64,000 nucleotides of DNA from Erysipelothrix tonsillarum DSM 14972 (lineage in GTDB: Bacteria; Bacillota_I; Bacilli_A; Erysipelotrichales; Erysipelotrichaceae): NCBI RefSeq assembly GCF_000373785.1, contig NZ_KB892379.1, positions 149,916 through 213,915 of the forward strand, in the 5' to 3' direction. Both the position numbers and the translations under genes were made by a program. Of this stretch, positions 1-64,000 are shown piece by piece (position 1 is the stretch's first letter; each line of letters opens with the position of its first letter). Below the pieces are notes generated by a model, which saw nothing but the letters and a program-made list of their open reading frames with translations, was not told where the DNA came from and did not search any database.

Positions 1-1
1 A

Positions 2-1351
2 TATGACTTAGAAATCATACCGGTCCTTGAAGGTGGCGATATTGCTGTTGAAGCATTCACCGGCGATGGCGTTCACATTAATTCAGGATTTATGGATGGT
101 ATGGGTAAAGAAGAAGCTATTGAAGTTATGCAAAAATGGTTAGTTGATAATGGTTATGGGGAGCCTAAGACTACCTATAAACTCCGTGATTGGCTATTCT
201 CAAGACAACGATATTGGGGAGAGCCAATCCCTATTGTTCATTTAGAAGATGGTACGATGCGTACCGTTGAATTGGATGAATTGCCATTAGAACTACCCGA
301 AGTGGAAAACTATAAACCAGCAAGTGATGGACAATCCCCTCTTGCGAATGCAGGTGATTGGTTGGATGTTACATTTGCTGATGGTACTAAAGGCCGTCGA
401 GAAACGAATACAATGCCACAATGGGCGGGTTCTTGCTGGTATTACTTACGTTACATTGATCCCGAAAATAATGATGCAATTGGTGATCCAGAACTTCTAA
501 AACATTGGATGCCTGTTGATCTTTATATGGGTGGTTCTGAACATGCAGTACTCCACCTTCTTTATGCACGCTTCTGGCACAAAGTTCTCTTTGATTTAGG
601 TGTTGTGGATACGAAAGAACCATTTGGTAAGCTTTACCACCAAGGAATGATTCTCGGTGATAATAATGAGAAAATGAGTAAATCACGCGGTAACGTTGTG
701 AATCCCGATGACATCGTGGAAAGTCATGGTGCGGATGCGCTACGTGTCTATGAAATGTTTATGGGACCACTTGATGGCGCGATTGCGTGGAGTACACGTG
801 GACTTGATGGTATTCGTAAGTGGTTAGATCGTGTATACCGACTTATGGTTGAATCCGACAAAATTGTAGATACAAATGATGGGGCTCTTGATTTTGTTTA
901 TAACCAAACAGTTCAAAAAGTAACACACGATATTGAATCGTTTGGTATGAATACAGCTATTTCTCAATTGATGATTTTTGTAAATGAAGCATATAAAGCA
1001 GAAACACTTTATAAAGACTATGCACTAGGATTCATAAAAATGCTGGCATGTTTTGCACCACATTTAGGTGAAGAATTGTATGAAATTGTTGCAGGACATG
1101 GCGATATTAGTTATGAACCTTGGCCAACATTCGATCCAAGTAAACTTGTTCTTGATGAATTAGAAATTGTTGTGCAAATTAATGGTAAAGTGCGTGCTAA
1201 ATTTATTGCACCCAATAATTTACCTGAAGATGAACTGAAAGCGCGTGTTTATGAACAAGCTCAGGTTCAAAAAAATCTTGAAGGCATGACAGTCGTTAAA
1301 GAGATTGTTATCAAAAACAAAATTGTAAATCTTGTTGTCAAACCAAAATAA
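2..1351 (+). CDS. leuS: Leucyl-tRNA synthetase, C-terminal part (5' end outside window)
   Basis: Charges tRNA-Leu with leucine in the cytoplasm. The reading frame is open from base 2, so the true start lies upstream and about 450 C-terminal residues are visible. The class I signature KMSKS is encoded at 671-685 and is preceded by the catalytic-core block around [15 protein letters not shown]. The anticodon-binding helical domain follows, and the C-terminal end contains [11 protein letters not shown], typical of bacterial LeuRS. A first in-frame ATG at 92 is internal, not the start. The gene ends in a hairpin terminator, so it is not cotranscribed by default with the pilus genes downstream. 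Identification is secure. Confidence 0.97.
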
Positions 1352-1355
1352 TTTA

Positions 1356-1379
1356 AAACAGACGAAAGTCTGTTTTTTT
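1356..1379 (+). terminator. Rho-independent terminator of leuS
   Basis: A stem of AAACAGAC and GTCTGTTT around a GAAA tetraloop is followed by a run of T, 5 bases after the leuS stop codon. Confidence 0.9.
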
Positions 1380-1424
1380 ATTAGGGACAGCCGACTCAAT
1401 GCTTTAATTAGAGATGGGTGATTT

Positions 1425-1745
1425 ATGAAAGGTGTTATATTAGCATATGGTTATACGTTGTTAGCGATGATGCTTATATCATTGTTTCTTTTTTTGATTG
1501 TTTTTAAACAAGAGTTTCAACAAAAGCGTTATCAATACCGGAATGCACTCGAAATTTTAATTTCTGAAATGAAACCGGATAAACCACTTGAAGCGGCGTT
1601 TGTAGACCTTATAAATGATCGACAAGGACAGGTGATTGAAATTAAAGATCACTATTATCCCAAACTGCTTCGGGTGGCATTTAAAACTAAGATAATGGGT
1701 ATACCAGTTGTTTTTGATGAGTTAATGATTGAGGAGGGGTTATAA
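1425..1745 (+). CDS. Pseudopilin-like small membrane protein of the Tad/Flp locus
   Basis: 106 residues. An N-terminal hydrophobic helix (about residues 8-28, starting at AYGYTLLAMML) is followed by a soluble domain, the topology of TadE/TadF-type pseudopilins. It resembles the last gene of the operon (5071-5388): both have Gly-Tyr at the start of the hydrophobic helix and a C-terminal block of the form RV-F-K---GI----E---GL. I infer that the two are distant paralogues. It is the first gene of the putative pilus operon, and its stop lies about 27 bases before the assigned start of the CpaB-like gene. No catalytic motif is seen. Family assignment is by topology and context only. Confidence 0.55.
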   Translation: MKGVILAYGYTLLAMMLISLFLFLIVFKQEFQQKRYQYRNALEILISEMKPDKPLEAAFVDLINDRQGQVIEIKDHYYPKLLRVAFKTKIMGIPVVFDELMIEEGL

Positions 1746-1747
1746 TA
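1731..1747 (+). promoter_or_regulatory. Strong ribosome binding site before a possible ATA start
   Basis: GAGGAGGGG (1731-1739) is a strong ribosome binding site, but no ATG, GTG or TTG follows at normal distance. An ATA at 1745 is in frame with the CpaB-like gene and would add a basic stretch (RKR) and complete a membrane helix. The conventional alternative is TTG at 1772, preceded by its own AGGAG at 1762-1766. The choice decides whether the protein has a full N-terminal anchor. Confidence 0.4.
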
Positions 1748-1771
1748 CGTAAACGTTGCTTAGGAGTCCTA

Positions 1772-2425
1772 TTGTTGATTGCCACAGTTTTAGGGATTGT
1801 GGAAATTGGGGTTCGTCTTCGATGTCGAAATGAAAAGACCTACCGTCTCAATACCGACTTAGCACAACGAGAGAAACTTGAGGAACATCATCTTGAAGAA
1901 ATCGATTTGCCAAATAAGTTATTCACCGAAACGATGATAAAAGACAAAGAAATGGTTATTGGACGATATGTTCGACTTGGGCATACATTGTATCGTGGAA
2001 AAATTCTTGATCGACGTGATTTTGAACATTTTGATGAAGCTCAGGAGAAGGCGTTATTGATGTTGGAACCCGGAGAAGTATTGCTTAGTTCGGAAGCGTC
2101 GTTGGTGAATACGGGAGGCAATATTCTTAGGGCAGGAGATTATGTAAACCTGAGTGTAAAAATAAGGGACTTTGATGGAAATGGAGAGGTAATTCCACTT
2201 ATGAATGGAGTGCGTGTAGTTAATGTTCGAGATCGTGATGGAATCGAAATTGAAACAGGAAAGCAACCAAGCGTTATAGGCTTTGCAATTCCTCAAAAGT
2301 TGGAGCGAATAATCCACAAAGCAATGGGGAGAGGTACATTGTCGGTTGTGATTTGTAGTGGAATTCCCCAAGTAATCAATGAATTACAAAAAGAGGTGAT
2401 TACCTATTTTGATAACGACCTTTGA
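1772..2425 (+). CDS. CpaB/RcpC-like SAF-domain protein of a Tad pilus
   Basis: CpaB/RcpC proteins are membrane-anchored SAF-domain components of Tad/Flp pilus assembly. Here an N-terminal hydrophobic stretch is followed by an SAF-like segment: YRGKILDRRDFE, then EVLLSSEASLVN and the GGNILRAGDYVNL block. The start used is TTG at 1772. A longer version starting with ATA at 1745 would give a more convincing signal anchor (see the separate entry). The C-terminus overlaps the CpaF-like ATPase gene by 17 bases. In Gram-negative systems CpaB partners a secretin, and no secretin is expected or seen here. Family call is from domain pattern plus position directly before a CpaF ATPase. Confidence 0.7.
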   Translation: MLIATVLGIVEIGVRLRCRNEKTYRLNTDLAQREKLEEHHLEEIDLPNKLFTETMIKDKEMVIGRYVRLGHTLYRGKILDRRDFEHFDEAQEKALLMLEPGEVLLSSEASLVNTGGNILRAGDYVNLSVKIRDFDGNGEVIPLMNGVRVVNVRDRDGIEIETGKQPSVIGFAIPQKLERIIHKAMGRGTLSVVICSGIPQVINELQKEVITYFDNDL

Positions 2426-3392
2426 TTTTGGTCCACTAACGCCATTTATTGAAGATGATGAAATTACGGATATTAATTTTAACGGGATTGATTTATGGTT
2501 GGACCATCTTGTACGAGGACGCGTAGTTCATCGAGAATTTTCAAGCCATGAAGTGTTATGGCGAATTTGTTCGCGATTATCCAATGTTGTGAATTTACCC
2601 TTTAATCAACAGCATCCGATTTTAGAGACCGACTTAAACAACCTTAGAATCAGTATCATTCATCCGAGTGTGGCGCGATATTTAAGTGTATCAATTCGAA
2701 AAACATCCTATAAATTAAGGCTAAATGAAATGTATATTGAGTCATCCTCGTATATGAGCGTTTCTGCTCTCAAATTTTTAAAATATGCAATTCGGTCAAA
2801 GTGTAATATCCTTGTGAGCGGGTTGCCTGGTGCGGGAAAGACAGAATTAATTAAATTTTTGGCGGGATATATTAAGCGTGATGAACGCATCATATCGATT
2901 GAGGATTCTTATGAATTGCATCTAAAAACAATTTATCCTTTTTTTGACACAGTGGAAATTAAAGTGGATGGTCGGTTTGATTATGCACAAGCAATTAAAA
3001 CTAGTTTAAGGCAAAGACCTAATTGGTTACTGCTTAGCGAGGTGCGGGGCGAAGAAGTCGTAGATTTACTCCGATGTGTTTCTACGGGTGCGAGTGTTTT
3101 GAGTACCATACATGCTCGTAATGCTATGGAAATTCCGGATCGAATTATTCAAATGATTCCTTCAACAAACCATGAATGGCTTAGTGAACGACGTATTTGT
3201 GATGCAATTAATATAGGGATTCATCTCGATATTCGTTTGAGTGAATTGGGTATTCAACGATTTGTGCGAGAAATTATTGTATTTACGCGGGATGGAAACC
3301 ATCGTCTTTATAGTTTTAGAGGAAAACGACTTCAAGCTAAGATTCCGGAAATGATTAAAGAAAAAGCGGAGTTGTATGGTGTCAAATGGTAA
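2409..3392 (+). CDS. CpaF/TadA-family secretion ATPase
   Basis: Hexameric type II/IV secretion ATPase that would power pilus assembly at the inner face of the membrane. Walker A is GLPGAGKTE at residues 138-146. The Walker B region is WLLLSEVRGEE (about 206-216), followed by the His-box region STIHARNA. At 327 residues it is shorter than many CpaF proteins, mostly at the N-terminus. The start is TTG with AGAGGTGAT eight bases upstream, inside the end of the preceding gene. The next gene starts at 3386, before this one ends. Tight overlaps point to one transcript and coupled translation. Confidence 0.88.
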   Translation: MITTFDFGPLTPFIEDDEITDINFNGIDLWLDHLVRGRVVHREFSSHEVLWRICSRLSNVVNLPFNQQHPILETDLNNLRISIIHPSVARYLSVSIRKTSYKLRLNEMYIESSSYMSVSALKFLKYAIRSKCNILVSGLPGAGKTELIKFLAGYIKRDERIISIEDSYELHLKTIYPFFDTVEIKVDGRFDYAQAIKTSLRQRPNWLLLSEVRGEEVVDLLRCVSTGASVLSTIHARNAMEIPDRIIQMIPSTNHEWLSERRICDAINIGIHLDIRLSELGIQRFVREIIVFTRDGNHRLYSFRGKRLQAKIPEMIKEKAELYGVKW

Positions 3393-4204
3393 TCCTCATA
3401 CTAATCGTCTTAGCCTGTGGTTTACGGTACCAGCGAGATTATCGATATGCTTTTCAATCAATGTTTAAACAGAAGGTATTTAAGGCCCACTACAGGGCCT
3501 CTAGAGTGTGGTTAGGTGCTTTACTCTTGCTTGTTTCAACTGGTAGCATTGGCGTACTCTTTCAGCTAAACGCAACAATGATAACGATGCTTATAATTTC
3601 AACCTTGTTTGGTGGACTTTTGCAATTACATATCATGTGTTCGTATCAAAACCATAGAGAGGCGTTTCAATCCCTTTATTTATTTCTAAGTTATAATGCA
3701 TCCTTATTTAGAACGTGGGAGAAGGCCTTACCTTGTTTAGAGGGTATTGTAGCCATTGAACCCTTTTATAAAAATTGGGTGGATGAAATTTTAAATGAAC
3801 TGGAAAAAGGTGGAACGCTCATTGAGGCTTATCGGAGACGCTCATCACATTACCTAGTTGTGACTCTCGCTGTTATTATGGAGATGGCAGAGACATATGG
3901 AAACGCAGGCTTGGACCTTGCGCTTTTGAGTTACGAAGAAGATTTAGATCAGTGGAAAATATATACCGAGAAGCTTCACCAAGATTTATTGGGGATGCGA
4001 TTAAAAGTTTTAATCCTGATCTTTATGAGTATTGGCATTGCTTATCTTTCAATCGGAATGCTTAATCAAACCATCGCGATTGTACATAATAAATTCTACC
4101 AATATTCAGTCACGTGCTTTTTAGTTTTAATTCAAATTGTCTTAATTGAAACGACGAAAGGTCTTCAACACACGTGGATAAGTAAGGAGGAATGTATTGA
4201 TTAA
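3386..4204 (+). CDS. TadB-like pilus assembly membrane protein
   Basis: 272 residues. An N-terminal helix and a second pair of helices (about 40-85) are followed by a cytoplasmic segment of GspF/TadB type (around LSYNASLFRTWEKALPCLEG) and two more C-terminal membrane helices. TadB and TadC form the inner-membrane platform on which the CpaF ATPase acts. It starts with ATG inside the end of cpaF and overlaps the TadC-like gene by 8 bases. The assignment rests on topology and on its place between the ATPase and a second platform protein. Sequence identity to well-studied TadB is not obvious by eye. Confidence 0.7.
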   Translation: MVILILIVLACGLRYQRDYRYAFQSMFKQKVFKAHYRASRVWLGALLLLVSTGSIGVLFQLNATMITMLIISTLFGGLLQLHIMCSYQNHREAFQSLYLFLSYNASLFRTWEKALPCLEGIVAIEPFYKNWVDEILNELEKGGTLIEAYRRRSSHYLVVTLAVIMEMAETYGNAGLDLALLSYEEDLDQWKIYTEKLHQDLLGMRLKVLILIFMSIGIAYLSIGMLNQTIAIVHNKFYQYSVTCFLVLIQIVLIETTKGLQHTWISKEECID

Positions 4205-4922
4205 GGTAATAATTGGAGTTCTTTATATTTTTCTTATATTTAAATATGCAGAGTCGTTGTTGGACGCAGTGATACTTAAATCGTATCATTGTTTTAAACG
4301 AATTACGGGAGAGGAACCAGTTAATAATATGAAACGCCATAAGCAAGTGCTTTATCTTCTCACACCATTTATTTTTGTTGGAGGGAAAGTGCTCTTAATG
4401 GGAATTGTTATCATATTTATCTTACAATTTCTCATCTATTATCGCAGTTACCGTCGATATAAAAACAAACTTGCGATGCTCCTGTATGAATTTCCAATAT
4501 GGTTAAGACAACTCCAATGCCTTCTAGCCTACAATACTGTTTATCAAGCACTTAAAACCAGTCAAAACATTGCTCCGAAATCGTTACGGACTGCAATCGA
4601 AGATTTAATTGTAGGTATCCAACAACAACCAACATCGGTAACTCCATACCATCGATTTATGGAAGCTTATGATAGCTTTGAAGTGCGGAAAGTTATGAAA
4701 ATCTTGCACCGAGTTAGCGTTACAGGAACCCAAGATGCGACTACGCGCCTCAATGCGATGATACTTGAATCACATCATTGGTTAACCGTTTCGCGAAACC
4801 AAAAGAAAGAACAATTGATGACCCAAGTGAGTGCATTGGGGTTGATTCCACTTACATCAGTGGGTCTGCTTTTTTTACTTTTGATGGGATTGGTGGTGGC
4901 TTGTTTAATGGAAGGGGGGTGA
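4197..4922 (+). CDS. TadC-like pilus assembly membrane protein
   Basis: 241 residues with an N-terminal membrane helix, a second helix pair near 50-80, a helical cytoplasmic segment containing FPIWLRQLQCLLAYNTVYQ, and a C-terminal helix ending in LLFLLLMGLVVACLMEGG. This matches the second platform subunit of Tad systems. The start is TTG at 4197 with AAGGAGGA just upstream, overlapping the preceding gene. The reading frame ends within the ribosome binding site of the pilin-like gene that follows. Confidence 0.68.
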   Translation: MIKVIIGVLYIFLIFKYAESLLDAVILKSYHCFKRITGEEPVNNMKRHKQVLYLLTPFIFVGGKVLLMGIVIIFILQFLIYYRSYRRYKNKLAMLLYEFPIWLRQLQCLLAYNTVYQALKTSQNIAPKSLRTAIEDLIVGIQQQPTSVTPYHRFMEAYDSFEVRKVMKILHRVSVTGTQDATTRLNAMILESHHWLTVSRNQKKEQLMTQVSALGLIPLTSVGLLFLLLMGLVVACLMEGG

Positions 4923-5071
4923 GTTGTATAAAGGCATTTTTTGAGGAATATGGTTTGGTACTCGTTGTGACGGTAATCGCAACTGGGATGATTGTATTTT
5001 CAAATGAATTTAAGGATGTACTTAAAACGACATTATTAAACCAATGGCAGACAATGACAACGCGTAATTAA
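4919..5071 (+). CDS. Flp-like minimal pilin
   Basis: Only 50 residues, with GTG start at 4919 directly after a GGAAGGGGGG ribosome binding site. The sequence has a short polar leader, then EEYGLVLVVTVIATGMIVF, close to the Glu-Tyr-Gly-Leu plus hydrophobic helix that marks Flp pilins, then a short polar tail. Flp pilins are cut by a TadV-type prepilin peptidase. No such peptidase is in the window, and the usual Gly before the cleavage point is not clear here. The frame is open further upstream (from 4778), but that part overlaps the TadC-like gene and is most likely not translated. Good context, moderate sequence support. Confidence 0.65.
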   Translation: MSCIKAFFEEYGLVLVVTVIATGMIVFSNEFKDVLKTTLLNQWQTMTTRN

Positions 5072-5388
5072 TGAAGCAGGCCATTGAAGGATATCTACTC
5101 ATGTTTTTAATGATGGTTTCTGTTGTTGTCTTATTGGGTTTAATTTACCTTAATCACAGTCAGAATCAACTTGCATTATGTAAGGAGATGGCGATCGCAA
5201 GAATGAATCATTACCATAGCATAAAGATTCATAGCGATGATTTATCTATGTGTAAAGGAGTAACAATCAATGCATTGCCAGAATCTGGTCGCTATCGCGT
5301 AAACTTTTCCAAAAAAGTAGCGTTGGTAGGGATTAATCTATCATTAGACCTTGAGGATAACGGTCTTACCTACATGATACAAGGGTAA
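5071..5388 (+). CDS. TadE-like pseudopilin of the pilus locus
   Basis: 105 residues. An N-terminal helix (IEGYLLMFLMMVSVVVLLGLI) is followed by a small soluble domain with two cysteines. Its ATG shares a base with the stop of the Flp-like gene, so translation is probably coupled. It resembles the first gene of the operon (1425-1745) in the start of the helix and in the C-terminal block. TadE/TadF proteins are minor pilins or membrane pseudopilins that assist assembly. The call is from topology and position at the end of a Tad operon. Confidence 0.6.
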   Translation: MKQAIEGYLLMFLMMVSVVVLLGLIYLNHSQNQLALCKEMAIARMNHYHSIKIHSDDLSMCKGVTINALPESGRYRVNFSKKVALVGINLSLDLEDNGLTYMIQG

Positions 5389-5401
5389 TCCTTGTATCAT
5401 G
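5373..5401. terminator. Perfect 12-bp hairpin at the end of the pilus operon
   Basis: CATGATACAAGG and CCTTGTATCATG form an uninterrupted 12-bp stem with a 5-base loop, and the stop codon of the last pilus gene lies in the loop. There is no T-run after it, so it may protect the 3' end of the mRNA or act as a weak terminator. Confidence 0.55.
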
Positions 5402-5457
5402 TATTATAGAAAAAATATTAAAAATAGTGTATGGTAATTATGAAACGAGGTAAGATT

Positions 5458-6234
5458 ATGATCCTAACAGTTGATGTTGGTAATTCTAATACTGTGATTA
5501 TTGGTTATGAAGATACGCAAAAAAAAATAAACAAAAGGATACTTACAGAAAAAAAGAACCCCGATGTTTATTATTACAATGAATTTGAATCATTACAGGT
5601 AAATCCCAGTGCAATCGTTCTGTCCTGTGTTGTTCCAATGATCACAGCACAAGTTGAAAGTGTACTCCGTTCGCTCTATCCATGCGACATCCATGTCGTT
5701 TCAGCTAAAACGATTCAAAACTTCACAATTAAACTTGATCAACCCGAAGAAATCGGAGCAGATTTTATTGCGACTGCAATTGGAGCAAGTGCTCAATTTC
5801 AATCTCCCATTATTGTAGCTGATATTGGTAGTGCATCAAAAATAAGCGTTATTGATTCTGATGGATCATTTCTTGGGGGTGTCATTATCCCGGGGTTACA
5901 AACATCTTTAAATGCATTAGTAGAGTATATTCCTCAACTACCGGAAGTTGAGTTTGATGTGCCACAATCGGTTATTGGAACGAATACGCGTGATTGCATT
6001 CAATCAGGAATCATGTATGGACTGATTACGCAGATTGAAGGATTAACAAAGAAAATGGAAGCAGAACTTGGCAATACGTGCACCAAAATCATTACAGGGG
6101 GTTACGCAGCGCTAATTCATAAAAACCTCAACGATTTTATTTATAATCCTGACCTTTTAAATGATGGATTGCTTGCGATTTATCAGAAGGGGTATTTAAA
6201 TGCGACTGGTGTTTTCAATGACAACTTACAATGA
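5458..6234 (+). CDS. coaX: Type III pantothenate kinase
   Basis: Phosphorylates pantothenate, the first step of coenzyme A synthesis. It belongs to the acetate-kinase/Hsp70-like (ASKHA) fold and needs a monovalent cation. Visible motifs are DVGNSNT near the N-terminus (phosphate loop), EEIGADFIA, VADIGSASKI and the C-terminal TGGYA. The ATG at 5458 is chosen because GAGGTAA sits 5 bases upstream and the resulting 258 residues match the family's usual length. Two earlier in-frame ATGs (5431, 5440) lack a site. The enzyme supplies CoA, which the phosphopantetheinyl transferase at 29302-29841 would also need. Confidence 0.93.
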   Translation: MILTVDVGNSNTVIIGYEDTQKKINKRILTEKKNPDVYYYNEFESLQVNPSAIVLSCVVPMITAQVESVLRSLYPCDIHVVSAKTIQNFTIKLDQPEEIGADFIATAIGASAQFQSPIIVADIGSASKISVIDSDGSFLGGVIIPGLQTSLNALVEYIPQLPEVEFDVPQSVIGTNTRDCIQSGIMYGLITQIEGLTKKMEAELGNTCTKIITGGYAALIHKNLNDFIYNPDLLNDGLLAIYQKGYLNATGVFNDNLQ

Positions 6235-6287
6235 AAGTGATATAGTAAGTTTCTGAACTTTTATAAAGTTTATGAATGGAGTGGAAT

Positions 6288-7088
6288 ATGGTTCTAAAAA
6301 TAATCTTATTTATGGTAATCTTTATATTAGTCTTGATTATTTATGGCTTTATAGAGTATTACTGGCTTAAAACGAAACAAATAAATGTAAAAGACTTTAA
6401 AGTAAAGAAAGAAATTCCCGAATCATTACGTGGAAAACGTATCGTATTTTTATCGGATTTTCAATTTGATCACCGTGCGCGAAATTTTCTAGATCACGCG
6501 GCACAAAATGTCGTCAATCAAACGAACAATCTTGAACCTGACCTTGTAATTTTGGGTGGCGATTATATTCATCAAAAACACCGAAGAAACGACCGGATTT
6601 TTGATTATCTACAAGAGATTAAAGCTCCTAAAATTGGAGTTTTAGGGAATCATGATTACCGTGACTTGGAAACATCTTTAGCGGGTTTAAAACGCGCAAA
6701 TGTCCACGTTTTAAAAAATGAAGTAGTTCGCTATCATGGTATGAATATTATTGGAGTGGATGATTATAAACGAGGAAAAATTAAACTGCCAGAGTATGAT
6801 AATAGTCTTAATCTACTAGTTACGCATAATCCTGATTATGCTCCCAAATTGGATGAGAATGCAGATATTGATATGGCTCTTGCAGGTCACCTCCATGGTG
6901 GTCAGCTTACTTTTTTTGGGATCTATGCTCCTGCTGCAAATCATAGTGAGTATGGACAACGTTATCGATATGGGATGGTGCATGATCGTCATCTTAGCAT
7001 GTATATTACTTCTGGTGTGGGTGGCACAGTTGATGTACTTCCGATACGAATCTTTGCGCGTCCAGAAATTGTAGTCATTGACTTCTAA
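6288..7088 (+). CDS. Membrane-anchored metallophosphoesterase (YkuE-like)
   Basis: 266 residues. An N-terminal membrane helix (about 1-25) is followed by a calcineurin-like phosphoesterase domain with all metal-binding blocks: FLSDFQFD, ILGGDYI, GVLGNHD, LLVTHNPD and GHLHGGQ. The His pair in GHLHGG and the Asp-Asn-His set show an intact two-metal centre. The family includes phosphodiesterases and UDP-diacylglucosamine hydrolase-like enzymes, and the substrate cannot be read from sequence. ATG 6288 follows GGAGTGG. An ATG at 6276 is also in frame but has no site. Confidence 0.88.
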   Translation: MVLKIILFMVIFILVLIIYGFIEYYWLKTKQINVKDFKVKKEIPESLRGKRIVFLSDFQFDHRARNFLDHAAQNVVNQTNNLEPDLVILGGDYIHQKHRRNDRIFDYLQEIKAPKIGVLGNHDYRDLETSLAGLKRANVHVLKNEVVRYHGMNIIGVDDYKRGKIKLPEYDNSLNLLVTHNPDYAPKLDENADIDMALAGHLHGGQLTFFGIYAPAANHSEYGQRYRYGMVHDRHLSMYITSGVGGTVDVLPIRIFARPEIVVIDF

Positions 7089-7117
7089 CCAATTGGTCAC
7101 AATCAATTGGTTTTTTT
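7087..7117 (+). terminator. Rho-independent terminator after the metallophosphoesterase
   Basis: AACCAATTG and CAATTGGTT form the stem, followed by seven T. It overlaps the last base pair of the stop codon. Confidence 0.88.
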
Positions 7118-7142
7118 GTGGAAAAATATATTTGGAAATTAC

Positions 7143-7182
7143 TTTACCTGTCGTAGTAGATGTGTTATATTTACTACGACAG
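7143..7182 (+). promoter_or_regulatory. Promoter with an 11-bp inverted-repeat operator before the PadR gene
   Basis: CTGTCGTAGTA (7148-7158) and TACTACGACAG (7172-7182) are a perfect inverted repeat with a 13-base spacer. Between and beside them lie a possible -35 TTTACC (7143-7148) and -10 TTATAT (7165-7170). A repressor bound here would block RNA polymerase. PadR proteins commonly bind such palindromes in their own promoters, so autoregulation is the simplest reading. Confidence 0.72.
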
Positions 7183-7201
7183 ATGAAGTAGAGGTGGTTT
7201 A

Positions 7202-7543
7202 ATGCTGAGTAGTGATGTAATGAGAGGGTATAATGACACGATCGTTTTGTTTATTCTGAGAGAAAATGATTCGTATGGGTATGAAATAGGACAAAAAATA
7301 CATGAATTATCCGAACGAAAGTACACAATTAAAGAAACAACACTTTATTCTACTTTTTCACGATTAGAAAAAAATGGATACATTGAGTCTTATAGTGGTG
7401 GAGAAGAAACAAAAGGACGTCGACGTACTTACTACCATATTACGGAACAAGGAAACCAGTATTATAAAGAAAAATGTGAGGAATGGATCCTCGTAAAAGA
7501 AATTATTGATATATTTACCCAAGATGAGGAGGAATTACAATGA
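7202..7543 (+). CDS. PadR-family transcriptional regulator
   Basis: 113 residues with a winged-helix fold typical of the short PadR subfamily: GYEIGQKIHE, then ETTLYSTFSRLEKNGYIES and the wing TKGRRRTYYHITEQG. These proteins are usually repressors that sense small molecules and often control a membrane protein encoded next to them. Here the next gene overlaps by 4 bases (ATGA) and encodes a membrane protein with a permease-prefix-like N-terminus. An inverted-repeat operator lies 20 bases upstream. Confidence 0.92.
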   Translation: MLSSDVMRGYNDTIVLFILRENDSYGYEIGQKIHELSERKYTIKETTLYSTFSRLEKNGYIESYSGGEETKGRRRTYYHITEQGNQYYKEKCEEWILVKEIIDIFTQDEEELQ

Positions 7544-8448
7544 ATCAAATATTAGACTATATTGAGGTGATGTTTAAATCACTACCTCAAACCAAAGAAG
7601 TAGAAGAACTTAAACTCAATATCAGTGACTCGATGGAAATGAAGTATAAACAATACATTGAAGAGGGAAAAAAAGAAACGGAAGCAATTGGACTCGTAAT
7701 TGGTGAATTTGGGAGTATTGATGAATTGAAAGAAGCGTTAGAAATAAACGATGATTATCAGGATGTGGCATATTTACCACAGAAACGTGTTGAATCATTC
7801 ATGGTGTTCATCGAACAATTTGGATTAATGATTTCAATTGGAGTTGGAACCATCATGATTGGCCTTGGTGCAGCAGATTATTTTGAGAATCTGATCTTTT
7901 TCTTTGCAGCGGTTTTAATTGGTGTCGTTATTTTCGTTTATTATGGTATGGTCTATGCGACTTATGAAGATGTAACACAAAAAGGAATTATCGACCCAAA
8001 GCAATATCAAGTGTTAAAAAATAGAAAAAATCAGTATCAAAAACCATATATTATAATGATTGTAAGTGGGGTAGCGTTATGTATCCTTGCGGTGTCAATA
8101 GCTTTCTATTTGGAGGAATTTCGCGGTAACGAGCAATTTACACCTGTTGTATTTATGTGTATTACCGCAATTGCTGTCATGATGTTTATTAACGCAGGAG
8201 TAAAATATTCACATATCACATCACTAATTGAACGATATGAATTCTTCGAAAAAACAAAGGACGTCACGATGTCACAAGATGCTTTAAAACGCAAAGAAAA
8301 AATAGAAAGCCTTACCGGTGTCATGATGGGGATCGCTGCCATGATCTATCTCGTTCTAGGATTTACAATGAATTTATGGCATCCGGGTTGGATTATTTTT
8401 CCGATAACGGTCTTAATGGGTGAATTGATTTCTACATTTAAAAATTAA
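7540..8448 (+). CDS. PadR-associated membrane protein with permease-prefix-like N-terminus
   Basis: 302 residues. The first 70 residues are a soluble helical segment (MFKSLPQTKEVEELKLNI and IGEFGSIDELKEAL), resembling the prefix domain of DUF1700/permease-prefix proteins that accompany PadR regulators. After it come about six hydrophobic helices in three pairs. Its function is not known. Such pairs often respond to membrane stress or small molecules. It overlaps the regulator gene and ends at a bidirectional terminator facing the phosphatase gene. Confidence 0.75.
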   Translation: MNQILDYIEVMFKSLPQTKEVEELKLNISDSMEMKYKQYIEEGKKETEAIGLVIGEFGSIDELKEALEINDDYQDVAYLPQKRVESFMVFIEQFGLMISIGVGTIMIGLGAADYFENLIFFFAAVLIGVVIFVYYGMVYATYEDVTQKGIIDPKQYQVLKNRKNQYQKPYIIMIVSGVALCILAVSIAFYLEEFRGNEQFTPVVFMCITAIAVMMFINAGVKYSHITSLIERYEFFEKTKDVTMSQDALKRKEKIESLTGVMMGIAAMIYLVLGFTMNLWHPGWIIFPITVLMGELISTFKN

Positions 8449-8482
8449 AAAAAGGAATAAACCGAGGTTTATTCCTTTTTAC
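8447..8482. terminator. Bidirectional terminator between convergent genes
   Basis: AAAAAGGAATAAAC pairs with GTTTATTCCTTTTT, giving A-run and T-run on opposite sides, so it can serve both strands. The phosphatase stop codon lies inside the stem. Confidence 0.88.
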
Positions 8483-8918
8483 TCAAATATGCATTCCAAG
8501 CTTGGGAACCTTCTAAAACAAGACGTTTTGTCTCTTCAAAATCCCCGGTATAATAAGGGTCGGGTACTTCATGACCTTGCAATGAATCCACTGCATCTAA
8601 AAATAAATGGATCTTATGCTCAGTCCCTTTAGGCGCAATGTTGAGCAAGTCGCGCACATTACTCTTATCCATACCAATAATATAGTCATAATTCATAAAA
8701 TCTGATATTTGTATTTGGGTTGATGTCATTTTATCGGTAGAGATACCCATGTTATGAAGAATCTTCGCAGTACCGGGATGGACGGGATTTCCATGTTCCC
8801 ATGAACTAGTAGCTGCGGATTGAACAGAGTACTTATCACCATATAGGTGTTTAAAAATTCCTTCGGCCATAGGGGAACGGCAGATATTTCCAAGACAAAC
8901 AAATAAAATTTTTTTCAT
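8469..8918 (-). CDS. Low-molecular-weight protein-tyrosine phosphatase
   Basis: 149 residues, a full-length cytoplasmic LMW phosphatase. The P-loop CLGNICRS has catalytic Cys8 and Arg14, and the general acid is Asp120 in the DPYYTG motif. Start ATG with GAGGTG upstream. It lies 13 bases downstream of lrgB with no terminator between, so it is probably the third gene of an lrgA-lrgB-phosphatase transcript. In Firmicutes such enzymes act on protein phosphotyrosine or phosphoarginine, depending on an active-site residue. I cannot assign which from this sequence alone. Confidence 0.93.
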   Translation of the reverse strand: MKKILFVCLGNICRSPMAEGIFKHLYGDKYSVQSAATSSWEHGNPVHPGTAKILHNMGISTDKMTSTQIQISDFMNYDYIIGMDKSNVRDLLNIAPKGTEHKIHLFLDAVDSLQGHEVPDPYYTGDFEETKRLVLEGSQAWNAYLSKKE

Positions 8919-8931
8919 AATTCACCTCTAT

Positions 8932-9633
8932 TTATATTATAGCAGTAATAATTTTTAACGTAAGGGGACTGATTGCTACGGTCACAAGACCTGTGATGAT
9001 AAGGGCGAGCGTAGCCATAGTACCTTGCAATTCGCCCATTTCGATTGCTTTTGAAGTTCCTACAGCGTGTGCCGATGTGCCTAAGGCGAGTCCTTGAGCT
9101 AAGGGGTTTTGAATTCTGAAAATTTTATTTAGAATTGGAGCTAATGCTGCCCCAAGAATACCTGTGACAATGACAATACAGATTGTCAGCGTGGTCATCC
9201 CGCCAAGACTTGTGGAAACATCTGCAGCTATGGCAGTAGTAACAGATTTTGGAATGATGGTTGCAATCATGCGGGTATCAAGATGTAGTACAAGGGATAA
9301 GATAAGGATACAAATAGCATGTACTAATACACCCGTTAATGTACTGATAACAACAAGTTTTTTATATTTTTTCAATAAATCCATATTGTTATAAAGGGGG
9401 ATTGCCAATGCAACTGTTGCGGGACCGATAAGTGCGGTTAAAAATTTACCGCCTTGATTGTAACTCTCGTAATCGATTTTAAAGAGGGTTAAGAATCCGA
9501 TTATTGTTATGGCAGTAATAAGGAGTGGGTTGAGAAGGGGCGATTTAAATTTGCGCTGTAATTTCTGTGCGCCTAAATAAACACCGAAGGTCAGCACAAG
9601 ACCAAAGAGGGGACTATTTAATAATACATCCAT
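8932..9633 (-). CDS. lrgB: LrgB-family membrane protein
   Basis: 233 residues and strongly hydrophobic. It carries the LrgB hallmarks NPLLITAI, the GPATVALAIPLY block, PKSVTTAIA and the C-terminal LGTSAHAVGTSKA. LrgAB/CidAB pairs were first described as modulators of murein hydrolase activity and autolysis. Members in Bacillus and Streptococcus act as pyruvate transporters. It follows lrgA with a 2-base gap and its own AAGGAG site. A catabolite-response-like site lies before the operon. A second pair is present at 19839-20904. Confidence 0.92.
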   Translation of the reverse strand: MDVLLNSPLFGLVLTFGVYLGAQKLQRKFKSPLLNPLLITAITIIGFLTLFKIDYESYNQGGKFLTALIGPATVALAIPLYNNMDLLKKYKKLVVISTLTGVLVHAICILILSLVLHLDTRMIATIIPKSVTTAIAADVSTSLGGMTTLTICIVIVTGILGAALAPILNKIFRIQNPLAQGLALGTSAHAVGTSKAIEMGELQGTMATLALIITGLVTVAISPLTLKIITAII

Positions 9634-9635
9634 AA

Positions 9636-9986
9636 TTAGTGCACTCCTTTCTTATTTAAAAATTCGGCGATTACACCCGTTATGATATAAGTAATCAAAG
9701 TAGAAAAAATCAAAACAATCGTTATATCAATCCAGGACTTTTGAATTATGTCAAAGTAAGGCATGATACCGACTGTCGCAGGAACAAATAAGAAAGCCAT
9801 ATTATTTTTAAGCCAAGACCCAGATTCATCAATCTGCTTTACCTTAATGAGTTTGGTCTGCAATGCACCAAAGAGCAGAAAGAGTCCGACAATACTTCCG
9901 GGGACAGGTAAATGGAAGAGTGTAGTAATGGTTTCTCCCACATAAGAGAATGCGAGAATAATAAATAATTGACTGAGTATATTCAT
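9636..9986 (-). CDS. lrgA: LrgA-family membrane protein
   Basis: 116 residues with four predicted membrane helices and the conserved HLPVPGSIVGLFLLF block. It is the holin-like partner of LrgB. The start at 9986 is chosen because AAGGAGATC is correctly spaced. An upstream extension to 10076 is open but has no site and a polar sequence. First gene of the minus-strand lrgA-lrgB-phosphatase operon. Confidence 0.92.
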   Translation of the reverse strand: MNILSQLFIILAFSYVGETITTLFHLPVPGSIVGLFLLFGALQTKLIKVKQIDESGSWLKNNMAFLFVPATVGIMPYFDIIQKSWIDITIVLIFSTLITYIITGVIAEFLNKKGVH

Positions 9987-10055
9987 GTTTGATCTCCTTA
10001 ACAAAACTGCATTCATTTTATCACTTTTCGTTTCCATTGTGTAATTAATTGAAAA

Positions 10056-10069
10056 TGTTATCGCTTTCG
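10056..10069 (-). promoter_or_regulatory. Candidate catabolite-response element (cre) before lrgA
   Basis: Read on the minus strand, CGAAAGCGATAACA differs from the cre consensus TGNAANCGNTNNCA at one position. It lies about 70 bases upstream of the lrgA start. CcpA control of lrgAB-type pyruvate transporters is known in other Firmicutes. Confidence 0.5.
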
Positions 10070-10111
10070 ATGCCAAAAAAAGAAAATGAACGAAAATTCA
10101 TGGTTTGAATA

Positions 10112-10138
10112 TAAAAAAAAAGCACCTTGAAGGTACTT
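10112..10138 (-). terminator. Terminator of the first tRNA array
   Basis: On the minus strand AAGTACC and GGTGCTT pair (one G-T) and are followed by a run of nine T, just past the tRNA-Lys gene. Confidence 0.85.
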
Positions 10139-10153
10139 ATAATTTATTATAAA

Positions 10154-10229
10154 TGGTGTCTCGTGTAGGACTCGAACCTACGACCCACTGATTAAAAGTC
10201 AGTTGCTCTACCACCTGAGCTAACGAGAC
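10154..10229 (-). tRNA. tRNA-Lys (anticodon TTT)
   Basis: Complete 76-base cloverleaf with encoded CCA. The acceptor is GTCTCGT/ACGAGAC and the anticodon loop CTTTTAA gives TTT. It is the last gene of a Val-Thr-Lys transcript. A copy, identical as far as I can see, is at 14282-14357. Confidence 0.97.
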
Positions 10230-10233
10230 AACA

Positions 10234-10309
10234 TGGTGCCGACTAGAGGACTTGAACCCCCAACCTACTGATTACAAATCAGTTGCTCTACCAATTGAGC
10301 TAAGTCGGC
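10234..10309 (-). tRNA. tRNA-Thr (anticodon TGT)
   Basis: Complete 76-base cloverleaf with encoded CCA, acceptor GCCGACT/AGTCGGC and anticodon TGT. Four bases separate it from tRNA-Lys. A copy lies at 14462-14537. Confidence 0.97.
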
Positions 10310-10327
10310 ATTTTGAGCAAAAAAAAA

Positions 10328-10403
10328 TGGTGGAGGTTAACGGGCTCGAACCGCTGACCCTCTGCTTGTAAGGCAGATGCTCTCCCAACTGAGCTAAACC
10401 TCC
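10328..10403 (-). tRNA. tRNA-Val (anticodon TAC)
   Basis: Complete 76-base cloverleaf with encoded CCA, acceptor GGAGGTT/AACCTCC and anticodon TAC. First gene of the array after its promoter. A copy lies at 14543-14618. Confidence 0.97.
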
Positions 10404-10427
10404 GAGTTACTTCCTTAATGCTTTACT

Positions 10428-10456
10428 ATATTAACAAACATATTACACATTGTAAA
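10428..10456 (-). promoter_or_regulatory. Sigma-A promoter of the first tRNA array
   Basis: On the minus strand there is TTTACA, a 17-base spacer, then TAATAT, placed about 25 bases before tRNA-Val. Confidence 0.82.
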
Positions 10457-10561
10457 GTAAAAAAAGCTAAAAAAGCGAAAATAGTTTTTAAAACGGATAA
10501 ACGTGATTGATGATATGCAATATTAGCATCTTAAAGATGTTTTTAGATTAAAGAAATTCCT

Positions 10562-10587
10562 ATTCTCATATAAGAGAATGGTATAAT
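10562..10587 (+). promoter_or_regulatory. glpK promoter -10 with inverted repeat in the spacer
   Basis: TATAAT at 10582-10587 is a consensus -10 without a good -35. Directly upstream ATTCTC (10562-10567) and GAGAAT (10574-10579) form an inverted repeat with a 6-base spacer in the core promoter, a plausible operator. Confidence 0.5.
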
Positions 10588-10608
10588 AAAATAAATAAGG
10601 AGATGACC

Positions 10609-12087
10609 ATGAAAGACTATATTATTACACTTGATCAAGGGACGACAAGTTCCAGAGCAATCATTTTTGATAAAGACTATAATCTCATTACAAAAGCACA
10701 AACAGAAACAACCCAAATTTATCCTCAACAAGGCTGGGTTGAACAAGATCCAATGGAAATATGGGCGACCCAAAGTGGAGTGCTTAATGAAGTGCTCGCT
10801 CGTGCAGGTATCAGTCCCGAGCAAATTGAAACAATTGGGATTACGAACCAACGGGAAACAACTGTAGTTTGGAATCGTCATACGGGACGCCCCATTTATA
10901 ATGCTATTGTATGGCAATGTCGTCGTACTGCTCCTATCTGTGATGAATTACATGAAGCGGGTTTGTCGGATTATATAAAGGCGAACACGGGTTTAATTAT
11001 TGATGCCTATTTTTCGGGAACAAAGGTGAAATGGATTCTCGATCATGTAGAAGGTGCGCGTGAACTAGCCGAACGTGGAGATCTATTGTTTGGAACGGTA
11101 GATTCGTGGTTACTCTATAAACTTACGGGTGGAAAAGTTCATGCGACAGACTATACCAACGCTTCGCGAACGATGTTGTACAATATCAAGGCATTAGAGT
11201 GGGATCAGACCATCTTAAATGCATTAAACATCCCAACATCAATGCTCCCCAAAGTATGTGACAGTAGCCATTTATATGGCTATACGAACATTCAAGGATA
11301 CCAAATTCCAATTACAAGTATGGTGGGGGATCAGCAGGCTGCTTTATTTGGGCAAACCTGCTTTAATTCAGGTGATGTTAAAAATACTTACGGAACAGGG
11401 TGTTTTCTACTCATGAATACAAAGGATCAATTTGTTGAAAGCAAGAACGGACTTCTTACTACAATTGCGATTGCTTTAGACGGCAAGGTAGAATATGCAT
11501 TGGAAGGTTCGGTTTTTGTAGCTGGTGCAGTAATTCAGTGGCTAAGAGATGAATTAGGAATTATTGATGATGCAGCTGATGTAGAATATTTTGCGCAAAA
11601 AGTTCCCGATAGTGGGGGTGTTTATTTTGTGCCGGCTCTTACCGGTCTGGGAGCACCTTATTGGGATATGGATGCAACAGGGACAATTTTTGGCCTGACA
11701 CGTGGTACCAACAAAAATCACATTATACGTGCCGCGTTAGAATCAATTGCATACCAAAGTTACGATATTATGAAAGCGATGGAGGATGACTCGAGAATTA
11801 AAATAAAATCGCTTAAAGTTGATGGTGGAGCATCGAGTAATGATTTCCTCATGCAGTTTCAGGCGGACTTACTTGATGTAAATGTTCAACGGTCATTTAC
11901 ACCGGAATCGACATCCCTGGGTGCTTGTTTTTTAGCGGGACTCCAAACCGGGTTCTTTAAAGACAAAACAACCTTGTTAAACGGGCAAAATAAAAATAAA
12001 GCGTGGGACAATCGGATCAGTGATGAAGAACGCAAACAAAAATTAGCGGCCTGGCACCATGCAATCGCAAGAACCCTTACAAAATGA
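10609..12087 (+). CDS. glpK: Glycerol kinase
   Basis: Converts glycerol and ATP to glycerol-3-phosphate in the cytoplasm. 492 residues, normal FGGY-family length. Motifs are [10 protein letters not shown] at the N-terminus, GITNQRET, the substrate segment [22 protein letters not shown] and the C-terminal [15 protein letters not shown]. The ATG at 10609 fits AAGGAG six bases upstream. An ATG at 10603 is too close to the site. In many Firmicutes a His just before the [10 protein letters not shown] block is phosphorylated by the PTS protein HPr. The equivalent segment here ([10 protein letters not shown]) has no His, so that control is probably absent. No glpF or glycerol-phosphate oxidase gene is adjacent. 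Ends at a terminator. Confidence 0.96.
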
Positions 12088-12088
12088 G

Positions 12089-12125
12089 AAAAGCACATAC
12101 GGTCTATAGACTGTGTGTGCTTTTT
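12089..12125. terminator. Terminator between glpK and the acetyltransferase gene
   Basis: AAAAGCACATAC and GTGTGTGCTTTTT form a long stem with a T-run. Flanking A and T runs let it work for both convergent genes. Confidence 0.87.
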
Positions 12126-12152
12126 GTTTATTAATAATCACCCAGGAAATAA

Positions 12153-12980
12153 TTAAAGGTCAAGTTTGAAACTATAGTAGTGATCTTGTTCTTTAAAACC
12201 ATTGGCTGTTGCCGACGCGAGAGCGATCGCATCTTCAGTATCGACGAAAAAGATAATGTCTTCGACCCCTTGATCTGCGCAATAGCGAACCGATCGATTT
12301 AGAAATTCATATGCAGATTCCATACTTGCGTAAAAAGAAAAAACTTCAGCGTGAATTCGATTATATTTTTTGAGCGTAATTGAACTGACCACGTCTTGAT
12401 TTTTTAATTCCATAAAGACAAACCATGGTTTCTTATTGCGGAAAATTTTATCGGCTGACCAAAAAATATCGGGGTTCACGAAATCATGGTGTTGCTTAAA
12501 GCGAAATTCATTGGACTCCAAAAGAGGTTCCATATGGAGTGTAGATTGTTTTAATTTAGGGATTCGCTCAACATCGAGTAGCATAACGGTACAATTATCT
12601 ACAAGCTGAGCATTGAATTCATCAAGTCCATCGAGGGCTTCTTGATTCGATTGGGGAAAATCCATTAAAAGTTGGTATCCGGGGAAAGCATTCTTAAGAT
12701 AAGCAACAAAACGAGCTAAAACTCCCTGAAAAGGAGCTGTGGTATAGATACCAGCAACCGTTTGTATATAGCGCGCATCTTCTGCGACCATAAAAGCACC
12801 AAAACCGATAATGTCATTTTCATCATTATAATCAGCGAGACAGAGCGCGTTTTTAAGCGTTTTTGAAAACGCTGACTTTGATTTGAATTTAGGGTAGGAT
12901 TGCGTCTGAGGATTAGTCTGGTGGTACCAACTATATTCAATTGCATTATCCAAGTCTATTGAATCACATGTACGTATCAT
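12153..12980 (-). CDS. GNAT-family N-acetyltransferase-like protein
   Basis: 275 residues in two similar-sized halves. The first contains DNDIIGFGA-type strands and a QTVAGIYTTAPFQGVLARFV segment reminiscent of the acetyl-CoA loop. The second has VVSSITLKKYNRIHAEVFSFYA and a C-terminal LASATANGFKEQDHYYSF, a common GNAT ending in which the side chain of an acetylated residue is recognised. I read it as a two-domain GNAT protein with unknown substrate. Start ATG 12980 follows GGAGG. An upstream extension to 13091 would run through a terminator and is rejected. Confidence 0.7.
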   Translation of the reverse strand: MIRTCDSIDLDNAIEYSWYHQTNPQTQSYPKFKSKSAFSKTLKNALCLADYNDENDIIGFGAFMVAEDARYIQTVAGIYTTAPFQGVLARFVAYLKNAFPGYQLLMDFPQSNQEALDGLDEFNAQLVDNCTVMLLDVERIPKLKQSTLHMEPLLESNEFRFKQHHDFVNPDIFWSADKIFRNKKPWFVFMELKNQDVVSSITLKKYNRIHAEVFSFYASMESAYEFLNRSVRYCADQGVEDIIFFVDTEDAIALASATANGFKEQDHYYSFKLDL

Positions 12981-12999
12981 ACAAACCTCCTTTTCGACT

Positions 13000-13028
13000 A
13001 TTATAGCGTGGATATGGGAATAGTGAAA
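13000..13028 (-). promoter_or_regulatory. Promoter of the acetyltransferase gene
   Basis: On the minus strand there is TTTCAC, a 17-base spacer and a perfect TATAAT, 20 bases before the start codon. Confidence 0.65.
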
Positions 13029-13031
13029 GAT

Positions 13032-13060
13032 AAAAAAAGCAGAATCAAGGTTCTGCTTTT
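13032..13060 (-). terminator. Terminator after a gene remnant
   Basis: On the minus strand AAAAGCAGAA and TTCTGCTTTT pair around a 6-base loop and a T-run follows. It ends transcripts coming from the remnant at 13069-13140. Confidence 0.8.
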
Positions 13061-13068
13061 GCTTTCGA

Positions 13069-13140
13069 TCACATATCTTGAGCACTTTCATAATAACGAT
13101 TTAAAAGTGCTAAGTCAATCGTATCACTGAAGTGAGCAAT
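13069..13140 (-). pseudogene. Possible C-terminal remnant of a lost gene
   Basis: A 23-codon open stretch without a start codon or ribosome binding site reads as a plausible protein end (DTIDLALLNRYYESAQDM, stop). It is followed 9 bases later by a proper terminator. The arrangement suggests the last part of a deleted gene, sitting between two tRNA regions. The stretch is too short to assign a family. Confidence 0.3.
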
Positions 13141-13191
13141 TCACTCGTAAATTAATTTATAAATACACGCTCAAACTCGCTAATTGAGCAC

Positions 13192-13213
13192 AAAAAAACC
13201 GATTAATCGGTTT
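13192..13213 (-). terminator. Terminator of the single tRNA-Gly
   Basis: The palindrome AAACCGATTAATCGGTTT is followed on the minus strand by a T-run, directly past the tRNA-Gly gene. Confidence 0.82.
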
Positions 13214-13224
13214 GGTTAGTTATT

Positions 13225-13298
13225 TGGAGCGGGTGAGGAGAATCGAACTCCCGTAGCCAGCTTGGAAGGCTGGAGTTTTACCATTAAACTACACCCGC
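13225..13298 (-). tRNA. tRNA-Gly (anticodon TCC)
   Basis: 74-base cloverleaf with encoded CCA, acceptor GCGGGTG/CACCCGC and anticodon TCC. It stands alone with its own promoter and terminator. An apparently identical gene is at 14200-14273. Confidence 0.97.
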
Positions 13299-13317
13299 AA
13301 GGTTCGCTTGCGTAACT

Positions 13318-13346
13318 ATTCTAACAAAATCATGGGCGAAAGTAAA
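13318..13346 (-). promoter_or_regulatory. Promoter of the single tRNA-Gly
   Basis: On the minus strand there is TTTACT, a 17-base spacer, then TAGAAT, 20 bases before the tRNA. Confidence 0.75.
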
Positions 13347-13432
13347 TATATTTTGTTGATAAATTTATATTAAGAGGTTGATTTATGAGGTTATGTTTTA
13401 AATTAGGTCGACTACTTAGATGTGTGGCGAAT

Positions 13433-13459
13433 AAAAAAAGACGTTCAATGAACGTCTTT
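13433..13459 (-). terminator. Terminator of the cupin gene
   Basis: On the minus strand AAAGACGTTCA and TGAACGTCTTT pair and are followed by a T-run immediately past the stop codon. Confidence 0.87.
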
Positions 13460-13462
13460 CAT

Positions 13463-13852
13463 CTATTTCGTTTCTTGCTGTGTATTGAATGGATGTTTTA
13501 CTGGGGAGTAAATGGAGAATAATTTCATTGTTGTATCACCAGCATTTTTGATATTGTGCCATGTATTTACAGGTACAATAACCATTGCTCCTTCGTGAGC
13601 TTCTTGTTGAATCGTGAGATTATCTTTTTCATATCCCATCTCTACATAGCCTGTTCCTTCAACAATAAAAAGAATTTGATCTTCATTATCGTGAATTTCA
13701 AGTCCTACATCGCCACCCCCAGAAGGGATACTCATGAGTGTTACTTGAACATGCTCACCAGTCCATAATGTCGTACGATAACGATCATTTTGTCGAGCGA
13801 GGTCGGCAATTTGGAAAATACTTGGATGTTTACCATAGTCTTTTAATTCCAT
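13463..13852 (-). CDS. Single-domain cupin protein
   Basis: 130 residues with one beta-barrel cupin domain. The metal-binding blocks are visible as EIHDNEDQILFIVEGTG in the first motif and PVNTWHNI in the second. Small cupins of this kind serve as metal-dependent sugar or small-molecule isomerases or dioxygenases, or as stress proteins. No specific substrate can be read. Start ATG 13852 is chosen over GTG 13861 because the GGAG site would overlap the latter. It is monocistronic, between a terminator and a gene-free stretch. Confidence 0.85.
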   Translation of the reverse strand: MELKDYGKHPSIFQIADLARQNDRYRTTLWTGEHVQVTLMSIPSGGGDVGLEIHDNEDQILFIVEGTGYVEMGYEKDNLTIQQEAHEGAMVIVPVNTWHNIKNAGDTTMKLFSIYSPVKHPFNTQQETK

Positions 13853-14199
13853 ATTAATCACTCCTTTTCTATATTTATATTATAACGCTTATTTAAATAA
13901 AAGAGCGACAATGAGATGAAATCATCAAAAAATGTTTTGACTGAAGAATATTCGATAATTGGACGATAAAATAATAGTGAAAATGGAAAAGTGAACCGAT
14001 GAATGATATTGGATTGTTATGCTTTCTATGGAGTTAAACTAAAATTATTTAATATTCTAATAGATGCAACATATTCTATTTTTATAATAAATTCCACGAA
14101 GTAAAGATACTTCAATCAGGTTATTATATAGTATTAAATAACCAGTGTGAATAAATAAAAAAAAGTTACTGTTACAGTAACTTTGAATTAAATTTAAAT
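13853..14199. other. Gene-free AT-rich stretch
   Basis: Holds the leader of the cupin gene at the left and the terminator of the second tRNA array at the right (14154-14184). The 270 bases between are AT-rich with no open frame or clear repeat. Confidence 0.6.
14154..14184 (-). terminator. Terminator of the second tRNA array
   Basis: On the minus strand AAAGTTACTG and CAGTAACTTT form a perfect 10-bp stem, then a T-run. Confidence 0.87.
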
Positions 14200-14273
14200 T
14201 GGAGCGGGTGAGGAGAATCGAACTCCCGTAGCCAGCTTGGAAGGCTGGAGTTTTACCATTAAACTACACCCGC
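14200..14273 (-). tRNA. tRNA-Gly (anticodon TCC), second copy
   Basis: 74-base cloverleaf with encoded CCA, the same sequence as the gene at 13225-13298. Last gene of the Val-Thr-Tyr-Lys-Gly array. Confidence 0.97.
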
Positions 14274-14281
14274 ATTTTGAA

Positions 14282-14357
14282 TGGTGTCTCGTGTAGGACT
14301 CGAACCTACGACCCACTGATTAAAAGTCAGTTGCTCTACCACCTGAGCTAACGAGAC
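14282..14357 (-). tRNA. tRNA-Lys (anticodon TTT), second copy
   Basis: 76-base cloverleaf with encoded CCA, matching the copy at 10154-10229 in every part compared. Confidence 0.97.
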
Positions 14358-14364
14358 AAAAGAA

Positions 14365-14448
14365 TGGTGGGGAGAGGCGGATTCGAACCGCCGAACCCTA
14401 AGGAGATGATTTACAGTCACCCGCGTTTAGCCACTTCGCTATCTCCCC
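14365..14448 (-). tRNA. tRNA-Tyr (anticodon GTA)
   Basis: 84-base type II tRNA with a long variable arm and encoded CCA, acceptor GGGGAGA/TCTCCCC and anticodon GTA. It has no counterpart in the first array. Confidence 0.96.
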
Positions 14449-14461
14449 ATTCTATTCAAAA

Positions 14462-14537
14462 TGGTGCCGACTAGAGGACTTGAACCCCCAACCTACTGAT
14501 TACAAATCAGTTGCTCTACCAATTGAGCTAAGTCGGC
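14462..14537 (-). tRNA. tRNA-Thr (anticodon TGT), second copy
   Basis: 76-base cloverleaf with encoded CCA, matching the copy at 10234-10309. Confidence 0.97.
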
Positions 14538-14542
14538 ATATA

Positions 14543-14618
14543 TGGTGGAGGTTAACGGGCTCGAACCGCTGACCCTCTGCTTGTAAGGCAGATGCTCTCC
14601 CAACTGAGCTAAACCTCC
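14543..14618 (-). tRNA. tRNA-Val (anticodon TAC), second copy
   Basis: 76-base cloverleaf with encoded CCA, matching the copy at 10328-10403. First gene of the second array. Confidence 0.97.
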
Positions 14619-14657
14619 AGGTCTGTTACGTTTGTTTGTATTCCTTAACGCCTTAAT

Positions 14658-14687
14658 AATATACCATACGCTTCTCGATATAGTCAA
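14658..14687 (-). promoter_or_regulatory. Promoter of the second tRNA array
   Basis: On the minus strand there is TTGACT, an 18-base spacer and TATATT, about 40 bases before tRNA-Val. The flanking sequence differs from that of the first array. Confidence 0.75.
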
Positions 14688-14840
14688 CAGTAAATGTGCA
14701 TTTATTTCAATTATTTTGCTAAAGTTTTTAATATTGGTTAAAAGGTTCTTGTAAAGGTACAAAACGACTCTGATTTCGGTATTTAAAGGCTTTTTAAAGC
14801 CGTTTCGAAAATATAAATGATTTATAAATCGCAATAAAAA

Positions 14841-14865
14841 TAAAAGAACACTCCGAAGAGTGTCC
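14841..14865 (-). terminator. Terminator of pta
   Basis: On the minus strand GGACACTCTTCGGAGTGTTC folds on a TTCG tetraloop and is followed by T-rich sequence. Confidence 0.86.
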
Positions 14866-14869
14866 GTTA

Positions 14870-15850
14870 TTATTTAATTAATGTTTGAGCTGCAGTAATA
14901 ATAGCAAGCTTGTAAACATCTTCTTCAACACAACCACGTGATAAATCTGATACTGGTTTGTTAAGTCCTTGAAGGATTGGTCCAATAGCTTCATATCCAC
15001 CTAGACGTTGAGCAATCTTGTAACCAATATTTCCTGATTGAAGATCTGGGAATACAAAGACGCGAGCGTTTCCTGCTACTTTTGATTCAGGTGCTTTTAA
15101 TTGAGCAACTGTAGGAACAAAGGAAGCATCAAACTGTAATTCACCATCAATTTGATATTCAGGAGCAAGTTCTTGAGCAATACGTGTTGCCTCAACAACT
15201 TTTTCAACTTCTGGACTCTTTGCAGATCCTTTTGTTGAAAAACTGAGTAACGATACGATTGGATCAATATCAAACAATTCTGCTGTTTTAGCACTTTCAA
15301 CTGCAATTTCGGCTAATTCTTGTGAATTAGGGTTGATGTTGATTGCGCAGTCTGAGAATAAGTAAGATTCATTACGTTTAAAAATAATGAATGCACCGCT
15401 TGTACGGCTTACTCCAGGTTTTGTTTTAATGATTTGTAATGCTGGACGCACAGTGTCACCAGTTGAGTGGATTGCACCACTAACCATTGCATCTGCTTCA
15501 CCCATATAAGTTAACATAGTACCAAAGTAGTTTACATTTTTAACCCATGCATAAGCATCTTCTTTAGCTAATTTACCTTTACGACGTTCAACAAGTGCAT
15601 CTACCATTGCTTCTTTTTTGTCTTCTGGGTATGTTTCTGGATCGATAATCTCTACTTTATCCATCAAGAAACCTAAATCTTGAGCTGACGCAAGAATTAC
15701 TTCTTTATTACCTAAGATGATTGGATGACATAAACCATCAGCTGCTAAACGTACTGCAGCTCCGATAATACGAGCATCTACACCTTCTGGGAAAACGACT
15801 TTAATATCTTTCCCGGAAATCTTTTCTTTTAAACCTTCAAATAAATCCAT
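14870..15850 (-). CDS. pta: Phosphate acetyltransferase
   Basis: Interconverts acetyl-CoA and acetyl phosphate. With acetate kinase (not in this window) it makes ATP from pyruvate-derived acetyl-CoA. 326 residues, the short single-domain form usual in Firmicutes. Conserved blocks include VVFPEGVDAR at the N-terminus, AIHSTGDTVRPALQIIKT, the active-site segment VSLLSFSTKGSAKSPE, and VFPDLQSGNIGYKIAQRLGG near the end. Start ATG 15850 follows GGAGG. It stands alone between its terminator and a regulator gene read in the same direction 90 bases upstream. Confidence 0.96.
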   Translation of the reverse strand: MDLFEGLKEKISGKDIKVVFPEGVDARIIGAAVRLAADGLCHPIILGNKEVILASAQDLGFLMDKVEIIDPETYPEDKKEAMVDALVERRKGKLAKEDAYAWVKNVNYFGTMLTYMGEADAMVSGAIHSTGDTVRPALQIIKTKPGVSRTSGAFIIFKRNESYLFSDCAININPNSQELAEIAVESAKTAELFDIDPIVSLLSFSTKGSAKSPEVEKVVEATRIAQELAPEYQIDGELQFDASFVPTVAQLKAPESKVAGNARVFVFPDLQSGNIGYKIAQRLGGYEAIGPILQGLNKPVSDLSRGCVEEDVYKLAIITAAQTLIK

Positions 15851-15943
15851 TTGTAAGTTTACCTCCTATATACAATAAACTATTATACACCAAATGTTCT
15901 CTCATGAAAGAAAATGGCTTAAAAAGAAATCAAAAAGAACAGT

Positions 15944-16771
15944 TTATATAATAAGGAGGTATGCTAAGAGAAGGTCATCGAGGTGTCGTAGCGATAAACC
16001 CGTCAGCTCAAAAAACTTATCTAGCCGATAATTTAAGGTGTTTCGATGGATGAAAAGAGCTTGGGCGGTTGAGGTCACATTACCTTCATTTTCCCACATA
16101 CTTTGAATCGTCTCAGCCATATCATCGAGGGATAGGATCTGTTGACGTAATGCTCCTGCGACAGAACTTAATCGTATCGCTGGTGAAATATAGGTTTTTA
16201 AATACGTTGTAGAAAAATTATTAATCCGCGCAGGATAGCCTGATTTATGGAATAACATTGTTTCTTCTTTGAAGAGCGAACGCAAGTCATCATTAATCAT
16301 TCGATCAGAGCCTATATATAAGGAAGTGTTTGTGGAGAAATCATCATCAAGCGCACCAATAAATCCATTGAGCGCTTCGATATCATAATCACGTTGATTC
16401 ATTACCAAAACACCAGAATGATTATTAATATAGAAAGCATCAACAGAACTTTCAAAAAAATGTTTAAATGTTTTCAACCATAAATCATGATTGCGGTCTA
16501 AAAACTTTACATGAAAATGAATGAGATGATGTAAGCGCGTAGAGGAGATATTTAATGGTTCATTATGCATTAAATATTGATACCACGGTGAAGTCTGATC
16601 CTGTTCTTTAAACATCATTAGTAATAAATCTTTCTCGGTTTTATTTAATATAGTTGCATCAATCATAAGGTATTGATGTCCATCATGAAGGACAAGTTCA
16701 TGATCCTGCGCATTATTTATCTGACTTACCCGTGCACTGGGGTAGAGTTTTTTTAGGTCATTAAAAGTCAT
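15944..16771 (-). CDS. PucR-type transcriptional regulator
   Basis: 275 residues. The C-terminus carries the PucR/CdaR-type helix-turn-helix (TAQALFIHRNTLNYRLDKF, then LDDLLLAYLL). The N-terminal two thirds are a GAF- or kinase-domain-like regulatory region without recognisable motifs. ATG 16771 is used because AAGGAGA precedes it. The ORF also extends to 16804. It lies divergent from the sugar-ABC ATPase gene at 16868 with under 100 bases between, so it may control that gene, pta, or both. The target is inferred only. Confidence 0.75.
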   Translation of the reverse strand: MTFNDLKKLYPSARVSQINNAQDHELVLHDGHQYLMIDATILNKTEKDLLLMMFKEQDQTSPWYQYLMHNEPLNISSTRLHHLIHFHVKFLDRNHDLWLKTFKHFFESSVDAFYINNHSGVLVMNQRDYDIEALNGFIGALDDDFSTNTSLYIGSDRMINDDLRSLFKEETMLFHKSGYPARINNFSTTYLKTYISPAIRLSSVAGALRQQILSLDDMAETIQSMWENEGNVTSTAQALFIHRNTLNYRLDKFFELTGLSLRHLDDLLLAYLLII

Positions 16772-16867
16772 ATGGTCTCCTTGCACAATTTCTTTGTTCA
16801 ACAATACTATATCATATTTGTAACCGCTTTATTATAATGGGGTTAAGAAAGTTAAGAGGTGGAATGT

Positions 16868-17971
16868 ATGGCAAATATTAGCTTGAAAAGTATCTATAAA
16901 CGTTATGATAAAAACGACCATGATACGGTTATTGATTTTAATTTAGAAATTAAAGACCAAGAATTTATTGTTTTTGTAGGACCATCCGGATGTGGTAAAT
17001 CGACAACATTACGTATGATTGCAGGACTTGAAGATATTACATCAGGAGAATTATGGATTGGTGATCGTCTTGTAAATGATGTGGAACCAAAAGACCGTGA
17101 TATCGCAATGGTTTTCCAAAACTATGCTCTTTATCCTCATATGACAGTTTATGATAATATGGCGTTTGGGTTAAAAATTCGTAAAACACCTAAAGATGAA
17201 ATTGATAAAGCGGTTAAAAATGCTGCTGAGATTTTAGGGTTGGATACTTATTTAGATCGTAAACCTGCTGCATTGTCCGGTGGAGAACGTCAACGTGTTG
17301 CGTTAGGTAGAGCAATTGTCCGTGATGCCGAAGTGTTCTTGATGGATGAACCGTTAAGTAACTTGGATGCTAAGTTGCGTGTTGCTATGCGTGCTGAAAT
17401 TACAAAACTTCATCAACGTTTAAAAACAACAACAATCTATGTTACTCATGACCAAACTGAAGCTATGACCATGGCTGACCGTATTGTTATTATGAAGAAA
17501 GGCCTCGTACAGCAAATTGGTACGCCAAAAGAGGTTTATAATGCACCGAATAATGTATTCGTAGCGGGATTTATTGGATCTCCAGCGATGAACTTCTTTA
17601 AAGGACGTATTGAAAATGGACGCTTTATCGCAAGTACTAATCTTAATGTGCCAATTCCCGAAGGGAAATATAAAGTACTACAAGGAAATGGTTACGAAGG
17701 TAAAGAGGTAATCTTTGGTATTAGACCTGAGGACATACATGATGAGCCTTTAGTACTTGATGCTCAGCCAGAATCCATTGTGAAAGCATCGATTACAGTA
17801 TCAGAACTCTTAGGTGCTGAAACAATGGTTCATGCCTCTATTGATGGACAAGACTTTATTTCACGCCTTGGAGTAAACCAAGCGTATGCTTCAGGCCAAG
17901 AAGTCGAATTGTCTATGAACTTAAGTAAAGGACATTTCTTCGATATTGATTCCGAAAATGTTATTAAATAG
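16868..17971 (+). CDS. MsmK/UgpC-type sugar ABC transporter ATPase
   Basis: Cytoplasmic ATPase of the CUT1 family that powers import of di- and oligosaccharides or glycerol-3-phosphate. 367 residues. Walker [11 protein letters not shown]-loop [10 protein letters not shown], signature [14 protein letters not shown], Walker [15 protein letters not shown] and switch His in YVTHDQTEA, with a C-terminal TOBE-like regulatory region. ATG 16868 follows AGAGGTGG. A TATAAT -10 is at 16833-16838. No permease or binding-protein gene is adjacent, and a terminator follows. It is therefore probably the shared ATPase serving several sugar transporters, as MsmK or MsmX do in other Firmicutes. Confidence 0.92.
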
Positions 17972-17979
17972 GTTATAAT

Positions 17980-18005
17980 AAAAGGAGACGATGGTCTCCT
18001 TTTTT
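17980..18005 (+). terminator. Terminator of the sugar-ABC ATPase gene
   Basis: AAAAGGAGAC and GTCTCCTTTT pair around a 4-base loop with a T-run. Confidence 0.88.
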
Positions 18006-18025
18006 CCTATATATAAGGAGAATCT

Positions 18026-18328
18026 ATGAAAGATCATAAAAATATTATTTATTTACTCATTGGAACGATGTTAGTTTTAATTAGCTATGGTGCGAGTCAT
18101 GTATTTCCTGTTGGTTTTTATACTTTGTTGGAGTATTTGGCTTCGATTGTTATGTTAGGAATCGTATTGATTGGAATTGGAAATGTTATCATTGGGAAAA
18201 AGGATAAGAAAAATCCAACAGTTGATTATGCGAAACAACGGAACGAATTGATAAGTGCATCTACAGATATGTTTTTTATTCTCTTACCCATGTTGGTCGT
18301 AATTGTGTATAATTACGTTTCTCATTAA
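18026..18328 (+). CDS. Small three-helix membrane protein, function unknown
   Basis: 100 residues. Hydrophobic segments at about 10-28, 34-53 and 80-97 are separated by a basic stretch (KKDKKNPTVDYAKQRNE). It has a good AAGGAG site. I recognise no family. It stands alone between a terminator and the tRNA-Gln promoter. Confidence 0.75.
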   Translation: MKDHKNIIYLLIGTMLVLISYGASHVFPVGFYTLLEYLASIVMLGIVLIGIGNVIIGKKDKKNPTVDYAKQRNELISASTDMFFILLPMLVVIVYNYVSH

Positions 18329-18430
18329 AGTTTTGCACTTTAATTACAGTGGTCGTTGTTGAACATAAATCACAATATGCTGTTATTTTTCAAAAGAAAT
18401 TTTTTTATGCAAAAAAATGCATTTTACCCC

Positions 18431-18458
18431 TTGCATTGCCTACGTGTTATGCTATAAT
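18431..18458 (+). promoter_or_regulatory. Promoter of tRNA-Gln
   Basis: TTGCAT, a 16-base spacer and a perfect TATAAT, 25 bases before the tRNA. Confidence 0.82.
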
Positions 18459-18482
18459 AAACAAGCAAACAAGGAATGATAT

Positions 18483-18557
18483 TGGGCCATAGCCAAGCGG
18501 TAAGGCATCACACTTTGACTGTGACATTCCCTGGTTCGATCCCAGGTGGCCCAGCCA
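18483..18557 (+). tRNA. tRNA-Gln (anticodon TTG)
   Basis: 75-base cloverleaf with encoded CCA, acceptor TGGGCCA/TGGCCCA and anticodon TTG. It is a single gene with its own promoter and terminator, and the only plus-strand tRNA in the window. Confidence 0.97.
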
Positions 18558-18573
18558 ATTATATAAACTAAAG

Positions 18574-18602
18574 CGAATTCTATTCAGAATTCGTTTTTTT
18601 TT
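18574..18602 (+). terminator. Terminator of tRNA-Gln
   Basis: CGAATTC and GAATTCG pair around a 6-base loop and nine T follow. The stretch from here to 18780 holds no gene that I can see. Confidence 0.88.
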
Positions 18603-18780
18603 GTTCGAAAAGAAATAGATATAAAAGTTACTCTATAAATAAAAAAGGGTTTATCTAAATGATAGGCTTAAATATCAGTTATAACTTGTGTTACTACTGA
18701 CTTAAGACTTATCAGTTACGGAAGGGTCGTTTTGTTAAGGTTATATGCGAAAAAAAGTAATGAAAGTGCAAAATGATATA

Positions 18781-18809
18781 AAAAAGCATTGATATAATTT
18801 ATCAATGCT
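18781..18809 (-). terminator. Terminator of the IclR-family gene
   Basis: On the minus strand AGCATTGATA and TATCAATGCT form a perfect 10-bp stem with a T-run, 50 bases past the stop codon. Confidence 0.85.
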
Positions 18810-18859
18810 AAATAACATAGGTATGTTTAAATATTATATAAGATTTTAATCATAAGAAT

Positions 18860-19600
18860 TTAACGTTTTGAAATTGATTCTGCCGCTGCCACAACATCTT
18901 TAATGATGTTTGGGAGAATTTCATCAGTCATTGCGGGGGTAAGTTTCGATACACTGATTGCACCGACTACATCGTGATTTGAATTGAATATTGGAGCAGC
19001 AATACATTTTAACCCTTCAACCATTTCTTCATCATCAATTGCATAACCATTTTCACGTATTTTCGATAAATCTGCACGTAATGCTTCCTCATTTTGAATT
19101 GATTTTGGTGTAGGCGTAGGAAGTGGGTTTATAAGAATATATTTTTGCAAATATTCCTCACCAAGAAAAGCTAACATTGCTTTGCCAACACCCGTACAAC
19201 TCATAGGTAACCGATTCCCAATATAGGATAAAGAGACAGAATGATTATAATCCTCAAATTTTCCGATATAAACCACATTACCTCTATCCGGTATGGTTAA
19301 ATGGACCGTTGTTTGATAGTTTCGTTGTAATTGTTCGCAGTAAGGTAATGCGATTTTAGTGAGAGGGTTACGAGTGCGATAGAGCGAACCCAGTTCCAGA
19401 TTTTTTATTCCAAGTGAATATTTTTTAGAAATAGGATCTTGGACGAGTAGATTATTTACGACAAGCGTATTAAGAATATCGAATGTTGAACTTTTTGAAA
19501 AAGACGTCAAATTTGTAATTTCGACTAAACTCAAGGACTCATGATCATAAAAACAGTTTAAAATTGCGACACCTTTATCGATTGATTTAATTATTTTCAT
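18860..19600 (-). CDS. IclR-family transcriptional regulator
   Basis: 246 residues. The N-terminal winged helix (IDKGVAILNCF, then LVEITNLTSFSKSSTFDIL) and the C-terminal effector domain (SCTGVGKAMLAFL, ENGYAIDDEEMVEGLKCIAAPIF and AISVSKL) are complete. IclR proteins bind small carboxylates, often aromatic or sugar-acid catabolites, and repress or activate a neighbouring pathway. The gene is divergent from an lrgAB-hydratase-aldolase operon whose promoter carries an inverted repeat. Control of that operon in response to a keto acid is the simplest model. ATG 19600 gives the best spacing to GAGG; two nearby starts are possible. Confidence 0.93.
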   Translation of the reverse strand: MKIIKSIDKGVAILNCFYDHESLSLVEITNLTSFSKSSTFDILNTLVVNNLLVQDPISKKYSLGIKNLELGSLYRTRNPLTKIALPYCEQLQRNYQTTVHLTIPDRGNVVYIGKFEDYNHSVSLSYIGNRLPMSCTGVGKAMLAFLGEEYLQKYILINPLPTPTPKSIQNEEALRADLSKIRENGYAIDDEEMVEGLKCIAAPIFNSNHDVVGAISVSKLTPAMTDEILPNIIKDVVAAAESISKR

Positions 19601-19759
19601 CATCACACCTCATTATTTTCATTCTAGCATACTTTAATCGTAAATTGTGTAAACGCTTGAAGATTTCAAATTATAAATTACTGGTTTAGATAATTCAATA
19701 TGAGGAACTTAATTAAAAAATTTCCATTAATTTATACCAATAAATACCTTCTCACGAAA

Positions 19760-19798
19760 TTGACAGCGCTTTCATTGGGCGATAAAATAATATTATCG
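19760..19798 (+). promoter_or_regulatory. Promoter and operator of the lrgAB-hydratase-aldolase operon
   Basis: A near-perfect promoter has TTGACA at 19760-19765, a 17-base spacer and TAAAAT at 19783-19788. An inverted repeat CGATAA (19780-19785) and TTATCG (19793-19798) overlaps the -10 and start point. A second one, TCGGA-5-TCCGA, follows at 19797-19811. Both are candidate IclR-family sites. Confidence 0.7.
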
Positions 19799-19838
19799 GA
19801 TGCAGTCCGACAATGGCGGATGATAGAAAGGAGAAAAT

Positions 19839-20201
19839 ATGAAATCACTACGAGGTTTTTTAGTGATACTTTTATCACTAATGTTGGGGAATCTAATTAC
19901 TACACTGACAAAATTACCAATTCCGGGTTCAATATTTGGGATGTTAATTTTATTCTTACTTTTAATTTCAAAACTCGTAAAACTTGAAACAGTAAGTGAT
20001 GCTTCAAGTCTGCTAATCTCGCTCATGATGATGTTATTCATACCTGGAGCTGTAAATCTAATGAACGTATATGAAAAATTTTCTGGAGTTATTCCACAAT
20101 TATTAATTATCGTTATTGTTACCACGTTACTTATTTTAACGGTATCAAGTCTTACAGCTGACAAATTAATTTCGAATAAAGAAAAGAAAGGAGAGAAATA
20201 A
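19839..20201 (+). CDS. LrgA-family membrane protein, second copy
   Basis: 120 residues with four membrane helices and the LrgA block KLPIPGSIFGMLILF. It is clearly a diverged paralogue of the protein at 9636-9986. It has a strong AAAGGAG site and is first in an operon with an LrgB partner, a keto-acid hydratase and a pyruvate aldolase. The company suggests metabolite transport rather than a role in lysis. Confidence 0.9.
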   Translation: MKSLRGFLVILLSLMLGNLITTLTKLPIPGSIFGMLILFLLLISKLVKLETVSDASSLLISLMMMLFIPGAVNLMNVYEKFSGVIPQLLIIVIVTTLLILTVSSLTADKLISNKEKKGEK

Positions 20202-20202
20202 T

Positions 20203-20904
20203 ATGACACTTGTTTATCAATTTCTTGATAATCCATTATTTGGCGTTACATTGACAGTAGGGGCTCTAATTCTTTTTCAAATCCTTTTTAAGAAAACAAA
20301 GAACCCACTACTCAACCCACTAATATTTGCGATCATTGGGATTATTGCATTTCTTAAAATAACGGGAATTCCTTATGAGAGTTACGCAAAAGGAGGCAAT
20401 ATTATTTCCTTCTTCTTAGGCCCAGTCACTGTGGCATTAGCTGTACCGCTCTATAAACAATTTGATAAACTAAAAGCAAATGCAGTACCAATTCTTATTA
20501 GTATTACGACTGGGGTTGTAGTAGCAATTGTATCTACAGTTCTTATGGGTAGAGCATTTGGGCTCAGCCCAGAGATGATCGCATCATTAGCGCCTAAAGC
20601 GACAACCACGGCAATTGCAATGGACTTATCAGCAACAATGGGAGGAGACCCAGCGCTAACTGTAGCCTTTGTTGTTGTAGCGGGAACGACAGGATTTATT
20701 ATCGGAGAACAAGTCCTGACGTTACTTAAAATCAAGAGCAAAACAGCAAAAGGGATAGGGCTTGGAACGTCTGCACATGCTTTTGGAACGAACCGTGCGC
20801 TCCTTATGGGAGAAGAAGAAGGTGCGATGAGTTCGTTAGCAATTGGTGTAGCCGGAATTATCACAACATTTCTACTACCAATTTTAATTAAAATTTTGAT
20901 GTAA
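20203..20904 (+). CDS. LrgB-family membrane protein, second copy
   Basis: 233 residues, the same length as the first copy. Shared blocks are NPLLNPLIFA, GPVTVALAVPLY, PKATTTAIAMDLS and GLGTSAHAFGTNRA. Starts one base after the LrgA stop. LrgAB-type pairs transport pyruvate in Bacillus (PftAB). The downstream aldolase would release pyruvate, so this pair probably moves pyruvate or a related keto acid. Transport direction cannot be read from sequence. Confidence 0.9.
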   Translation: MTLVYQFLDNPLFGVTLTVGALILFQILFKKTKNPLLNPLIFAIIGIIAFLKITGIPYESYAKGGNIISFFLGPVTVALAVPLYKQFDKLKANAVPILISITTGVVVAIVSTVLMGRAFGLSPEMIASLAPKATTTAIAMDLSATMGGDPALTVAFVVVAGTTGFIIGEQVLTLLKIKSKTAKGIGLGTSAHAFGTNRALLMGEEEGAMSSLAIGVAGIITTFLLPILIKILM

Positions 20905-20928
20905 ATAAACGAAAGTGAGGAATAAAAT

Positions 20929-21699
20929 ATGAATGAACTCTATAATAAATCGGCTGATGATTTGTACGAATCAGAACTTGTAGGAGAACCAATTGAACAA
21001 ATTTCACAACGTTATCCTGAGTTTGAAATTGATGATGCTTATGCGATTCAACAAATAAATACGCAACGTAAGATTCAAAATGGCCGAAAAATTTCAGGTA
21101 AAAAAATAGGACTTACTTCGGATGCCATGATGAAAGCGGTAGGGGTTAAAGAACCGGATTACGGAATCTTATTTTCAGATATGAAAGTAGATTCAGTAGT
21201 TGCAAAAGGGTCACTTATTCAACCTAAGGTTGAGGGAGAACTCGCATTTATTTTGAAATCAGATTTGACGGGTACGATTACCTATGAAGATGTAATTAAC
21301 GCAACTGATTATATTGTACCTGCAATTGAGGTGTGTGATTCACGCATCAAAGATTGGAAGTTAAAAATTGTAGATACAATTTCTGATAATGCTTCCTGTG
21401 GTGCATATGCGCTAGGGGGGATTAAAATTGATCCTCGAAAACAAGATTTGAAGGAAATAGAGATGACACTATATCAGAATGGAGAATTTGTAAATGAAGG
21501 GAAAGGGATTGACGTTGCGGGAGACCCTGTAAATGCGGTGGTTTGGCTAGCAAATCGATTGCAAACCTATGGCGTTGCATTAAATGCTGGCGATGTAATC
21601 CTATCGGGATCATTCACCGCATTTATCCGTGCATATTCTGGTGATGAGATTGTGTGTGATTTTAAAAAATTTGGAAAGGTAACCCTAAATTTTGAGTAA
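20929..21699 (+). CDS. 2-keto-4-pentenoate hydratase-family enzyme
   Basis: 256 residues of the fumarylacetoacetate-hydrolase-like hydratase family (MhpD/HpaH type). These add water to 2-oxo-alkenoates to give 4-hydroxy-2-oxo acids in a metal-dependent reaction. Metal-ligand blocks are VEGELAFILK and PAIEVCDSRI, with an intact KKIGLTS segment before them. The product type is the usual substrate of an HpaI-type aldolase, encoded 9 bases downstream. Upstream ring-cleavage genes are absent, so the natural source of the keto acid is unknown. A decarboxylase role is possible, since some relatives have it. Confidence 0.87.
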   Translation: MNELYNKSADDLYESELVGEPIEQISQRYPEFEIDDAYAIQQINTQRKIQNGRKISGKKIGLTSDAMMKAVGVKEPDYGILFSDMKVDSVVAKGSLIQPKVEGELAFILKSDLTGTITYEDVINATDYIVPAIEVCDSRIKDWKLKIVDTISDNASCGAYALGGIKIDPRKQDLKEIEMTLYQNGEFVNEGKGIDVAGDPVNAVVWLANRLQTYGVALNAGDVILSGSFTAFIRAYSGDEIVCDFKKFGKVTLNFE

Positions 21700-21708
21700 A
21701 GGTGATGT

Positions 21709-22482
21709 ATGAAAAATAATATAAAAAGTAAGATGGGGAAAGGTGAAAAGACACTTGGTACATTCCACGAACTGGGAAGCGCTTCTGCGATTGAGTGTCT
21801 TGGATACGCAGGGTTAGACTATGTTGTTATTGATACCGAACATGGCCCATTTGAACCAGAATCAGTGCTTACCTATATACGAGCAGCCAAATTGAGTAAC
21901 ATCGATCCGTTTGTTCGTGTTCCAGATAGCTCTCGAAAATCTATTTTAAAATCATTGGATGTTGGTGCCAAGGGCTTAATCATTCCTAATATTCAAACGG
22001 TTGCGGAGGTAAAACGTGTAGTTCAATATGGTAAATACTTCCCCCTTGGAGAGCGTGGGGTTGCACCTACCGCAGGTAGTAATTTCTGGCAAACAGAGAC
22101 TGCTGCGAAAGGTCTTGAAAACTTCTTCCAAACAAGTAATGAAGAAACAATGATTATTCCACAATGTGAAACACTTGGATGTCTAGAAAACATTGAAGAG
22201 ATTGTGAATTTGGATGGTGTTGATGGCATTTTTGTTGGACCCTATGATTTATCAACAGCTATGAAAAAGCCTGGTCAGTTTGATAATCCAAAAGTAATTG
22301 AAGCAATTACACATATTCTGAATGTGTGCAAAAAAGCTTCAAAATTCTGTTTTATATATGCAGGTTCCATAGCTGAAATAGGACAACGCTTTACAGAAGG
22401 TTTTGATTCAGTTACCTATAGTATGGATGCATTGATATTTATGGATGCCATTCGAAATGTAAAAAGTAGTATTAAGAAATAA
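21709..22482 (+). CDS. HpcH/HpaI-family aldolase
   Basis: 257 residues. Class II aldolase that cleaves 4-hydroxy-2-oxo acids to pyruvate and an aldehyde (HpaI/GarL/RhmA family). Catalytic features are the DTEHGPFE block, FVRVPDSS, IPQCETLGCLENIEEI with metal-binding Glu, and GIFVGPYDLSTAM. Together with the hydratase it forms a two-step route from an unsaturated keto acid to pyruvate, next to a candidate pyruvate transporter. Last gene of the operon, followed by a terminator. Confidence 0.9.
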   Translation: MKNNIKSKMGKGEKTLGTFHELGSASAIECLGYAGLDYVVIDTEHGPFEPESVLTYIRAAKLSNIDPFVRVPDSSRKSILKSLDVGAKGLIIPNIQTVAEVKRVVQYGKYFPLGERGVAPTAGSNFWQTETAAKGLENFFQTSNEETMIIPQCETLGCLENIEEIVNLDGVDGIFVGPYDLSTAMKKPGQFDNPKVIEAITHILNVCKKASKFCFIYAGSIAEIGQRFTEGFDSVTYSMDALIFMDAIRNVKSSIKK

Positions 22483-22534
22483 TCCTCTCTAAATCTAAAG
22501 ATTCATAAAGAATTGAGTAGAATTTAGAATTATC

Positions 22535-22575
22535 AAAGTGTTGATGCATATAAATTCTGTGTCAACACTTTTTAA
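22535..22575 (+). terminator. Terminator of the aldolase operon
   Basis: AAAGTGTTGA and TCAACACTTT pair across a 17-base loop and are followed by T. Confidence 0.82.
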
Positions 22576-23050
22576 ATGTCATTGCTTTCTTCAATCAGAA
22601 TCGTATTTTGAATGTGTCCAAAAAAAATGAGATTTGGACATAAAATGACACGAATCGAAAAAGTAATAAGAACGAAAATGAAATTTGGATACATAATTAA
22701 GAATTAGGCTAGATATAAGTATGACAGAATACGAATTATGTAATTGCATTACTATGTAGTAGTGGAGCGATGCTTGTTAATAAAAAAGGAATATAACAAG
22801 TAAAAATTTTATACATACTAAATCCGCAAAAAATGTAAAACGTTATTTTTTTTATTTTAAATATTATCTTTTTATACATATGGTTTTAAACGAGAAAAAC
22901 AAGTAAAAGAACGGTGTTTATTTCTTGAGGTTGTGTGTACTTTATTTATAAGAATATGAAAATTACTTGATAACATTAATAGTGCCATTGGTTACAAAAT
23001 ACCATTCCTATTATGAATTATAAATATAATTCTCTTACGGAGGTAGTCAT
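22576..23050. other. Long AT-rich leader region before the surface protein gene
   Basis: No gene is visible. It contains an 8-bp inverted repeat, TGTCCAAA and TTTGGACA (about 22615-22640), followed some 45 bases later by a partial copy (TTTGGATA). The rest is very AT-rich upstream sequence of the surface protein gene, with a strong GGAGG site at its end. Confidence 0.5.
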
Positions 23051-25858
23051 ATGAAAAAACATAACCAACTTATGAAGAAATCACTAGCGCTTTCATTAAG
23101 TGTTCTTTTAGGAGTAAGTTCTGTGCAAGTCGCATTCGCAAATGATGACACAGAATTACCAAAATTAGAAGAACAAACCGAAATTAATGAAACCAATCTA
23201 GAGGATACAGAACACATCGCGACTCAAGAGGAAGAAAACGATGAAACTGAATCTGAAATTATAGAGGAAAATGAAGGTGAGACTGAGCACGTTACTGATT
23301 CCGAGACAGAGAATGTCGTAGAGGATACGGAAACTAAAGAACCAGTAGAGAAACCTAAAAAAGAAGCGCGTGCTATGGTAGCACCATCAGCTTATGGTAT
23401 TACTACGGTAAATGACATCACGGAACTTACAAGTGCATTAAGTGCAGCTTTAGATGGTGACATCATAAAACTCGCTCCAGGATTTGTAGTAGGAGATGTA
23501 ACACTCCAAGCACCAAATGCTGATGTAACGTTGGATGCAAGTAATGTGGAGTGGACGCTATCAAAAATTAAAATTGAAGGTGCAAGTACAAAGAAATTTA
23601 CTATTGTCAACTTAAACATGAATGGTGTTGGTAATAACAACGTGCTTCTAAACATTAATCGAAGCGCCGGAGAGACAATTATCGCAAACAGTAAATTTTA
23701 CGATAACAACGTAACACCAATCATTATTGAATCGGGATCATCTTATACCGAAATTATTGATACCGAAATCACAGGAAATACGGGTGTAAATGGGGCTTCC
23801 GCCATTGGTTTGGGTGTAGCAGGTAATATTGGTATTAAACATAGTACAATCGCAAATAATACCGGAACAGGTGCAGGGTATGAAACAGGGGCTATTGCAT
23901 CAAAAAATTTCACAGGAAATATAACAATTGATAATACAAGTTTCAAAAACAATAAAAATCAATCTGTAAATAGCGGTATCTTCGGTGGTGGCGGCGGTGC
24001 CATGTCGTTGCACTATTTCAGAGGAAACTTATCGATTAATCAATCATACTTTAAAGAAAATCAAGCAGGTGGTAGTGGAAATGCACCAACCTATGATGGC
24101 GGTGCTATTTATATCATTGATGGTCGTGATGGCGCATCCGTTTCCATTGACCAAACAACATTTGAAGGAAACATTGCGAAAGATGACGGTGGAGCAATCA
24201 TGTTCCAAGGGTCTGGTAATCCAGGACTTACAACCAACATCACTAACAGCACCTTCTATGGTAATAAAGCTTACGGAGTGAATGGCGGTCATGTTTCTGG
24301 TGGCGCAATCCAGTACTTTAAAAATGGTGGTTCATCCCAAATGGATAATTATATTTCCGGAACAACCTTTGTGGATAATGAATCCGGTAATGAAGATACC
24401 TCTGGGAAACAATCAGGTGGTGCAATCGGACGGAGTGGTGCCGGATGGTTCGCAACTGCAGCGGTAAATACAAATGGATCCTTGTATCTAGGCAATAAAG
24501 TTTACGAGGATGGCGTTATTAATGAAAATAGCGGTGGAAAAGATATTTCAGGTTTTGTAACGAATGCTCAAGGAAATAATATCTTGAAAGCAGACCAAGG
24601 TACTGCTGCAGATGCAGCACAAGCAAAACGTGATGTATTTGGAATCACAAATCCTCATTTAAGCATTGATCAATCCGATATTATTGCAGGTATGGAAGAT
24701 GAAATTATTCCGACATTGCCAATTAAACCTCAAGGAAATGCTGATGATACATATACACACACGAAGGCCCTTGGAAATTATGACCAACGTGGTAAAAAAC
24801 GACTAAAAGATATTGGTGCTGTTGAGTTATTATGGATTCAATACGATGCCAATGGTGGATTATTTGACCTTGTGGATATGGCTGACTATGAAGGGGAAGC
24901 ATATTATGAAAAAGATGCGTCTTCTGAAATTCATAATTATTATGATATCCTTTCAGCCGATAGTTCGAAAGAAGAACAAACAGAAGATGGATTACATCCT
25001 ACTCGTCCTGGCTATAAATTTGCAGGATGGTCAACAACACAAGGTGCAACGCAACCTGACTTCCCACTCAATGGTCATACACCGATTCAAGTTGGAGAAC
25101 AAAATGTAACACTTTATGCAGTATGGCGCGTTGCTGACGAATTTACTGTAACCTATCATGGAAATGGACATACAGGCGGTGTTGTCCCAACCGATAATAA
25201 ACTTTATGATACTAATGATTCCGCAACAATTTTAGATGCAGGAACGATGATTAAAGATGGATTCAAGTTTGTTGGTTGGAATAGTGCAGCTGATGGAAAT
25301 GGACAAGATATCGCCATCGATACAATCATAAGTATGACAGCAAATATTGATTTATATGCAAAATGGGAAGAAATTATCATTCCTGTTGTTGAAGAATATA
25401 CCGTAACCTACCATGGAAACGGGAATACAGCAGGTATTGTTCCTACGGATACAACGCAATACTTAAAAAATACGGATGCTACTGTAAAATCTGCCGAATC
25501 GATGATTAAAGATGGATTCAAGTTTATTGGGTGGAATACTGCAGCAGACGGAACAGGAAAAAATGTGTTAGTGGATGAAAAATTAACAATGATAGCAAAT
25601 GTTGATTTATATGCACAATGGGAAAAAGAAACGAAACCTGTTGGTCCAACGAAACCCGATGAACCAAGCAAGCCAGTTGATCCAACGAAACCGGAAAAAC
25701 CTGTAAAACCTACAGAACCTAATAAACCGGGCTCAAATGGAAATAATTCTGAAAATCTTCCTCAAGCAGGTGTTAGCGATAATCAATCCGGATTATGGTT
25801 AAGTCTTGCCTTAATGGGTCTCGGATTTATCTTAATTCCAAAAACTAAAAAAGACTAA
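23051..25858 (+). CDS. Sortase-anchored beta-helix surface protein with GGAI/FxxN repeats
   Basis: 935 residues. A signal peptide (1-30, ending VAFA) is followed by an acidic Glu/Thr-rich stretch (to about 110). Next comes a right-handed beta-helix region (about 115-540) with repeated GGAI motifs (GGAIYI, GGAIMF, GGAIQYF, GGAIGR) and FxxN motifs (FKNN, FKEN, FEGN, FYGN, FVDN). The GGAI/FxxN pair is the hallmark of chlamydial polymorphic membrane proteins. Three Listeria-Bacteroides-type repeats follow (each ending in a GWN or GWS block and LYAxW). A Pro/Lys spacer leads to the sorting signal LPQAG at 903-907, a hydrophobic helix and a KTKKD tail. Likely an adhesin covalently linked to peptidoglycan by sortase. 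LPQAG deviates from LPXTG. Confidence 0.88.
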   Translation: MKKHNQLMKKSLALSLSVLLGVSSVQVAFANDDTELPKLEEQTEINETNLEDTEHIATQEEENDETESEIIEENEGETEHVTDSETENVVEDTETKEPVEKPKKEARAMVAPSAYGITTVNDITELTSALSAALDGDIIKLAPGFVVGDVTLQAPNADVTLDASNVEWTLSKIKIEGASTKKFTIVNLNMNGVGNNNVLLNINRSAGETIIANSKFYDNNVTPIIIESGSSYTEIIDTEITGNTGVNGASAIGLGVAGNIGIKHSTIANNTGTGAGYETGAIASKNFTGNITIDNTSFKNNKNQSVNSGIFGGGGGAMSLHYFRGNLSINQSYFKENQAGGSGNAPTYDGGAIYIIDGRDGASVSIDQTTFEGNIAKDDGGAIMFQGSGNPGLTTNITNSTFYGNKAYGVNGGHVSGGAIQYFKNGGSSQMDNYISGTTFVDNESGNEDTSGKQSGGAIGRSGAGWFATAAVNTNGSLYLGNKVYEDGVINENSGGKDISGFVTNAQGNNILKADQGTAADAAQAKRDVFGITNPHLSIDQSDIIAGMEDEIIPTLPIKPQGNADDTYTHTKALGNYDQRGKKRLKDIGAVELLWIQYDANGGLFDLVDMADYEGEAYYEKDASSEIHNYYDILSADSSKEEQTEDGLHPTRPGYKFAGWSTTQGATQPDFPLNGHTPIQVGEQNVTLYAVWRVADEFTVTYHGNGHTGGVVPTDNKLYDTNDSATILDAGTMIKDGFKFVGWNSAADGNGQDIAIDTIISMTANIDLYAKWEEIIIPVVEEYTVTYHGNGNTAGIVPTDTTQYLKNTDATVKSAESMIKDGFKFIGWNTAADGTGKNVLVDEKLTMIANVDLYAQWEKETKPVGPTKPDEPSKPVDPTKPEKPVKPTEPNKPGSNGNNSENLPQAGVSDNQSGLWLSLALMGLGFILIPKTKKD

Positions 25859-25865
25859 AGGTTTG

Positions 25866-25895
25866 AACCACGATTTTAATAATCGTGGTTTTTTT
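25866..25895 (+). terminator. Terminator of the surface protein gene
   Basis: AACCACGATT and AATCGTGGTT form a perfect 10-bp stem with a T-run. Confidence 0.9.
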
Positions 25896-26034
25896 GAAAT
25901 GTTTTTCGAATTTCAAAGGATTAATTATTTTTTTGTTTATGTCATTTAGGTCCGAATTTTGGTTAATTAGCAAGATCTTGGTTATTTCCTAAATTATCGT
26001 GTTAATCTAGAGACAGTTATTGAAGGAGAAAGCT

Positions 26035-26943
26035 ATGAAATTAAAATTTAATCAAATTAATAAATATTTCGATACGCATCACGTTCTCAAGGATATATCC
26101 TTTGAGGTGAATAGTGGACAAATTTTTGGATATCTTGGTCGAAATGGTGCTGGAAAAACAACATCAATCCGAATCTTAATGGATGTATTCAAAGCAAACT
26201 CAGGCACGATTACTATCGATGGGAAACCATTTAAACCTGAAGATTATCGTATTGGATATCTTCCAGAAGAAAGAGGTATGTATTCAAAGACACGCGTAAT
26301 TGACCAATTAGTTTATTTTTCAATGCTTCGGGGTGCAACAAAAGATGAAGCACTTACCTCTGTTAAGCATTGGGCAAAGCGATTTAAAATTGAAGATTAT
26401 CTGGACCGCAAATTAGAAACCCTTTCGAAAGGGAACCAACAAAAAGTACAAATTACGCAAGCATTCCTTAATAATCCGGACATCTTAATTTTAGATGAAC
26501 CCTTTAGTGGATTAGATCCCGTTAATTCCCAAGTTTTTCAAGATGCATTAACTGAATTTATCGCTGAAGATAAAATAATCATCTTCTCCAGCCATCAAAT
26601 GAGTTATGTTGAAACATTTTGCGATGATATCGCAATTATTAATCAAGGAACAATCGTTCTTAACGGTTCCCTTAAAGAAATTAAAAAAGAATTAGGGAAA
26701 GACAAAATTCAGATTGCTGCGCATAATTATACGCATAAAGACCTCATGAATATTTTGGCGCAGAAAGATATTCGTGTTGACCTAGACGACAAATCAGTGA
26801 TTGTTCAACTACCAGAATCTATGAGTAAAAAAGAATGGATGCGCTCCATTGTAGAATCGGATATTGACGTTAAGTTATTATCTGACTATGAACCAAGTCT
26901 CCAAGATATTTTTGTAGGGAAAGTGGGGGATCATAATGAGTAA
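26035..26943 (+). CDS. NatA-type ABC transporter ATPase
   Basis: 302 residues. Walker A GRNGAGKTT, signature LSKGNQQKVQ, Walker B ILDEPFSGLDP and switch His in FSSHQM. The variant signature LSKGN and the long C-terminal tail are typical of NatA/YhaQ exporters that move sodium or small toxic compounds outward. ATG 26035 follows GAAGGAG. The ORF's earlier TTG lies inside the site. The permease gene overlaps by 8 bases. Confidence 0.9.
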   Translation: MKLKFNQINKYFDTHHVLKDISFEVNSGQIFGYLGRNGAGKTTSIRILMDVFKANSGTITIDGKPFKPEDYRIGYLPEERGMYSKTRVIDQLVYFSMLRGATKDEALTSVKHWAKRFKIEDYLDRKLETLSKGNQQKVQITQAFLNNPDILILDEPFSGLDPVNSQVFQDALTEFIAEDKIIIFSSHQMSYVETFCDDIAIINQGTIVLNGSLKEIKKELGKDKIQIAAHNYTHKDLMNILAQKDIRVDLDDKSVIVQLPESMSKKEWMRSIVESDIDVKLLSDYEPSLQDIFVGKVGDHNE

Positions 26944-28168
26944 ATTTAAAACGGTATTTAAATTTGAACTTCTAGAGATGCTTCGTAAGCGAAGTGTCAA
27001 AGCAACAACACTGGTTATTTGTATCACTATGATTGTAATGACTTCCATTCCTTCCATACAGAAACTATTTCCAGATAAAAACGAATCAGAAACTGTGCCA
27101 ATTGCAGGTGAAGTAGTAAACAATGATCAAGGGTATATTATTGAAGATGAAACCATCAATTCGAATCAATTAGCGACGCTTTTGGGACAAGAAAAACTGA
27201 ATCAGTTTGAAAGTGAAGATGCACTCAAACAAGCCGTTGTGGATAAAGAGATAAAAAAAGGTTATATAATCCATAATGCAACATCCTACAAAATTCTTAC
27301 GATTGATCAAGACATGTTTGGTTTTGATAGCGGTATGATTGAAGATGCGCTTCGTCAAATTGCAATTGAACAAAATTTTAAAGCTAAAAATATTGATATT
27401 GAACAAGCGAATGAAGCTATGCAAGTCACCATAAATTCAGATGTCGAAACGATTGGAAAAGATTCATCACAAGGATTTTTTGTAGCTTATGTAATCCTTT
27501 TCGCAATGTATATGCTGATTCTCTTCTTTGGACAATCAGTCGCTACATCAGTCGCTCGTGAAAAGGATAGCCGTACAATGGAATTGCTTATTACAAGTAC
27601 GGATCCTAAGATATTAATTTTAGGAAAAGTCTTCGCGATGGGGATGGTAGGAATTTTACAGGTAGGTGCTATTCTACTCGCTACATTCATAGGCTTTATG
27701 ATTAATAAAGTCAATTATAGTCCAGATATCTTGATGATGGTCCAAGGATCATTAACGCTATCGACCGCACTTGTTTATTTAGTATTCTCGATTGCTGGAT
27801 ATATTCTCTATCTTTACATCTTTGCAGCATTAGGGTCCTTGATTTCAAAAGTCGAAGATGTTAGTTCAGCAATTACACCGATTACATTACTATTTGTTGT
27901 CGCATTCTTCATTGCTTCGACAAGTTTACGTGTACCGGATAGTCAATTAACAATTATTAGTTCGTATGTTCCTTTTGTTTCCCTCTTCACGATGCCGATT
28001 CGATATATGTTAACGTCAGTAAGCATCATTGAAATCTTAATTTCAATGGCAATCATGCTGTTCTCCACATATATTATCGCTCGTATTTCAGTTTATATTT
28101 ATCGTTTTGGATCATTAAATTATGGAAACAAAATAAAGATTAAGGACATTCTTCGTACACGAAAATAA
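26936..28168 (+). CDS. NatB-type ABC transporter permease
   Basis: 410 residues. One N-terminal membrane helix (about 20-40), a large extracytoplasmic domain (about 45-175), then five or six C-terminal helices, with the characteristic VAREKDSRTMELLITS segment between. This is the ABC-2/NatB layout. It pairs with the overlapping ATPase gene as a two-gene exporter. Substrate (Na+, antimicrobial or other) is not determined. Confidence 0.88.
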   Translation: MSKFKTVFKFELLEMLRKRSVKATTLVICITMIVMTSIPSIQKLFPDKNESETVPIAGEVVNNDQGYIIEDETINSNQLATLLGQEKLNQFESEDALKQAVVDKEIKKGYIIHNATSYKILTIDQDMFGFDSGMIEDALRQIAIEQNFKAKNIDIEQANEAMQVTINSDVETIGKDSSQGFFVAYVILFAMYMLILFFGQSVATSVAREKDSRTMELLITSTDPKILILGKVFAMGMVGILQVGAILLATFIGFMINKVNYSPDILMMVQGSLTLSTALVYLVFSIAGYILYLYIFAALGSLISKVEDVSSAITPITLLFVVAFFIASTSLRVPDSQLTIISSYVPFVSLFTMPIRYMLTSVSIIEILISMAIMLFSTYIIARISVYIYRFGSLNYGNKIKIKDILRTRK

Positions 28169-28194
28169 AAACTCGATGATTATCGAGTTTTTTT
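28167..28194 (+). terminator. Terminator of the ABC exporter operon
   Basis: AAAACTCGAT and ATCGAGTTTT pair and are followed by a T-run. Confidence 0.88.
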
Positions 28195-28230
28195 AAAATT
28201 ATTGATTATAATTGCGGTTGAAGGGAATGT

Positions 28231-29016
28231 TTAAAAAACAATTGGTGCAACAACGTTTTGTAATACAGCAACAATACTCCATCCTGCAACACGACTGGTG
28301 CGACTGTAGATTTTTAAATCAGTTTTAATTTCATCACCTTCAAGCATGATGCGGTGTTCATCACCCACATAGCCAGGAATTGCGTTAATCTTGAGTGTAG
28401 TGTCTTCTGGACCTGCACTTGCTAGAGCAATTGCTACTGATACATTAACATGTGTTGGTAAAGCAGCGATTGCTTCTTTGGTTGTTCCTGAGAAAACTTC
28501 TACAGGTTCTTGAATATCAATTAATCCTTCACGATTTAGTGAAGTATGTACAAGTGCGCGTGGAGACTTCATACCAGTCATTTTTACGTTTACAGGACTC
28601 ATAAGAGTAGCGGTACGTAAGATATCAAATCCTCCGACGGCTCCACTTGCAATATGAACTTTTCTTTCTGTTTCACGAGCGACACTTTGAATGTGGTTAT
28701 AGAAGGAAGCATCTGCAAAAGCACCAATAGAGAGTACAACAAGGTTTGAGCCTGCTCTAAGAACTGTTTCTGTATAATCTATAACTGACTTAACGGAAGC
28801 TGCTTCAGCAGTGTAATCAGGCTCTAAAGCCATTAATTCTTCAATCGTTGAACACGCTTTGCAACCATAGTGATTTGCAAAAGCCTCCGTACGCATTGCA
28901 TTACGTCCGAGGACACCAACGAGTTCATATTCTGGGAGGTAGCCATCAACCCAAGCTTGAGCGACGATATCATTTAGAAATCCAGGCCCAATTAAAGCTA
29001 ATTTTAGTTTTTTCAT
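28231..29016 (-). CDS. Aspartate dehydrogenase-like (DUF108) oxidoreductase
   Basis: 261 residues. An N-terminal Rossmann fold (LALIGPGFLND) and a C-terminal domain with HIASGAVGGFDILR and LPTHVNVSVAIALASAGPE correspond to the L-aspartate dehydrogenase family. It uses NAD(P)H to interconvert aspartate and oxaloacetate or iminoaspartate, and some members feed NAD synthesis. No nadA or nadC gene is adjacent, so a catabolic or a different amino-acid substrate is equally possible. Monocistronic on the minus strand. The 285 bases upstream (29017-29301) hold no gene that I can see. Confidence 0.8.
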   Translation of the reverse strand: MKKLKLALIGPGFLNDIVAQAWVDGYLPEYELVGVLGRNAMRTEAFANHYGCKACSTIEELMALEPDYTAEAASVKSVIDYTETVLRAGSNLVVLSIGAFADASFYNHIQSVARETERKVHIASGAVGGFDILRTATLMSPVNVKMTGMKSPRALVHTSLNREGLIDIQEPVEVFSGTTKEAIAALPTHVNVSVAIALASAGPEDTTLKINAIPGYVGDEHRIMLEGDEIKTDLKIYSRTSRVAGWSIVAVLQNVVAPIVF

Positions 29017-29301
29017 AATAGTTCCTTTCTTATCGAATACATGTATCTTAACACATATTTCATCAAGTGAACCGGTTTATGCGTTTTTTGAACGGATAAT
29101 CCAATATATAATAATAATTCAATCCGCACATCTCGAATCCTATATATAAAACATCACTTTGTCTTTTAAAATTTACTTACAAATCGTGTTTCGGGTTGTC
29201 AAAGGATTGGTATATCGTGATTATTTAATTCACTACGCCTTGTAAGATGTGTACACAGAACTTGTAGCGTAAAAGATAGAATGACGTCTAACGACTGTTG
29301 T

Positions 29302-29841
29302 TTAGTGGTCTTTATGGAATGTTATAAATTCATAAGTTACGGGTTCGCTAGTGAGTAGTCCTCCATATATATTGAAGTTAAGTTCAAGAGGAATATAGTG
29401 TAAATGCTTCGTGGTGTTATTAAGAAGCGGAAGGGATGAAAAATGCGGAAAATCTTGCTCGATGCGCAAATCATAATATTTGATATAACATTCTTTAGCG
29501 CACCATGTCTTATAAAAACCATCAATCCCAGCCTTTACAACAAATGTTAATTCATCAGGATGATAGAATCGCTGCGCAACACGAAGATAAGCGTCATTAT
29601 TAATCCTCTTTTGAAAGTCGATGCTTAATGGAATGAGACTGAATGCATGAGCAATAAAATCTTCAGTGATTGTCTTACTGTAGTAAAAATCATTCTTTAA
29701 TATTAAGGGCTTGCCATTTTCTGTACGATAAAGGCACCATGATGTACTAAGATGGTTGCGATAAATATAATCTTCAATACAGTATTTTAAATTGTCATCC
29801 GAAGCAATTGGTACGAGATAAATTATGACATGATTTTTCAT
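29302..29841 (-). CDS. Sfp-type 4'-phosphopantetheinyl transferase
   Basis: Would transfer phosphopantetheine from CoA to the Ser of a carrier protein, making it active. 179 residues, short for Sfp enzymes (about 220). Visible motifs are ENGKPLI, SIDFQKR at 73-79 (metal-binding Asp75; the usual second acidic residue of the IDIE motif is Gln77 here), and the signature W113-x-x-K116-E117 with Lys121. It is divergent from an operon that encodes an acyl carrier protein (32661-32891), with a 133-base shared regulatory region. That protein is the obvious client. The weak metal motif leaves some doubt about activity. Confidence 0.8.
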   Translation of the reverse strand: MKNHVIIYLVPIASDDNLKYCIEDYIYRNHLSTSWCLYRTENGKPLILKNDFYYSKTITEDFIAHAFSLIPLSIDFQKRINNDAYLRVAQRFYHPDELTFVVKAGIDGFYKTWCAKECYIKYYDLRIEQDFPHFSSLPLLNNTTKHLHYIPLELNFNIYGGLLTSEPVTYEFITFHKDH

Positions 29842-29894
29842 ACGACCTCCTTATTAATCTAAGCATATCACGAGTGGTGTGTCTTTTTTTTTCG

Positions 29895-29949
29895 CTTAAG
29901 AATCTATAAGCCGTTCTTAAGATTGTGTTAAGAATTGAAGTGCTATAAT
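29895..29949 (+). promoter_or_regulatory. Promoter with phased CTTAAG direct repeats before the dlt-like operon
   Basis: CTTAAG occurs at 29895-29900 and 29916-29921 and GTTAAG at 29927-29932, spaced 21 and 11 bases (two turns and one turn of the helix). A perfect -10 TATAAT lies at 29944-29949 but no good -35 is present. The repeats cover the -35 position, the arrangement used by OmpR-type activators. Similar repeats precede the response-regulator gene at 35464. Confidence 0.6.
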
Positions 29950-29974
29950 TGGCACGGACTAAAGGAGTAATGAT

Positions 29975-31489
29975 ATGAATCATATATTGAAGTGTCTTGA
30001 AATGAGTGCAACATCATACCCAACAAAAAGAGCGGTGATTGAACCAAAGGGATGGATTACTTACCAAGATCTGTATCAACAATCCCGAAGGGCAGGTTCA
30101 TTTTTCATTCAATATTTTAAAATGAATGAACCTATTGTTATTTTTAAAGAGAAGAGTATTCAAACATTGTGTTTGATGTTTGGTTCAGCATATGCAGGAT
30201 GTCCCTATGTCATTGTAGATCCTTCGCAGCCAGATGAGCGCATTCGTCTAATACTTAAAACGTTAGAAAGTCATTCTATTATTGTTGACGAAGACCAATG
30301 CAAACGTGTTCAACAGATAGACTCGAGGATTAACTGTATTCATACAGACGCAGTATTTCTAACCACTATCGATGAATCAAGGATAGCACAACGATTACAA
30401 CATCATGTATCGACAAATCCACTCTATATCTTATTTACTTCTGGATCAACCGGAACACCGAAAGGTGTTGTAGTCTCGCACCAATCGGTTATCCGCTTTA
30501 TTAAAGATTTTACTGATAAATTTAATTTTTCTACAAAAGATGTAATTGCAAATCAAGCACCTTTTGATTTCGATGTATCCGTAAAGGATATCTATAGTGC
30601 GATGATGACGGGGGCAACGTTATTGTTGATACCGAAAAAGTATTTTTCAAATCCTGTTACCCTACTTGATTACATTTGTGACTCTGGTGCAACCGTGTTG
30701 ACATGGGCTGTGTCCGCATTATGTCTTGTGAGTCAATTAAAAGGGTTATCGTATCGTGTGCCAACAACCTTGAGGCAAATAATGTTTAGTGGAGAACGGA
30801 TGCCAATTAAACATTTAAAACAATGGCGCAAAGCATGTCCTCAAGCAGAATTTGTGAATTTATACGGTCCTACTGAAATCACTTGTAATTGTACTTACTA
30901 TATTCTAGAACGAGACTGTGATTATGAAAAAGAGTTACCAATCGGTCAGCCCTTCTATGATGATTATGTCTTTTTGTTAGATGAAAATGACCAAGTAGTG
31001 ATGGCACCCGGTTTGATGGGAGAAATCTGTGTTGGTGGTCCTAGTTTGGCTCTCGGTTACTATAATAATCAAGAACAAACTGCAAAAGCATTTATTCAAA
31101 ATCCGGGAAATCCATATTATCGCGACATAATTTACCGCACAGGGGATTTAGGATACTACAACGAAAGTGGAGCATTATGTATTAAAGGAAGAAAAGATTT
31201 TCAGATTAAACATATGGGTCATCGCATTGAACTTGAAGAAATTGAACAAAAAATTGAGGAGCATCCATCTGTATCACGTGCTTGTTGTGTGTATCATGAA
31301 AAGAAATATAAAATATATGGAATTTATCATGGTGATGTTGATGTAAAGGCATTAATTTCATATTTGGAAACGAAACTACCCCAGTATATGATTCCCAATA
31401 CCTTCATTCAAGTACACCAAATTCCTCTCACAAAAAACGGAAAAATTGATCGACAATTATTAAAAATGGAGGTAGGGATTCAATCATGA
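29975..31489 (+). CDS. DltA-like amino acid adenylating enzyme
   Basis: 504 residues, a free-standing adenylation domain. Core motifs: phosphate loop FTSGSTGTPKG (154-164), FDFDVSVKDIY (197-207) with Asp200 for the amino group as in DltA, NLYGPTEI (295-302), YRTGDLGY (387-394), GRKDFQIKHMGHRIELEEIE, and the C-terminal catalytic Lys in NGKIDR. It would activate an amino acid with ATP and load it on the carrier protein encoded two genes downstream. DltA has Cys in an FCGE motif that selects D-alanine. Here it is FSGE with Ser272, so a different substrate is likely. Overlaps the decarboxylase gene by 4 bases. Confidence 0.88.
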   Translation: MNHILKCLEMSATSYPTKRAVIEPKGWITYQDLYQQSRRAGSFFIQYFKMNEPIVIFKEKSIQTLCLMFGSAYAGCPYVIVDPSQPDERIRLILKTLESHSIIVDEDQCKRVQQIDSRINCIHTDAVFLTTIDESRIAQRLQHHVSTNPLYILFTSGSTGTPKGVVVSHQSVIRFIKDFTDKFNFSTKDVIANQAPFDFDVSVKDIYSAMMTGATLLLIPKKYFSNPVTLLDYICDSGATVLTWAVSALCLVSQLKGLSYRVPTTLRQIMFSGERMPIKHLKQWRKACPQAEFVNLYGPTEITCNCTYYILERDCDYEKELPIGQPFYDDYVFLLDENDQVVMAPGLMGEICVGGPSLALGYYNNQEQTAKAFIQNPGNPYYRDIIYRTGDLGYYNESGALCIKGRKDFQIKHMGHRIELEEIEQKIEEHPSVSRACCVYHEKKYKIYGIYHGDVDVKALISYLETKLPQYMIPNTFIQVHQIPLTKNGKIDRQLLKMEVGIQS

Positions 31490-32661
31490 ACTTAAACGAA
31501 ATATATCACGCAAACCCTCAGATTCAAACACCATGTTATCTTTTTGATTTGGACCAACTCGAACAACATATTAAGGCAGTAAAAAATGCATTGCCTGGAC
31601 CTATACAACTGTGTTATGCCATGAAAGCAAATCCTTTTCTAGTAGGGATCATGTCAGACTTTGTGGATTCCTTTGAGGTCTGCTCACCAGGGGAATATCG
31701 TATTTGTCAAAGACAAAAAATACCAAATCGAAAAATTATTCTTTCGGGAGTCTATAAGGACCCTAACGATTTAGAGTCTATCATCAAAATGGATGAACAG
31801 CCCATTTATACAATCGAATCGTTGAGGCATTTAGAGATATTAGATGAATTATCGAGGCGATATCGAAAAACAATTAAGGTTCTCATTCGCTTGACTAGTG
31901 GCAATCAGTTCGGTGTTGATCTTAAAACGCTTGAACAAATCTTAAAAAACAAAAATGATTATCCATTTTTACACTGGCATGGTATTCAGTTATATTCAGG
32001 AACACAAAAACATAAAATCTGTAAGATTAAAAAGGAACTTGAAGAACTTAAAGCATACATAGAAATACTTCGAAAACGTTATGAGGTTAGTTTGCCTTGT
32101 CTTGAATTTGGTCCGGGATTAGGAGTTCGCTATTTCGAAGCGGATAAAACAGAAGTATCAATAGAAACCTTCGGTACAGCATTGGATGACCTCAATTTTC
32201 AAGGGGAAATCGTTTTGGAAATGGGACGAATCTTGGTCGCTTCCTGTGGTGTTTATCTCACCAAGGTTGTAGATATCAAACATAATGACACAAAAAACTA
32301 TGCAATTCTTGATGGTGGAATTCACCATATGAATTATTACGGACAGTTTTTAGGGATGAAACAACCAATTATTAATCGCATCGCGGTCAATCCGAAACAT
32401 AAAGCGACTCAATCATGGCATCTATGTGGGGCATTGTGCACAGTTTCAGATGTTTTGGTAAAAGATTTTGAAACAACCTTAGAGCAAGAAGATGTCTTGG
32501 CTTTTATGAATGTTGGAGCCTACAGTATTACAGAAGGTATCAGTCTCTTCCTAAGTAGAGATCTACCGCAAGTATGTTTTTATCGTAATGAAACTGGACT
32601 GGAAATTGTTAGAGAATCCGTCCAAATTGATTTTTTAAACTCAATAAAGGAGCAAAAATAA
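31486..32661 (+). CDS. Fold-type III PLP-dependent decarboxylase
   Basis: 391 residues of the ornithine/diaminopimelate decarboxylase family (alanine-racemase fold). Lys47 in CYAMKAN would bind PLP. Other blocks are FGPGLGVRY, EMGR (245-248, the EPGR motif), and the second-subunit active site CGALCTVSDVL (314-324) with Cys318 and Asp322, plus GAYSITEG with Tyr346. The sequence is diverged from biosynthetic LysA or ODC. Its position between an adenylation enzyme and an acyl carrier protein recalls BtrK, which decarboxylates an aminoacyl group already on a carrier protein. It may therefore act on a carrier-bound amino acid. A free-amino-acid decarboxylase is the alternative. Confidence 0.85.
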   Translation: MNLNEIYHANPQIQTPCYLFDLDQLEQHIKAVKNALPGPIQLCYAMKANPFLVGIMSDFVDSFEVCSPGEYRICQRQKIPNRKIILSGVYKDPNDLESIIKMDEQPIYTIESLRHLEILDELSRRYRKTIKVLIRLTSGNQFGVDLKTLEQILKNKNDYPFLHWHGIQLYSGTQKHKICKIKKELEELKAYIEILRKRYEVSLPCLEFGPGLGVRYFEADKTEVSIETFGTALDDLNFQGEIVLEMGRILVASCGVYLTKVVDIKHNDTKNYAILDGGIHHMNYYGQFLGMKQPIINRIAVNPKHKATQSWHLCGALCTVSDVLVKDFETTLEQEDVLAFMNVGAYSITEGISLFLSRDLPQVCFYRNETGLEIVRESVQIDFLNSIKEQK

Positions 32662-32891
32662 TGAACAAATTATTAGAAATATTAGAAGATATTAAACCTA
32701 ATGTAAATTACGAAGTAGAAGAGCAATTGGTGGATAAACGGATCTTGGATTCGTTCTCGATTCTTACATTGGTTGCGGAAATTGAAGATCATTTTGATGT
32801 AGAAATTCCATTCGATGAAATTAAACCAAGTAATTTTAACACGTTAAAAAATATGTGGGAAATGGTAAATCGACTCAGCGGAGAGAACTGA
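32661..32891 (+). CDS. Acyl carrier protein, DltC-like
   Basis: 76 residues, acidic and helical, with the phosphopantetheine attachment Ser31 in LDSFSILTL, very like the LDSF motif of DltC. It would carry the activated amino acid, possibly while it is decarboxylated, and present it to the membrane acyltransferase. Its ATG overlaps the decarboxylase stop, and its stop shares bases with the start of the MBOAT gene. It is the only carrier protein in the window, and the phosphopantetheinyl transferase is divergent from this operon. Confidence 0.9.
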   Translation: MNKLLEILEDIKPNVNYEVEEQLVDKRILDSFSILTLVAEIEDHFDVEIPFDEIKPSNFNTLKNMWEMVNRLSGEN

Positions 32892-34408
32892 TGGCTTATC
32901 ACAATTATATCTATCTCTTTCTTTTCCTCCCTATTATGATGGTTGGTTATCAATTGATTAAAAAGAAATATCGCTATTTATTCATGCTTGCGGGTAGTAT
33001 TGTTTTTTATCTATTGTTGAGTTTTGAATTAATAGTTTATCTTCTTTTGATTGCAGCTTCAACCTATGGATTTGGGCTTTTGTTGCCCAAATGTAAACCT
33101 AAATATCGTACCCTTTTTCTTTGGCTAGGTATACTTGTTCCGTTGGGGATACTCACGGTATTTAAGTACTACAACTTTGTTGGGGAAAATTTAAATACAC
33201 TTCTTAAAGGCTTTCAAATTACAATACCTTACCAAAAATTTGTCCAACCCATAGGAATTTCCTTTTTTTCACTCCAAGCCATTAGTTACTTGGCAGATGT
33301 GAAGTTTGGGAAAATAAAAGCAGAGCGCAACCCTTTCAAGATACTGTTATACTTATCGTTCTTTCCAACGATTATTGAAGGACCAATTGCACGATATGAT
33401 CATGTTGTGCCACAACTTTCAGAAGGACACGTGATAACCTACCATTCATTAACCTATGGTCTTCAACGGATGTTGTGGGGTTTAATTAAGAAAATAGTTA
33501 TTGCTGACCGGCTCGATCCGTTTGTAGGCTCTGTATTTAAAAATATTGATACCAATGGTGGGTTGATTTTGTTTATCGCAGTCTTAGCGTATACGCTGCA
33601 ACTGTATGCTGAATTTTCGGGGACAATGGATCTGGTTCTTGGGAGTGCCGAAATATTTGGTGTTCAACTCCCAGAGAACTTTAATCAACCCTTCTTATCT
33701 CGTTCTGCTTCGGAGTTTTGGCGTCGCTGGCACATGACTCTGGGGTCCTTTTTCAAAGATTATATCTTTTATCCAATCTCGTTATCAAAAATGAATCGAA
33801 ACATCACGAAATGGTTAAAACCACGGATTGGAAAACAAGTCAGTCGTCTCATTCCAACTTTAGGGGCATTGCTTGCTGTATGGATATGTAATGGGTTATG
33901 GCACGGGGCACAATGGCAATACCTTGCATATGGTGTGTATTATTTTCTCATCATTTCGTTTGGAATGTTACTCGAGCCCATGATTTCGAAATTCTTCATT
34001 AAAACTAAAATTAATCGTAATAGTAAAGCTATGAACGGATTAAAATGGTTGCGCACCATGCTGATTGTAAATGTTGGGATGATGTTATTTCGGTCACATG
34101 GGGTATCAAAAGCAGTAACTATGTGCTTGAAAATAGTTAAAGATTTTAAGATTGTGCAATTAACGGATGGATCTTTATTGAATAAAGGCATGGATGTTCA
34201 TGATTTTGTAATTGTACTGATTGGCCTAATAATGATGGTAGGTGTCGGGCTTATCAAAGAAAAAGGCATCAATATTCGGTCTGAAATTTCAAGTTGGAAA
34301 TGGTTCTATCGTACAGTATTTTATTACGGGGCTATGTTATTCCTCGTGATTTTTGGTGCCTATGGATATGGTTATGCAATTGTAGAACTCATTTATGCAA
34401 ATTTTTAG
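32891..34408 (+). CDS. MBOAT-family membrane acyltransferase (DltB/AlgI-like)
   Basis: 505 residues with about eleven membrane helices. Conserved blocks are FFPTIIEGPIARYDH, the FWRRWHMTLGSFFKDYIFYPI segment, and NGLWHGAQWQY containing the catalytic His. MBOAT proteins pass acyl groups from cytoplasmic donors through the membrane to surface polymers (DltB: D-alanine to teichoic acid; AlgI: acetate to alginate). With an aminoacyl carrier protein beside it, DltB-like use of an amino-acyl group is likely. ATG 32891 shares a base with the carrier-protein stop. An upstream extension in the ORF is rejected. Confidence 0.92.
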   Translation: MAYHNYIYLFLFLPIMMVGYQLIKKKYRYLFMLAGSIVFYLLLSFELIVYLLLIAASTYGFGLLLPKCKPKYRTLFLWLGILVPLGILTVFKYYNFVGENLNTLLKGFQITIPYQKFVQPIGISFFSLQAISYLADVKFGKIKAERNPFKILLYLSFFPTIIEGPIARYDHVVPQLSEGHVITYHSLTYGLQRMLWGLIKKIVIADRLDPFVGSVFKNIDTNGGLILFIAVLAYTLQLYAEFSGTMDLVLGSAEIFGVQLPENFNQPFLSRSASEFWRRWHMTLGSFFKDYIFYPISLSKMNRNITKWLKPRIGKQVSRLIPTLGALLAVWICNGLWHGAQWQYLAYGVYYFLIISFGMLLEPMISKFFIKTKINRNSKAMNGLKWLRTMLIVNVGMMLFRSHGVSKAVTMCLKIVKDFKIVQLTDGSLLNKGMDVHDFVIVLIGLIMMVGVGLIKEKGINIRSEISSWKWFYRTVFYYGAMLFLVIFGAYGYGYAIVELIYANF

Positions 34409-34416
34409 GAGGACTT

Positions 34417-35364
34417 ATGAAAATTATTAGATCAATCATGTTCACCCTTGGTTTTATTGGTATCTTACTAATGATTACCCCTTTTTTTGCTCCCTATGAA
34501 ATTGATGCTTTTGCTAAAGGAAATAGTACGGCTTTTAATGGTGTTTTTGCAGAAGAGGATCATAGTTTAGATCTGTTGTTTACTGGGGATAGCGAATCTT
34601 ATACCAGTTTCATGCCGATGAGATTTTGGGAAAAATTAGGGGTGCAATCCTATAATATTGGAGTTGCCTCCCAAAACTTAGCTGATGGTCATAAAACCAT
34701 CAGCCATATTCTACAAAAACAAAAACCAAAACTCATCGTTTTAGAAACAAACCAAGTCTTTACGAACATAGGAGGCCTCGCGAATCTTGTTGACAAATCA
34801 ATGACAAATACACTCGCGAATATATTTCCTATTCTAAATTATCATGATAATTGGAAACAAATTCTTTCATTTCAAAAAGCTCGGGGTGTGGAAATCAAAC
34901 GCAATCCCTTAAAGGGTTGGCGTTATAATCAAAAAGAAAGTGCATATGAAGGAGGCCCTTATATGCATGAAACATTATCCAGTCGTGATATTCCCACATT
35001 GAATCAACATTATCTTGATCAAATTGTAACGCTATGCAAAGAAAAGAATATCAAGCTTTTACTTGTCAGTGTACCATCTCCACGAAATTGGAATTATGAA
35101 AAACATAATGCAGTTCTATCTTATGCTCAAGCGAACAATATTCCGTTTTTAGATTTAAACTTGGAAGCTGAAGCCATAGGCATTAATTGGAATGAAGATA
35201 CTTATGATAAAGGTGATCATCTAAATGTAAAAGGTGCGGAGAAAGTAACGCAGCGGCTGATTCAATATATATCTCAGAATTATTCAATTCAAAGCACATA
35301 TTCGAATGAACAAAAATTACAATGGGATAAAGACTACGATGCCTTCGTTCAACAGGTGAAATAA
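34417..35364 (+). CDS. Extracytoplasmic SGNH-hydrolase-like protein (DltD/AlgX role)
   Basis: 315 residues. One N-terminal membrane helix (about 5-25) is followed by an outside-facing SGNH domain. Catalytic Ser59 is in FTGDSE, an Asn-containing ETNQVF block follows, and the C-terminal pair is in KGDHLNVKGAEK. Proteins of this kind partner MBOAT enzymes and complete transfer to the polymer (AlgX/AlgJ, PatB, and functionally DltD). GGAGG precedes ATG 34417. Last gene of the operon. No terminator separates it from the response-regulator gene 99 bases on, but a separate promoter region is present. Confidence 0.82.
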   Translation: MKIIRSIMFTLGFIGILLMITPFFAPYEIDAFAKGNSTAFNGVFAEEDHSLDLLFTGDSESYTSFMPMRFWEKLGVQSYNIGVASQNLADGHKTISHILQKQKPKLIVLETNQVFTNIGGLANLVDKSMTNTLANIFPILNYHDNWKQILSFQKARGVEIKRNPLKGWRYNQKESAYEGGPYMHETLSSRDIPTLNQHYLDQIVTLCKEKNIKLLLVSVPSPRNWNYEKHNAVLSYAQANNIPFLDLNLEAEAIGINWNEDTYDKGDHLNVKGAEKVTQRLIQYISQNYSIQSTYSNEQKLQWDKDYDAFVQQVK

Positions 35365-35393
35365 CAAATCAAGCATCCAATAACGTTGAAAAA

Positions 35394-35410
35394 TCTTAAA
35401 ATTTCTTAAA
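35394..35410 (+). promoter_or_regulatory. Direct repeats before the response-regulator gene
   Basis: TCTTAAA occurs at 35394-35400 and 35404-35410, exactly 10 bases apart, 54 bases before the regulator start. The CTTAA core matches the repeats upstream of the dlt-like operon, so autoregulation plus control of that operon is plausible. Confidence 0.5.
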
Positions 35411-35463
35411 TAACCTATAAAGTAAAGTAAAACAAACATATAATAAGGGAAAAGGAGGCGCTT

Positions 35464-36159
35464 ATGAAAAAGATACTTGTGGTTGATGATGACAAAGAGA
35501 TTCGTGATTTGATGAAACGTTATTTAGAAATTGACGGATATGAAGTTATAGTTGCCTCAGATGGCCATCATGCCTTGCAGTTACTTAATGAGCAGATTAA
35601 ATTGGTGATTCTAGATGTAATGATGCCGGATTTAACAGGATTCGAAGTCAGTGAAACGATACGAAATAAGTATAACGTTCCCATACTTTTCGTTTCGGCG
35701 AAGGCAACCGAACAAGATAAATTTGTTGGCTTTTCTGTAGGCGGAGATGATTATCTAAGCAAGCCGTTTTCTTTTTCTGAGCTAAGCCTCCGGGTTAAAT
35801 CGTTATTACGTCGTTATATTCAATATGATCGTGCAACAGAGCAACCGGTTGATTCGAAAAAAATTAATACGATAGACTCAATTAAGATTGATCTTGAAAA
35901 AGGGATTACATTAAAGGATGGATTGCTTCTAGACCTTACCGAAAGAGAATTTCGCATCTTATCGCTGCTTGCAACGAACCGAGGTAAAATCTTTTCAATT
36001 CAGAGCATTTACGAAAATGTGTGGCAAGATGAGTATTTATATTCATCAGCAAATACGGTAATGGTTCACATTCGAAATCTCCGAAAAAAAATTGAAACAT
36101 GTCCTGAAAATCCGAAAATTATTAAAAATATATGGGGAAGAGGATATAAAATTGATTAA
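35464..36159 (+). CDS. OmpR-family response regulator
   Basis: 231 residues. The receiver domain has the acidic pair VVDDD, phospho-acceptor Asp in LVILDVMMPDL, Ser/Thr in FVSAKA and Lys in LSKPFSF. The C-terminal winged helix has LTEREFRILSLL and VMVHIRNLRKKIE. Forms an operon with the sensor kinase, overlapping by 8 bases. Directly follows the dlt-like genes. TCSs of this class control dlt and other cell-envelope modification genes in Firmicutes. Confidence 0.95.
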   Translation: MKKILVVDDDKEIRDLMKRYLEIDGYEVIVASDGHHALQLLNEQIKLVILDVMMPDLTGFEVSETIRNKYNVPILFVSAKATEQDKFVGFSVGGDDYLSKPFSFSELSLRVKSLLRRYIQYDRATEQPVDSKKINTIDSIKIDLEKGITLKDGLLLDLTEREFRILSLLATNRGKIFSIQSIYENVWQDEYLYSSANTVMVHIRNLRKKIETCPENPKIIKNIWGRGYKID

Positions 36160-37465
36160 ATCTACGAAGCGTTCCCTAACATTAGGACTCAAAATATTTC
36201 TTATCACTTTAGGTTCAATTTTTGCTTCGCTATTGGTATTTGTTGTAACCAAATCTGTTTCCATTGAATCCATAGCAAACTATGTTAAAGGTGAAGAGCG
36301 TATCCATAATCGGATGTTGCGAGATAAACAAGATTTACAACACTATATTATTGACAACAATATCACGGCGATGAATATTGAAGATTTAGAGTTATGGCTC
36401 GAAAATCATAAATACATGATTATTTACGTTGTTGATGTTGATAATAATAACATACTCTATACTAATGATTATTTATTTGTAAGTAAAGAATTGGAAATTG
36501 TAGGAAATACATCACTTGAATCAACGATGCTTTATATGGGTGGAAAATATTACTACATTGATATGTTGTATTCCGTCCGTGCAGAGGTTGAAAATTATGC
36601 AACATATCTTGGACTAACTCTTGCTTCGGGAACTTTTCTAGTGTTATTCTACTATGGAATTCGTAATATCACCAAGCGTGTCCAGCAACTTACAAATGAA
36701 ATCGAGATTATTGGTGCTGGGACACCCAATAGTTATATTAGCGATAAAGGTAATGACGAATTAGGCCGACTCAGTGCAGAAATAAATGCACTGATTACCG
36801 AACTATCTCAGAAAAATAAAGAATTAGTGATCTCTGAAAACGCACTAAAGGAACTTGTTACGAGTCTCGCGCATGATTTAAGAACGCCGCTCACGTCATT
36901 AATTGGTTATATTACACTAATCAAGTTAGAATCAAATTCAGAAGATATTGAGTTACTAGCAAGTCGGTGTGAACAAAAAGCATTACAAATGAAAACAATT
37001 TCTGATGAATTGTTTTCACTCTTCTCTACATTATCTCTGAATGAAGCAAGCGAATTACCGTTAGAACGTTTGCACGTACAAGATTTTATGGAAGGAGTTA
37101 TCGAACGACTGGCAGCAGATCTTGAACTGAATGGTTTTGATGTTGTAATTCACCGTGAACTCACTGAAGTGGATCGTTATATGAATTTAAACCTTTATTA
37201 CATGGATCGTCTTTTTGAAAATATTATTTCTAATGTTCTTAAATACGCAGCACCTCACTCTGAAATTTGTTTTAACTTTATAATTCGTGATGCTTGGTGT
37301 CATCTTGAAATTAAAAATCTAAAACGAAACGATCAAATTACTGATGAAGCATCTGGATTTGGTTTGCTTTCGTGTCGTAAAATTGTAGATTCGCACAAAG
37401 GGCACTTTACTACAGAGCATGTAGAAAGCATCTTTGTGACGAAGATAGAACTTCCCATAAACTAA
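36152..37465 (+). CDS. Sensor histidine kinase
   Basis: 437 residues. Two membrane helices (about 12-34 and 150-172) flank an extracytoplasmic sensor domain of about 110 residues rich in Asn, Tyr and Met (VVDVDNNNILYTND). Then come a HAMP-like linker, the phospho-acceptor SLAHDLRTPLTSL and the ATPase domain (NIISNVLKYA, then GFGLLSCRKIVDSHKG). The start is TTG 36152 after GAAGAGG, overlapping the regulator stop. The ORF extension to 36092 is rejected. Cognate partner of the OmpR-type regulator; the signal is unknown. Confidence 0.92.
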   Translation: MIKSTKRSLTLGLKIFLITLGSIFASLLVFVVTKSVSIESIANYVKGEERIHNRMLRDKQDLQHYIIDNNITAMNIEDLELWLENHKYMIIYVVDVDNNNILYTNDYLFVSKELEIVGNTSLESTMLYMGGKYYYIDMLYSVRAEVENYATYLGLTLASGTFLVLFYYGIRNITKRVQQLTNEIEIIGAGTPNSYISDKGNDELGRLSAEINALITELSQKNKELVISENALKELVTSLAHDLRTPLTSLIGYITLIKLESNSEDIELLASRCEQKALQMKTISDELFSLFSTLSLNEASELPLERLHVQDFMEGVIERLAADLELNGFDVVIHRELTEVDRYMNLNLYYMDRLFENIISNVLKYAAPHSEICFNFIIRDAWCHLEIKNLKRNDQITDEASGFGLLSCRKIVDSHKGHFTTEHVESIFVTKIELPIN

Positions 37466-37513
37466 AAAACTGTAATTGGTGAACTCATTTGGTTCCCATA
37501 TTGCAGTTTTTTT
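37463..37513 (+). terminator. Terminator of the two-component system
   Basis: AAACTGTAATTGG and CCATATTGCAGTTT form an imperfect stem with a long loop, followed by seven T. Confidence 0.7.
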
Positions 37514-37639
37514 ATTAATATATGTAGCAAGTCTGCTAGTAGCTAACAATTTTATGATGATTTTTAATTATCGTGTACAAATCACTGGTACCAATAAGTT
37601 TAGTAAGTATTTTGATAGAAATACTAGAACCATAACAAA

Positions 37640-37672
37640 TAAAAACACTCCCTAGAATAATAGAGGAAGTGT
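37640..37672 (-). terminator. Terminator of the DUF898 operon
   Basis: On the minus strand an imperfect stem (ACACTTCC with GGGAGTGT) precedes TTTTTATTT. Confidence 0.65.
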
Positions 37673-37735
37673 ATTAGAATTCGATTATGAGAATTGGATT
37701 TGAGTAAAAAAGTATCTTTCGGTAGAAAAAGTTCC

Positions 37736-38044
37736 CTACTCACCCAATAGTTCTGTATTTTCAATACGCCAAGAGATGAGTTTAACACGTACTACAATTC
37801 CATATATCCCAAAAGTAACAAGCGTTAAAATCCACCAAATAACCCAGTGACCAAACAAGTTTACAGCGTCACCGTTAAAGCGGTATCGTTGTCCATTAAT
37901 AACTGCGTGTTTAGATTCCCAACGATATGTTCGGACCAGTATCCAAGGTGTACCCAAGCCAAGTGTAAATAGTGCAATAATAATATTTACGATTTGTAAT
38001 TTAATATACGACCAAATCGAACCGTCGAAATAAGATGATTTCAT
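37736..38044 (-). CDS. DUF898-like small membrane protein
   Basis: 102 residues with two hydrophobic stretches. The FDGSIWSYIKLQIVN start and the TYRWESKHAVINGQRYRFNG block match DUF898 (YjgN-type) proteins, which usually repeat this unit. Here a single unit is present. Function is unknown. It is third in a minus-strand operon behind a second small membrane protein and an Ntn hydrolase. Confidence 0.75.
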   Translation of the reverse strand: MKSSYFDGSIWSYIKLQIVNIIIALFTLGLGTPWILVRTYRWESKHAVINGQRYRFNGDAVNLFGHWVIWWILTLVTFGIYGIVVRVKLISWRIENTELLGE

Positions 38045-38058
38045 ATTAAGCCTCTTTT

Positions 38059-38346
38059 CTAATTTTTATTACGATGTCTTAAAAAGTATAAAATTCCGTA
38101 CCCAATGATCACAAGAAGTACTGTGGCAAAGATCATTGTTTGCCATGAACCGAAGACTACAATTGCAATATAGTTAAATGCAGCAATTGCGATACCTATC
38201 AATCCTATTAAACCATAAAAACTTTTCATTTCAATTCCGAGTTGGCGGCTTACCAAATGTTTAGTCTTTTCAGCATAATATCCTGCCAATAGAATCCCAA
38301 TTGTAACTACAAAAACAAGCCAATTGAGTTTAAAGAATGTTCCCAT
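38059..38346 (-). CDS. Three-helix membrane protein, function unknown
   Basis: 95 residues with hydrophobic segments at about 8-24, 42-62 and 68-88. I do not recognise a family. It sits 14 bases from the DUF898-like gene and 11 bases from the amidase gene, so the three are very likely cotranscribed. Confidence 0.7.
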   Translation of the reverse strand: MGTFFKLNWLVFVVTIGILLAGYYAEKTKHLVSRQLGIEMKSFYGLIGLIGIAIAAFNYIAIVVFGSWQTMIFATVLLVIIGYGILYFLRHRNKN

Positions 38347-38357
38347 ATTTTCTCCTT

Positions 38358-39305
38358 TTATAATTTAATGATTTCACTTTCGTTTAGTTCAAAATCATGA
38401 ATGCAAAAAGCATGTGTTGTAAAGTCATCGTAAGTATTGTAATAGTATGACTGGGTCGATGTGACCATAAAAGCAGTGTATTGGGTGTAGTCTATGGTTT
38501 TACGTTGTGTAATAACACTTCCTTTTGCGATATCGACACCGTTTAAGATATGACTCGCTGCAATTACGAGTTCTTTCTCAGAAGATGCTTTTTGTGTACT
38601 AAGTTTGGTATAAAGCGTTTTAATAAAACGTGATGGTGGGGTAAGGTCGCCAGGAATCCCAAAAGTACCGCTTCCTTGACCAAATGGTTTAAATATTTGA
38701 CCATACAATACACGCGGTTCTACTTGTACCGGATCTAACCCAATATAATTACGAACATTGGTTAGATGCCAGGTATAGTCAGGACTGTTTGTAAGAACAC
38801 CAATTTTATTTTCGTGGATTTCAATTCCTCGAATCGTGGGTTCCACAATAATTGAGTCGCCTGCTGCATCTTGGAAAACCCAGTGAAGCGGTGGGACAAT
38901 ACCCAAGAATTCAATAACATGATGTGTTACAGGATGTTCTTTAAACATCGTTCTTACATCATCAATGTTTTTACAATGGGCAAGAGCCCACATTACGACT
39001 TCGTGTGGGGCTAAGGAGAGATTGTTATATTCTTTGTGTTCGTACTCAGCATAGCCTTCAAAATAAAGGGCAGCTGCGGCGAGTCCGTGTTCATTAACAC
39101 CATCGGCCAAAGCATACGTACCAATATGTTTCGCAAGTCCAAGGTATGCAAAGTGATTTTTTGGCTGGGTGTCGTGAAATGTAAAATGAAGGGGATAATT
39201 ACGTGGAATGAGGATCATTTCAGGAGTGAGTTCAAACGAAAAGTCCATTGTTCGAGCCATTAAAAATTGATTCTCAGTACTTTTTAAAGTTATATTCGTA
39301 CACAT
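38358..39305 (-). CDS. Choloylglycine hydrolase-family amidase (Ntn hydrolase)
   Basis: 315 residues. Removal of the first Met exposes Cys2 as the N-terminal nucleophile (sequence starts MCTNITL). Arg18 and Asp21 in ARTMDFS fit the family's catalytic set. Relatives are bile salt hydrolases, penicillin V acylases and N-acyl homoserine lactone or fatty amide hydrolases. The substrate pocket cannot be called from sequence. A cytoplasmic location is likely, since no signal peptide is present. Start ATG follows AGGTTAAC. A 7-bp hairpin lies in its leader. Confidence 0.88.
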   Translation of the reverse strand: MCTNITLKSTENQFLMARTMDFSFELTPEMILIPRNYPLHFTFHDTQPKNHFAYLGLAKHIGTYALADGVNEHGLAAAALYFEGYAEYEHKEYNNLSLAPHEVVMWALAHCKNIDDVRTMFKEHPVTHHVIEFLGIVPPLHWVFQDAAGDSIIVEPTIRGIEIHENKIGVLTNSPDYTWHLTNVRNYIGLDPVQVEPRVLYGQIFKPFGQGSGTFGIPGDLTPPSRFIKTLYTKLSTQKASSEKELVIAASHILNGVDIAKGSVITQRKTIDYTQYTAFMVTSTQSYYYNTYDDFTTHAFCIHDFELNESEIIKL

Positions 39306-39319
39306 AGTTAACCTCCATG

Positions 39320-39343
39320 AAGAGTGCTCAGTTTCCCACTCTT
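39320..39343 (-). promoter_or_regulatory. Leader hairpin before the amidase ribosome binding site
   Basis: AAGAGTG and CACTCTT pair across a 10-base loop immediately upstream of the GGAGGT site. A TATAAT -10 lies just beyond, so the hairpin is at the 5' end of the mRNA. It may stabilise the message. Confidence 0.4.
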
Positions 39344-39885
39344 ATCTATTATATGCGATATCTACATATATTACATAAAATGGATTTGATTTCGCAAGAA
39401 TATCATATTTAAAATACTTAAAGCTTAACTATTTCACTGCAAATTAGAACGTGTAAAAAGATCTTCAATCTATGAATTTGAATAGGCTTTTTTTGTTTGG
39501 ACAGAAGAATATAAGAGATGAAGTTCACAAATATTATATCTGTATCGTTCAAGGATTCGCGCACAGACATTAGATAAATTTTGTTTGATAACAGGCTGAG
39601 AAAAACAGTTCCAATTATTGAGAAATGGTTAAGACTATAAAAAAATCGGCGTTTCTTAATACTGAATTCTTGAGTTAGAATTGGTAAAGCAAAGAAATCA
39701 TTCAGCCGTATAAGGTGTTATTAAATAAAGATAATAATTATAGGTGCAGTAAAATCTAAAAATTACTTGTCGTGCAATCCCAAGGATTATCCATTGATTT
39801 GTTAACAAAATATCACATTAAGAGCCTTACAGAGTGGTACGATTAAGGTAAGAAACTATGTGAGAAAAATCAACGGAGGTACAGG
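39344..39885. other. Gene-free stretch before the phosphate cotransporter gene
   Basis: No convincing gene. A degenerate terminator-like stretch (TTCAA and TTGAA around 39466-39486, followed by seven T at 39487-39495) suggests the tail of a lost gene. The last 120 bases are the leader of the cotransporter gene with a GGAGG site. Confidence 0.45.
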
Positions 39886-41580
39886 ATGCTACTAGCAAAT
39901 GAAGCTGCACAACTTTCTGATATTGCATTTAATGTAATATTAGGTGGCTTTGGAATGTTTTTGTTGGGGATTAAACTATTGGGAGATGGTTTTAAAGATG
40001 CTGCTGGTTCAAAAATTAGAGACTATATCGAACGATATACGGGTAATTTATTATCGGCTATTTTAGTAGGTACAGTAATTACTGCACTGATGCAATCAAG
40101 TACGGCTGCGACGGTGATTTCAATCAGCTTGGTACGTGCTGGTTTAATGAGTCTTGAGGCTGCCATTGGAATTTCGGTTGGTGCCAATCTTGGGACAACA
40201 GTAACGGCTTTAATGATTGGTTTAAATATTGAGGCATTGGGTTACTATTTTGTCTTTTTTGGAGCACTTCTTTTATTGATGAAAAAACGATACAAAAATA
40301 TCGGCCAAATTTTATTTGGTTTGGGTATTACATTTGTAGGTTTAGAGCTGATGAGTGATCAATTGATCATCTTGCAAGATGTTCCACAATTTGAAGCATT
40401 TTTAGTTAAAATGTCAGACAATCCTTGGCTTGCATTATTAGCTGGAACTGTAGGAACCGCAGTTATTAATTCATCAATGGCCGTTATTGCCTTGGTACAA
40501 AAAATATATGCGAATGGTGGTATGTCGATGGTTGCGGCATCCGCATTTGTTTTTGGGTCTAATGTGGGAACGACGTTAACGGCCATCCTTGCTTCAGCTG
40601 GAGGATCGGTATCGACAAAACGAGCAGGTTGGTTCCACGCCCTTTACAATATACTTGGAGCCTTAATTACGATGCTCTTTATCCATCCATATTCAAATTT
40701 TATTTTATTTATTAATCAAAAAATGGGTGGTTCACCCGAAATGGCGGTAGGAATTAATCACTTTGTCTTTAACTTAATTTGGGTGGTTGGGATTATTCCG
40801 TTTATTCCAGTATGTATTCGTCTCTTGAAGATTTTAATACCGGGTGAAGATCGCATTAAAGAACGTGAGAAAATTGAATCTTTGGATTATGAGTTAATCA
40901 AAAACTATCCCGATGGTGCTTTCCAACTTGCACAGAAGCAAACAATGCAGATGGCAGACCTCGTCGTTGAGGCATTTGAAACGACCCATGATTATTTAAA
41001 AACGCGCGATGAGGAAGACTATGACGTCGTCTGTCAATTAGAAGAAATGGTTAATGAGTTGGATTACAATTTAACGCGCTACCTTCTTGCCATCGCAAAG
41101 GAAACACAAATGGAAGGCCGTATGGCAGAACAATATTCCACCAGAGTTGATATTGTAAAAAATATTGAACGTATGGGGGATGTTACCACAAACCTTGTGG
41201 AATTTTATGAACGTATTTTTGAAAATCGAGGTGCATTTTCCGAAGATGCCTTGTTAGATCTCGAAACGATGTATCAATTGGTACTAAACATGATTCAGAG
41301 ATGTTTTAAGATGCTTAAGTCGGATTCGCTTCACGGTTATGATAAACTGGTTCAAGATGAAGATTATTTAGACTTAATTGATGAAAAGTATCGCGAACGT
41401 CATTTCCAAAGAATTTCCGATGGTATTTGTGAAGATCCTGTCGCAAGCAGTTTGTATGTGGATATCCTTGCATCTATGGAACGCTTAGGCGATCACTGTA
41501 TTAATATTGTTGAAAAAATAAAAGAAAATAATCCGAGTGAAGCGAATGAAATCGATATAAATCTAAAACAAATTATTTAA
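39886..41580 (+). CDS. Na/Pi cotransporter with C-terminal PhoU domains
   Basis: 564 residues. The N-terminal half is a Na/Pi-cotrans (NptA-type) membrane domain with the family's internally repeated QSS motif: the first copy is ALMQSSTAATVIS and the second appears as VINSSMAVIAL, where the usual Gln is Asn. The GxNVGTTLTA segment is present. The C-terminal 230 residues are helical PhoU-like repeats (QMADLVVEAF, NIERMGDVTTNLVEF, MERLGDHCINIVEKI). Imports or exports phosphate coupled to sodium; the PhoU part is regulatory. Monocistronic or cotranscribed with the methyltransferase gene 24 bases on. Confidence 0.93.
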   Translation: MLLANEAAQLSDIAFNVILGGFGMFLLGIKLLGDGFKDAAGSKIRDYIERYTGNLLSAILVGTVITALMQSSTAATVISISLVRAGLMSLEAAIGISVGANLGTTVTALMIGLNIEALGYYFVFFGALLLLMKKRYKNIGQILFGLGITFVGLELMSDQLIILQDVPQFEAFLVKMSDNPWLALLAGTVGTAVINSSMAVIALVQKIYANGGMSMVAASAFVFGSNVGTTLTAILASAGGSVSTKRAGWFHALYNILGALITMLFIHPYSNFILFINQKMGGSPEMAVGINHFVFNLIWVVGIIPFIPVCIRLLKILIPGEDRIKEREKIESLDYELIKNYPDGAFQLAQKQTMQMADLVVEAFETTHDYLKTRDEEDYDVVCQLEEMVNELDYNLTRYLLAIAKETQMEGRMAEQYSTRVDIVKNIERMGDVTTNLVEFYERIFENRGAFSEDALLDLETMYQLVLNMIQRCFKMLKSDSLHGYDKLVQDEDYLDLIDEKYRERHFQRISDGICEDPVASSLYVDILASMERLGDHCINIVEKIKENNPSEANEIDINLKQII

Positions 41581-41604
41581 AAAAGTCAATGAGGAGGTAA
41601 GGTT

Positions 41605-42345
41605 ATGAAAATATATCCAAAATTAAGTGCAATGTATTATGATGTATCAAAACCAGTGGGTGTTTCATTGGGTGGCGATTTAGAGTTCTATTACAAAAAA
41701 ATTAAACAAGCCGGTTCAATCTTAGAGGCCGGTGCTGGGACCGGTCGTTTGCTTATTCCTTATCTTGAAAAAGGACTACCCATTCAAGGTATCGATGTTT
41801 CGCCTGAGATGGTTGAACTGTGTAAACAAAACTGCATACAACACGATGTTATGAGTAAGGTCGAATTGGGAGATGTATGTGATATGGTCAATCATGGTCT
41901 CTATGATGTCATTATGGTTCCTACGGGTACATTCTGTTTGTTTTCAAAGATTGATGCTGTTTTAGAAAATTTTTATGACCATCTTGAACCTGAGGGAATG
42001 TTAATCTTTGATTTAATCTATCCACACGGTTTTGTTCCAGGCAGTCATCATCGTTCGACGGTATATCCGGATAAGGATCATACCTTATTTTTGGAAGACC
42101 ATCACGAGGATATAAACTGGCAAACACAAACAACACGTCAATTTTTAACCTATGAATTATGGCATAACACCAAACTTATCTCCAAGGAGCTACAAGTGTT
42201 TGACGTGCATTGGTATCAGACTGAATCGATGATCCAAAAAATCAAGCAAACAGGTTTTAGTCGAGTAGAACTCTTCGGTGATTACGGAGAAACCTTTAAT
42301 CCAGAAGATAATCATGAAGTTGTAACTGTATGTGCCTATAAATAA
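41605..42345 (+). CDS. SAM-dependent methyltransferase, class I
   Basis: 246 residues. The SAM-binding motif I is ILEAGAGTGRLLIP with acidic IDVSPEMVELC as motif II, then DVIMVPTGTFCLFS. The C-terminal half is a barrel-like substrate domain, a common layout for small-molecule methyltransferases. The substrate is unknown. GGAGG precedes ATG. It follows the cotransporter gene closely and ends at a terminator. Confidence 0.88.
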   Translation: MKIYPKLSAMYYDVSKPVGVSLGGDLEFYYKKIKQAGSILEAGAGTGRLLIPYLEKGLPIQGIDVSPEMVELCKQNCIQHDVMSKVELGDVCDMVNHGLYDVIMVPTGTFCLFSKIDAVLENFYDHLEPEGMLIFDLIYPHGFVPGSHHRSTVYPDKDHTLFLEDHHEDINWQTQTTRQFLTYELWHNTKLISKELQVFDVHWYQTESMIQKIKQTGFSRVELFGDYGETFNPEDNHEVVTVCAYK

Positions 42346-42351
42346 AATATT

Positions 42352-42387
42352 TAAGACCGTCTGATATACATCAAACGGTCTTTTTTA
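42352..42387 (+). terminator. Terminator of the methyltransferase gene
   Basis: AAGACCGT and ACGGTCTT pair across a loop, then six T. Confidence 0.85.
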
Positions 42388-42453
42388 TGATTCACGTTAA
42401 AATGTTTGGCTATTTGTAGAACCACAACATTCTAATAGGATACCTTAATATCC

Positions 42454-42512
42454 TTAAAGCGCTTACATCGTGTGGGGTGTTATAATCACATTAGGTTATC
42501 GATTATCGATAA
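42454..42512 (+). promoter_or_regulatory. Promoter with cre-like site and 17-base palindrome before the GH101 gene
   Basis: TTAAAGCGCTTACA (42454-42467) differs from the cre consensus at one position. It covers the -35 region of a promoter whose -10 is TATAAT at 42481-42486. Just downstream, TTATCGAT-T-ATCGATAA (42496-42512) is a perfect palindrome between the promoter and the ribosome binding site. Two-layer control by CcpA and a specific repressor is inferred. Confidence 0.62.
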
Positions 42513-42526
42513 TAAAGGGAGGCGCA

Positions 42527-45500
42527 ATGAAAAAATTATTGAACATATTTCTTGTATTTATGCTAATGATTACTTCATTAACACGAAATCCAATGCAAGT
42601 TTTCGCAGATGAAGGCGAAGCATGGATTTCAGTATCAGAGAGAAAGGGGATCGTGAAGGAAGTCATTCATAAAGATGTACGGTATGACCAATTGGAATCG
42701 ACGCAGTCTAATGATAATGGACTGAATGCGGCCGTATTTCAACCATCCGGGCAGTGGATTTCTAAAGGGAAAGAAGCAAACGTTGTGTTTGATTTTATAC
42801 CGCTAACATCAAATTCTCAAACACGTTTCAACATCATGCTTTTCTATACTGATTTAGAAAACTTTGTTTCTATCGGTTACGACCGAGAGGGATGGTTTTG
42901 GGAATATAAAGTCGACGGGAAGGGCTCATGGATGACATCAAAGCGTATTGCAGGTCCGCAAGTCAATAGCGTAAACACGCTCGAGATTAGTTTAAAAGAT
43001 GACAAGTTGCTTGCTTGGAATACCACAGATGATGGAGAGCGCATACTGCTTTTCGACACCATGTTGGATGCACACGTGTTAACACAACTTTCGGAAAAGT
43101 CTGAGCAAATTGCCGTTAAATTGGGAACTTTTGGGTCGGAGTTGACTAAAATTCGAATGAAATCAAACAATCAAGATAATATTGAACCCAGTATACCGGA
43201 ATTTGAACGTCCCGTTTTGGATGTTTATGATCCCTATGAACTGATTTATGATTTTTCGGAAATTGATGCAGAAGAAGTCAAAACACTTTTTGATGTGCCA
43301 ACGGGAAAAGTAGATGTTCAAAAAGAGGATGACGCTGTAAAGTTGGATTTTAAGTCTGCAGGGAAAAATCTTTTAACGTTACGAAAAACACCATTACTGG
43401 ATAATTATGAGATGGAAGCCGAAATAAGTTTGGACCAACCAGGAAAACGCTTTGGTCTTGCAGCTCGTGTTTTAGATGATGCGACATATGGATATGGTGT
43501 GTTGGGGGATGAAGATGGTGCATATTTTGCTGAGCATTTCGGAACATCCAATTATTGGAGTAGCACCCATAAAGGTGACTTATTGAAGACAGAAGAGAAA
43601 CATATTATTAAAATGCGTGTTGAAGAAACCACTTTGTCCTTCTTTATAGATGGAAAACCCGTATTTGAAGAGACGATGAGTGCATTTCATAAAGATGCAG
43701 GTGCTCTTGGCTTCTTTAAAGATCGTGGCATGGGGAGTGTTCATCTTTACCAATTAAAGGTTAAACGAATTGTACCGATACGTCCGGAAGAACCGCAAAC
43801 GGATGGAACCATTGAGGATGTACTAAATACGCCCACAATGCGTGTTCGTATTGATCAAAGTTTTCCGCGTGTCCTCGATTATACAATGACATCCGGTGAA
43901 ACGATGCAAGGCCAAGTTGAACACATCAATACACTAAAAATTAATGGTTATGAACTTGTACCCGAAGTTAGCTATCAAAAAAATTCGGAAAGCAAAGCGT
44001 TCTATACGATGAAGGTTGAAGATCAAGCGCATAACATTCATGCGACGCTTGAATCCCAGCTGGTGGTAGACGATAATACCCTAAGTTTTAGAATTACCGA
44101 AATTATAAATCATAACGAAGATCAATCAAGTAATGATGCAATAATACGCACAATTGAGATTCCAAACCATAGCCTCGTTTCGGTACAGTCAGATCAAAAC
44201 ACTGCGACTTTAATGGGTTCGGTGATTTCTACGAATACAACCAAATCAGGGGATGTAAAGGTTCCGGTAGATGCGGAACTTCGTAATTATAATCATCATT
44301 TTATGTATGCATTTGTTTCAAACGATACACTTGCGGCAGGAATTCATAGTAATTCACAATATTCAAAAGGTGGTGGACCTGGAGATTTTGTCCGTGTTCA
44401 TGCTCAAGCAAAGGAATATAAATCGTTTAATTCCTTGGGTCTTTCCAGTTCTCCATGGATTTATCATCGTGATGTGATGTACGATGAAGACACCTTAGAA
44501 CTACCGGAAGTGAGCGTAGTGATTACACCCGATTTAAATGGTGATCAAGAGGTAAACTGGCAAGATGGAGCTATTGCCTTTAGAAAGATTATGTACAGCC
44601 CAGTGGGAGCAGAACATGTTAAAGATCTTGTTGCTTATCGTATTGCTATGAATTTTGGTTCCCATGCGCAAAATCCATTCTTAATGACACTTGATGGCAT
44701 TAAAAAAGTGAACCTTCATACGGATGGTTTGGGGCAATCAATTCTACTCAAGGGATATGGTAGTGAAGGTCATGATTCTGGTCACTTAAACTATGCGGAC
44801 ATTGGGGAACGTATGGGAGGGATTCAAGAGTTTCGATATTTATTGGATGAGTCAGTCGATTATGGTGCTCGTATTGGGATTCATGTGAATGCTAGTGAAA
44901 CGTATCCCGAATCGAAATACTTTACCGAAGACCGTTTGCGTAAAAATGAAGATGGTACTTACAATTATGGTTGGAACTGGATTGATCAAGGAATCAATAT
45001 CGATGCTGCCTATGACTTAGCTCATGGTCGTAGAGGACGTTTCGAAGATTTAAAAAATGCAATTGGTGGCGATGAGAATAATCTTGACTGGGTTTACGTA
45101 GACGTATGGGGCAACGGTCAGTCGGGTGATAATAATGCATGGGCGAGTCATCAATTGGCGAAAGAAATCAATGATCAAGGTTGGCGTCTTGGTGGCGAAT
45201 GGGGTTATGCATTTGAACCGGATTCAACCTTCCAGCATTGGGCAGCTGACTTAACCTACGGTGGATATACCTTAAAGGGAATTAATTCAAATGTCGCACG
45301 TTTCATTTTCAATCATCAACGAGATGCTTGGATTGCGGATTATCCGAAATACTCCGGTGCTGCAGATTATCCACTCCTTGGTGGTTATAATATGAAAGAC
45401 TTTGAAGGATGGCAAGGCCGTAATGATTATAATGGCTATATGGTTAATCTTTTTGAAAATAATGTACCGACGAAGTTCATTCAACATTACGAAGTAACAC

Positions 45501-47890
45501 GATGGGTTGAAGGTACACCTGTAGATATGATTAATCCCGACGGTGCTCATTTTAAATGGACACCAGAAATGATGGTCGAACTCACTGATCCGGCGCAAAA
45601 TACGTTGGTAATTGAACGAAAGTCAAATGATTATACAAACAACCGCGATTTATACCGTTCAAAAACCATGAAATTAAATGACCGTATAATTCTCGATGGG
45701 GATGCATATCTATTACCATGGAATTGGAATGCGGTGGGTGACACCCTCGAGTCAGGGAAATTGTACCATTTCAATAAAACTGGTGGACAAACGACTTGGG
45801 AACTTCCAAATGATTGGAAGGTAGCATCTGTGATGTACTATGAGCTTACAGAAACTGGTAAAAAAGAAATTGCGGAAGTTCCAGTCAAAAATGGACGTGT
45901 AACCTTGGAAGCGAAAGCGGATACGGCATATACAGTCTATCAAGGAAAACAAGCCCCTCATCATGTGACTTATGGTGAAGGTGCTCATATTAATGATCCA
46001 GGATTTAATCACCAAAATCTAGATGCATGGAATGTAACAGGAAAGGGAGCGGAGGTTGTGAAGTCACAGGCTTCCAATGATATGCTTCGCATTCAAGACA
46101 ATAAAGATGAAACAATAGTGTCTCAAACGTTGTTGGATCTTGAACCGGGAAAAAACTATATTGCGTATGTTGGGGTGGATAACCGCTCGGATGCTGCAGC
46201 ACGCTTACGTGTAAGCACAACCGAACAAATACAGTCAAACTACACTCATCGATCTATTGCGAAAAATTACGTTAAAGCGTATGCGCATAACACTAATGCG
46301 GCGACTGTGGATAACACGAGTTATTTCCAAAACATGGCTGTATATTTTACGGCCCCGGATGATAAGAGTGTGGTAACATTGGAACTCATTCGTGATGCCG
46401 GCGATGGTGCAACCTATTTTGATGATGTACGCATTACACGAAATGAAGGCAATCCATTTATCGAAGAGGGGGTCTTCTTCCAAGATTTTGAGGAAAGTGC
46501 CCAAGGTATTTATCCATTTGTAGTTGGAAATATTGAAGGCGTTGAGGACAACCGGACACACCTATCAGAAAAAAATGCGCCATATACACAACGCGGCTGG
46601 AATAACAAAGAAATTCATGATGTCATCGAAGGAAATTGGTCGTTAAAAACAAATGGACTGACACAACGCCGACGCCTCGTATACCAAACAATTCCTCAAA
46701 ACCTTCGTTTTAATGCGAATACACGCTATCGTATTCAATTTGATTATGAAGCGGGGTCAGAAGGTACGTATGCTCTTGTAGTGGGGGATGGTGAATTTAC
46801 GGGCAATGAAACGCAAATTGCATTGCCGGCTACACTGAATGCTGATGGACCACAAACATATGAGTTTGAGCTTGAAGGATCACCTAGTGGACAATCATGG
46901 TTTGGAATATATTCCACTTCAAAAGCCCCAAACCTTCAAGATGCAAACGATAAAGATGCAAACTTTAGATCATACAAGGATATTGTGTTGGATAATATCC
47001 ATGTCGTGATGATTCAAGAACATGAGACGATTCAGGTTGTAGATGAAAATACAGGAATTATCGTAGAAGGTTCATCATCGCTTTTAAGTAAAGATCATCA
47101 GCTTAAAACTCAACGTGATGATGTACTGAAACAAAAATTGGAAAATCTTAATCCTTGGATGGACTTAGATGTTTACCATATTGCGATTGATGCTTTTGAA
47201 GTATCTAAAGAGAATACTGTAACCATTAAAATTCCTTCGAAAAATCAAAAACAATTGTTCAGAAGTGTTCAAAATGATACGGTTCAATCTGTATATCGCG
47301 TTCTTTCCGATGATACCCTTTTAGAGGAGCCCTTTACAGTAAATGAGGGGGAGGTCGTAGTGACGACCCATGAGTTGGGAACGTTCGCAATTAATTATGG
47401 TGTTCCAATAGAAGCGATCGATAAGCAACCATTAATTGAAATTATCGAGCAAGTAGCATCCTTTAATTCATTGGATTATACGGATAAATCATGGAACATG
47501 CTCGTATCCATGGTAGAAGAGGGTACGAATCTTTTGAAAAATGTTGGAGTGACACAAGCCGAACTAGATACTGCGGTTTCGCAAATTCAAAAAGCGATTG
47601 AAGCACTCATACTACAAGTAACAGAGCAACCTAACGAAATCGATAAGGACGTTACGAAACCAACACCTGATGATAACGTTGAAAATCTGTCGCCTGAACA
47701 AGAAGCGGTTGTAGAGAATATTGTGAATAAGACTGATACTGAGAAAGAGAATAAAGCAGATGATAAGTCAGAAACACAATTACCAGCATCCGGAGTTTCT
47801 TCAAGTTATGCAGTATATCTTGGTCTCGTAATGATTGCACTGGGATTGGTGGTCATTGCTACAAAAAAAGGAAAACGTAATACGCAGTAA
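42527..47890 (+). CDS. Sortase-anchored GH101 endo-alpha-N-acetylgalactosaminidase
   Basis: Would remove core 1 disaccharide (Gal-beta-1,3-GalNAc) from mucin-type O-glycoproteins on the host surface. 1787 residues. Signal peptide 1-32. Two N-terminal carbohydrate-binding or lectin-like regions (laminin-G-like) precede the catalytic barrel. Nucleophile Asp859 is in YVDVWGN and acid/base Glu891 is in GGEWGYA, 32 residues apart, the same distance as in the pneumococcal enzyme (D764/E796). The STFQHWAADL segment is intact. Two further carbohydrate-binding modules and a FIVAR-like helical domain follow. The sorting signal LPASG is at 1752-1756, with a hydrophobic helix and KKGKRN tail. ATG 42527 follows GGGAGG. 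Confidence 0.93.
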   Translation: MKKLLNIFLVFMLMITSLTRNPMQVFADEGEAWISVSERKGIVKEVIHKDVRYDQLESTQSNDNGLNAAVFQPSGQWISKGKEANVVFDFIPLTSNSQTRFNIMLFYTDLENFVSIGYDREGWFWEYKVDGKGSWMTSKRIAGPQVNSVNTLEISLKDDKLLAWNTTDDGERILLFDTMLDAHVLTQLSEKSEQIAVKLGTFGSELTKIRMKSNNQDNIEPSIPEFERPVLDVYDPYELIYDFSEIDAEEVKTLFDVPTGKVDVQKEDDAVKLDFKSAGKNLLTLRKTPLLDNYEMEAEISLDQPGKRFGLAARVLDDATYGYGVLGDEDGAYFAEHFGTSNYWSSTHKGDLLKTEEKHIIKMRVEETTLSFFIDGKPVFEETMSAFHKDAGALGFFKDRGMGSVHLYQLKVKRIVPIRPEEPQTDGTIEDVLNTPTMRVRIDQSFPRVLDYTMTSGETMQGQVEHINTLKINGYELVPEVSYQKNSESKAFYTMKVEDQAHNIHATLESQLVVDDNTLSFRITEIINHNEDQSSNDAIIRTIEIPNHSLVSVQSDQNTATLMGSVISTNTTKSGDVKVPVDAELRNYNHHFMYAFVSNDTLAAGIHSNSQYSKGGGPGDFVRVHAQAKEYKSFNSLGLSSSPWIYHRDVMYDEDTLELPEVSVVITPDLNGDQEVNWQDGAIAFRKIMYSPVGAEHVKDLVAYRIAMNFGSHAQNPFLMTLDGIKKVNLHTDGLGQSILLKGYGSEGHDSGHLNYADIGERMGGIQEFRYLLDESVDYGARIGIHVNASETYPESKYFTEDRLRKNEDGTYNYGWNWIDQGINIDAAYDLAHGRRGRFEDLKNAIGGDENNLDWVYVDVWGNGQSGDNNAWASHQLAKEINDQGWRLGGEWGYAFEPDSTFQHWAADLTYGGYTLKGINSNVARFIFNHQRDAWIADYPKYSGAADYPLLGGYNMKDFEGWQGRNDYNGYMVNLFENNVPTKFIQHYEVTRWVEGTPVDMINPDGAHFKWTPEMMVELTDPAQNTLVIERKSNDYTNNRDLYRSKTMKLNDRIILDGDAYLLPWNWNAVGDTLESGKLYHFNKTGGQTTWELPNDWKVASVMYYELTETGKKEIAEVPVKNGRVTLEAKADTAYTVYQGKQAPHHVTYGEGAHINDPGFNHQNLDAWNVTGKGAEVVKSQASNDMLRIQDNKDETIVSQTLLDLEPGKNYIAYVGVDNRSDAAARLRVSTTEQIQSNYTHRSIAKNYVKAYAHNTNAATVDNTSYFQNMAVYFTAPDDKSVVTLELIRDAGDGATYFDDVRITRNEGNPFIEEGVFFQDFEESAQGIYPFVVGNIEGVEDNRTHLSEKNAPYTQRGWNNKEIHDVIEGNWSLKTNGLTQRRRLVYQTIPQNLRFNANTRYRIQFDYEAGSEGTYALVVGDGEFTGNETQIALPATLNADGPQTYEFELEGSPSGQSWFGIYSTSKAPNLQDANDKDANFRSYKDIVLDNIHVVMIQEHETIQVVDENTGIIVEGSSSLLSKDHQLKTQRDDVLKQKLENLNPWMDLDVYHIAIDAFEVSKENTVTIKIPSKNQKQLFRSVQNDTVQSVYRVLSDDTLLEEPFTVNEGEVVVTTHELGTFAINYGVPIEAIDKQPLIEIIEQVASFNSLDYTDKSWNMLVSMVEEGTNLLKNVGVTQAELDTAVSQIQKAIEALILQVTEQPNEIDKDVTKPTPDDNVENLSPEQEAVVENIVNKTDTEKENKADDKSETQLPASGVSSSYAVYLGLVMIALGLVVIATKKGKRNTQ

Positions 47891-47901
47891 TCTAAAAATA
47901 T

Positions 47902-47928
47902 AAAAAAAGAGCCAGTGGCTCTTTTTTT
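47902..47928. terminator. Bidirectional terminator
   Basis: AAAAAAAGAGCC and GGCTCTTTTTTT form a stem that serves both the GH101 and the convergent ROK gene. Confidence 0.88.
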
Positions 47929-49105
47929 AGTCGCGAAGTAACGTTTCGCTGATTGCAAGTGCGCATGCAGCACGTGCACCATTGAGTTTAGAATACGGTT
48001 TGATTTCTTTTTGAATCATTTGGCGTGAAATAAACTCTGAATCGTGTTCGCGAATTTTATTTAACAGTAACGCTGCCAATTGTTCATCATCAAACAATTG
48101 TCCATGTAGATAAATAATATCTGTATCAAGCGTAACGATGATATTATTGAGTGCAATTGCCAAGAAATTAATTGCGTTTTCAAGCAATTGAATGACGGCA
48201 GAATCGCCCAAGTGATAGGCTTGTAATAATATGTCCATTGAGAGCTCGTTAGAAGTACTTACAAGTTCTTTTAGATATGTATTTGCGGAACTGTTCAACA
48301 GTAACGAAGCCTTATGAAGCAACCAAGTTTGGCTGGCATAAGTCTGAAGACAACCTACTTTTCCACATTCACATTGTTCTCCAAAAGGGTTTACAACAAG
48401 ATGACCAATTTCCCCCACAAAGTAATTGTTCCGAGCATAAAGGTCGCCTTGATAAACATAAGAACAGAAAATACCGCGACGAAAATGCAGGAATAAGAAA
48501 TTCGCATCCGTCTTGTCATGACCAAACAAACGCTCGCGAATTGCCATCGCATTAACGTTATTTTCAAAAAATACGGGATAATCCAAATGTTCTTTTAGAT
48601 AATCGAGCGAAAAATCACACCAAGCGTGGTTATTGGTAAGGATGTGAGATGACGATCCGTCGTAATGACCAGGGATGGCGATACCGATGCTTGTAATGGG
48701 ATAATCATCGTGTTGTTTTATAAATTGTTTCATGGTTTGAACCAGAAAATCGTGTCGCACAGGGTCGGTTTTCGCCAACGTAAAGGCTTCTTCAACTAAA
48801 ATTTCATTGAGATTATCCGACAGTGCCAGCGTGAACGAGTGCTCAAAAAGTTCAACACCGAGATAGTAAGAATGACCGGACATTAAGCCAAGTAAAATTT
48901 TGCGACGGCCTACGCGTGTGTTATCCATATCTTCACCCAATTCGCATACAAGGTGATCGTTGATTAAGTGTTGCGTTAAATCACTGACGGTGGCTGGAGT
49001 AATCCCCAAACTTTTTGAAATATCAATGCGTGAAAGCGGGCCTTTTGAGTACAGTAAATCAAGAATTAAAGCTGTTTGTTTTGTTTTTGCTTTACTTAAT
49101 TGCAT
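47927..49105 (-). CDS. ROK-family transcriptional regulator (NagC/XylR type)
   Basis: 392 residues. The N-terminal winged helix (SRIDISKSLGITPATVSDLT) is fused to a sugar-binding ROK domain with the zinc motif GEQCECGKVGCLQTY. It is a repressor that senses a sugar or sugar phosphate. Convergent with the GH101 gene and divergent from a cellobiose-type PTS gene. The 223-base region between it and the PTS gene holds two perfect palindromes (49120-49133 and 49195-49212). The PTS/GH16 genes are the likely target, with GH101 a second candidate. Confidence 0.92.
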   Translation of the reverse strand: MQLSKAKTKQTALILDLLYSKGPLSRIDISKSLGITPATVSDLTQHLINDHLVCELGEDMDNTRVGRRKILLGLMSGHSYYLGVELFEHSFTLALSDNLNEILVEEAFTLAKTDPVRHDFLVQTMKQFIKQHDDYPITSIGIAIPGHYDGSSSHILTNNHAWCDFSLDYLKEHLDYPVFFENNVNAMAIRERLFGHDKTDANFLFLHFRRGIFCSYVYQGDLYARNNYFVGEIGHLVVNPFGEQCECGKVGCLQTYASQTWLLHKASLLLNSSANTYLKELVSTSNELSMDILLQAYHLGDSAVIQLLENAINFLAIALNNIIVTLDTDIIYLHGQLFDDEQLAALLLNKIREHDSEFISRQMIQKEIKPYSKLNGARAACALAISETLLRD

Positions 49106-49119
49106 ATTCCACCTCCATT

Positions 49120-49133
49120 GTTACCATTGTAAC
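49120..49133. promoter_or_regulatory. Palindrome upstream of the ROK regulator gene
   Basis: GTTAC-CATT-GTAAC, perfect 5-bp arms, 15 bases before the ROK start codon. Possible autoregulatory site. Confidence 0.45.
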
Positions 49134-49194
49134 CTATTAATTATTATTTGTAATCATTAATGGCTAAATTTTAATCTAAATGACACAATTCTAA

Positions 49195-49212
49195 AATGTA
49201 AGGCTTTACATT
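49195..49212. promoter_or_regulatory. Palindrome in the ROK-PTS intergenic region
   Basis: AATGTAA-GGCT-TTACATT, perfect 7-bp arms. It lies about 115 bases before the PTS gene, with a weak TTATCGA half-site further downstream near 49265 that resembles part of the GH101 palindrome. Confidence 0.5.
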
Positions 49213-49328
49213 ACAGCGGAAGTGGTCTATAGTGTAGGTAGTTGGTAATATAAAATAATTAATTATCGAGATATTGCGCACATTCTTAACCTAATTGTTC
49301 TATATTATAACCAAAAGAGGAGGATATT

Positions 49329-50606
49329 ATGAATAAAATAGGAGAGTTTTTAGAAGAAAAAGTTTTACCAGTTGCTGCAAAGCTATCTAGTAATAAATTT
49401 TTAATTGCGATTCGTGATGGTATTACACTTTCAATGCCATTAATCATTATCGGTTCTATTTTTATGGTTATTGCAAGTTTCCCAGTACCGGGATGGGAAG
49501 CATGGTTAGGGGATATTGGTGTTGCTGGATACCTTTGGAAAGGTGTTGACAGTAGCTTTGGTTTAGTAGGATTAATTTCTGCATTTGGGATTGCTTATAG
49601 TATCGCAGATCAACATGATACAGATGGAATCTCAGCCGGAATTATTGCCTTATCCGCATTTATTGTTGTCACACCATTTGTTAAAGGGGAAACAGGTGCG
49701 GGACTCACAATCGGATTGATCGGTGCACGCGGACTCTTTGTCGCTATCATACTTGCATTAATCAGTGGGCTTATCTATCAATGGTTTATTAATCATAAAA
49801 TCGAAATTAAAATGCCCGATACGGTGCCACCGGCAGTTGCTAAAAGTTTCAGTGCAATTATTCCAGGTGCCGTTATTATCACAATGTGGTTAACGATCTT
49901 TGGATTACTTGATAAATTTGGTTTACCAAACTTACATGATATTGCAGCCGTTGTTCTTGGAAAACCGTTTGGATTATTAGGAAATAATATTTTCGGAACC
50001 TTAATAGTTGTCGCATTTAACAGTATTTTCTGGTTCTTAGGAATTCATGGTGGACATGTTGTTAACTCAATTATGAAGCCAATTTGGATTACAAACTTAG
50101 ATGCAAACCGTGTTGCATACCAAGCTGGTGAAACATTGCAACATATTATTACGGAACCATTTATGGATAACTTTGTATACATCGGTGGTGGTGGAGCTAC
50201 CATTGGTCTAGTCCTTGCAATTGCATACTACGCACGTAAGAAAAATACAAGTTTACGCACTAAAGCACTTGCTCCAATTACCGTTGTACCTGGACTCTTT
50301 AACATCAATGAACCTACAATGTTTGGTATTCCAGTCGTTCTTAACTTACTACTTCTTGTACCATTTATTCTAGCACCAATGGTTAATGCGTTAATTACAT
50401 ACTTTGCCATGGCTTCAGGTCTTGTTCCATTAACACGTACTGTTGCAACATGGACAATGCCACCCGTAATCAGTGGTTTCTTAACAACAGGTAGTGTACG
50501 TGGATCGCTCTTACAAATTATCCTTATCGCTATCGATATCCTGTTATACTTACCATTCTTTGCAATGGTTGAAAAAGGATTCAAAGCAGAAGAAACGGCA
50601 GAATAG
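49329..50606 (+). CDS. PTS EIIC component, lactose/cellobiose family
   Basis: 425 residues with about ten membrane helices. The N-terminus (IRDGITLSMPLIIIGSIFMV), the WFLGIHGGHVVNSIMKP segment and the FNINEPTMFGIPVVLN block with conserved Glu are typical of CelB-type permeases. It would take up a beta-linked disaccharide with phosphorylation. No EIIA or EIIB gene is adjacent, so those parts must come from elsewhere. Forms a probable operon with the next two genes, ending in a beta-glucanase, which fits a beta-glucan breakdown product as substrate. Confidence 0.92.
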   Translation: MNKIGEFLEEKVLPVAAKLSSNKFLIAIRDGITLSMPLIIIGSIFMVIASFPVPGWEAWLGDIGVAGYLWKGVDSSFGLVGLISAFGIAYSIADQHDTDGISAGIIALSAFIVVTPFVKGETGAGLTIGLIGARGLFVAIILALISGLIYQWFINHKIEIKMPDTVPPAVAKSFSAIIPGAVIITMWLTIFGLLDKFGLPNLHDIAAVVLGKPFGLLGNNIFGTLIVVAFNSIFWFLGIHGGHVVNSIMKPIWITNLDANRVAYQAGETLQHIITEPFMDNFVYIGGGGATIGLVLAIAYYARKKNTSLRTKALAPITVVPGLFNINEPTMFGIPVVLNLLLLVPFILAPMVNALITYFAMASGLVPLTRTVATWTMPPVISGFLTTGSVRGSLLQIILIAIDILLYLPFFAMVEKGFKAEETAE

Positions 50607-50632
50607 TAATATATTATAGAAAGTGTGACATA

Positions 50633-51529
50633 ATGAAACGATTAATTAGTGCAAATACCAGTGATATTTTAGATATGACTGCTGAAGAACTTAAACAAAG
50701 TATTAAAGCGAGTGAGGGACGCGTAGTTTTATCGGAAAACTACGCAGCTCGCGAAAGCTTTGTAGGGGATATTAGTAACTCTGAGATTGCGCGTGCATGT
50801 GGTGCAGATTTAATTTTACTCAATGGGGTTGATGTGTTTAATCCGGATTTATTTGCAATCGAATGTAAAGAAAAAAACTTTGTAGATGAACTCCATAGGT
50901 TGGTTGGTGTACCGATAGGTGTTAACCTTGAACCTATCGATCAAAATGCGGAAATGACAGAATCACGTTTTGAAATAACTTTAGGACGTCAAGCTACGGT
51001 TGAAACGATTCAAGAAATTGAGCGTTTGAATTTTGATTTTGTTTGCTTTACCGGAAACCCTGGAACAGGCGTTACCAATGAAGCAATTGCATCAACCATT
51101 TCGCTTGCGAAAGAAATGTTTTCAGGTCTGATTATTGCGGGAAAAATGCATGGAGCCGGAGTTGTCGGCCCAATTATTGATTTGGAAACGGTCGAAATAT
51201 TTATCAATGCAGGTGCCGATATTATTCTCGTCCCAGCTGTTGGAACTGTTCCAGGCTTTGATGCTGAGGCTTTGAAAGCAATCGTGCAATTTGCACATGA
51301 ACGCGATACTTTGGTTATGAGCGCTATTGGTACCAGTCAAGAAGGATCGACACCGGAAATAATTGCGCAAATTTCAATTCAAAATAAAATTTGCGGCGTG
51401 GATATCCATCATATTGGTGATGCTGGGTATGCTGGTCTTGCTCCCGTAGAAAATATCTTTGCAATCGGGCAAGCGATTCGTGGAATACGACACACCCTCT
51501 CATCATGTGCCCGTTCAGTAAATCGTTAA
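50633..51529 (+). CDS. Conserved TIM-barrel-like protein of PTS loci, function unknown
   Basis: 298 residues. The sequence alternates beta strands and helices (DLILLNGVDVFNPD, PIGVNLEPI, FVCFTGNPGTGV, IIAGKMHGAGV, IILVPAVGTVPG, VMSAIGTSQEG), the pattern of a TIM barrel. I remember close relatives beside beta-glucoside PTS genes in Listeria and streptococci, annotated only as conserved hypothetical. An enzymatic role in sugar-phosphate or aldol chemistry is possible but not shown. It lies 26 bases after the PTS gene and 24 bases before the GH16 gene. Confidence 0.7.
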   Translation: MKRLISANTSDILDMTAEELKQSIKASEGRVVLSENYAARESFVGDISNSEIARACGADLILLNGVDVFNPDLFAIECKEKNFVDELHRLVGVPIGVNLEPIDQNAEMTESRFEITLGRQATVETIQEIERLNFDFVCFTGNPGTGVTNEAIASTISLAKEMFSGLIIAGKMHGAGVVGPIIDLETVEIFINAGADIILVPAVGTVPGFDAEALKAIVQFAHERDTLVMSAIGTSQEGSTPEIIAQISIQNKICGVDIHHIGDAGYAGLAPVENIFAIGQAIRGIRHTLSSCARSVNR

Positions 51530-51553
51530 AAAACATTTATAAAGGAGCTTAAA

Positions 51554-53686
51554 ATGCGTAAAGGTTTAAACACTATCGTTACAGTATTGATGGTATTAGC
51601 TTTATCCATGACGTCTATTTCAGCACTTGAAAAAGATGTTGTGAATGTTATAAAAGATGGGGATTTTGAACAAGGGGGTACTGCTTGGACCCTGCGTAAT
51701 AAAGGAGAAGTCCAAAATAAAATAACTTATGATGGTAACTATGCAGGGGTAGTACCAAATACTGCAATTTCCGGAAACTTTGCGAATGGATTTATAGGTC
51801 AAGTAATCAAACTTGAACCCAATACGAAATACCATGTTAGTGCTTATGCAAAAGTTGATGTTAAAGGTGCGGATGCCATTTTTACTGGTAGATTTTGGTC
51901 TAATAACGAACAAGGTGCTGTGATTACTTTGGATAATGGACAAACCGTTGATCAAGCAGTTACATCGACAGAATGGCAAAAAGTTAGTTATACATTTAAT
52001 TCAGGAACCCACGAAGAGGCGTTAATTCAACTTGTTAAGTGGTCTGAAAAGGAAGAAACAAAACAATCAAATGCTTATATTGATCAGGTTTTGGTAACGA
52101 GAGAGACTCTGCCTCAAGCAGATCAACCTAAACAAGTTTTTACAGAAGTTTGGCGTGATGATTTCGATCAAGAAACGTTAAACATGAAGGACTGGGATTA
52201 TGAATTGGGGTCAATACGAGGCATCGAACAACAACACTATGTAAACAATCCTGAGAATGTTTTCATACGTGATGGGAATCTTGTCTTACGTGCAACAGAT
52301 CGTGATGTTGATGACCAATACCTTCATCCACGCGATGCATCTCGAAATGTTATCTATAATTCAGGAAGCATCCGAACTCATGGGAAACGTGAATTCTTAT
52401 ACGGTAAGCTTGAAATTCGTGCTAAACTTCCAAAAGGAAGGGGCGCTTTCCCTGCTTTTTGGACCTTGGGTGCGGATTTTACGTTAGATGGTAAAATTAA
52501 ATCAGAACAAGGTCGTGGATGGCCAAGTACCGGTGAAATTGATATTATGGAATTAATCGGTGAAGATCGTGATGGGACCCATGGCAACCGTACTGTTTAC
52601 CAAACAGTACATTACGGACCAACTGAAGATCATGTTGGTCGCTTCTCTGGAAACGGAACGGCTCACACCATTCCTCAAGGTAATTTTAATGATGAATTTC
52701 ATACCTTTGCGTTGAATTGGACTGAAGATGCATTGGAATGGTTTGTAGACGATGAAATCGTTCGTACTGTACCTTATGGTCAAGATCCAATTGCTAAAGA
52801 AATCTTTAATAAGCCACAATACATTCAACTTAATCTCGCAATGGGTGGGGCTTGGCCAGGACCTGTTGGTGAAAATCTTTCGGGTACGGAATTTGTGATT
52901 GATTCGGTATCCTATCAACAAACTGAAGCGCAAGCACAAGCTGCACAAGTTTATTATGCAAGAGCACCGAAACTTGATGGTGTGAAACCTCTATCGATGA
53001 TGCAAGGCGGCAGCTTAAATCCTCTTGAAGGGATTACAACGATTGAAGGTTATGATTTGGACTTCTCGATAGAGGATACGCCGATGTTTAATCCAAGTGG
53101 TGGTAATTCAAATGTGAGATTGCTTGTTCAAGGTATGGATGAAGCTGCCTTAATATCCGAATTACCTGAGGGAACGTATAATATACATTATAGCGCAACG
53201 CCTCAAGGTATTGATTTAACTCAAGATATGAGTACACCGGTTGCACGTCAAGCAACAACACTTCTGATTTCGAAACAAGTATTTCCGGATGCGTATAAAC
53301 TTAAAATTGAAAAAGGACAAGCTTTAGCCTCTCTAGCTTTACCAACAGGATGGACATGGAAGACACCCGAAACACTTGTTCAAGAAGCAGGAATGTTTAC
53401 AGTAATATTTGGAGTTCATCAGGATGAACACAGTGTTCCGGTTACAATTCAAGAAGCGGTGGGAACACCGATTGAAGTGGGTGCGCCTTCAAAAGTACTT
53501 AGTGAGAAGAAAATAAAAGAAATTAACCAAAAAGAAATGAATCAAAAAGAAATGAATCAAAAAGAAAAAACATTACCAAATACAGGGCAGTACACATCGA
53601 GCTTCGCAATGGTGTCTGCGCTTTTACTAACATGTATTGGATATGTCATTATGAGATTGAATAAAGAATCAAAAGAAAACGAATAA
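51554..53686 (+). CDS. Sortase-anchored GH16 beta-glucanase
   Basis: 710 residues. Signal peptide (1-24, ending SISA) is followed by a CBM4/9-like carbohydrate-binding module (about 30-190). The GH16 domain (about 195-460) has the catalytic EIDIME motif: nucleophile Glu328, Asp330, acid/base Glu333. The loop with the extra residue is the laminarinase type. The C-terminal region (about 480-650) has bacterial Ig-like repeats, then three NQKEM-type repeats and the sorting signal LPNTG at 674-678 with a hydrophobic helix. Probably cleaves beta-1,3-glucan outside the cell and supplies the PTS encoded upstream. The substrate could also be mixed-linkage glucan. Confidence 0.92.
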   Translation: MRKGLNTIVTVLMVLALSMTSISALEKDVVNVIKDGDFEQGGTAWTLRNKGEVQNKITYDGNYAGVVPNTAISGNFANGFIGQVIKLEPNTKYHVSAYAKVDVKGADAIFTGRFWSNNEQGAVITLDNGQTVDQAVTSTEWQKVSYTFNSGTHEEALIQLVKWSEKEETKQSNAYIDQVLVTRETLPQADQPKQVFTEVWRDDFDQETLNMKDWDYELGSIRGIEQQHYVNNPENVFIRDGNLVLRATDRDVDDQYLHPRDASRNVIYNSGSIRTHGKREFLYGKLEIRAKLPKGRGAFPAFWTLGADFTLDGKIKSEQGRGWPSTGEIDIMELIGEDRDGTHGNRTVYQTVHYGPTEDHVGRFSGNGTAHTIPQGNFNDEFHTFALNWTEDALEWFVDDEIVRTVPYGQDPIAKEIFNKPQYIQLNLAMGGAWPGPVGENLSGTEFVIDSVSYQQTEAQAQAAQVYYARAPKLDGVKPLSMMQGGSLNPLEGITTIEGYDLDFSIEDTPMFNPSGGNSNVRLLVQGMDEAALISELPEGTYNIHYSATPQGIDLTQDMSTPVARQATTLLISKQVFPDAYKLKIEKGQALASLALPTGWTWKTPETLVQEAGMFTVIFGVHQDEHSVPVTIQEAVGTPIEVGAPSKVLSEKKIKEINQKEMNQKEMNQKEKTLPNTGQYTSSFAMVSALLLTCIGYVIMRLNKESKENE
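53525..53569 (+). repeat. Tandem 15-base repeats in the GH16 gene
   Basis: Three units of AAYCAAAAAGAAATG (the last imperfect) encode NQKEM in the stalk before the cell-wall anchor. A degenerate fourth unit lies upstream (53510-53524). In-frame copy changes would alter stalk length. Confidence 0.75.
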
Positions 53687-53700
53687 ATAAGGAACTATTG

Positions 53701-53733
53701 AAAGGCTGTTGACACATGTTGACAGCCTTTTTT
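53701..53733 (+). terminator. Terminator of the PTS-GH16 operon
   Basis: AAAGGCTGT and ACAGCCTTT form a perfect 9-bp stem with a T-run. Confidence 0.88.
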
Positions 53734-53801
53734 ATAGCGCGGACGGCTAAATTAAAAAAAGAGCTAATAAACTGTAAGTTCATCAACACTTTCTAAAATA
53801 A

Positions 53802-54929
53802 TTATTTTGCTAAACACGTTTTCGTGTATGCAGAGATGATTTCAAGTCCTTTTTTAAGAGCTTCTGTTTCATATGCATAACCAACTCGAATATATCCTTC
53901 CATATCCATAGCACTACCTGGTAACACTAAAACGCCTGTATCGTTTAGAAGGTTTACACAGAAGTCATGGGAAGGAAGATCGAAGTTCATTTTAATAAAA
54001 GCTGTGGTGCCTCCCTTAGGTGGAATGATATCATAGTTATCATCATGTGCTACCCAGTCCGTCAAAATCTTTACATTTTCACGTACGATTTTTAAATTTC
54101 GTTCAAAAATCAGAGATTTATTTTGAAGGGCAAGGGTTGCAAAGTAATCATCAATGACACCACAACTAATCGTGTCATAGTCCCGGTGGATTAACACTTC
54201 TTGAATTACTGCATCCGGTGCAGCGATCCAGCCCAGGCGTATTCCTGCTAAACTAAACGTTTTGGACATACTGGAGGTACTGATGCCTTTATCATATAGA
54301 TCAATAATTGAAGTGGTAAGATTATTTCCTTCATGTGTTAAACCGCGATAAACCTCATCACAAAGGATATAACTTCCGTAGGGTTTCACAATATCCACGA
54401 TGGCTTGAAGGTATGTTTCATCCATCACGGCACCAGTAGGATTATTGGGATTGTTGATGCACACAAGTTTAATGTTCGGGTTCATCATCGTTTTCAATAC
54501 ATCAAGATTGGGGAGGAATTTGTCCTCATAGGTTAAAGGCAATAAGTGCACGGTTGCGCCAATTGACTCAGGAATTGAATAAAGTTGTTGGTAAGTTGGG
54601 ATGACACTAATAATCTCATCTCCGGGTTCCACAATCGCATTAAGCACCATATTATTAGCACCAATTGCTCCATGAGTAGGAACAATATTATGAATGGAAA
54701 GATTATTATAGAGCGATGCGATTCCTTCGAGAAGAGCTTGACTGCCTTCTATATCACCATAACTCAGCCGTTTTTCGAGTAAGGTTTGAATCATGGCTTC
54801 TTTATCTCCTAAGAAATCAAGGAATTCTTCAACATAGAAGGACGAAACACACGTTTCTGCTAGATTGTAAACGGCTTGTGTTTCATACTTGTTCATATAA
54901 ATTTCCACTCCAAAGTCTTTTATTTTCAT
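53802..54929 (-). CDS. Class I/II pyridoxal-phosphate aminotransferase
   Basis: 375 residues of fold type I. Visible blocks are YGDIEGSQALLEGIA, GAIGANNMVLNA, INNPNNPTGAVM, ILCDEVYRGL, and the PLP-Lys motif SSMSKTFSLAGIRLGW. The C-terminal Arg is in GYIRVGYAY. Probably a cytoplasmic amino acid aminotransferase, with its substrate unknown. Its start overlaps the stop of an ornithine cyclodeaminase-family gene by one base, so the two are coupled. This pairing suggests an amino acid degradation or interconversion route. Confidence 0.9.
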   Translation of the reverse strand: MKIKDFGVEIYMNKYETQAVYNLAETCVSSFYVEEFLDFLGDKEAMIQTLLEKRLSYGDIEGSQALLEGIASLYNNLSIHNIVPTHGAIGANNMVLNAIVEPGDEIISVIPTYQQLYSIPESIGATVHLLPLTYEDKFLPNLDVLKTMMNPNIKLVCINNPNNPTGAVMDETYLQAIVDIVKPYGSYILCDEVYRGLTHEGNNLTTSIIDLYDKGISTSSMSKTFSLAGIRLGWIAAPDAVIQEVLIHRDYDTISCGVIDDYFATLALQNKSLIFERNLKIVRENVKILTDWVAHDDNYDIIPPKGGTTAFIKMNFDLPSHDFCVNLLNDTGVLVLPGSAMDMEGYIRVGYAYETEALKKGLEIISAYTKTCLAK

Positions 54930-55984
54930 TAAATATCTCCTTTTTGACCGACGTTCATCAACTCGGCTTGTTCCAATGCAGTAGTTGCAACGATAAGATC
55001 TTGAAGGGCAATACCGGTTGAATCAAAGACGGTGATGTCGTCATGAGATTGACGTCCTAAGACATCGCCTGCTATGACCGCACCGATTTCAGTTGTTACG
55101 TCTTCTTTTTTGAGAATGTTTTCTTTTAATGCAGTTTCAATTTCACCGACATTCAAGGCTTGTCCAATATCATCAACAACAAGGGTACATGCCCCAAAAA
55201 TCGTTTCGTCGATTTCTTGTTTTCCCGACATATCCGAACCCATACAGCTGAAGTGGGTTCCTTTTTGTACCCATTCTTTTTGGATCAGTGCCTTACGAGA
55301 AGGTGTTGCAGTTACAATAATGTGAGCGGAGCGAACGGCTTGTTCGAGATTATCGATTGGTGTAAAGGTTACATCAAAACGTTCTTGAAGTAATTTATAA
55401 TTTGCGGAATTAAAGTCATATTTACTGAGAAATTCAGTGTTGAGAATATCAGAAATTGAAGATACAAATGCATCGGCATGTTCAAGCCCCATTGGATCAT
55501 AGACCATGATTTCTTCGAGTTGTGGAAGCGATGCGAGATGGGCGGCAACTTGGTAACGTGATTGGTGTCCCGTACCGACCAATAAGAGCTTGGTAGCATC
55601 CTTATTTGCAAGGTGCTTGGAACCAATTGCTCCAGCAGCACCAGTACGAATCCCCGTAATGTAATCGCCATTTACGATTCCTTTGAGCATTCCAGTTTCA
55701 AGATCATAAAGTGAAATGATTCCGGTAAGAGTTGGTAATCCCTTTGCGGCATTATCTCCAAACCAAGCAACCATTTTTGAACCAAAGACATGTCGTTCAG
55801 TAAGTGTGCCAGATTTAATATCCATATCGGCCACACCCGGATTAAATTCATGGAAAATCATTGGCATCAATGTGCCACTTCCGTGATGCTTCATCAAATA
55901 GACTTGTTCGATATCATTAATTACAGAGAGAAGATCCACAACATGTTGTGTATGTTCTCTACTAAGAATTGTAAATTTTGTCAT
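54929..55984 (-). CDS. Ornithine cyclodeaminase/mu-crystallin family enzyme
   Basis: 351 residues. The Rossmann segment is LLLVGTGHQSRYQVAAHL, and the substrate part includes VNGDYITGIRTGAAGAIGSKHL. Family members are NAD-dependent ornithine cyclodeaminases, alanine dehydrogenases or ketimine reductases. ATG 55984 follows GAGGTG. Its partner is the overlapping aminotransferase. A palindrome (56040-56052) and a PucR-type regulator gene lie directly upstream. Confidence 0.87.
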   Translation of the reverse strand: MTKFTILSREHTQHVVDLLSVINDIEQVYLMKHHGSGTLMPMIFHEFNPGVADMDIKSGTLTERHVFGSKMVAWFGDNAAKGLPTLTGIISLYDLETGMLKGIVNGDYITGIRTGAAGAIGSKHLANKDATKLLLVGTGHQSRYQVAAHLASLPQLEEIMVYDPMGLEHADAFVSSISDILNTEFLSKYDFNSANYKLLQERFDVTFTPIDNLEQAVRSAHIIVTATPSRKALIQKEWVQKGTHFSCMGSDMSGKQEIDETIFGACTLVVDDIGQALNVGEIETALKENILKKEDVTTEIGAVIAGDVLGRQSHDDITVFDSTGIALQDLIVATTALEQAELMNVGQKGDI

Positions 55985-56039
55985 AATACACCTCTTTCTA
56001 GTTGCATTATAACAAAATCTCTTTTGAATAAATTTCAAG

Positions 56040-56052
56040 ATATCCTGGATAT
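56040..56052. promoter_or_regulatory. Palindrome upstream of the cyclodeaminase gene
   Basis: ATATCC-T-GGATAT, a perfect 13-base palindrome with a further GGATA copy nearby. It lies 55 bases before the start codon and just past the PucR-type regulator gene. Possible operator for that regulator. Confidence 0.42.
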
Positions 56053-56063
56053 TTTTGGATAAA

Positions 56064-57185
56064 TTATAATCCAAGCTGTTTCAATTGAAGATAATTAAAG
56101 CTAATAGAAATCAGTGTTTGAAAATCGTGGTTTGAAAGGTCCGGATACATATCTTGATGGAATTTATGAATACGATAGCGAATTGTATTTGCGTGTTGAT
56201 GAAGCTTGACTGCAGTTTTTTCAATGCTAAACTCAGCGTTAAAATAGGTTTTTAAGGTTAGTGCGTATTCTGTATTTAAGTCAAAATCGTGTTGGTTTAA
56301 TGAATCAATAAAATTTTGTGCAACAACACTGACAATCGGGTCGTGGGTAATGTGCGTGTACAAACGATTAAGGGGCATATTCTTAAATGATGTAATGGGT
56401 TGTTCCCCCACCATACAAGCATAATAAGCTTCACGTATTGTATGCTGTAACCCAGAACAACTTAAAGTTCCTTGTGCACTTCCGATTTTTAAAGGGTGTT
56501 CATACTCCAATTGTTGTAAGATTTTTTGTAACGTTTTTAAAAATACATTTTCACTTAGGTGATCATAGGTCATAATACAAAGCAAACCCGTTTTAAAATA
56601 ACTAAAATAGGCTTCTTTAATGTTACGTATTTTTTTTATAATGCGGTGTTCCTGCTGTGGTTCGATATGATCTAGATACAAAATGCTTACGCAGCCTTCA
56701 CCTTTGAGTTTAAGCTCTTGGTAGAGTTTTAGAGCTTGCTCATAACTTTTTGTTTCGATAAATTGTTCCAATGTGTATTGTGAACTTGAAATTAAAGCAT
56801 TGTTCTGCAGTAATTCACGAATCGAAAAGATGATATCTTCCATATAGATAGACTTATCGTGAAAAAGTACGGGAAAGTGATGTTGCTCACAAAAACGTTG
56901 TGTATCCGGTCGTAAGGAATCAAAGTATACTGATTTAATAGCCAGACATCCGACTTTCTTTTCCGCCATTATACGAATTATTTGATCCAATTTGTCATAA
57001 TCGTCCTTAGCAAAATAGGCACTGGTTAGAATAAAGTCACCTTCAAAGAAATCATCTGTTTGGTCTAAATCAAATTCGTAGTCGAAAATACCAACGGAAG
57101 TGATGATGTTATTATCCGCGTGACTATGTAGCGAAGTTGTGCGAAAACAGTCTAGCTGTAAAATATCTTTTACGGTTATTCCCAT
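56064..57185 (-). CDS. PucR-family transcriptional regulator
   Basis: 373 residues. The N-terminal PucR domain (ITVKDILQLDCF, GDFILTSAYFAKDD, EKKVGCLAIKSVYFD) and the C-terminal helix-turn-helix (EKTAVKLHQHANTIRYRIHKF) are complete. PucR proteins control purine, GABA or amino acid catabolism in response to nitrogen supply. Target here is probably the cyclodeaminase-aminotransferase pair 80 bases downstream. Starts 17 bases after the YesN-type regulator, so it may also be the tail of the ABC/two-component operon. Confidence 0.88.
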   Translation of the reverse strand: MGITVKDILQLDCFRTTSLHSHADNNIITSVGIFDYEFDLDQTDDFFEGDFILTSAYFAKDDYDKLDQIIRIMAEKKVGCLAIKSVYFDSLRPDTQRFCEQHHFPVLFHDKSIYMEDIIFSIRELLQNNALISSSQYTLEQFIETKSYEQALKLYQELKLKGEGCVSILYLDHIEPQQEHRIIKKIRNIKEAYFSYFKTGLLCIMTYDHLSENVFLKTLQKILQQLEYEHPLKIGSAQGTLSCSGLQHTIREAYYACMVGEQPITSFKNMPLNRLYTHITHDPIVSVVAQNFIDSLNQHDFDLNTEYALTLKTYFNAEFSIEKTAVKLHQHANTIRYRIHKFHQDMYPDLSNHDFQTLISISFNYLQLKQLGL

Positions 57186-57202
57186 ATTGAAAACCTCCTG
57201 GT

Positions 57203-57985
57203 TTACAAAATTCTTTTTGAGTGACGCAAATAGTGCGTTTCTACAATTTTAGGGGGCACCCCGACAATCTTTTTAAATACAGAATTAAAATATTTATAAT
57301 CGCTAAATCCGGTCATTTCTGATATTTCATAGAGATGATATTGGAGTGTTTTAATGTAGTCAATCGCTCGCTGGATTCGATATTTATTAAGGTATTCATT
57401 AAAACTACATCCTAATTCACGTTGAAAGCGATTGTTAAGCGAGGTTGTGCTTTTGTTTGTAAGTGCAACTAAGTCTTGCAATACTATTTTGGAATTAATA
57501 TTATCTTTAATATAAACGAGACATTGATTAAGACTCATGGAGTCTACAGGTTGGTAAATATTTAAAACATCAAATTGATCATCTTGATTTGCACTAATCG
57601 TAGTAAACGCTTGTCGTATCGATAAGTCCTTTTTAGCGTGGATAATTGCTTGAACTAACTTTTGATGGTCTACAGGTTTTAAAACATACTCACTGACACC
57701 AAATGCAATTGCTTTTTGCGCATATTCAAATTCTGAATATCCGCTAACAACGATAATACTATAAGTATCTTTGGGCAGCAATTCGAGTAATTCTATACCA
57801 TCCATTATCGGCATATTTATATCAAGAATAATAATTTGGGGGCTTAATTTTTCAATTAATTTTAGGCCTTCTTGACCGTTTGAGGCTTCTCCAACAACTT
57901 CACAGTCTAGATGAGCCCAATCGACGGAGGCAATTAATCCTTTACGAATGATTGCTTCATCTTCAATCACGCAAACTCTTATCAT
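57203..57985 (-). CDS. YesN-type response regulator with AraC DNA-binding domain
   Basis: 260 residues. The receiver domain has acidic IEDE, phospho-acceptor Asp in ILDINMPIMDG and Lys in VLKPVDHQ. The C-terminal AraC-type double helix-turn-helix includes FSDYKYFNSVFKKIVGVPP. Such regulators usually control sugar or sugar-phosphate transporters encoded next to them. Overlaps the sensor kinase gene by 23 bases. Likely regulates the Fbp/Afu-type importer upstream. Confidence 0.93.
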   Translation of the reverse strand: MIRVCVIEDEAIIRKGLIASVDWAHLDCEVVGEASNGQEGLKLIEKLSPQIIILDINMPIMDGIELLELLPKDTYSIIVVSGYSEFEYAQKAIAFGVSEYVLKPVDHQKLVQAIIHAKKDLSIRQAFTTISANQDDQFDVLNIYQPVDSMSLNQCLVYIKDNINSKIVLQDLVALTNKSTTSLNNRFQRELGCSFNEYLNKYRIQRAIDYIKTLQYHLYEISEMTGFSDYKYFNSVFKKIVGVPPKIVETHYLRHSKRIL

Positions 57986-59654
57986 ATAATTCTCCTTTCG
58001 GTATCACCAATCTAATTTTTGTTCCCAATAGACTGCTTTCGATATTAAGGTGACTTCCTGGTCCATAAATGAGATGGAGCCGCTTGATAATGCTTCGAAT
58101 ACCGTATGAATTACCATCCATTTGTGGGTTTTCTTTCATCGCAACAATTTGGTTAAGGGTTGTTGCTTCAAGGCCACTTCCGTTATCATTTACATCAAGA
58201 TAAATATTTGATTCATCTTGGGAACCTATAATTGAGACTTTAAGATAACCTTTATCCTTATAGCCATGTTTAATAGAGTTTTCAATGAGCGGCTGAATTA
58301 AAAGTTTAGGAATCCGTAAATTATTAATTTCAGCATCAATTTCTATATCGTAATCAAACCGCTCCATCAATCGAATCTTATTGATTTCTAAGTAGCGCTC
58401 TACATATAAAATATCATCACCAAGCTGAACATAATTATCGTGATCATCAATACTATAACGCAATAAGTTTGTAATATTTAGAATCAACTTTTGAGCTGTA
58501 TTTGGGTCGTAATCAATTAAGTAACGGATTGTTTCAAGTGAATTATAGAGAAAGTGAGGGTTGAATTGGGCCTCAAGTTGTTTAATCTGAGCTTTGTTTT
58601 TCAGGTCGGTAAGTTCACGATTATCTTCAAATGCCACGTTGAGCCGCTGAGCCATAATATTAAATGCATCCCCAAGTAATTCAAATTCATCGTTGGTGTT
58701 AATTTCTACCTGATAACTTAAATCACCATCAATTAGCTTTTCAATACCATTCATCAAAATTTCAATGGATGCACTGGATTCTCTACCTACACGTTGTGCA
58801 ACTGTTTTGTTAGCCCGATTCATAAAGATTCCGGTCGCTATCATAAAAATGATGAGCAAACTATAGTTTTTAAGGAAGGAGTCGTGTGGTGAAATCGTGT
58901 GAATCCATAAATTATTCTGAAGTAAAGACCTTGACCGAACTCGGTATGGCGTTTCGTTGAGAAGAATATTTCGTTCTCTACTTGGATTAAAACGGGAAAT
59001 TGAGCCAATAAATTTTGGCGACGTTGTGGCGACAACATACCCAAATTGATCCGTCACAACAATGTTAGGAACTGTTTTGTGTTGAAGGAGTATATCAAAC
59101 GAATCGGGATCAACATAATATAACACATGAAATGTGCGATCGTTCTGGTCCACGATATCACGTCCAAAAACGAGCGTATGATGCGCTTGCGAAAGGACCG
59201 GAATCTGTGTTGTTGATAGGGTCAAATGTTCTTGATTTAGTCGAGAAGTGTAGATTTGATTAAATGTTCGTTGATATTCCGAAACATACATTGAAGGTAA
59301 GGTGATAAAAACGGGTTTTAAGTCAGAATCTAAAATGGCCATTTGTAAGGACAGACTGGTAGCATTCGCACTTTTATAGTAGTTTTCGTATAAAACGGAT
59401 TGTTCTGGGATAAAATTGGAACTTTTCGCTAAAACTTGGATTTCATCAATGTGTTCATTGAGGGTGCTTTCTAATACAGTTATCTGTTTTTCGATTTCTT
59501 TTTGTGCACGTGAACTCATGAATATATTTCGAAATGCATATTCATAGGAAAAAAAACAAACGAGTACCAGTACCATGATAAGAAAAGGAATATGGCCATA
59601 TTTTATAAACGTCTGTTTAATTTTATCTTCAAATGTGTTTATTTGTCGTTTCAT
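57963..59654 (-). CDS. YesM-type sensor histidine kinase
   Basis: 563 residues. An N-terminal helix (about 18-36), an extracytoplasmic sensor domain (about 40-265), a second helix (about 267-285), a HAMP domain and a His_kinase domain with HFLYNSLETIRYLI follow. The ATPase part has LIENSIKHGYKDKG and a DNGSGL block. No strong ribosome binding site was seen at ATG 59654. Gene order (binding protein, ATPase, permease, kinase, regulator) on one strand points to transport-linked sensing, perhaps through the binding protein. Confidence 0.93.
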   Translation of the reverse strand: MKRQINTFEDKIKQTFIKYGHIPFLIMVLVLVCFFSYEYAFRNIFMSSRAQKEIEKQITVLESTLNEHIDEIQVLAKSSNFIPEQSVLYENYYKSANATSLSLQMAILDSDLKPVFITLPSMYVSEYQRTFNQIYTSRLNQEHLTLSTTQIPVLSQAHHTLVFGRDIVDQNDRTFHVLYYVDPDSFDILLQHKTVPNIVVTDQFGYVVATTSPKFIGSISRFNPSRERNILLNETPYRVRSRSLLQNNLWIHTISPHDSFLKNYSLLIIFMIATGIFMNRANKTVAQRVGRESSASIEILMNGIEKLIDGDLSYQVEINTNDEFELLGDAFNIMAQRLNVAFEDNRELTDLKNKAQIKQLEAQFNPHFLYNSLETIRYLIDYDPNTAQKLILNITNLLRYSIDDHDNYVQLGDDILYVERYLEINKIRLMERFDYDIEIDAEINNLRIPKLLIQPLIENSIKHGYKDKGYLKVSIIGSQDESNIYLDVNDNGSGLEATTLNQIVAMKENPQMDGNSYGIRSIIKRLHLIYGPGSHLNIESSLLGTKIRLVIPKGELYDKSLRD

Positions 59655-59711
59655 ATACTAATTATAAACGAAAAGAAGGTCGTTAAACCTTCCTTTCATA
59701 ACATGTATTAT

Positions 59712-61367
59712 CTACATGGTTACATCCTTTCCTTTTGATAGTTTCATAAAGATGAGAAGCGAAATAATTGTGAGCGTAGATAGAATTGCAGAGAGTGCAG
59801 CAGCAACACCGTAGTTACCACGAATAACTTGTGTATAAATGGATACGGTTAGGGTTGCGGTGCGACCTGTGTAAAGAATAATTGCTGTGGATAATTCAGA
59901 AATCATCGTTACCCAGGAAAGAATTGCTCCGGAAATAACGCCATTTTTCATCATTGGCATCGTAACTTTAAAGAAGGTTTTAACGTTGCTGGAACCAAGT
60001 GAAATCGCAGCCTCTTCGACGCTTACAGAGATTTGAGAGAGAATTGCGACTGATGATCTAATGGTATAGGGCAGACGCCGTACAACTAAAGCAACAATCA
60101 TGATTAACATTGTACTTGCAATTTTAATAGGTTTGTGTGAAAACGTTGTTAACAGTGCAATCCCTAAAACTGTACCCGGAATAATATAAGGAATCATGGT
60201 CACTGTATCCAGTGCTGCCGTCATTGCATTTTTACGACGGACTGCAATATAGGCGATGATAACAGCGAGAATAATAACGATAACGAGCGAAATACCAGGA
60301 ATAACAAAGGTATTTCGAATACTATTACCCAGTTTAGAGAATGCGGTACGATAGCTGTCTAATGAATAGCCATCCACAAAGATTAAACCAGAAGTCTTGA
60401 GGAATGATGTGTAAAATACATACAGTTGCGGCATAAATGCTAAGCCAACAAAACCATAAACAAAAAGATGCACAAAGAAACTTTGAAGTGGTTTAAGCTT
60501 TTTAGGTTCTACTGAATGAAGTGCACTCATGGAGAATTGATTACGGTTTGATAACCAGCGTTGAACGAGGAAGAATACTGTTGTTAATGCGATTGCAATC
60601 ATACTGATTGCGGCAGCAAAACCAGCATCTCCACCCACTTCACTGATAAATTCATCAAAGATGAGTCGTGGGAAGGTACGATATCCTTCACCAATTAACA
60701 TTGGCGTCCCAAAATCAGCAAATGCACGCATGAATACTAATAGGGCACAAGCATAGATCGTGGGTTTAATGAGTGGCAGAATAACTTTGAAGAAACGTTT
60801 TACACCTGTAATTCCCATGCTTTCAGAAGCTTCAATAAGGGTATTGTCAATACTCTTTAAAGCACCGGATATGTATAAATAAACAAGTGGGAAGAGCTGC
60901 AGTGTTAATACAAGGAGTATTCCACCGAATCCATAGATATCCGGAAGGGCAATCCCAATTGTATTTGCAAAAAACTTAGTAATTAGACCATTACGTCCAA
61001 GAAGTAAAATCCATGAATAAGCTCCGATAAAAGGTGCTGACATCGAACATAAGATAATGATGATATGGATAAACTTTTTACCGCGCACCTTATACATCGT
61101 TAGAAAGTATGCAAGTGGCACACCGATAACAAGTGTAAGGATTGTTGCTACGATAGTTACTTTAAAACTGTTTGTAATGGTTTGAAGGTAATAACCTTGT
61201 CCAAAAAACTTAGCAAAATGTTGCGTTGTAAACCCACCTAATGCAGGGTCATAGATTGCTTTGACAAGAAGATTACCAATAGGATATAAGAAGAATATTA
61301 AGTATAAAGCGAAGATAAATAACGTTGATCCTTTCCAAAAATCGAATTTTTTGAAATAATTAATCAT
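59712..61367 (-). CDS. Fbp/Afu-type ABC permease, fused double domain
   Basis: 551 residues. Two copies of the ABC-permease fold are joined in one chain. Each has an EAA loop: EASESMGITGVKRFFKV in the first and EAAISLGSSNVKTFFKV in the second. About twelve membrane helices. This FbpB-like arrangement is used for ferric iron, thiamine, 2-aminoethylphosphonate and, in the Afu case, sugar phosphates. Overlaps the ATPase gene by 8 bases. Confidence 0.93.
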   Translation of the reverse strand: MINYFKKFDFWKGSTLFIFALYLIFFLYPIGNLLVKAIYDPALGGFTTQHFAKFFGQGYYLQTITNSFKVTIVATILTLVIGVPLAYFLTMYKVRGKKFIHIIIILCSMSAPFIGAYSWILLLGRNGLITKFFANTIGIALPDIYGFGGILLVLTLQLFPLVYLYISGALKSIDNTLIEASESMGITGVKRFFKVILPLIKPTIYACALLVFMRAFADFGTPMLIGEGYRTFPRLIFDEFISEVGGDAGFAAAISMIAIALTTVFFLVQRWLSNRNQFSMSALHSVEPKKLKPLQSFFVHLFVYGFVGLAFMPQLYVFYTSFLKTSGLIFVDGYSLDSYRTAFSKLGNSIRNTFVIPGISLVIVIILAVIIAYIAVRRKNAMTAALDTVTMIPYIIPGTVLGIALLTTFSHKPIKIASTMLIMIVALVVRRLPYTIRSSVAILSQISVSVEEAAISLGSSNVKTFFKVTMPMMKNGVISGAILSWVTMISELSTAIILYTGRTATLTVSIYTQVIRGNYGVAAALSAILSTLTIISLLIFMKLSKGKDVTM

Positions 61368-62469
61368 TATCGTTTACCACACCTTTAATGAGGTTACGTG
61401 ATCCGTCTTCCGTAAAGATATTAATTTTACCAATCTTAACATCGAGAGAAACGACTTCTCCTTCCTCGTAAAGATGATTAATTGCTGATTCTTCAACAAT
61501 ATCTACACTTTGACCGTTCTCTAAGAGAACTGAGTAGTGAGTATTTAGACCTAAGAAAATAGTTGTTTTAATGGTACCTTTTAGGAAACTTCGATCTTTG
61601 GAAATGACAAATTCTTCAGGTCTAATAGATACTTGTACAGATTGCGGGGTAATATTGTCTACAAAGTTGTTTGTATCCATTGGAATTACATCACCTGTAT
61701 CTAACTGTAGGTTTACTTTGTTATCTTCTTTTGTGATGTGTCCGTTTAAGATATTTGAGCGACCGATAAAGGTTGCAACAAATATATTTGCAGGACGTTG
61801 GTAGATATTTTGAGGTGTACCGATATGTTGTATATCGCCACCTTCCATTACAGCAATACGATCTGAAACAGACATTGCTTCTTCCTGATCATGAGTAACA
61901 TATACGGTAGTGATATTAACAGATTGTTGAATCTCTTTAATTGCGGTTCGCATATCAATCCGTAATTTAGCATCTAAGTTACTTAATGGCTCATCCATAA
62001 GCAATACATCCGGTTCAATAACGATTGCGCGCGCTAATGCGACACGTTGTTGTTGTCCACCTGATAATTTTTCAGGCATACGATCTTTATATTCTTCGAT
62101 TTGCATTGTTTTTAACATTTTATTAACAGCTTTATCAATTGTTTGAGAATCAAGTTTTCTATTTTTTAATCCAAATGCAACATTTTCATAAACCGTTAAA
62201 TGCGGGAAAATCGCATAGTTCTGAAATACCATTCCAATATTACGGTTAGCAGGGGGCATATCATTAATGATTTTGTCGTTGAAGGCAAAGGTACCACCTT
62301 CAATGGTATTGAACCCTGCAATCATTCTTAATAACGTTGTCTTTCCACATCCAGATGGACCAAGGAGGGTGAAGAATTCACCCTCCTTGATATCAACTGA
62401 AAGGTTGGAAAGAATGGTGTTATCACCATAGCGCTTCACAGCGTTGTTGATTTTAATATTAACACTCAT
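61360..62469 (-). CDS. Fbp/Afu-type ABC transporter ATPase
   Basis: 369 residues. Walker A GPSGCGKTT, Q-loop FQNYAIFPHL, signature LSGGQQQRVALARA, Walker [14 protein letters not shown] and switch YVTHDQEEA, then a C-terminal TOBE-like regulatory domain. It is the energy-coupling part of the importer and follows the binding-protein gene by 24 bases. Confidence 0.94.
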   Translation of the reverse strand: MSVNIKINNAVKRYGDNTILSNLSVDIKEGEFFTLLGPSGCGKTTLLRMIAGFNTIEGGTFAFNDKIINDMPPANRNIGMVFQNYAIFPHLTVYENVAFGLKNRKLDSQTIDKAVNKMLKTMQIEEYKDRMPEKLSGGQQQRVALARAIVIEPDVLLMDEPLSNLDAKLRIDMRTAIKEIQQSVNITTVYVTHDQEEAMSVSDRIAVMEGGDIQHIGTPQNIYQRPANIFVATFIGRSNILNGHITKEDNKVNLQLDTGDVIPMDTNNFVDNITPQSVQVSIRPEEFVISKDRSFLKGTIKTTIFLGLNTHYSVLLENGQSVDIVEESAINHLYEEGEVVSLDVKIGKINIFTEDGSRNLIKGVVNDND

Positions 62470-62493
62470 AAGTTGCCTCTTTCTATTTTATGA

Positions 62494-63510
62494 TTATTGT
62501 AATTCTGCAAAGAGTTTTGTATAACGTTCTACAATCTCTGCTTTGTGATCAAATACATATTCCATATCTTCGTATTTGAGAGGAATTTGATCGAATGGAT
62601 CAAGGTGTGACCCAACTTTTGCATCTTTACGTACAGGACGGTTTGTGAGTTCTGAACCAAAGATGTCTTGAACTTCTTGAGATAATAAGAAGTCAATGAA
62701 CTTTTGAGCGTTTTCTACGTTTTTAGCATCTTTAATAATTGCTGATCCAGCAGGTAAGAATACTGCACCTTCTTTTGGATAAACAATTTCGATGTTTTCA
62801 GCACCATCTTGAATTAATTTTGCGACAGGATCTTCGTAAGCAAGCCCAACATGCATTTCGCCATCAGCTACTGATTTGTAAACACCTGATGAACTTGATT
62901 GGATTTTACCATCCCATTGTTGAATTAATTTACCTACATAGTCCCAAGCTTTATCGGATTGGTAATCACCATCTCCCATTGATACAAGGATATTTGTAAG
63001 TTGTGCGAAAGCACTGGATGAGTTTGCAGGGTCAGCAGTTGCTATTTTTCCTTTTAACTCAGGTTGAAGTAAGTCTTCGTAGCTATCAATTTTAATATCT
63101 TTAGTAAGTTCTTTATTCTTAACAAGAACACTACCATCTAATACTGTAAATGTTAGATAACCATCTTTATTTTTATATGCATCGATGATGTTGTCATTTT
63201 CTGTTGATACATATTCTTGGAACAAGTCTTTATTTCCAAGATATTGTGTATATGACCCACCGAAGAGCACGTCTCCATAAGGATTGCCTGCTTCCGATTC
63301 AATTCGTTTAAAGAGTTCTCCTGTTCCAGCTTGGATCAGTTCTACTTTAACGCCGGTCTTTTCTTCGAAGAGAGGGATTACGGCATTGATAATACCTTCG
63401 GAGTTTGTTGTATAAACAACGAGACTGTCACTGTCTCCTCCTTTAGAACCACATCCAACAGCAAGTAATAGTACAAGTAATACTGTAATTACTTTAGAAA
63501 ATTTTTTCAT
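62494..63510 (-). CDS. Fbp/Afu-type substrate-binding lipoprotein
   Basis: 338 residues. Lipoprotein signal (residues 1-21) with lipobox LLAVGCGSKG, so it is anchored to the membrane outside. The mature part has VVYTTNSEGIINAVIPLFEEKT and GDVLFGG, typical of the FbpA/AfuA-type family. Whether the ligand is iron, phosphonate or a sugar phosphate is not clear by eye. The linked YesMN system argues for a carbohydrate-type ligand. ATG 63510 is used because AGGAGG lies right upstream. The ORF extension to 63537 is rejected. Confidence 0.9.
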   Translation of the reverse strand: MKKFSKVITVLLVLLLAVGCGSKGGDSDSLVVYTTNSEGIINAVIPLFEEKTGVKVELIQAGTGELFKRIESEAGNPYGDVLFGGSYTQYLGNKDLFQEYVSTENDNIIDAYKNKDGYLTFTVLDGSVLVKNKELTKDIKIDSYEDLLQPELKGKIATADPANSSSAFAQLTNILVSMGDGDYQSDKAWDYVGKLIQQWDGKIQSSSSGVYKSVADGEMHVGLAYEDPVAKLIQDGAENIEIVYPKEGAVFLPAGSAIIKDAKNVENAQKFIDFLLSQEVQDIFGSELTNRPVRKDAKVGSHLDPFDQIPLKYEDMEYVFDHKAEIVERYTKLFAELQ

Positions 63511-63566
63511 TTTTCCTCCTGTGATGATTTTAATCATCTTCTGTTATAGTTATATTCTACGATTGT

Positions 63567-63580
63567 TGTAATCGCTTTCA
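63567..63580 (+). promoter_or_regulatory. Perfect cre site between the importer and PTS genes
   Basis: TGTAATCGCTTTCA matches the cre consensus TGNAANCGNTNNCA at every fixed position. It lies 57 bases upstream of the binding-protein start and about 135 bases before the PTS gene on the other strand, so CcpA could control either or both. Confidence 0.75.
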
Positions 63581-63714
63581 TATCCTAAAATACATAAAAA
63601 AAAGCGAAAATCTAACAAATATCGTTCTTAATCTTAATTTATCATTTTTTATCAAAAACATCTTGAAATCCCTTTCTATATTCGATAAAGTATAGACACT
63701 CAAGGAGGGGAAAA

Positions 63715-64000
63715 ATGAAAAAGAAAGTTATTGATTTGCTTCAACAATTAGGACGTACCTTTATGTTGCCGATTGCATTGTTACCATTTGCAGGTCTTTT
63801 GTTAGGACTTGGTGCAACGTTTACCAATCCGTCATTAATAGAGATGTACAATTTACAAGGTATCCTTGCACAAACAGGTATACTTTATAAAATATTAATG
63901 ATTATGAAAGCATGTGGGGAGATTGTATTTGCAAACCTTCCGCTGCTTTTCGCGATTGGCGTTGCGTTTGGTATGGCTCGAGAATCTAAGGAGGTTGCTG
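63715..64000 (+). CDS. PTS EIIC component, glucose family (3' end outside window)
   Basis: 95 residues visible, running off the right edge. The sequence has the start typical of glucose/maltose/GlcNAc-type EIIC permeases: LLQQLGRTFMLPIALLPFAGLLLGLG, then ANLPLLFAIGVAFGMARE. It has a strong AAGGAGGGG site. Divergent from the importer operon with a perfect cre site between. The exact sugar cannot be told from this fragment. Confidence 0.88.
   Translation, partial: MKKKVIDLLQQLGRTFMLPIALLPFAGLLLGLGATFTNPSLIEMYNLQGILAQTGILYKILMIMKACGEIVFANLPLLFAIGVAFGMARESKEVA

Follow-up and report, generated by a model that had tools for sequence, protein, structure and literature searches.

D-alanylation of teichoic acids is a main means by which Gram-positive bacteria reduce the charge of their surface and withstand cationic peptides. 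Among the MBOAT acyltransferases, PatA has an FxYxxF motif at its C-terminus and auto-acylates the tyrosine there, an equivalent step being carried out for DltB by DltX (PMC12148441). Decarboxylation on a carrier protein is described for BtrK, which acts on a glutamyl-carrier protein (PMC7857480), and for the VinN/VinL/VinO module, in which 3-methylaspartyl-ACP is decarboxylated only after loading (PMC11284099). For aspartate, FlvN provides a precedent (PMC11284099), and the BolO/BolC/BolN module has been proposed (PMC7756342). The locus described here has likenesses to all of these, and we consider it probable that it encodes a surface acylation system that is fed by a carrier protein and decarboxylates an acidic amino acid on that carrier.

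The window, a 64,000-nucleotide stretch of the Erysipelothrix tonsillarum DSM 14972 genome, contains an A-D-C-M-S operon with a divergent PPTase gene (Table 1). All of the genes named in a preliminary description made from the DNA letters were found, with the claimed overlaps of 4 nt or less (A/D, 4 nt; D/C and C/M, 1 nt each) and a gap of 8 nt between M and S. Pfam matches above cut-off were obtained for the PPTase, AMP-binding, Orn/DAP/Arg decarboxylase, PP-binding and MBOAT families, with the SGNH match of S (PF13472) sub-threshold at 26.6 vs 32.9 bits. The listed ORF for M opens at an upstream GTG, with an ATG overlapping the carrier stop codon by one base, and that for S opens at a TTG upstream of its ATG; the residue numbers given for S run one residue ahead of this ATG. 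The VanS-like kinase probably starts downstream of its listed TTG. The two-component system beside the operon is absent from the preliminary description, and recurs near the cassette in other loci. An adjoining aspartate dehydrogenase gene (28231-29016) was weighed as a hint towards aspartate and set aside, having no recurrence in the relatives examined.

Table 1. Features of the locus, in coordinates of the window
Feature	Coordinates	Strand	Details
PPTase, Sfp/AusB-like 4'-phosphopantetheinyl transferase	29302..29841	-	PF01648 32.2 bits, cut-off 25
A, stand-alone DltA-like adenylation enzyme	29975..31489	+	Lys204, Asn305; code DVKTMSLCNK
D, BtrK-like PLP decarboxylase of fold-type III (alanine-racemase fold)	31486..32661	+	PLP Lys47, Cys318, Thr319
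C, DltC-like carrier protein	32661..32891	+	attachment site Ser31; PF00550
M, MBOAT acyltransferase, DltB-like core	32891..34408	+	His281, His338; C-terminal extension ends LIYANF, Tyr502
S, membrane-anchored SGNH protein, predicted DltD/PatB-like role	34417..35364	+	Ser60, Asp265, His269
OmpR/VanR-type response regulator, directly downstream of S	35464..36159	+	recurrent cassette neighbour
VanS-like sensor histidine kinase	36092..37465	+	recurrent cassette neighbour

The cassette is not specific to this organism and is widespread in Clostridia. When the five-gene order was sought in other genomes, as had been proposed, all five genes were found in 73 of the 81 loci examined, mostly from Clostridia, with two gene orders covering nearly all of the complete cassettes; the loci were picked by similarity to D, and the conservation counts below are conditional on that choice. 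Nine further genomes of the family also have D clustered with the same genes, and this repetition, together with the 73 complete loci, indicates that the gene cluster is not due to chance. The cassette is missing from the one same-genus genome examined. Distance matrices correlate at 0.78 for A and D and at 0.90 for M and S, while permutations of the A-D, D-M, A-S and A-C matrices gave no value above 0.15.

No DltA above the curated cut-off was detected in any of 10 cassette-bearing Erysipelotrichaceae or in any of 21 cassette-bearing genomes, one of them common to both sets, giving 30 genomes in total and agreeing with the earlier suggestion that canonical dltA is lacking. A search of the open-licence literature found no paper naming both Erysipelothrix and dltABCD. 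In the window's genome, where all whole-genome statements come from family searches, the PPTase is the only one detected and C is the only PF00550 match; no full fatty-acid condensing enzyme was found, only a 43-residue ketoacyl-synthase match. On these grounds a role for C as a fatty-acid carrier protein was rejected, and the idea that the operon may form the main carrier-protein pathway of the organism agrees with its being the only carrier-protein/PPTase set detected. The attachment serine of C is kept in 77/77 homologues.

The pocket of A is near-invariant across homologues (DVK[I/T/V][L/M]SLCNK), with D200 and K204 preserved in 78/78 sequences and N305 in 79/79. Lys204 and Asn305 correspond to PheA positions 239 and 331, respectively. 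The invariant lysine, with the retained aspartate at position 235, would suit a substrate that has an amine as well as a free carboxylate, rather than one with an amine alone. No match of the code to any characterised aspartate- or glutamate-activating enzyme was recognised, and a literature search for published A-domain codes for these two amino acids yielded nothing useful. VinN grips the alpha-carboxylate with other residues, Ser299 and Arg331 (PMC7756342). The substrate assigned to A is therefore a guess, based largely on one charged residue.

D belongs to the DAPDC/BtrK branch of the fold-type III PLP decarboxylases, and its PLP lysine (K47) and catalytic cysteine (C318) are both present in 81/81 homologues. 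BtrK is the best PDB sequence match as well as the best fold match of the D model (Foldseek 3.6e-32, vs 6.0e-29 for the best diaminopimelate decarboxylase, or DAPDC; Z 41.2 vs 39.5), but this lead is modest, with identities to BtrK and to DAPDCs of only ~20-27%. Following the catalytic cysteine, D reads C-T as BtrK does, whereas aligned DAPDCs read C-E, and Thr319 is likewise found in 81/81 homologues. D is linked in the genome to a carrier protein, and its substrate may be carrier-bound. No relatives of D were found in the viral contigs searched.

DltB is both the best sequence match and the best fold match of M, but the DltB-like core is followed by extra helices ending in an acyl-shuttle motif of the PatA/DltX type. 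His281 (76/77), His338 (76/76) and the shuttle Tyr502 (75/75) are well-preserved. Between A and S the gene junctions are too tight to contain a separate DltX gene; elsewhere, the listed ORFs are those of 60 aa or more. S is poorly conserved overall (mean identity 28.5%), but its serine (75/75) and histidine (74/74) are retained in homologues, and the aspartate is also conserved. The Dlt-like logic of the preliminary description is recovered in the matches of A, C and M to Dlt models and their clustering with an SGNH gene, its BtrK-type decarboxylase in the top matches of D, and its outward acyl-transfer pair in the conserved residues of M and S. While those parts of its interpretation that sequence can test hold, the conversion of glutamate to a GABA group that it offered has at least one competitor, aspartate to beta-alanine, which fits no less well.

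The neighbouring genes give some indication of the acceptor. In L032, CDP-glycerol glycerophosphotransferases lie upstream of the cassette, and in L035 a polymerase, a cytidylyltransferase and an epimerase lie beside it. The cassettes of L081 and L110 are within polysaccharide clusters, and other loci are beside unrelated genes. Since the polysaccharide cluster of L104 includes A-D-C but neither M nor S, these three proteins can serve another transferase. From the neighbours in only a few loci, the acceptor is most likely an extracytoplasmic glycopolymer of the glycerophosphate (teichoic) type.

A pathway can be proposed in which the divergent PPTase would convert C to its holo form, and A would adenylate an acidic amino acid and leave it as a thioester on C; the likeliest case is L-aspartate or L-glutamate activated at the side-chain carboxyl. 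The invariant lysine (and asparagine) in the pocket of A would serve to bind the free alpha-carboxylate, with the aspartate binding the alpha-amino group. D would then link its PLP to the alpha-amino group as an aldimine and strip the alpha-carboxylate with the chain still on C, yielding beta-alanyl-S-C from aspartate or 4-aminobutyryl-S-C from glutamate. M would move this omega-aminoacyl group across the membrane onto the tyrosine of its own C-terminal shuttle motif, from which it may pass to the serine of S and finally to an ester on the glycopolymer. The ester so formed would be achiral and positively charged, and would take over the function of D-alanylation in genomes without dltABCD. Transcription of the cassette is probably controlled by the adjoining two-component system.

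A divergent Dlt system, in which A, C, M and S decorate teichoic acid with D-alanine or some other plain amino acid, and D acts as an accessory or racemase-like enzyme that supplies the D-amino acid, would account for the Dlt matches and for the alanine-racemase fold of D. However, every Dlt score is far under its curated cut-off: 321/308 bits for A against the NCBIfam DltA model (308.5 vs a cut-off of 559.85, the equivalog level not being reached), 39.6 for C against DltC (cut-off 68) and 152.5 for M against DltB (cut-off 375). Moreover, DltA has a methionine at the position of the invariant Lys204, and D, which scores only 19.7 bits as an alanine racemase, retains the decarboxylase cysteine, matches BtrK and DAPDCs, and remains adjacent to A and C throughout the loci examined. 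Such a divergent system seems rather unlikely, and plain Dlt was rejected on the sub-cut-off scores, the pocket lysine and the lack of a DltA over cut-off in cassette-bearing Erysipelotrichaceae. D also matches LysA, and might therefore be a DAPDC, or act on carrier-bound diaminopimelate, in an operon making lysine or lysyl groups. Against this, its score of 158.4 bits is far under the cut-off of 297.9, it has Thr319 where the aligned DAPDCs have glutamate, and its gene neighbours encode a carrier protein and acyltransferase components. Family searches of the window's genome found neither a DAP epimerase nor a second match to D, so that there is no lysine pathway there for D to serve; a role in lysine biosynthesis was rejected, and this whole reading is very improbable.

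The gene set fits either sequence of activation and decarboxylation, and the same surface product would result if D decarboxylated free aspartate or glutamate and A then activated beta-alanine or GABA. This order has a fairly small chance of being correct, given that the pocket of A would suit a free carboxylate and an amine, that loading comes first in the closest characterised modules, VinN refusing the decarboxylated acid (PMC11284099), and that a bolN deletion is not rescued by beta-alanine feeding (PMC7756342). The same chemistry could instead be directed at a capsular or other polysaccharide, or at peptidoglycan. The polysaccharide clusters of L081 and L110 (and of L104 for A-D-C alone) are consistent with this, as is the action of fused-motif MBOATs on peptidoglycan, alginate and cellulose (PMC12148441), but CDP-glycerol polymerases adjoin the cassette in some relatives and the core of M is closest to DltB, making such an acceptor unlikely.

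Returning to on-carrier decarboxylation followed by transfer to a teichoic-type polymer, many cassette-bearing gut Clostridia and Erysipelotrichia have no DltA that the curated model recognises. If the proposal is right, the amine of these bacteria is a different one, produced by on-carrier decarboxylation, and their carrier-fed MBOAT-SGNH transfer apparently proceeds with no separate DltX, combining two mechanisms described as separate. The chances appear about even that the cassette represents a widespread and apparently undescribed class of surface acylation, with a Dlt-like carrier feed, a PatA-like fused shuttle tyrosine and an achiral beta-alanyl or 4-aminobutyryl ester, that replaces D-alanylation in a broad set of such organisms without recognisable dltA. 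No described system uniting these parts was found in the open-licence literature, which is a weak sign of novelty.

The cassette shares with DltABCDX a clustered stand-alone adenylation enzyme, DltC-like carrier, DltB-core MBOAT and SGNH partner, but adds a decarboxylase, has lysine for methionine in the pocket of A, misses all Dlt cut-offs, and has the shuttle motif on the MBOAT itself, apparently with no separate DltX. With its shuttle tyrosine borne by extra C-terminal helices of the MBOAT, and with a separate SGNH protein, it resembles PatA/PatB and AlgI-type systems; those are fed by acyl-CoA without a carrier protein (PMC12148441), whereas here a carrier and an adenylation enzyme belong to the same cassette. 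The exosortase A-associated proteins also include an adenylating ligase and a decarboxylase of the same branch, and the A-D-C set of L104 lies in a polysaccharide cluster; A and D nevertheless score far below the respective cut-offs (191.8 vs 592.35 bits for TIGR03098 and 175.7 vs 478.45 for TIGR03099), and M and S adjoin in the cassette. BtrJ-BtrI-BtrK, VinN-VinL-VinO, FlvN and, as proposed, BolO-BolC-BolN place an acidic amino acid on a stand-alone carrier for PLP-dependent decarboxylation there, and among solved structures D is nearest to BtrK. BtrJ is, to our knowledge, not an A-domain enzyme, and the pocket residues of VinN are unlike those of A. These modules feed soluble natural products, whereas the cassette links its carrier to a membrane transfer pair.

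The cassette comprises genes for an adenylation enzyme (A), a PLP decarboxylase (D), a carrier protein (C), an MBOAT acyltransferase (M) and an SGNH protein (S), and is divergent from a phosphopantetheinyl transferase (PPTase). All of the genes named in the preliminary description were recovered by ORF analysis, family scans and inspection of junction sequences, and the junctions bear out the tight packing it reported, with overlaps of 4, 1 and 1 bases along A-D-C-M and an 8-base gap before the ATG of S. The two-component system after S is an addition to that description. The NadX-like gene beside the PPTase was not seen adjoining the cassette in the relatives examined.

Features of the cassette and of other genes in the window
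Feature	Position	Strand	Remarks
Aspartate dehydrogenase	28231-29016	-	NadX-like, below equivalog cut-off
PPTase	29302-29841	-
A	29975-31489	+
D	31486-32661	+
C	32661-32891	+
M	32891-34408	+
S	34417-35364	+
VanR/VanS-like two-component system	35464-37465		Downstream of S
Choloylglycine hydrolase family protein	38358-39305	-	Possible bile salt hydrolase
Endo-alpha-N-acetylgalactosaminidase	42470-47890		Large, GH101, 1806 aa
Aminotransferase, ornithine-cyclodeaminase/alanine-dehydrogenase family protein, PucR-type regulator	53802-57185	-	Consecutive; aminotransferase above PRK07324 cut-off, also resembles GntC and VioD

Searching with D in 96 genomes from the family yielded ten strong matches, one of them the window itself, all at E 1e-80 or better; LysA-like matches lay well apart, at E 7e-19 or weaker. 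A and C adjoin D in all ten, and M and S are present wherever sequence extent allowed, except at locus L039, in which no S was recognised. A scan of bacterial genomes with a D alignment yielded at least 564 relatives, and the best 80 of these, with the window, make up 81 loci. The five-gene order does recur in other genomes, where the preliminary description had proposed seeking it: 63 loci have A-D-C-M-S, nine have M-S-A-D-C and nine differ from both, some being interrupted by contig ends, with the complete set in 73 of the 81. Pairwise gene distances are strongly correlated (A-D 0.78, M-S 0.90; permutation maximum at most 0.15 for A-D, D-M, A-S and A-C, 500 permutations per pair). The locus counts are conditional on selection by D. 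The genes most often found beside the cassette are those of a two-component system; a histidine kinase occurs in 24/81 loci. The genes form a genuine and coherent set that is conserved.

L104 (6465-9582) has A-D-C without M or S, in a polysaccharide cluster beside a PseC/LegC-like sugar aminotransferase; once loaded, the carrier there may feed a different transferase. Secreted proteins with repeats that by eye are choline-binding-like or cell-wall-binding-like lie near the cassette in L041, L045 and L056. The L067 contig is labelled Streptococcus suis, at odds with the other hosts; a mislabelled or contaminated assembly, or transfer, is possible.

The comparison of D with BtrK in the preliminary description is borne out by sequence and fold. 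BtrK is its nearest solved sequence, the top Foldseek match of its AlphaFold2 model (mean pLDDT 90.5) and the top VIA-align 2 match (Z 41.2; best diaminopimelate decarboxylase (DAPDC), 39.5). The PLP lysine (Lys47) and Cys318 are invariant in all 81 loci, and residue 319 is uniformly threonine, as in BtrK; aligned DAPDCs have a glutamate, which touches the distal amino group of the DAP or lysine ligand. Near residues 138-142, an alignment gap in D corresponds to about 14 residues found in BtrK and DAPDCs before an x-x-FG motif. BtrK, from a branch of substrate-diverse DAPDC relatives, decarboxylates glutamyl-BtrI to GABA-BtrI (PMC7857480).

A exceeds the cut-off for TIGR01733, which places it in the amino acid adenylation family; it is DltA-like and falls short of the DltA cut-off. 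Its ten pocket positions, located by core motifs, read DVK[I/T/V][L/M]SLCNK, and because they are nearly constant over 78 loci of Clostridia and Erysipelotrichaceae, they suggest a single substrate. Lys204 stands where DltA has methionine, and this basic residue suggests a substrate with a free carboxylate. A PLP decarboxylase of this fold takes the alpha-carboxylate, and the thioester would therefore have to be on another carboxyl, the regiochemistry of VinN/VinO and, as a proposal, of BolO/BolN. Aspartate would yield a beta-alanyl group and glutamate a 4-aminobutyryl group; we lean slightly towards aspartate, since the adenylation-enzyme precedents VinN, FlvN and BolO take aspartate-type acids.

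In the genome that contains the window, 1.93 Mb in size and 97% complete, there is one PF01648 match, the cassette PPTase, and one PF00550 match, C, which itself barely exceeds the cut-off, so that a divergent second carrier could escape detection. These single matches agree with the suggestion that this is the main carrier-protein pathway. The only ketoacyl synthase match there is 43 residues long, with no full condensing enzyme, and no DAP epimerase was found. The cassette is missing from the one same-genus genome examined (G083), which carries a full condensing enzyme, its own PPTase and a fatty acid synthesis cluster (L121). Two CDP-glycerol glycerophosphotransferase-family proteins and one MdoB-like phosphoglycerol transferase in the window's genome could possibly make an acceptor polymer; in two relatives the cassette adjoins teichoic-type polymer genes.

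As to the proposal that the cassette replaces Dlt, no DltA reached the curated cut-off in the ten cassette-bearing Erysipelotrichaceae or in 21 cassette-bearing genomes, mostly Clostridia, from the D scan (30 distinct genomes, as L079 from the scan matches G040 among the ten). However, none did so in the 245 genomes of a phylum sample, cassette-free ones included, and absence alone is therefore no evidence of replacement; for Clostridia, which had no matched control, it is suggestive. The wider logic of the preliminary description is well supported by sequence; its substrate, acceptor and activity are predictions. No published description of such a system was found among open-licence papers.

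M and S would carry out the membrane steps. S retains the SGNH serine (75/75) and histidine (74/74). M matches DltB in sequence and in fold (pLDDT 91.3), has both conserved histidine positions, and carries additional C-terminal helices terminating in LIYANF. Across loci this end reads xxYxx[F/Y], with the tyrosine in 75/75 proteins that reach it. PatA auto-acylates the tyrosine of its FxYxxF motif; the counterpart of this tyrosine in Dlt is carried by a separate protein, DltX (PMC12148441). The cassette is carrier-fed like Dlt, with its predicted shuttle tyrosine fused to the MBOAT protein as in PatA; the union of a carrier-fed pathway and a fused motif in one cassette is its most clear-cut structural novelty.
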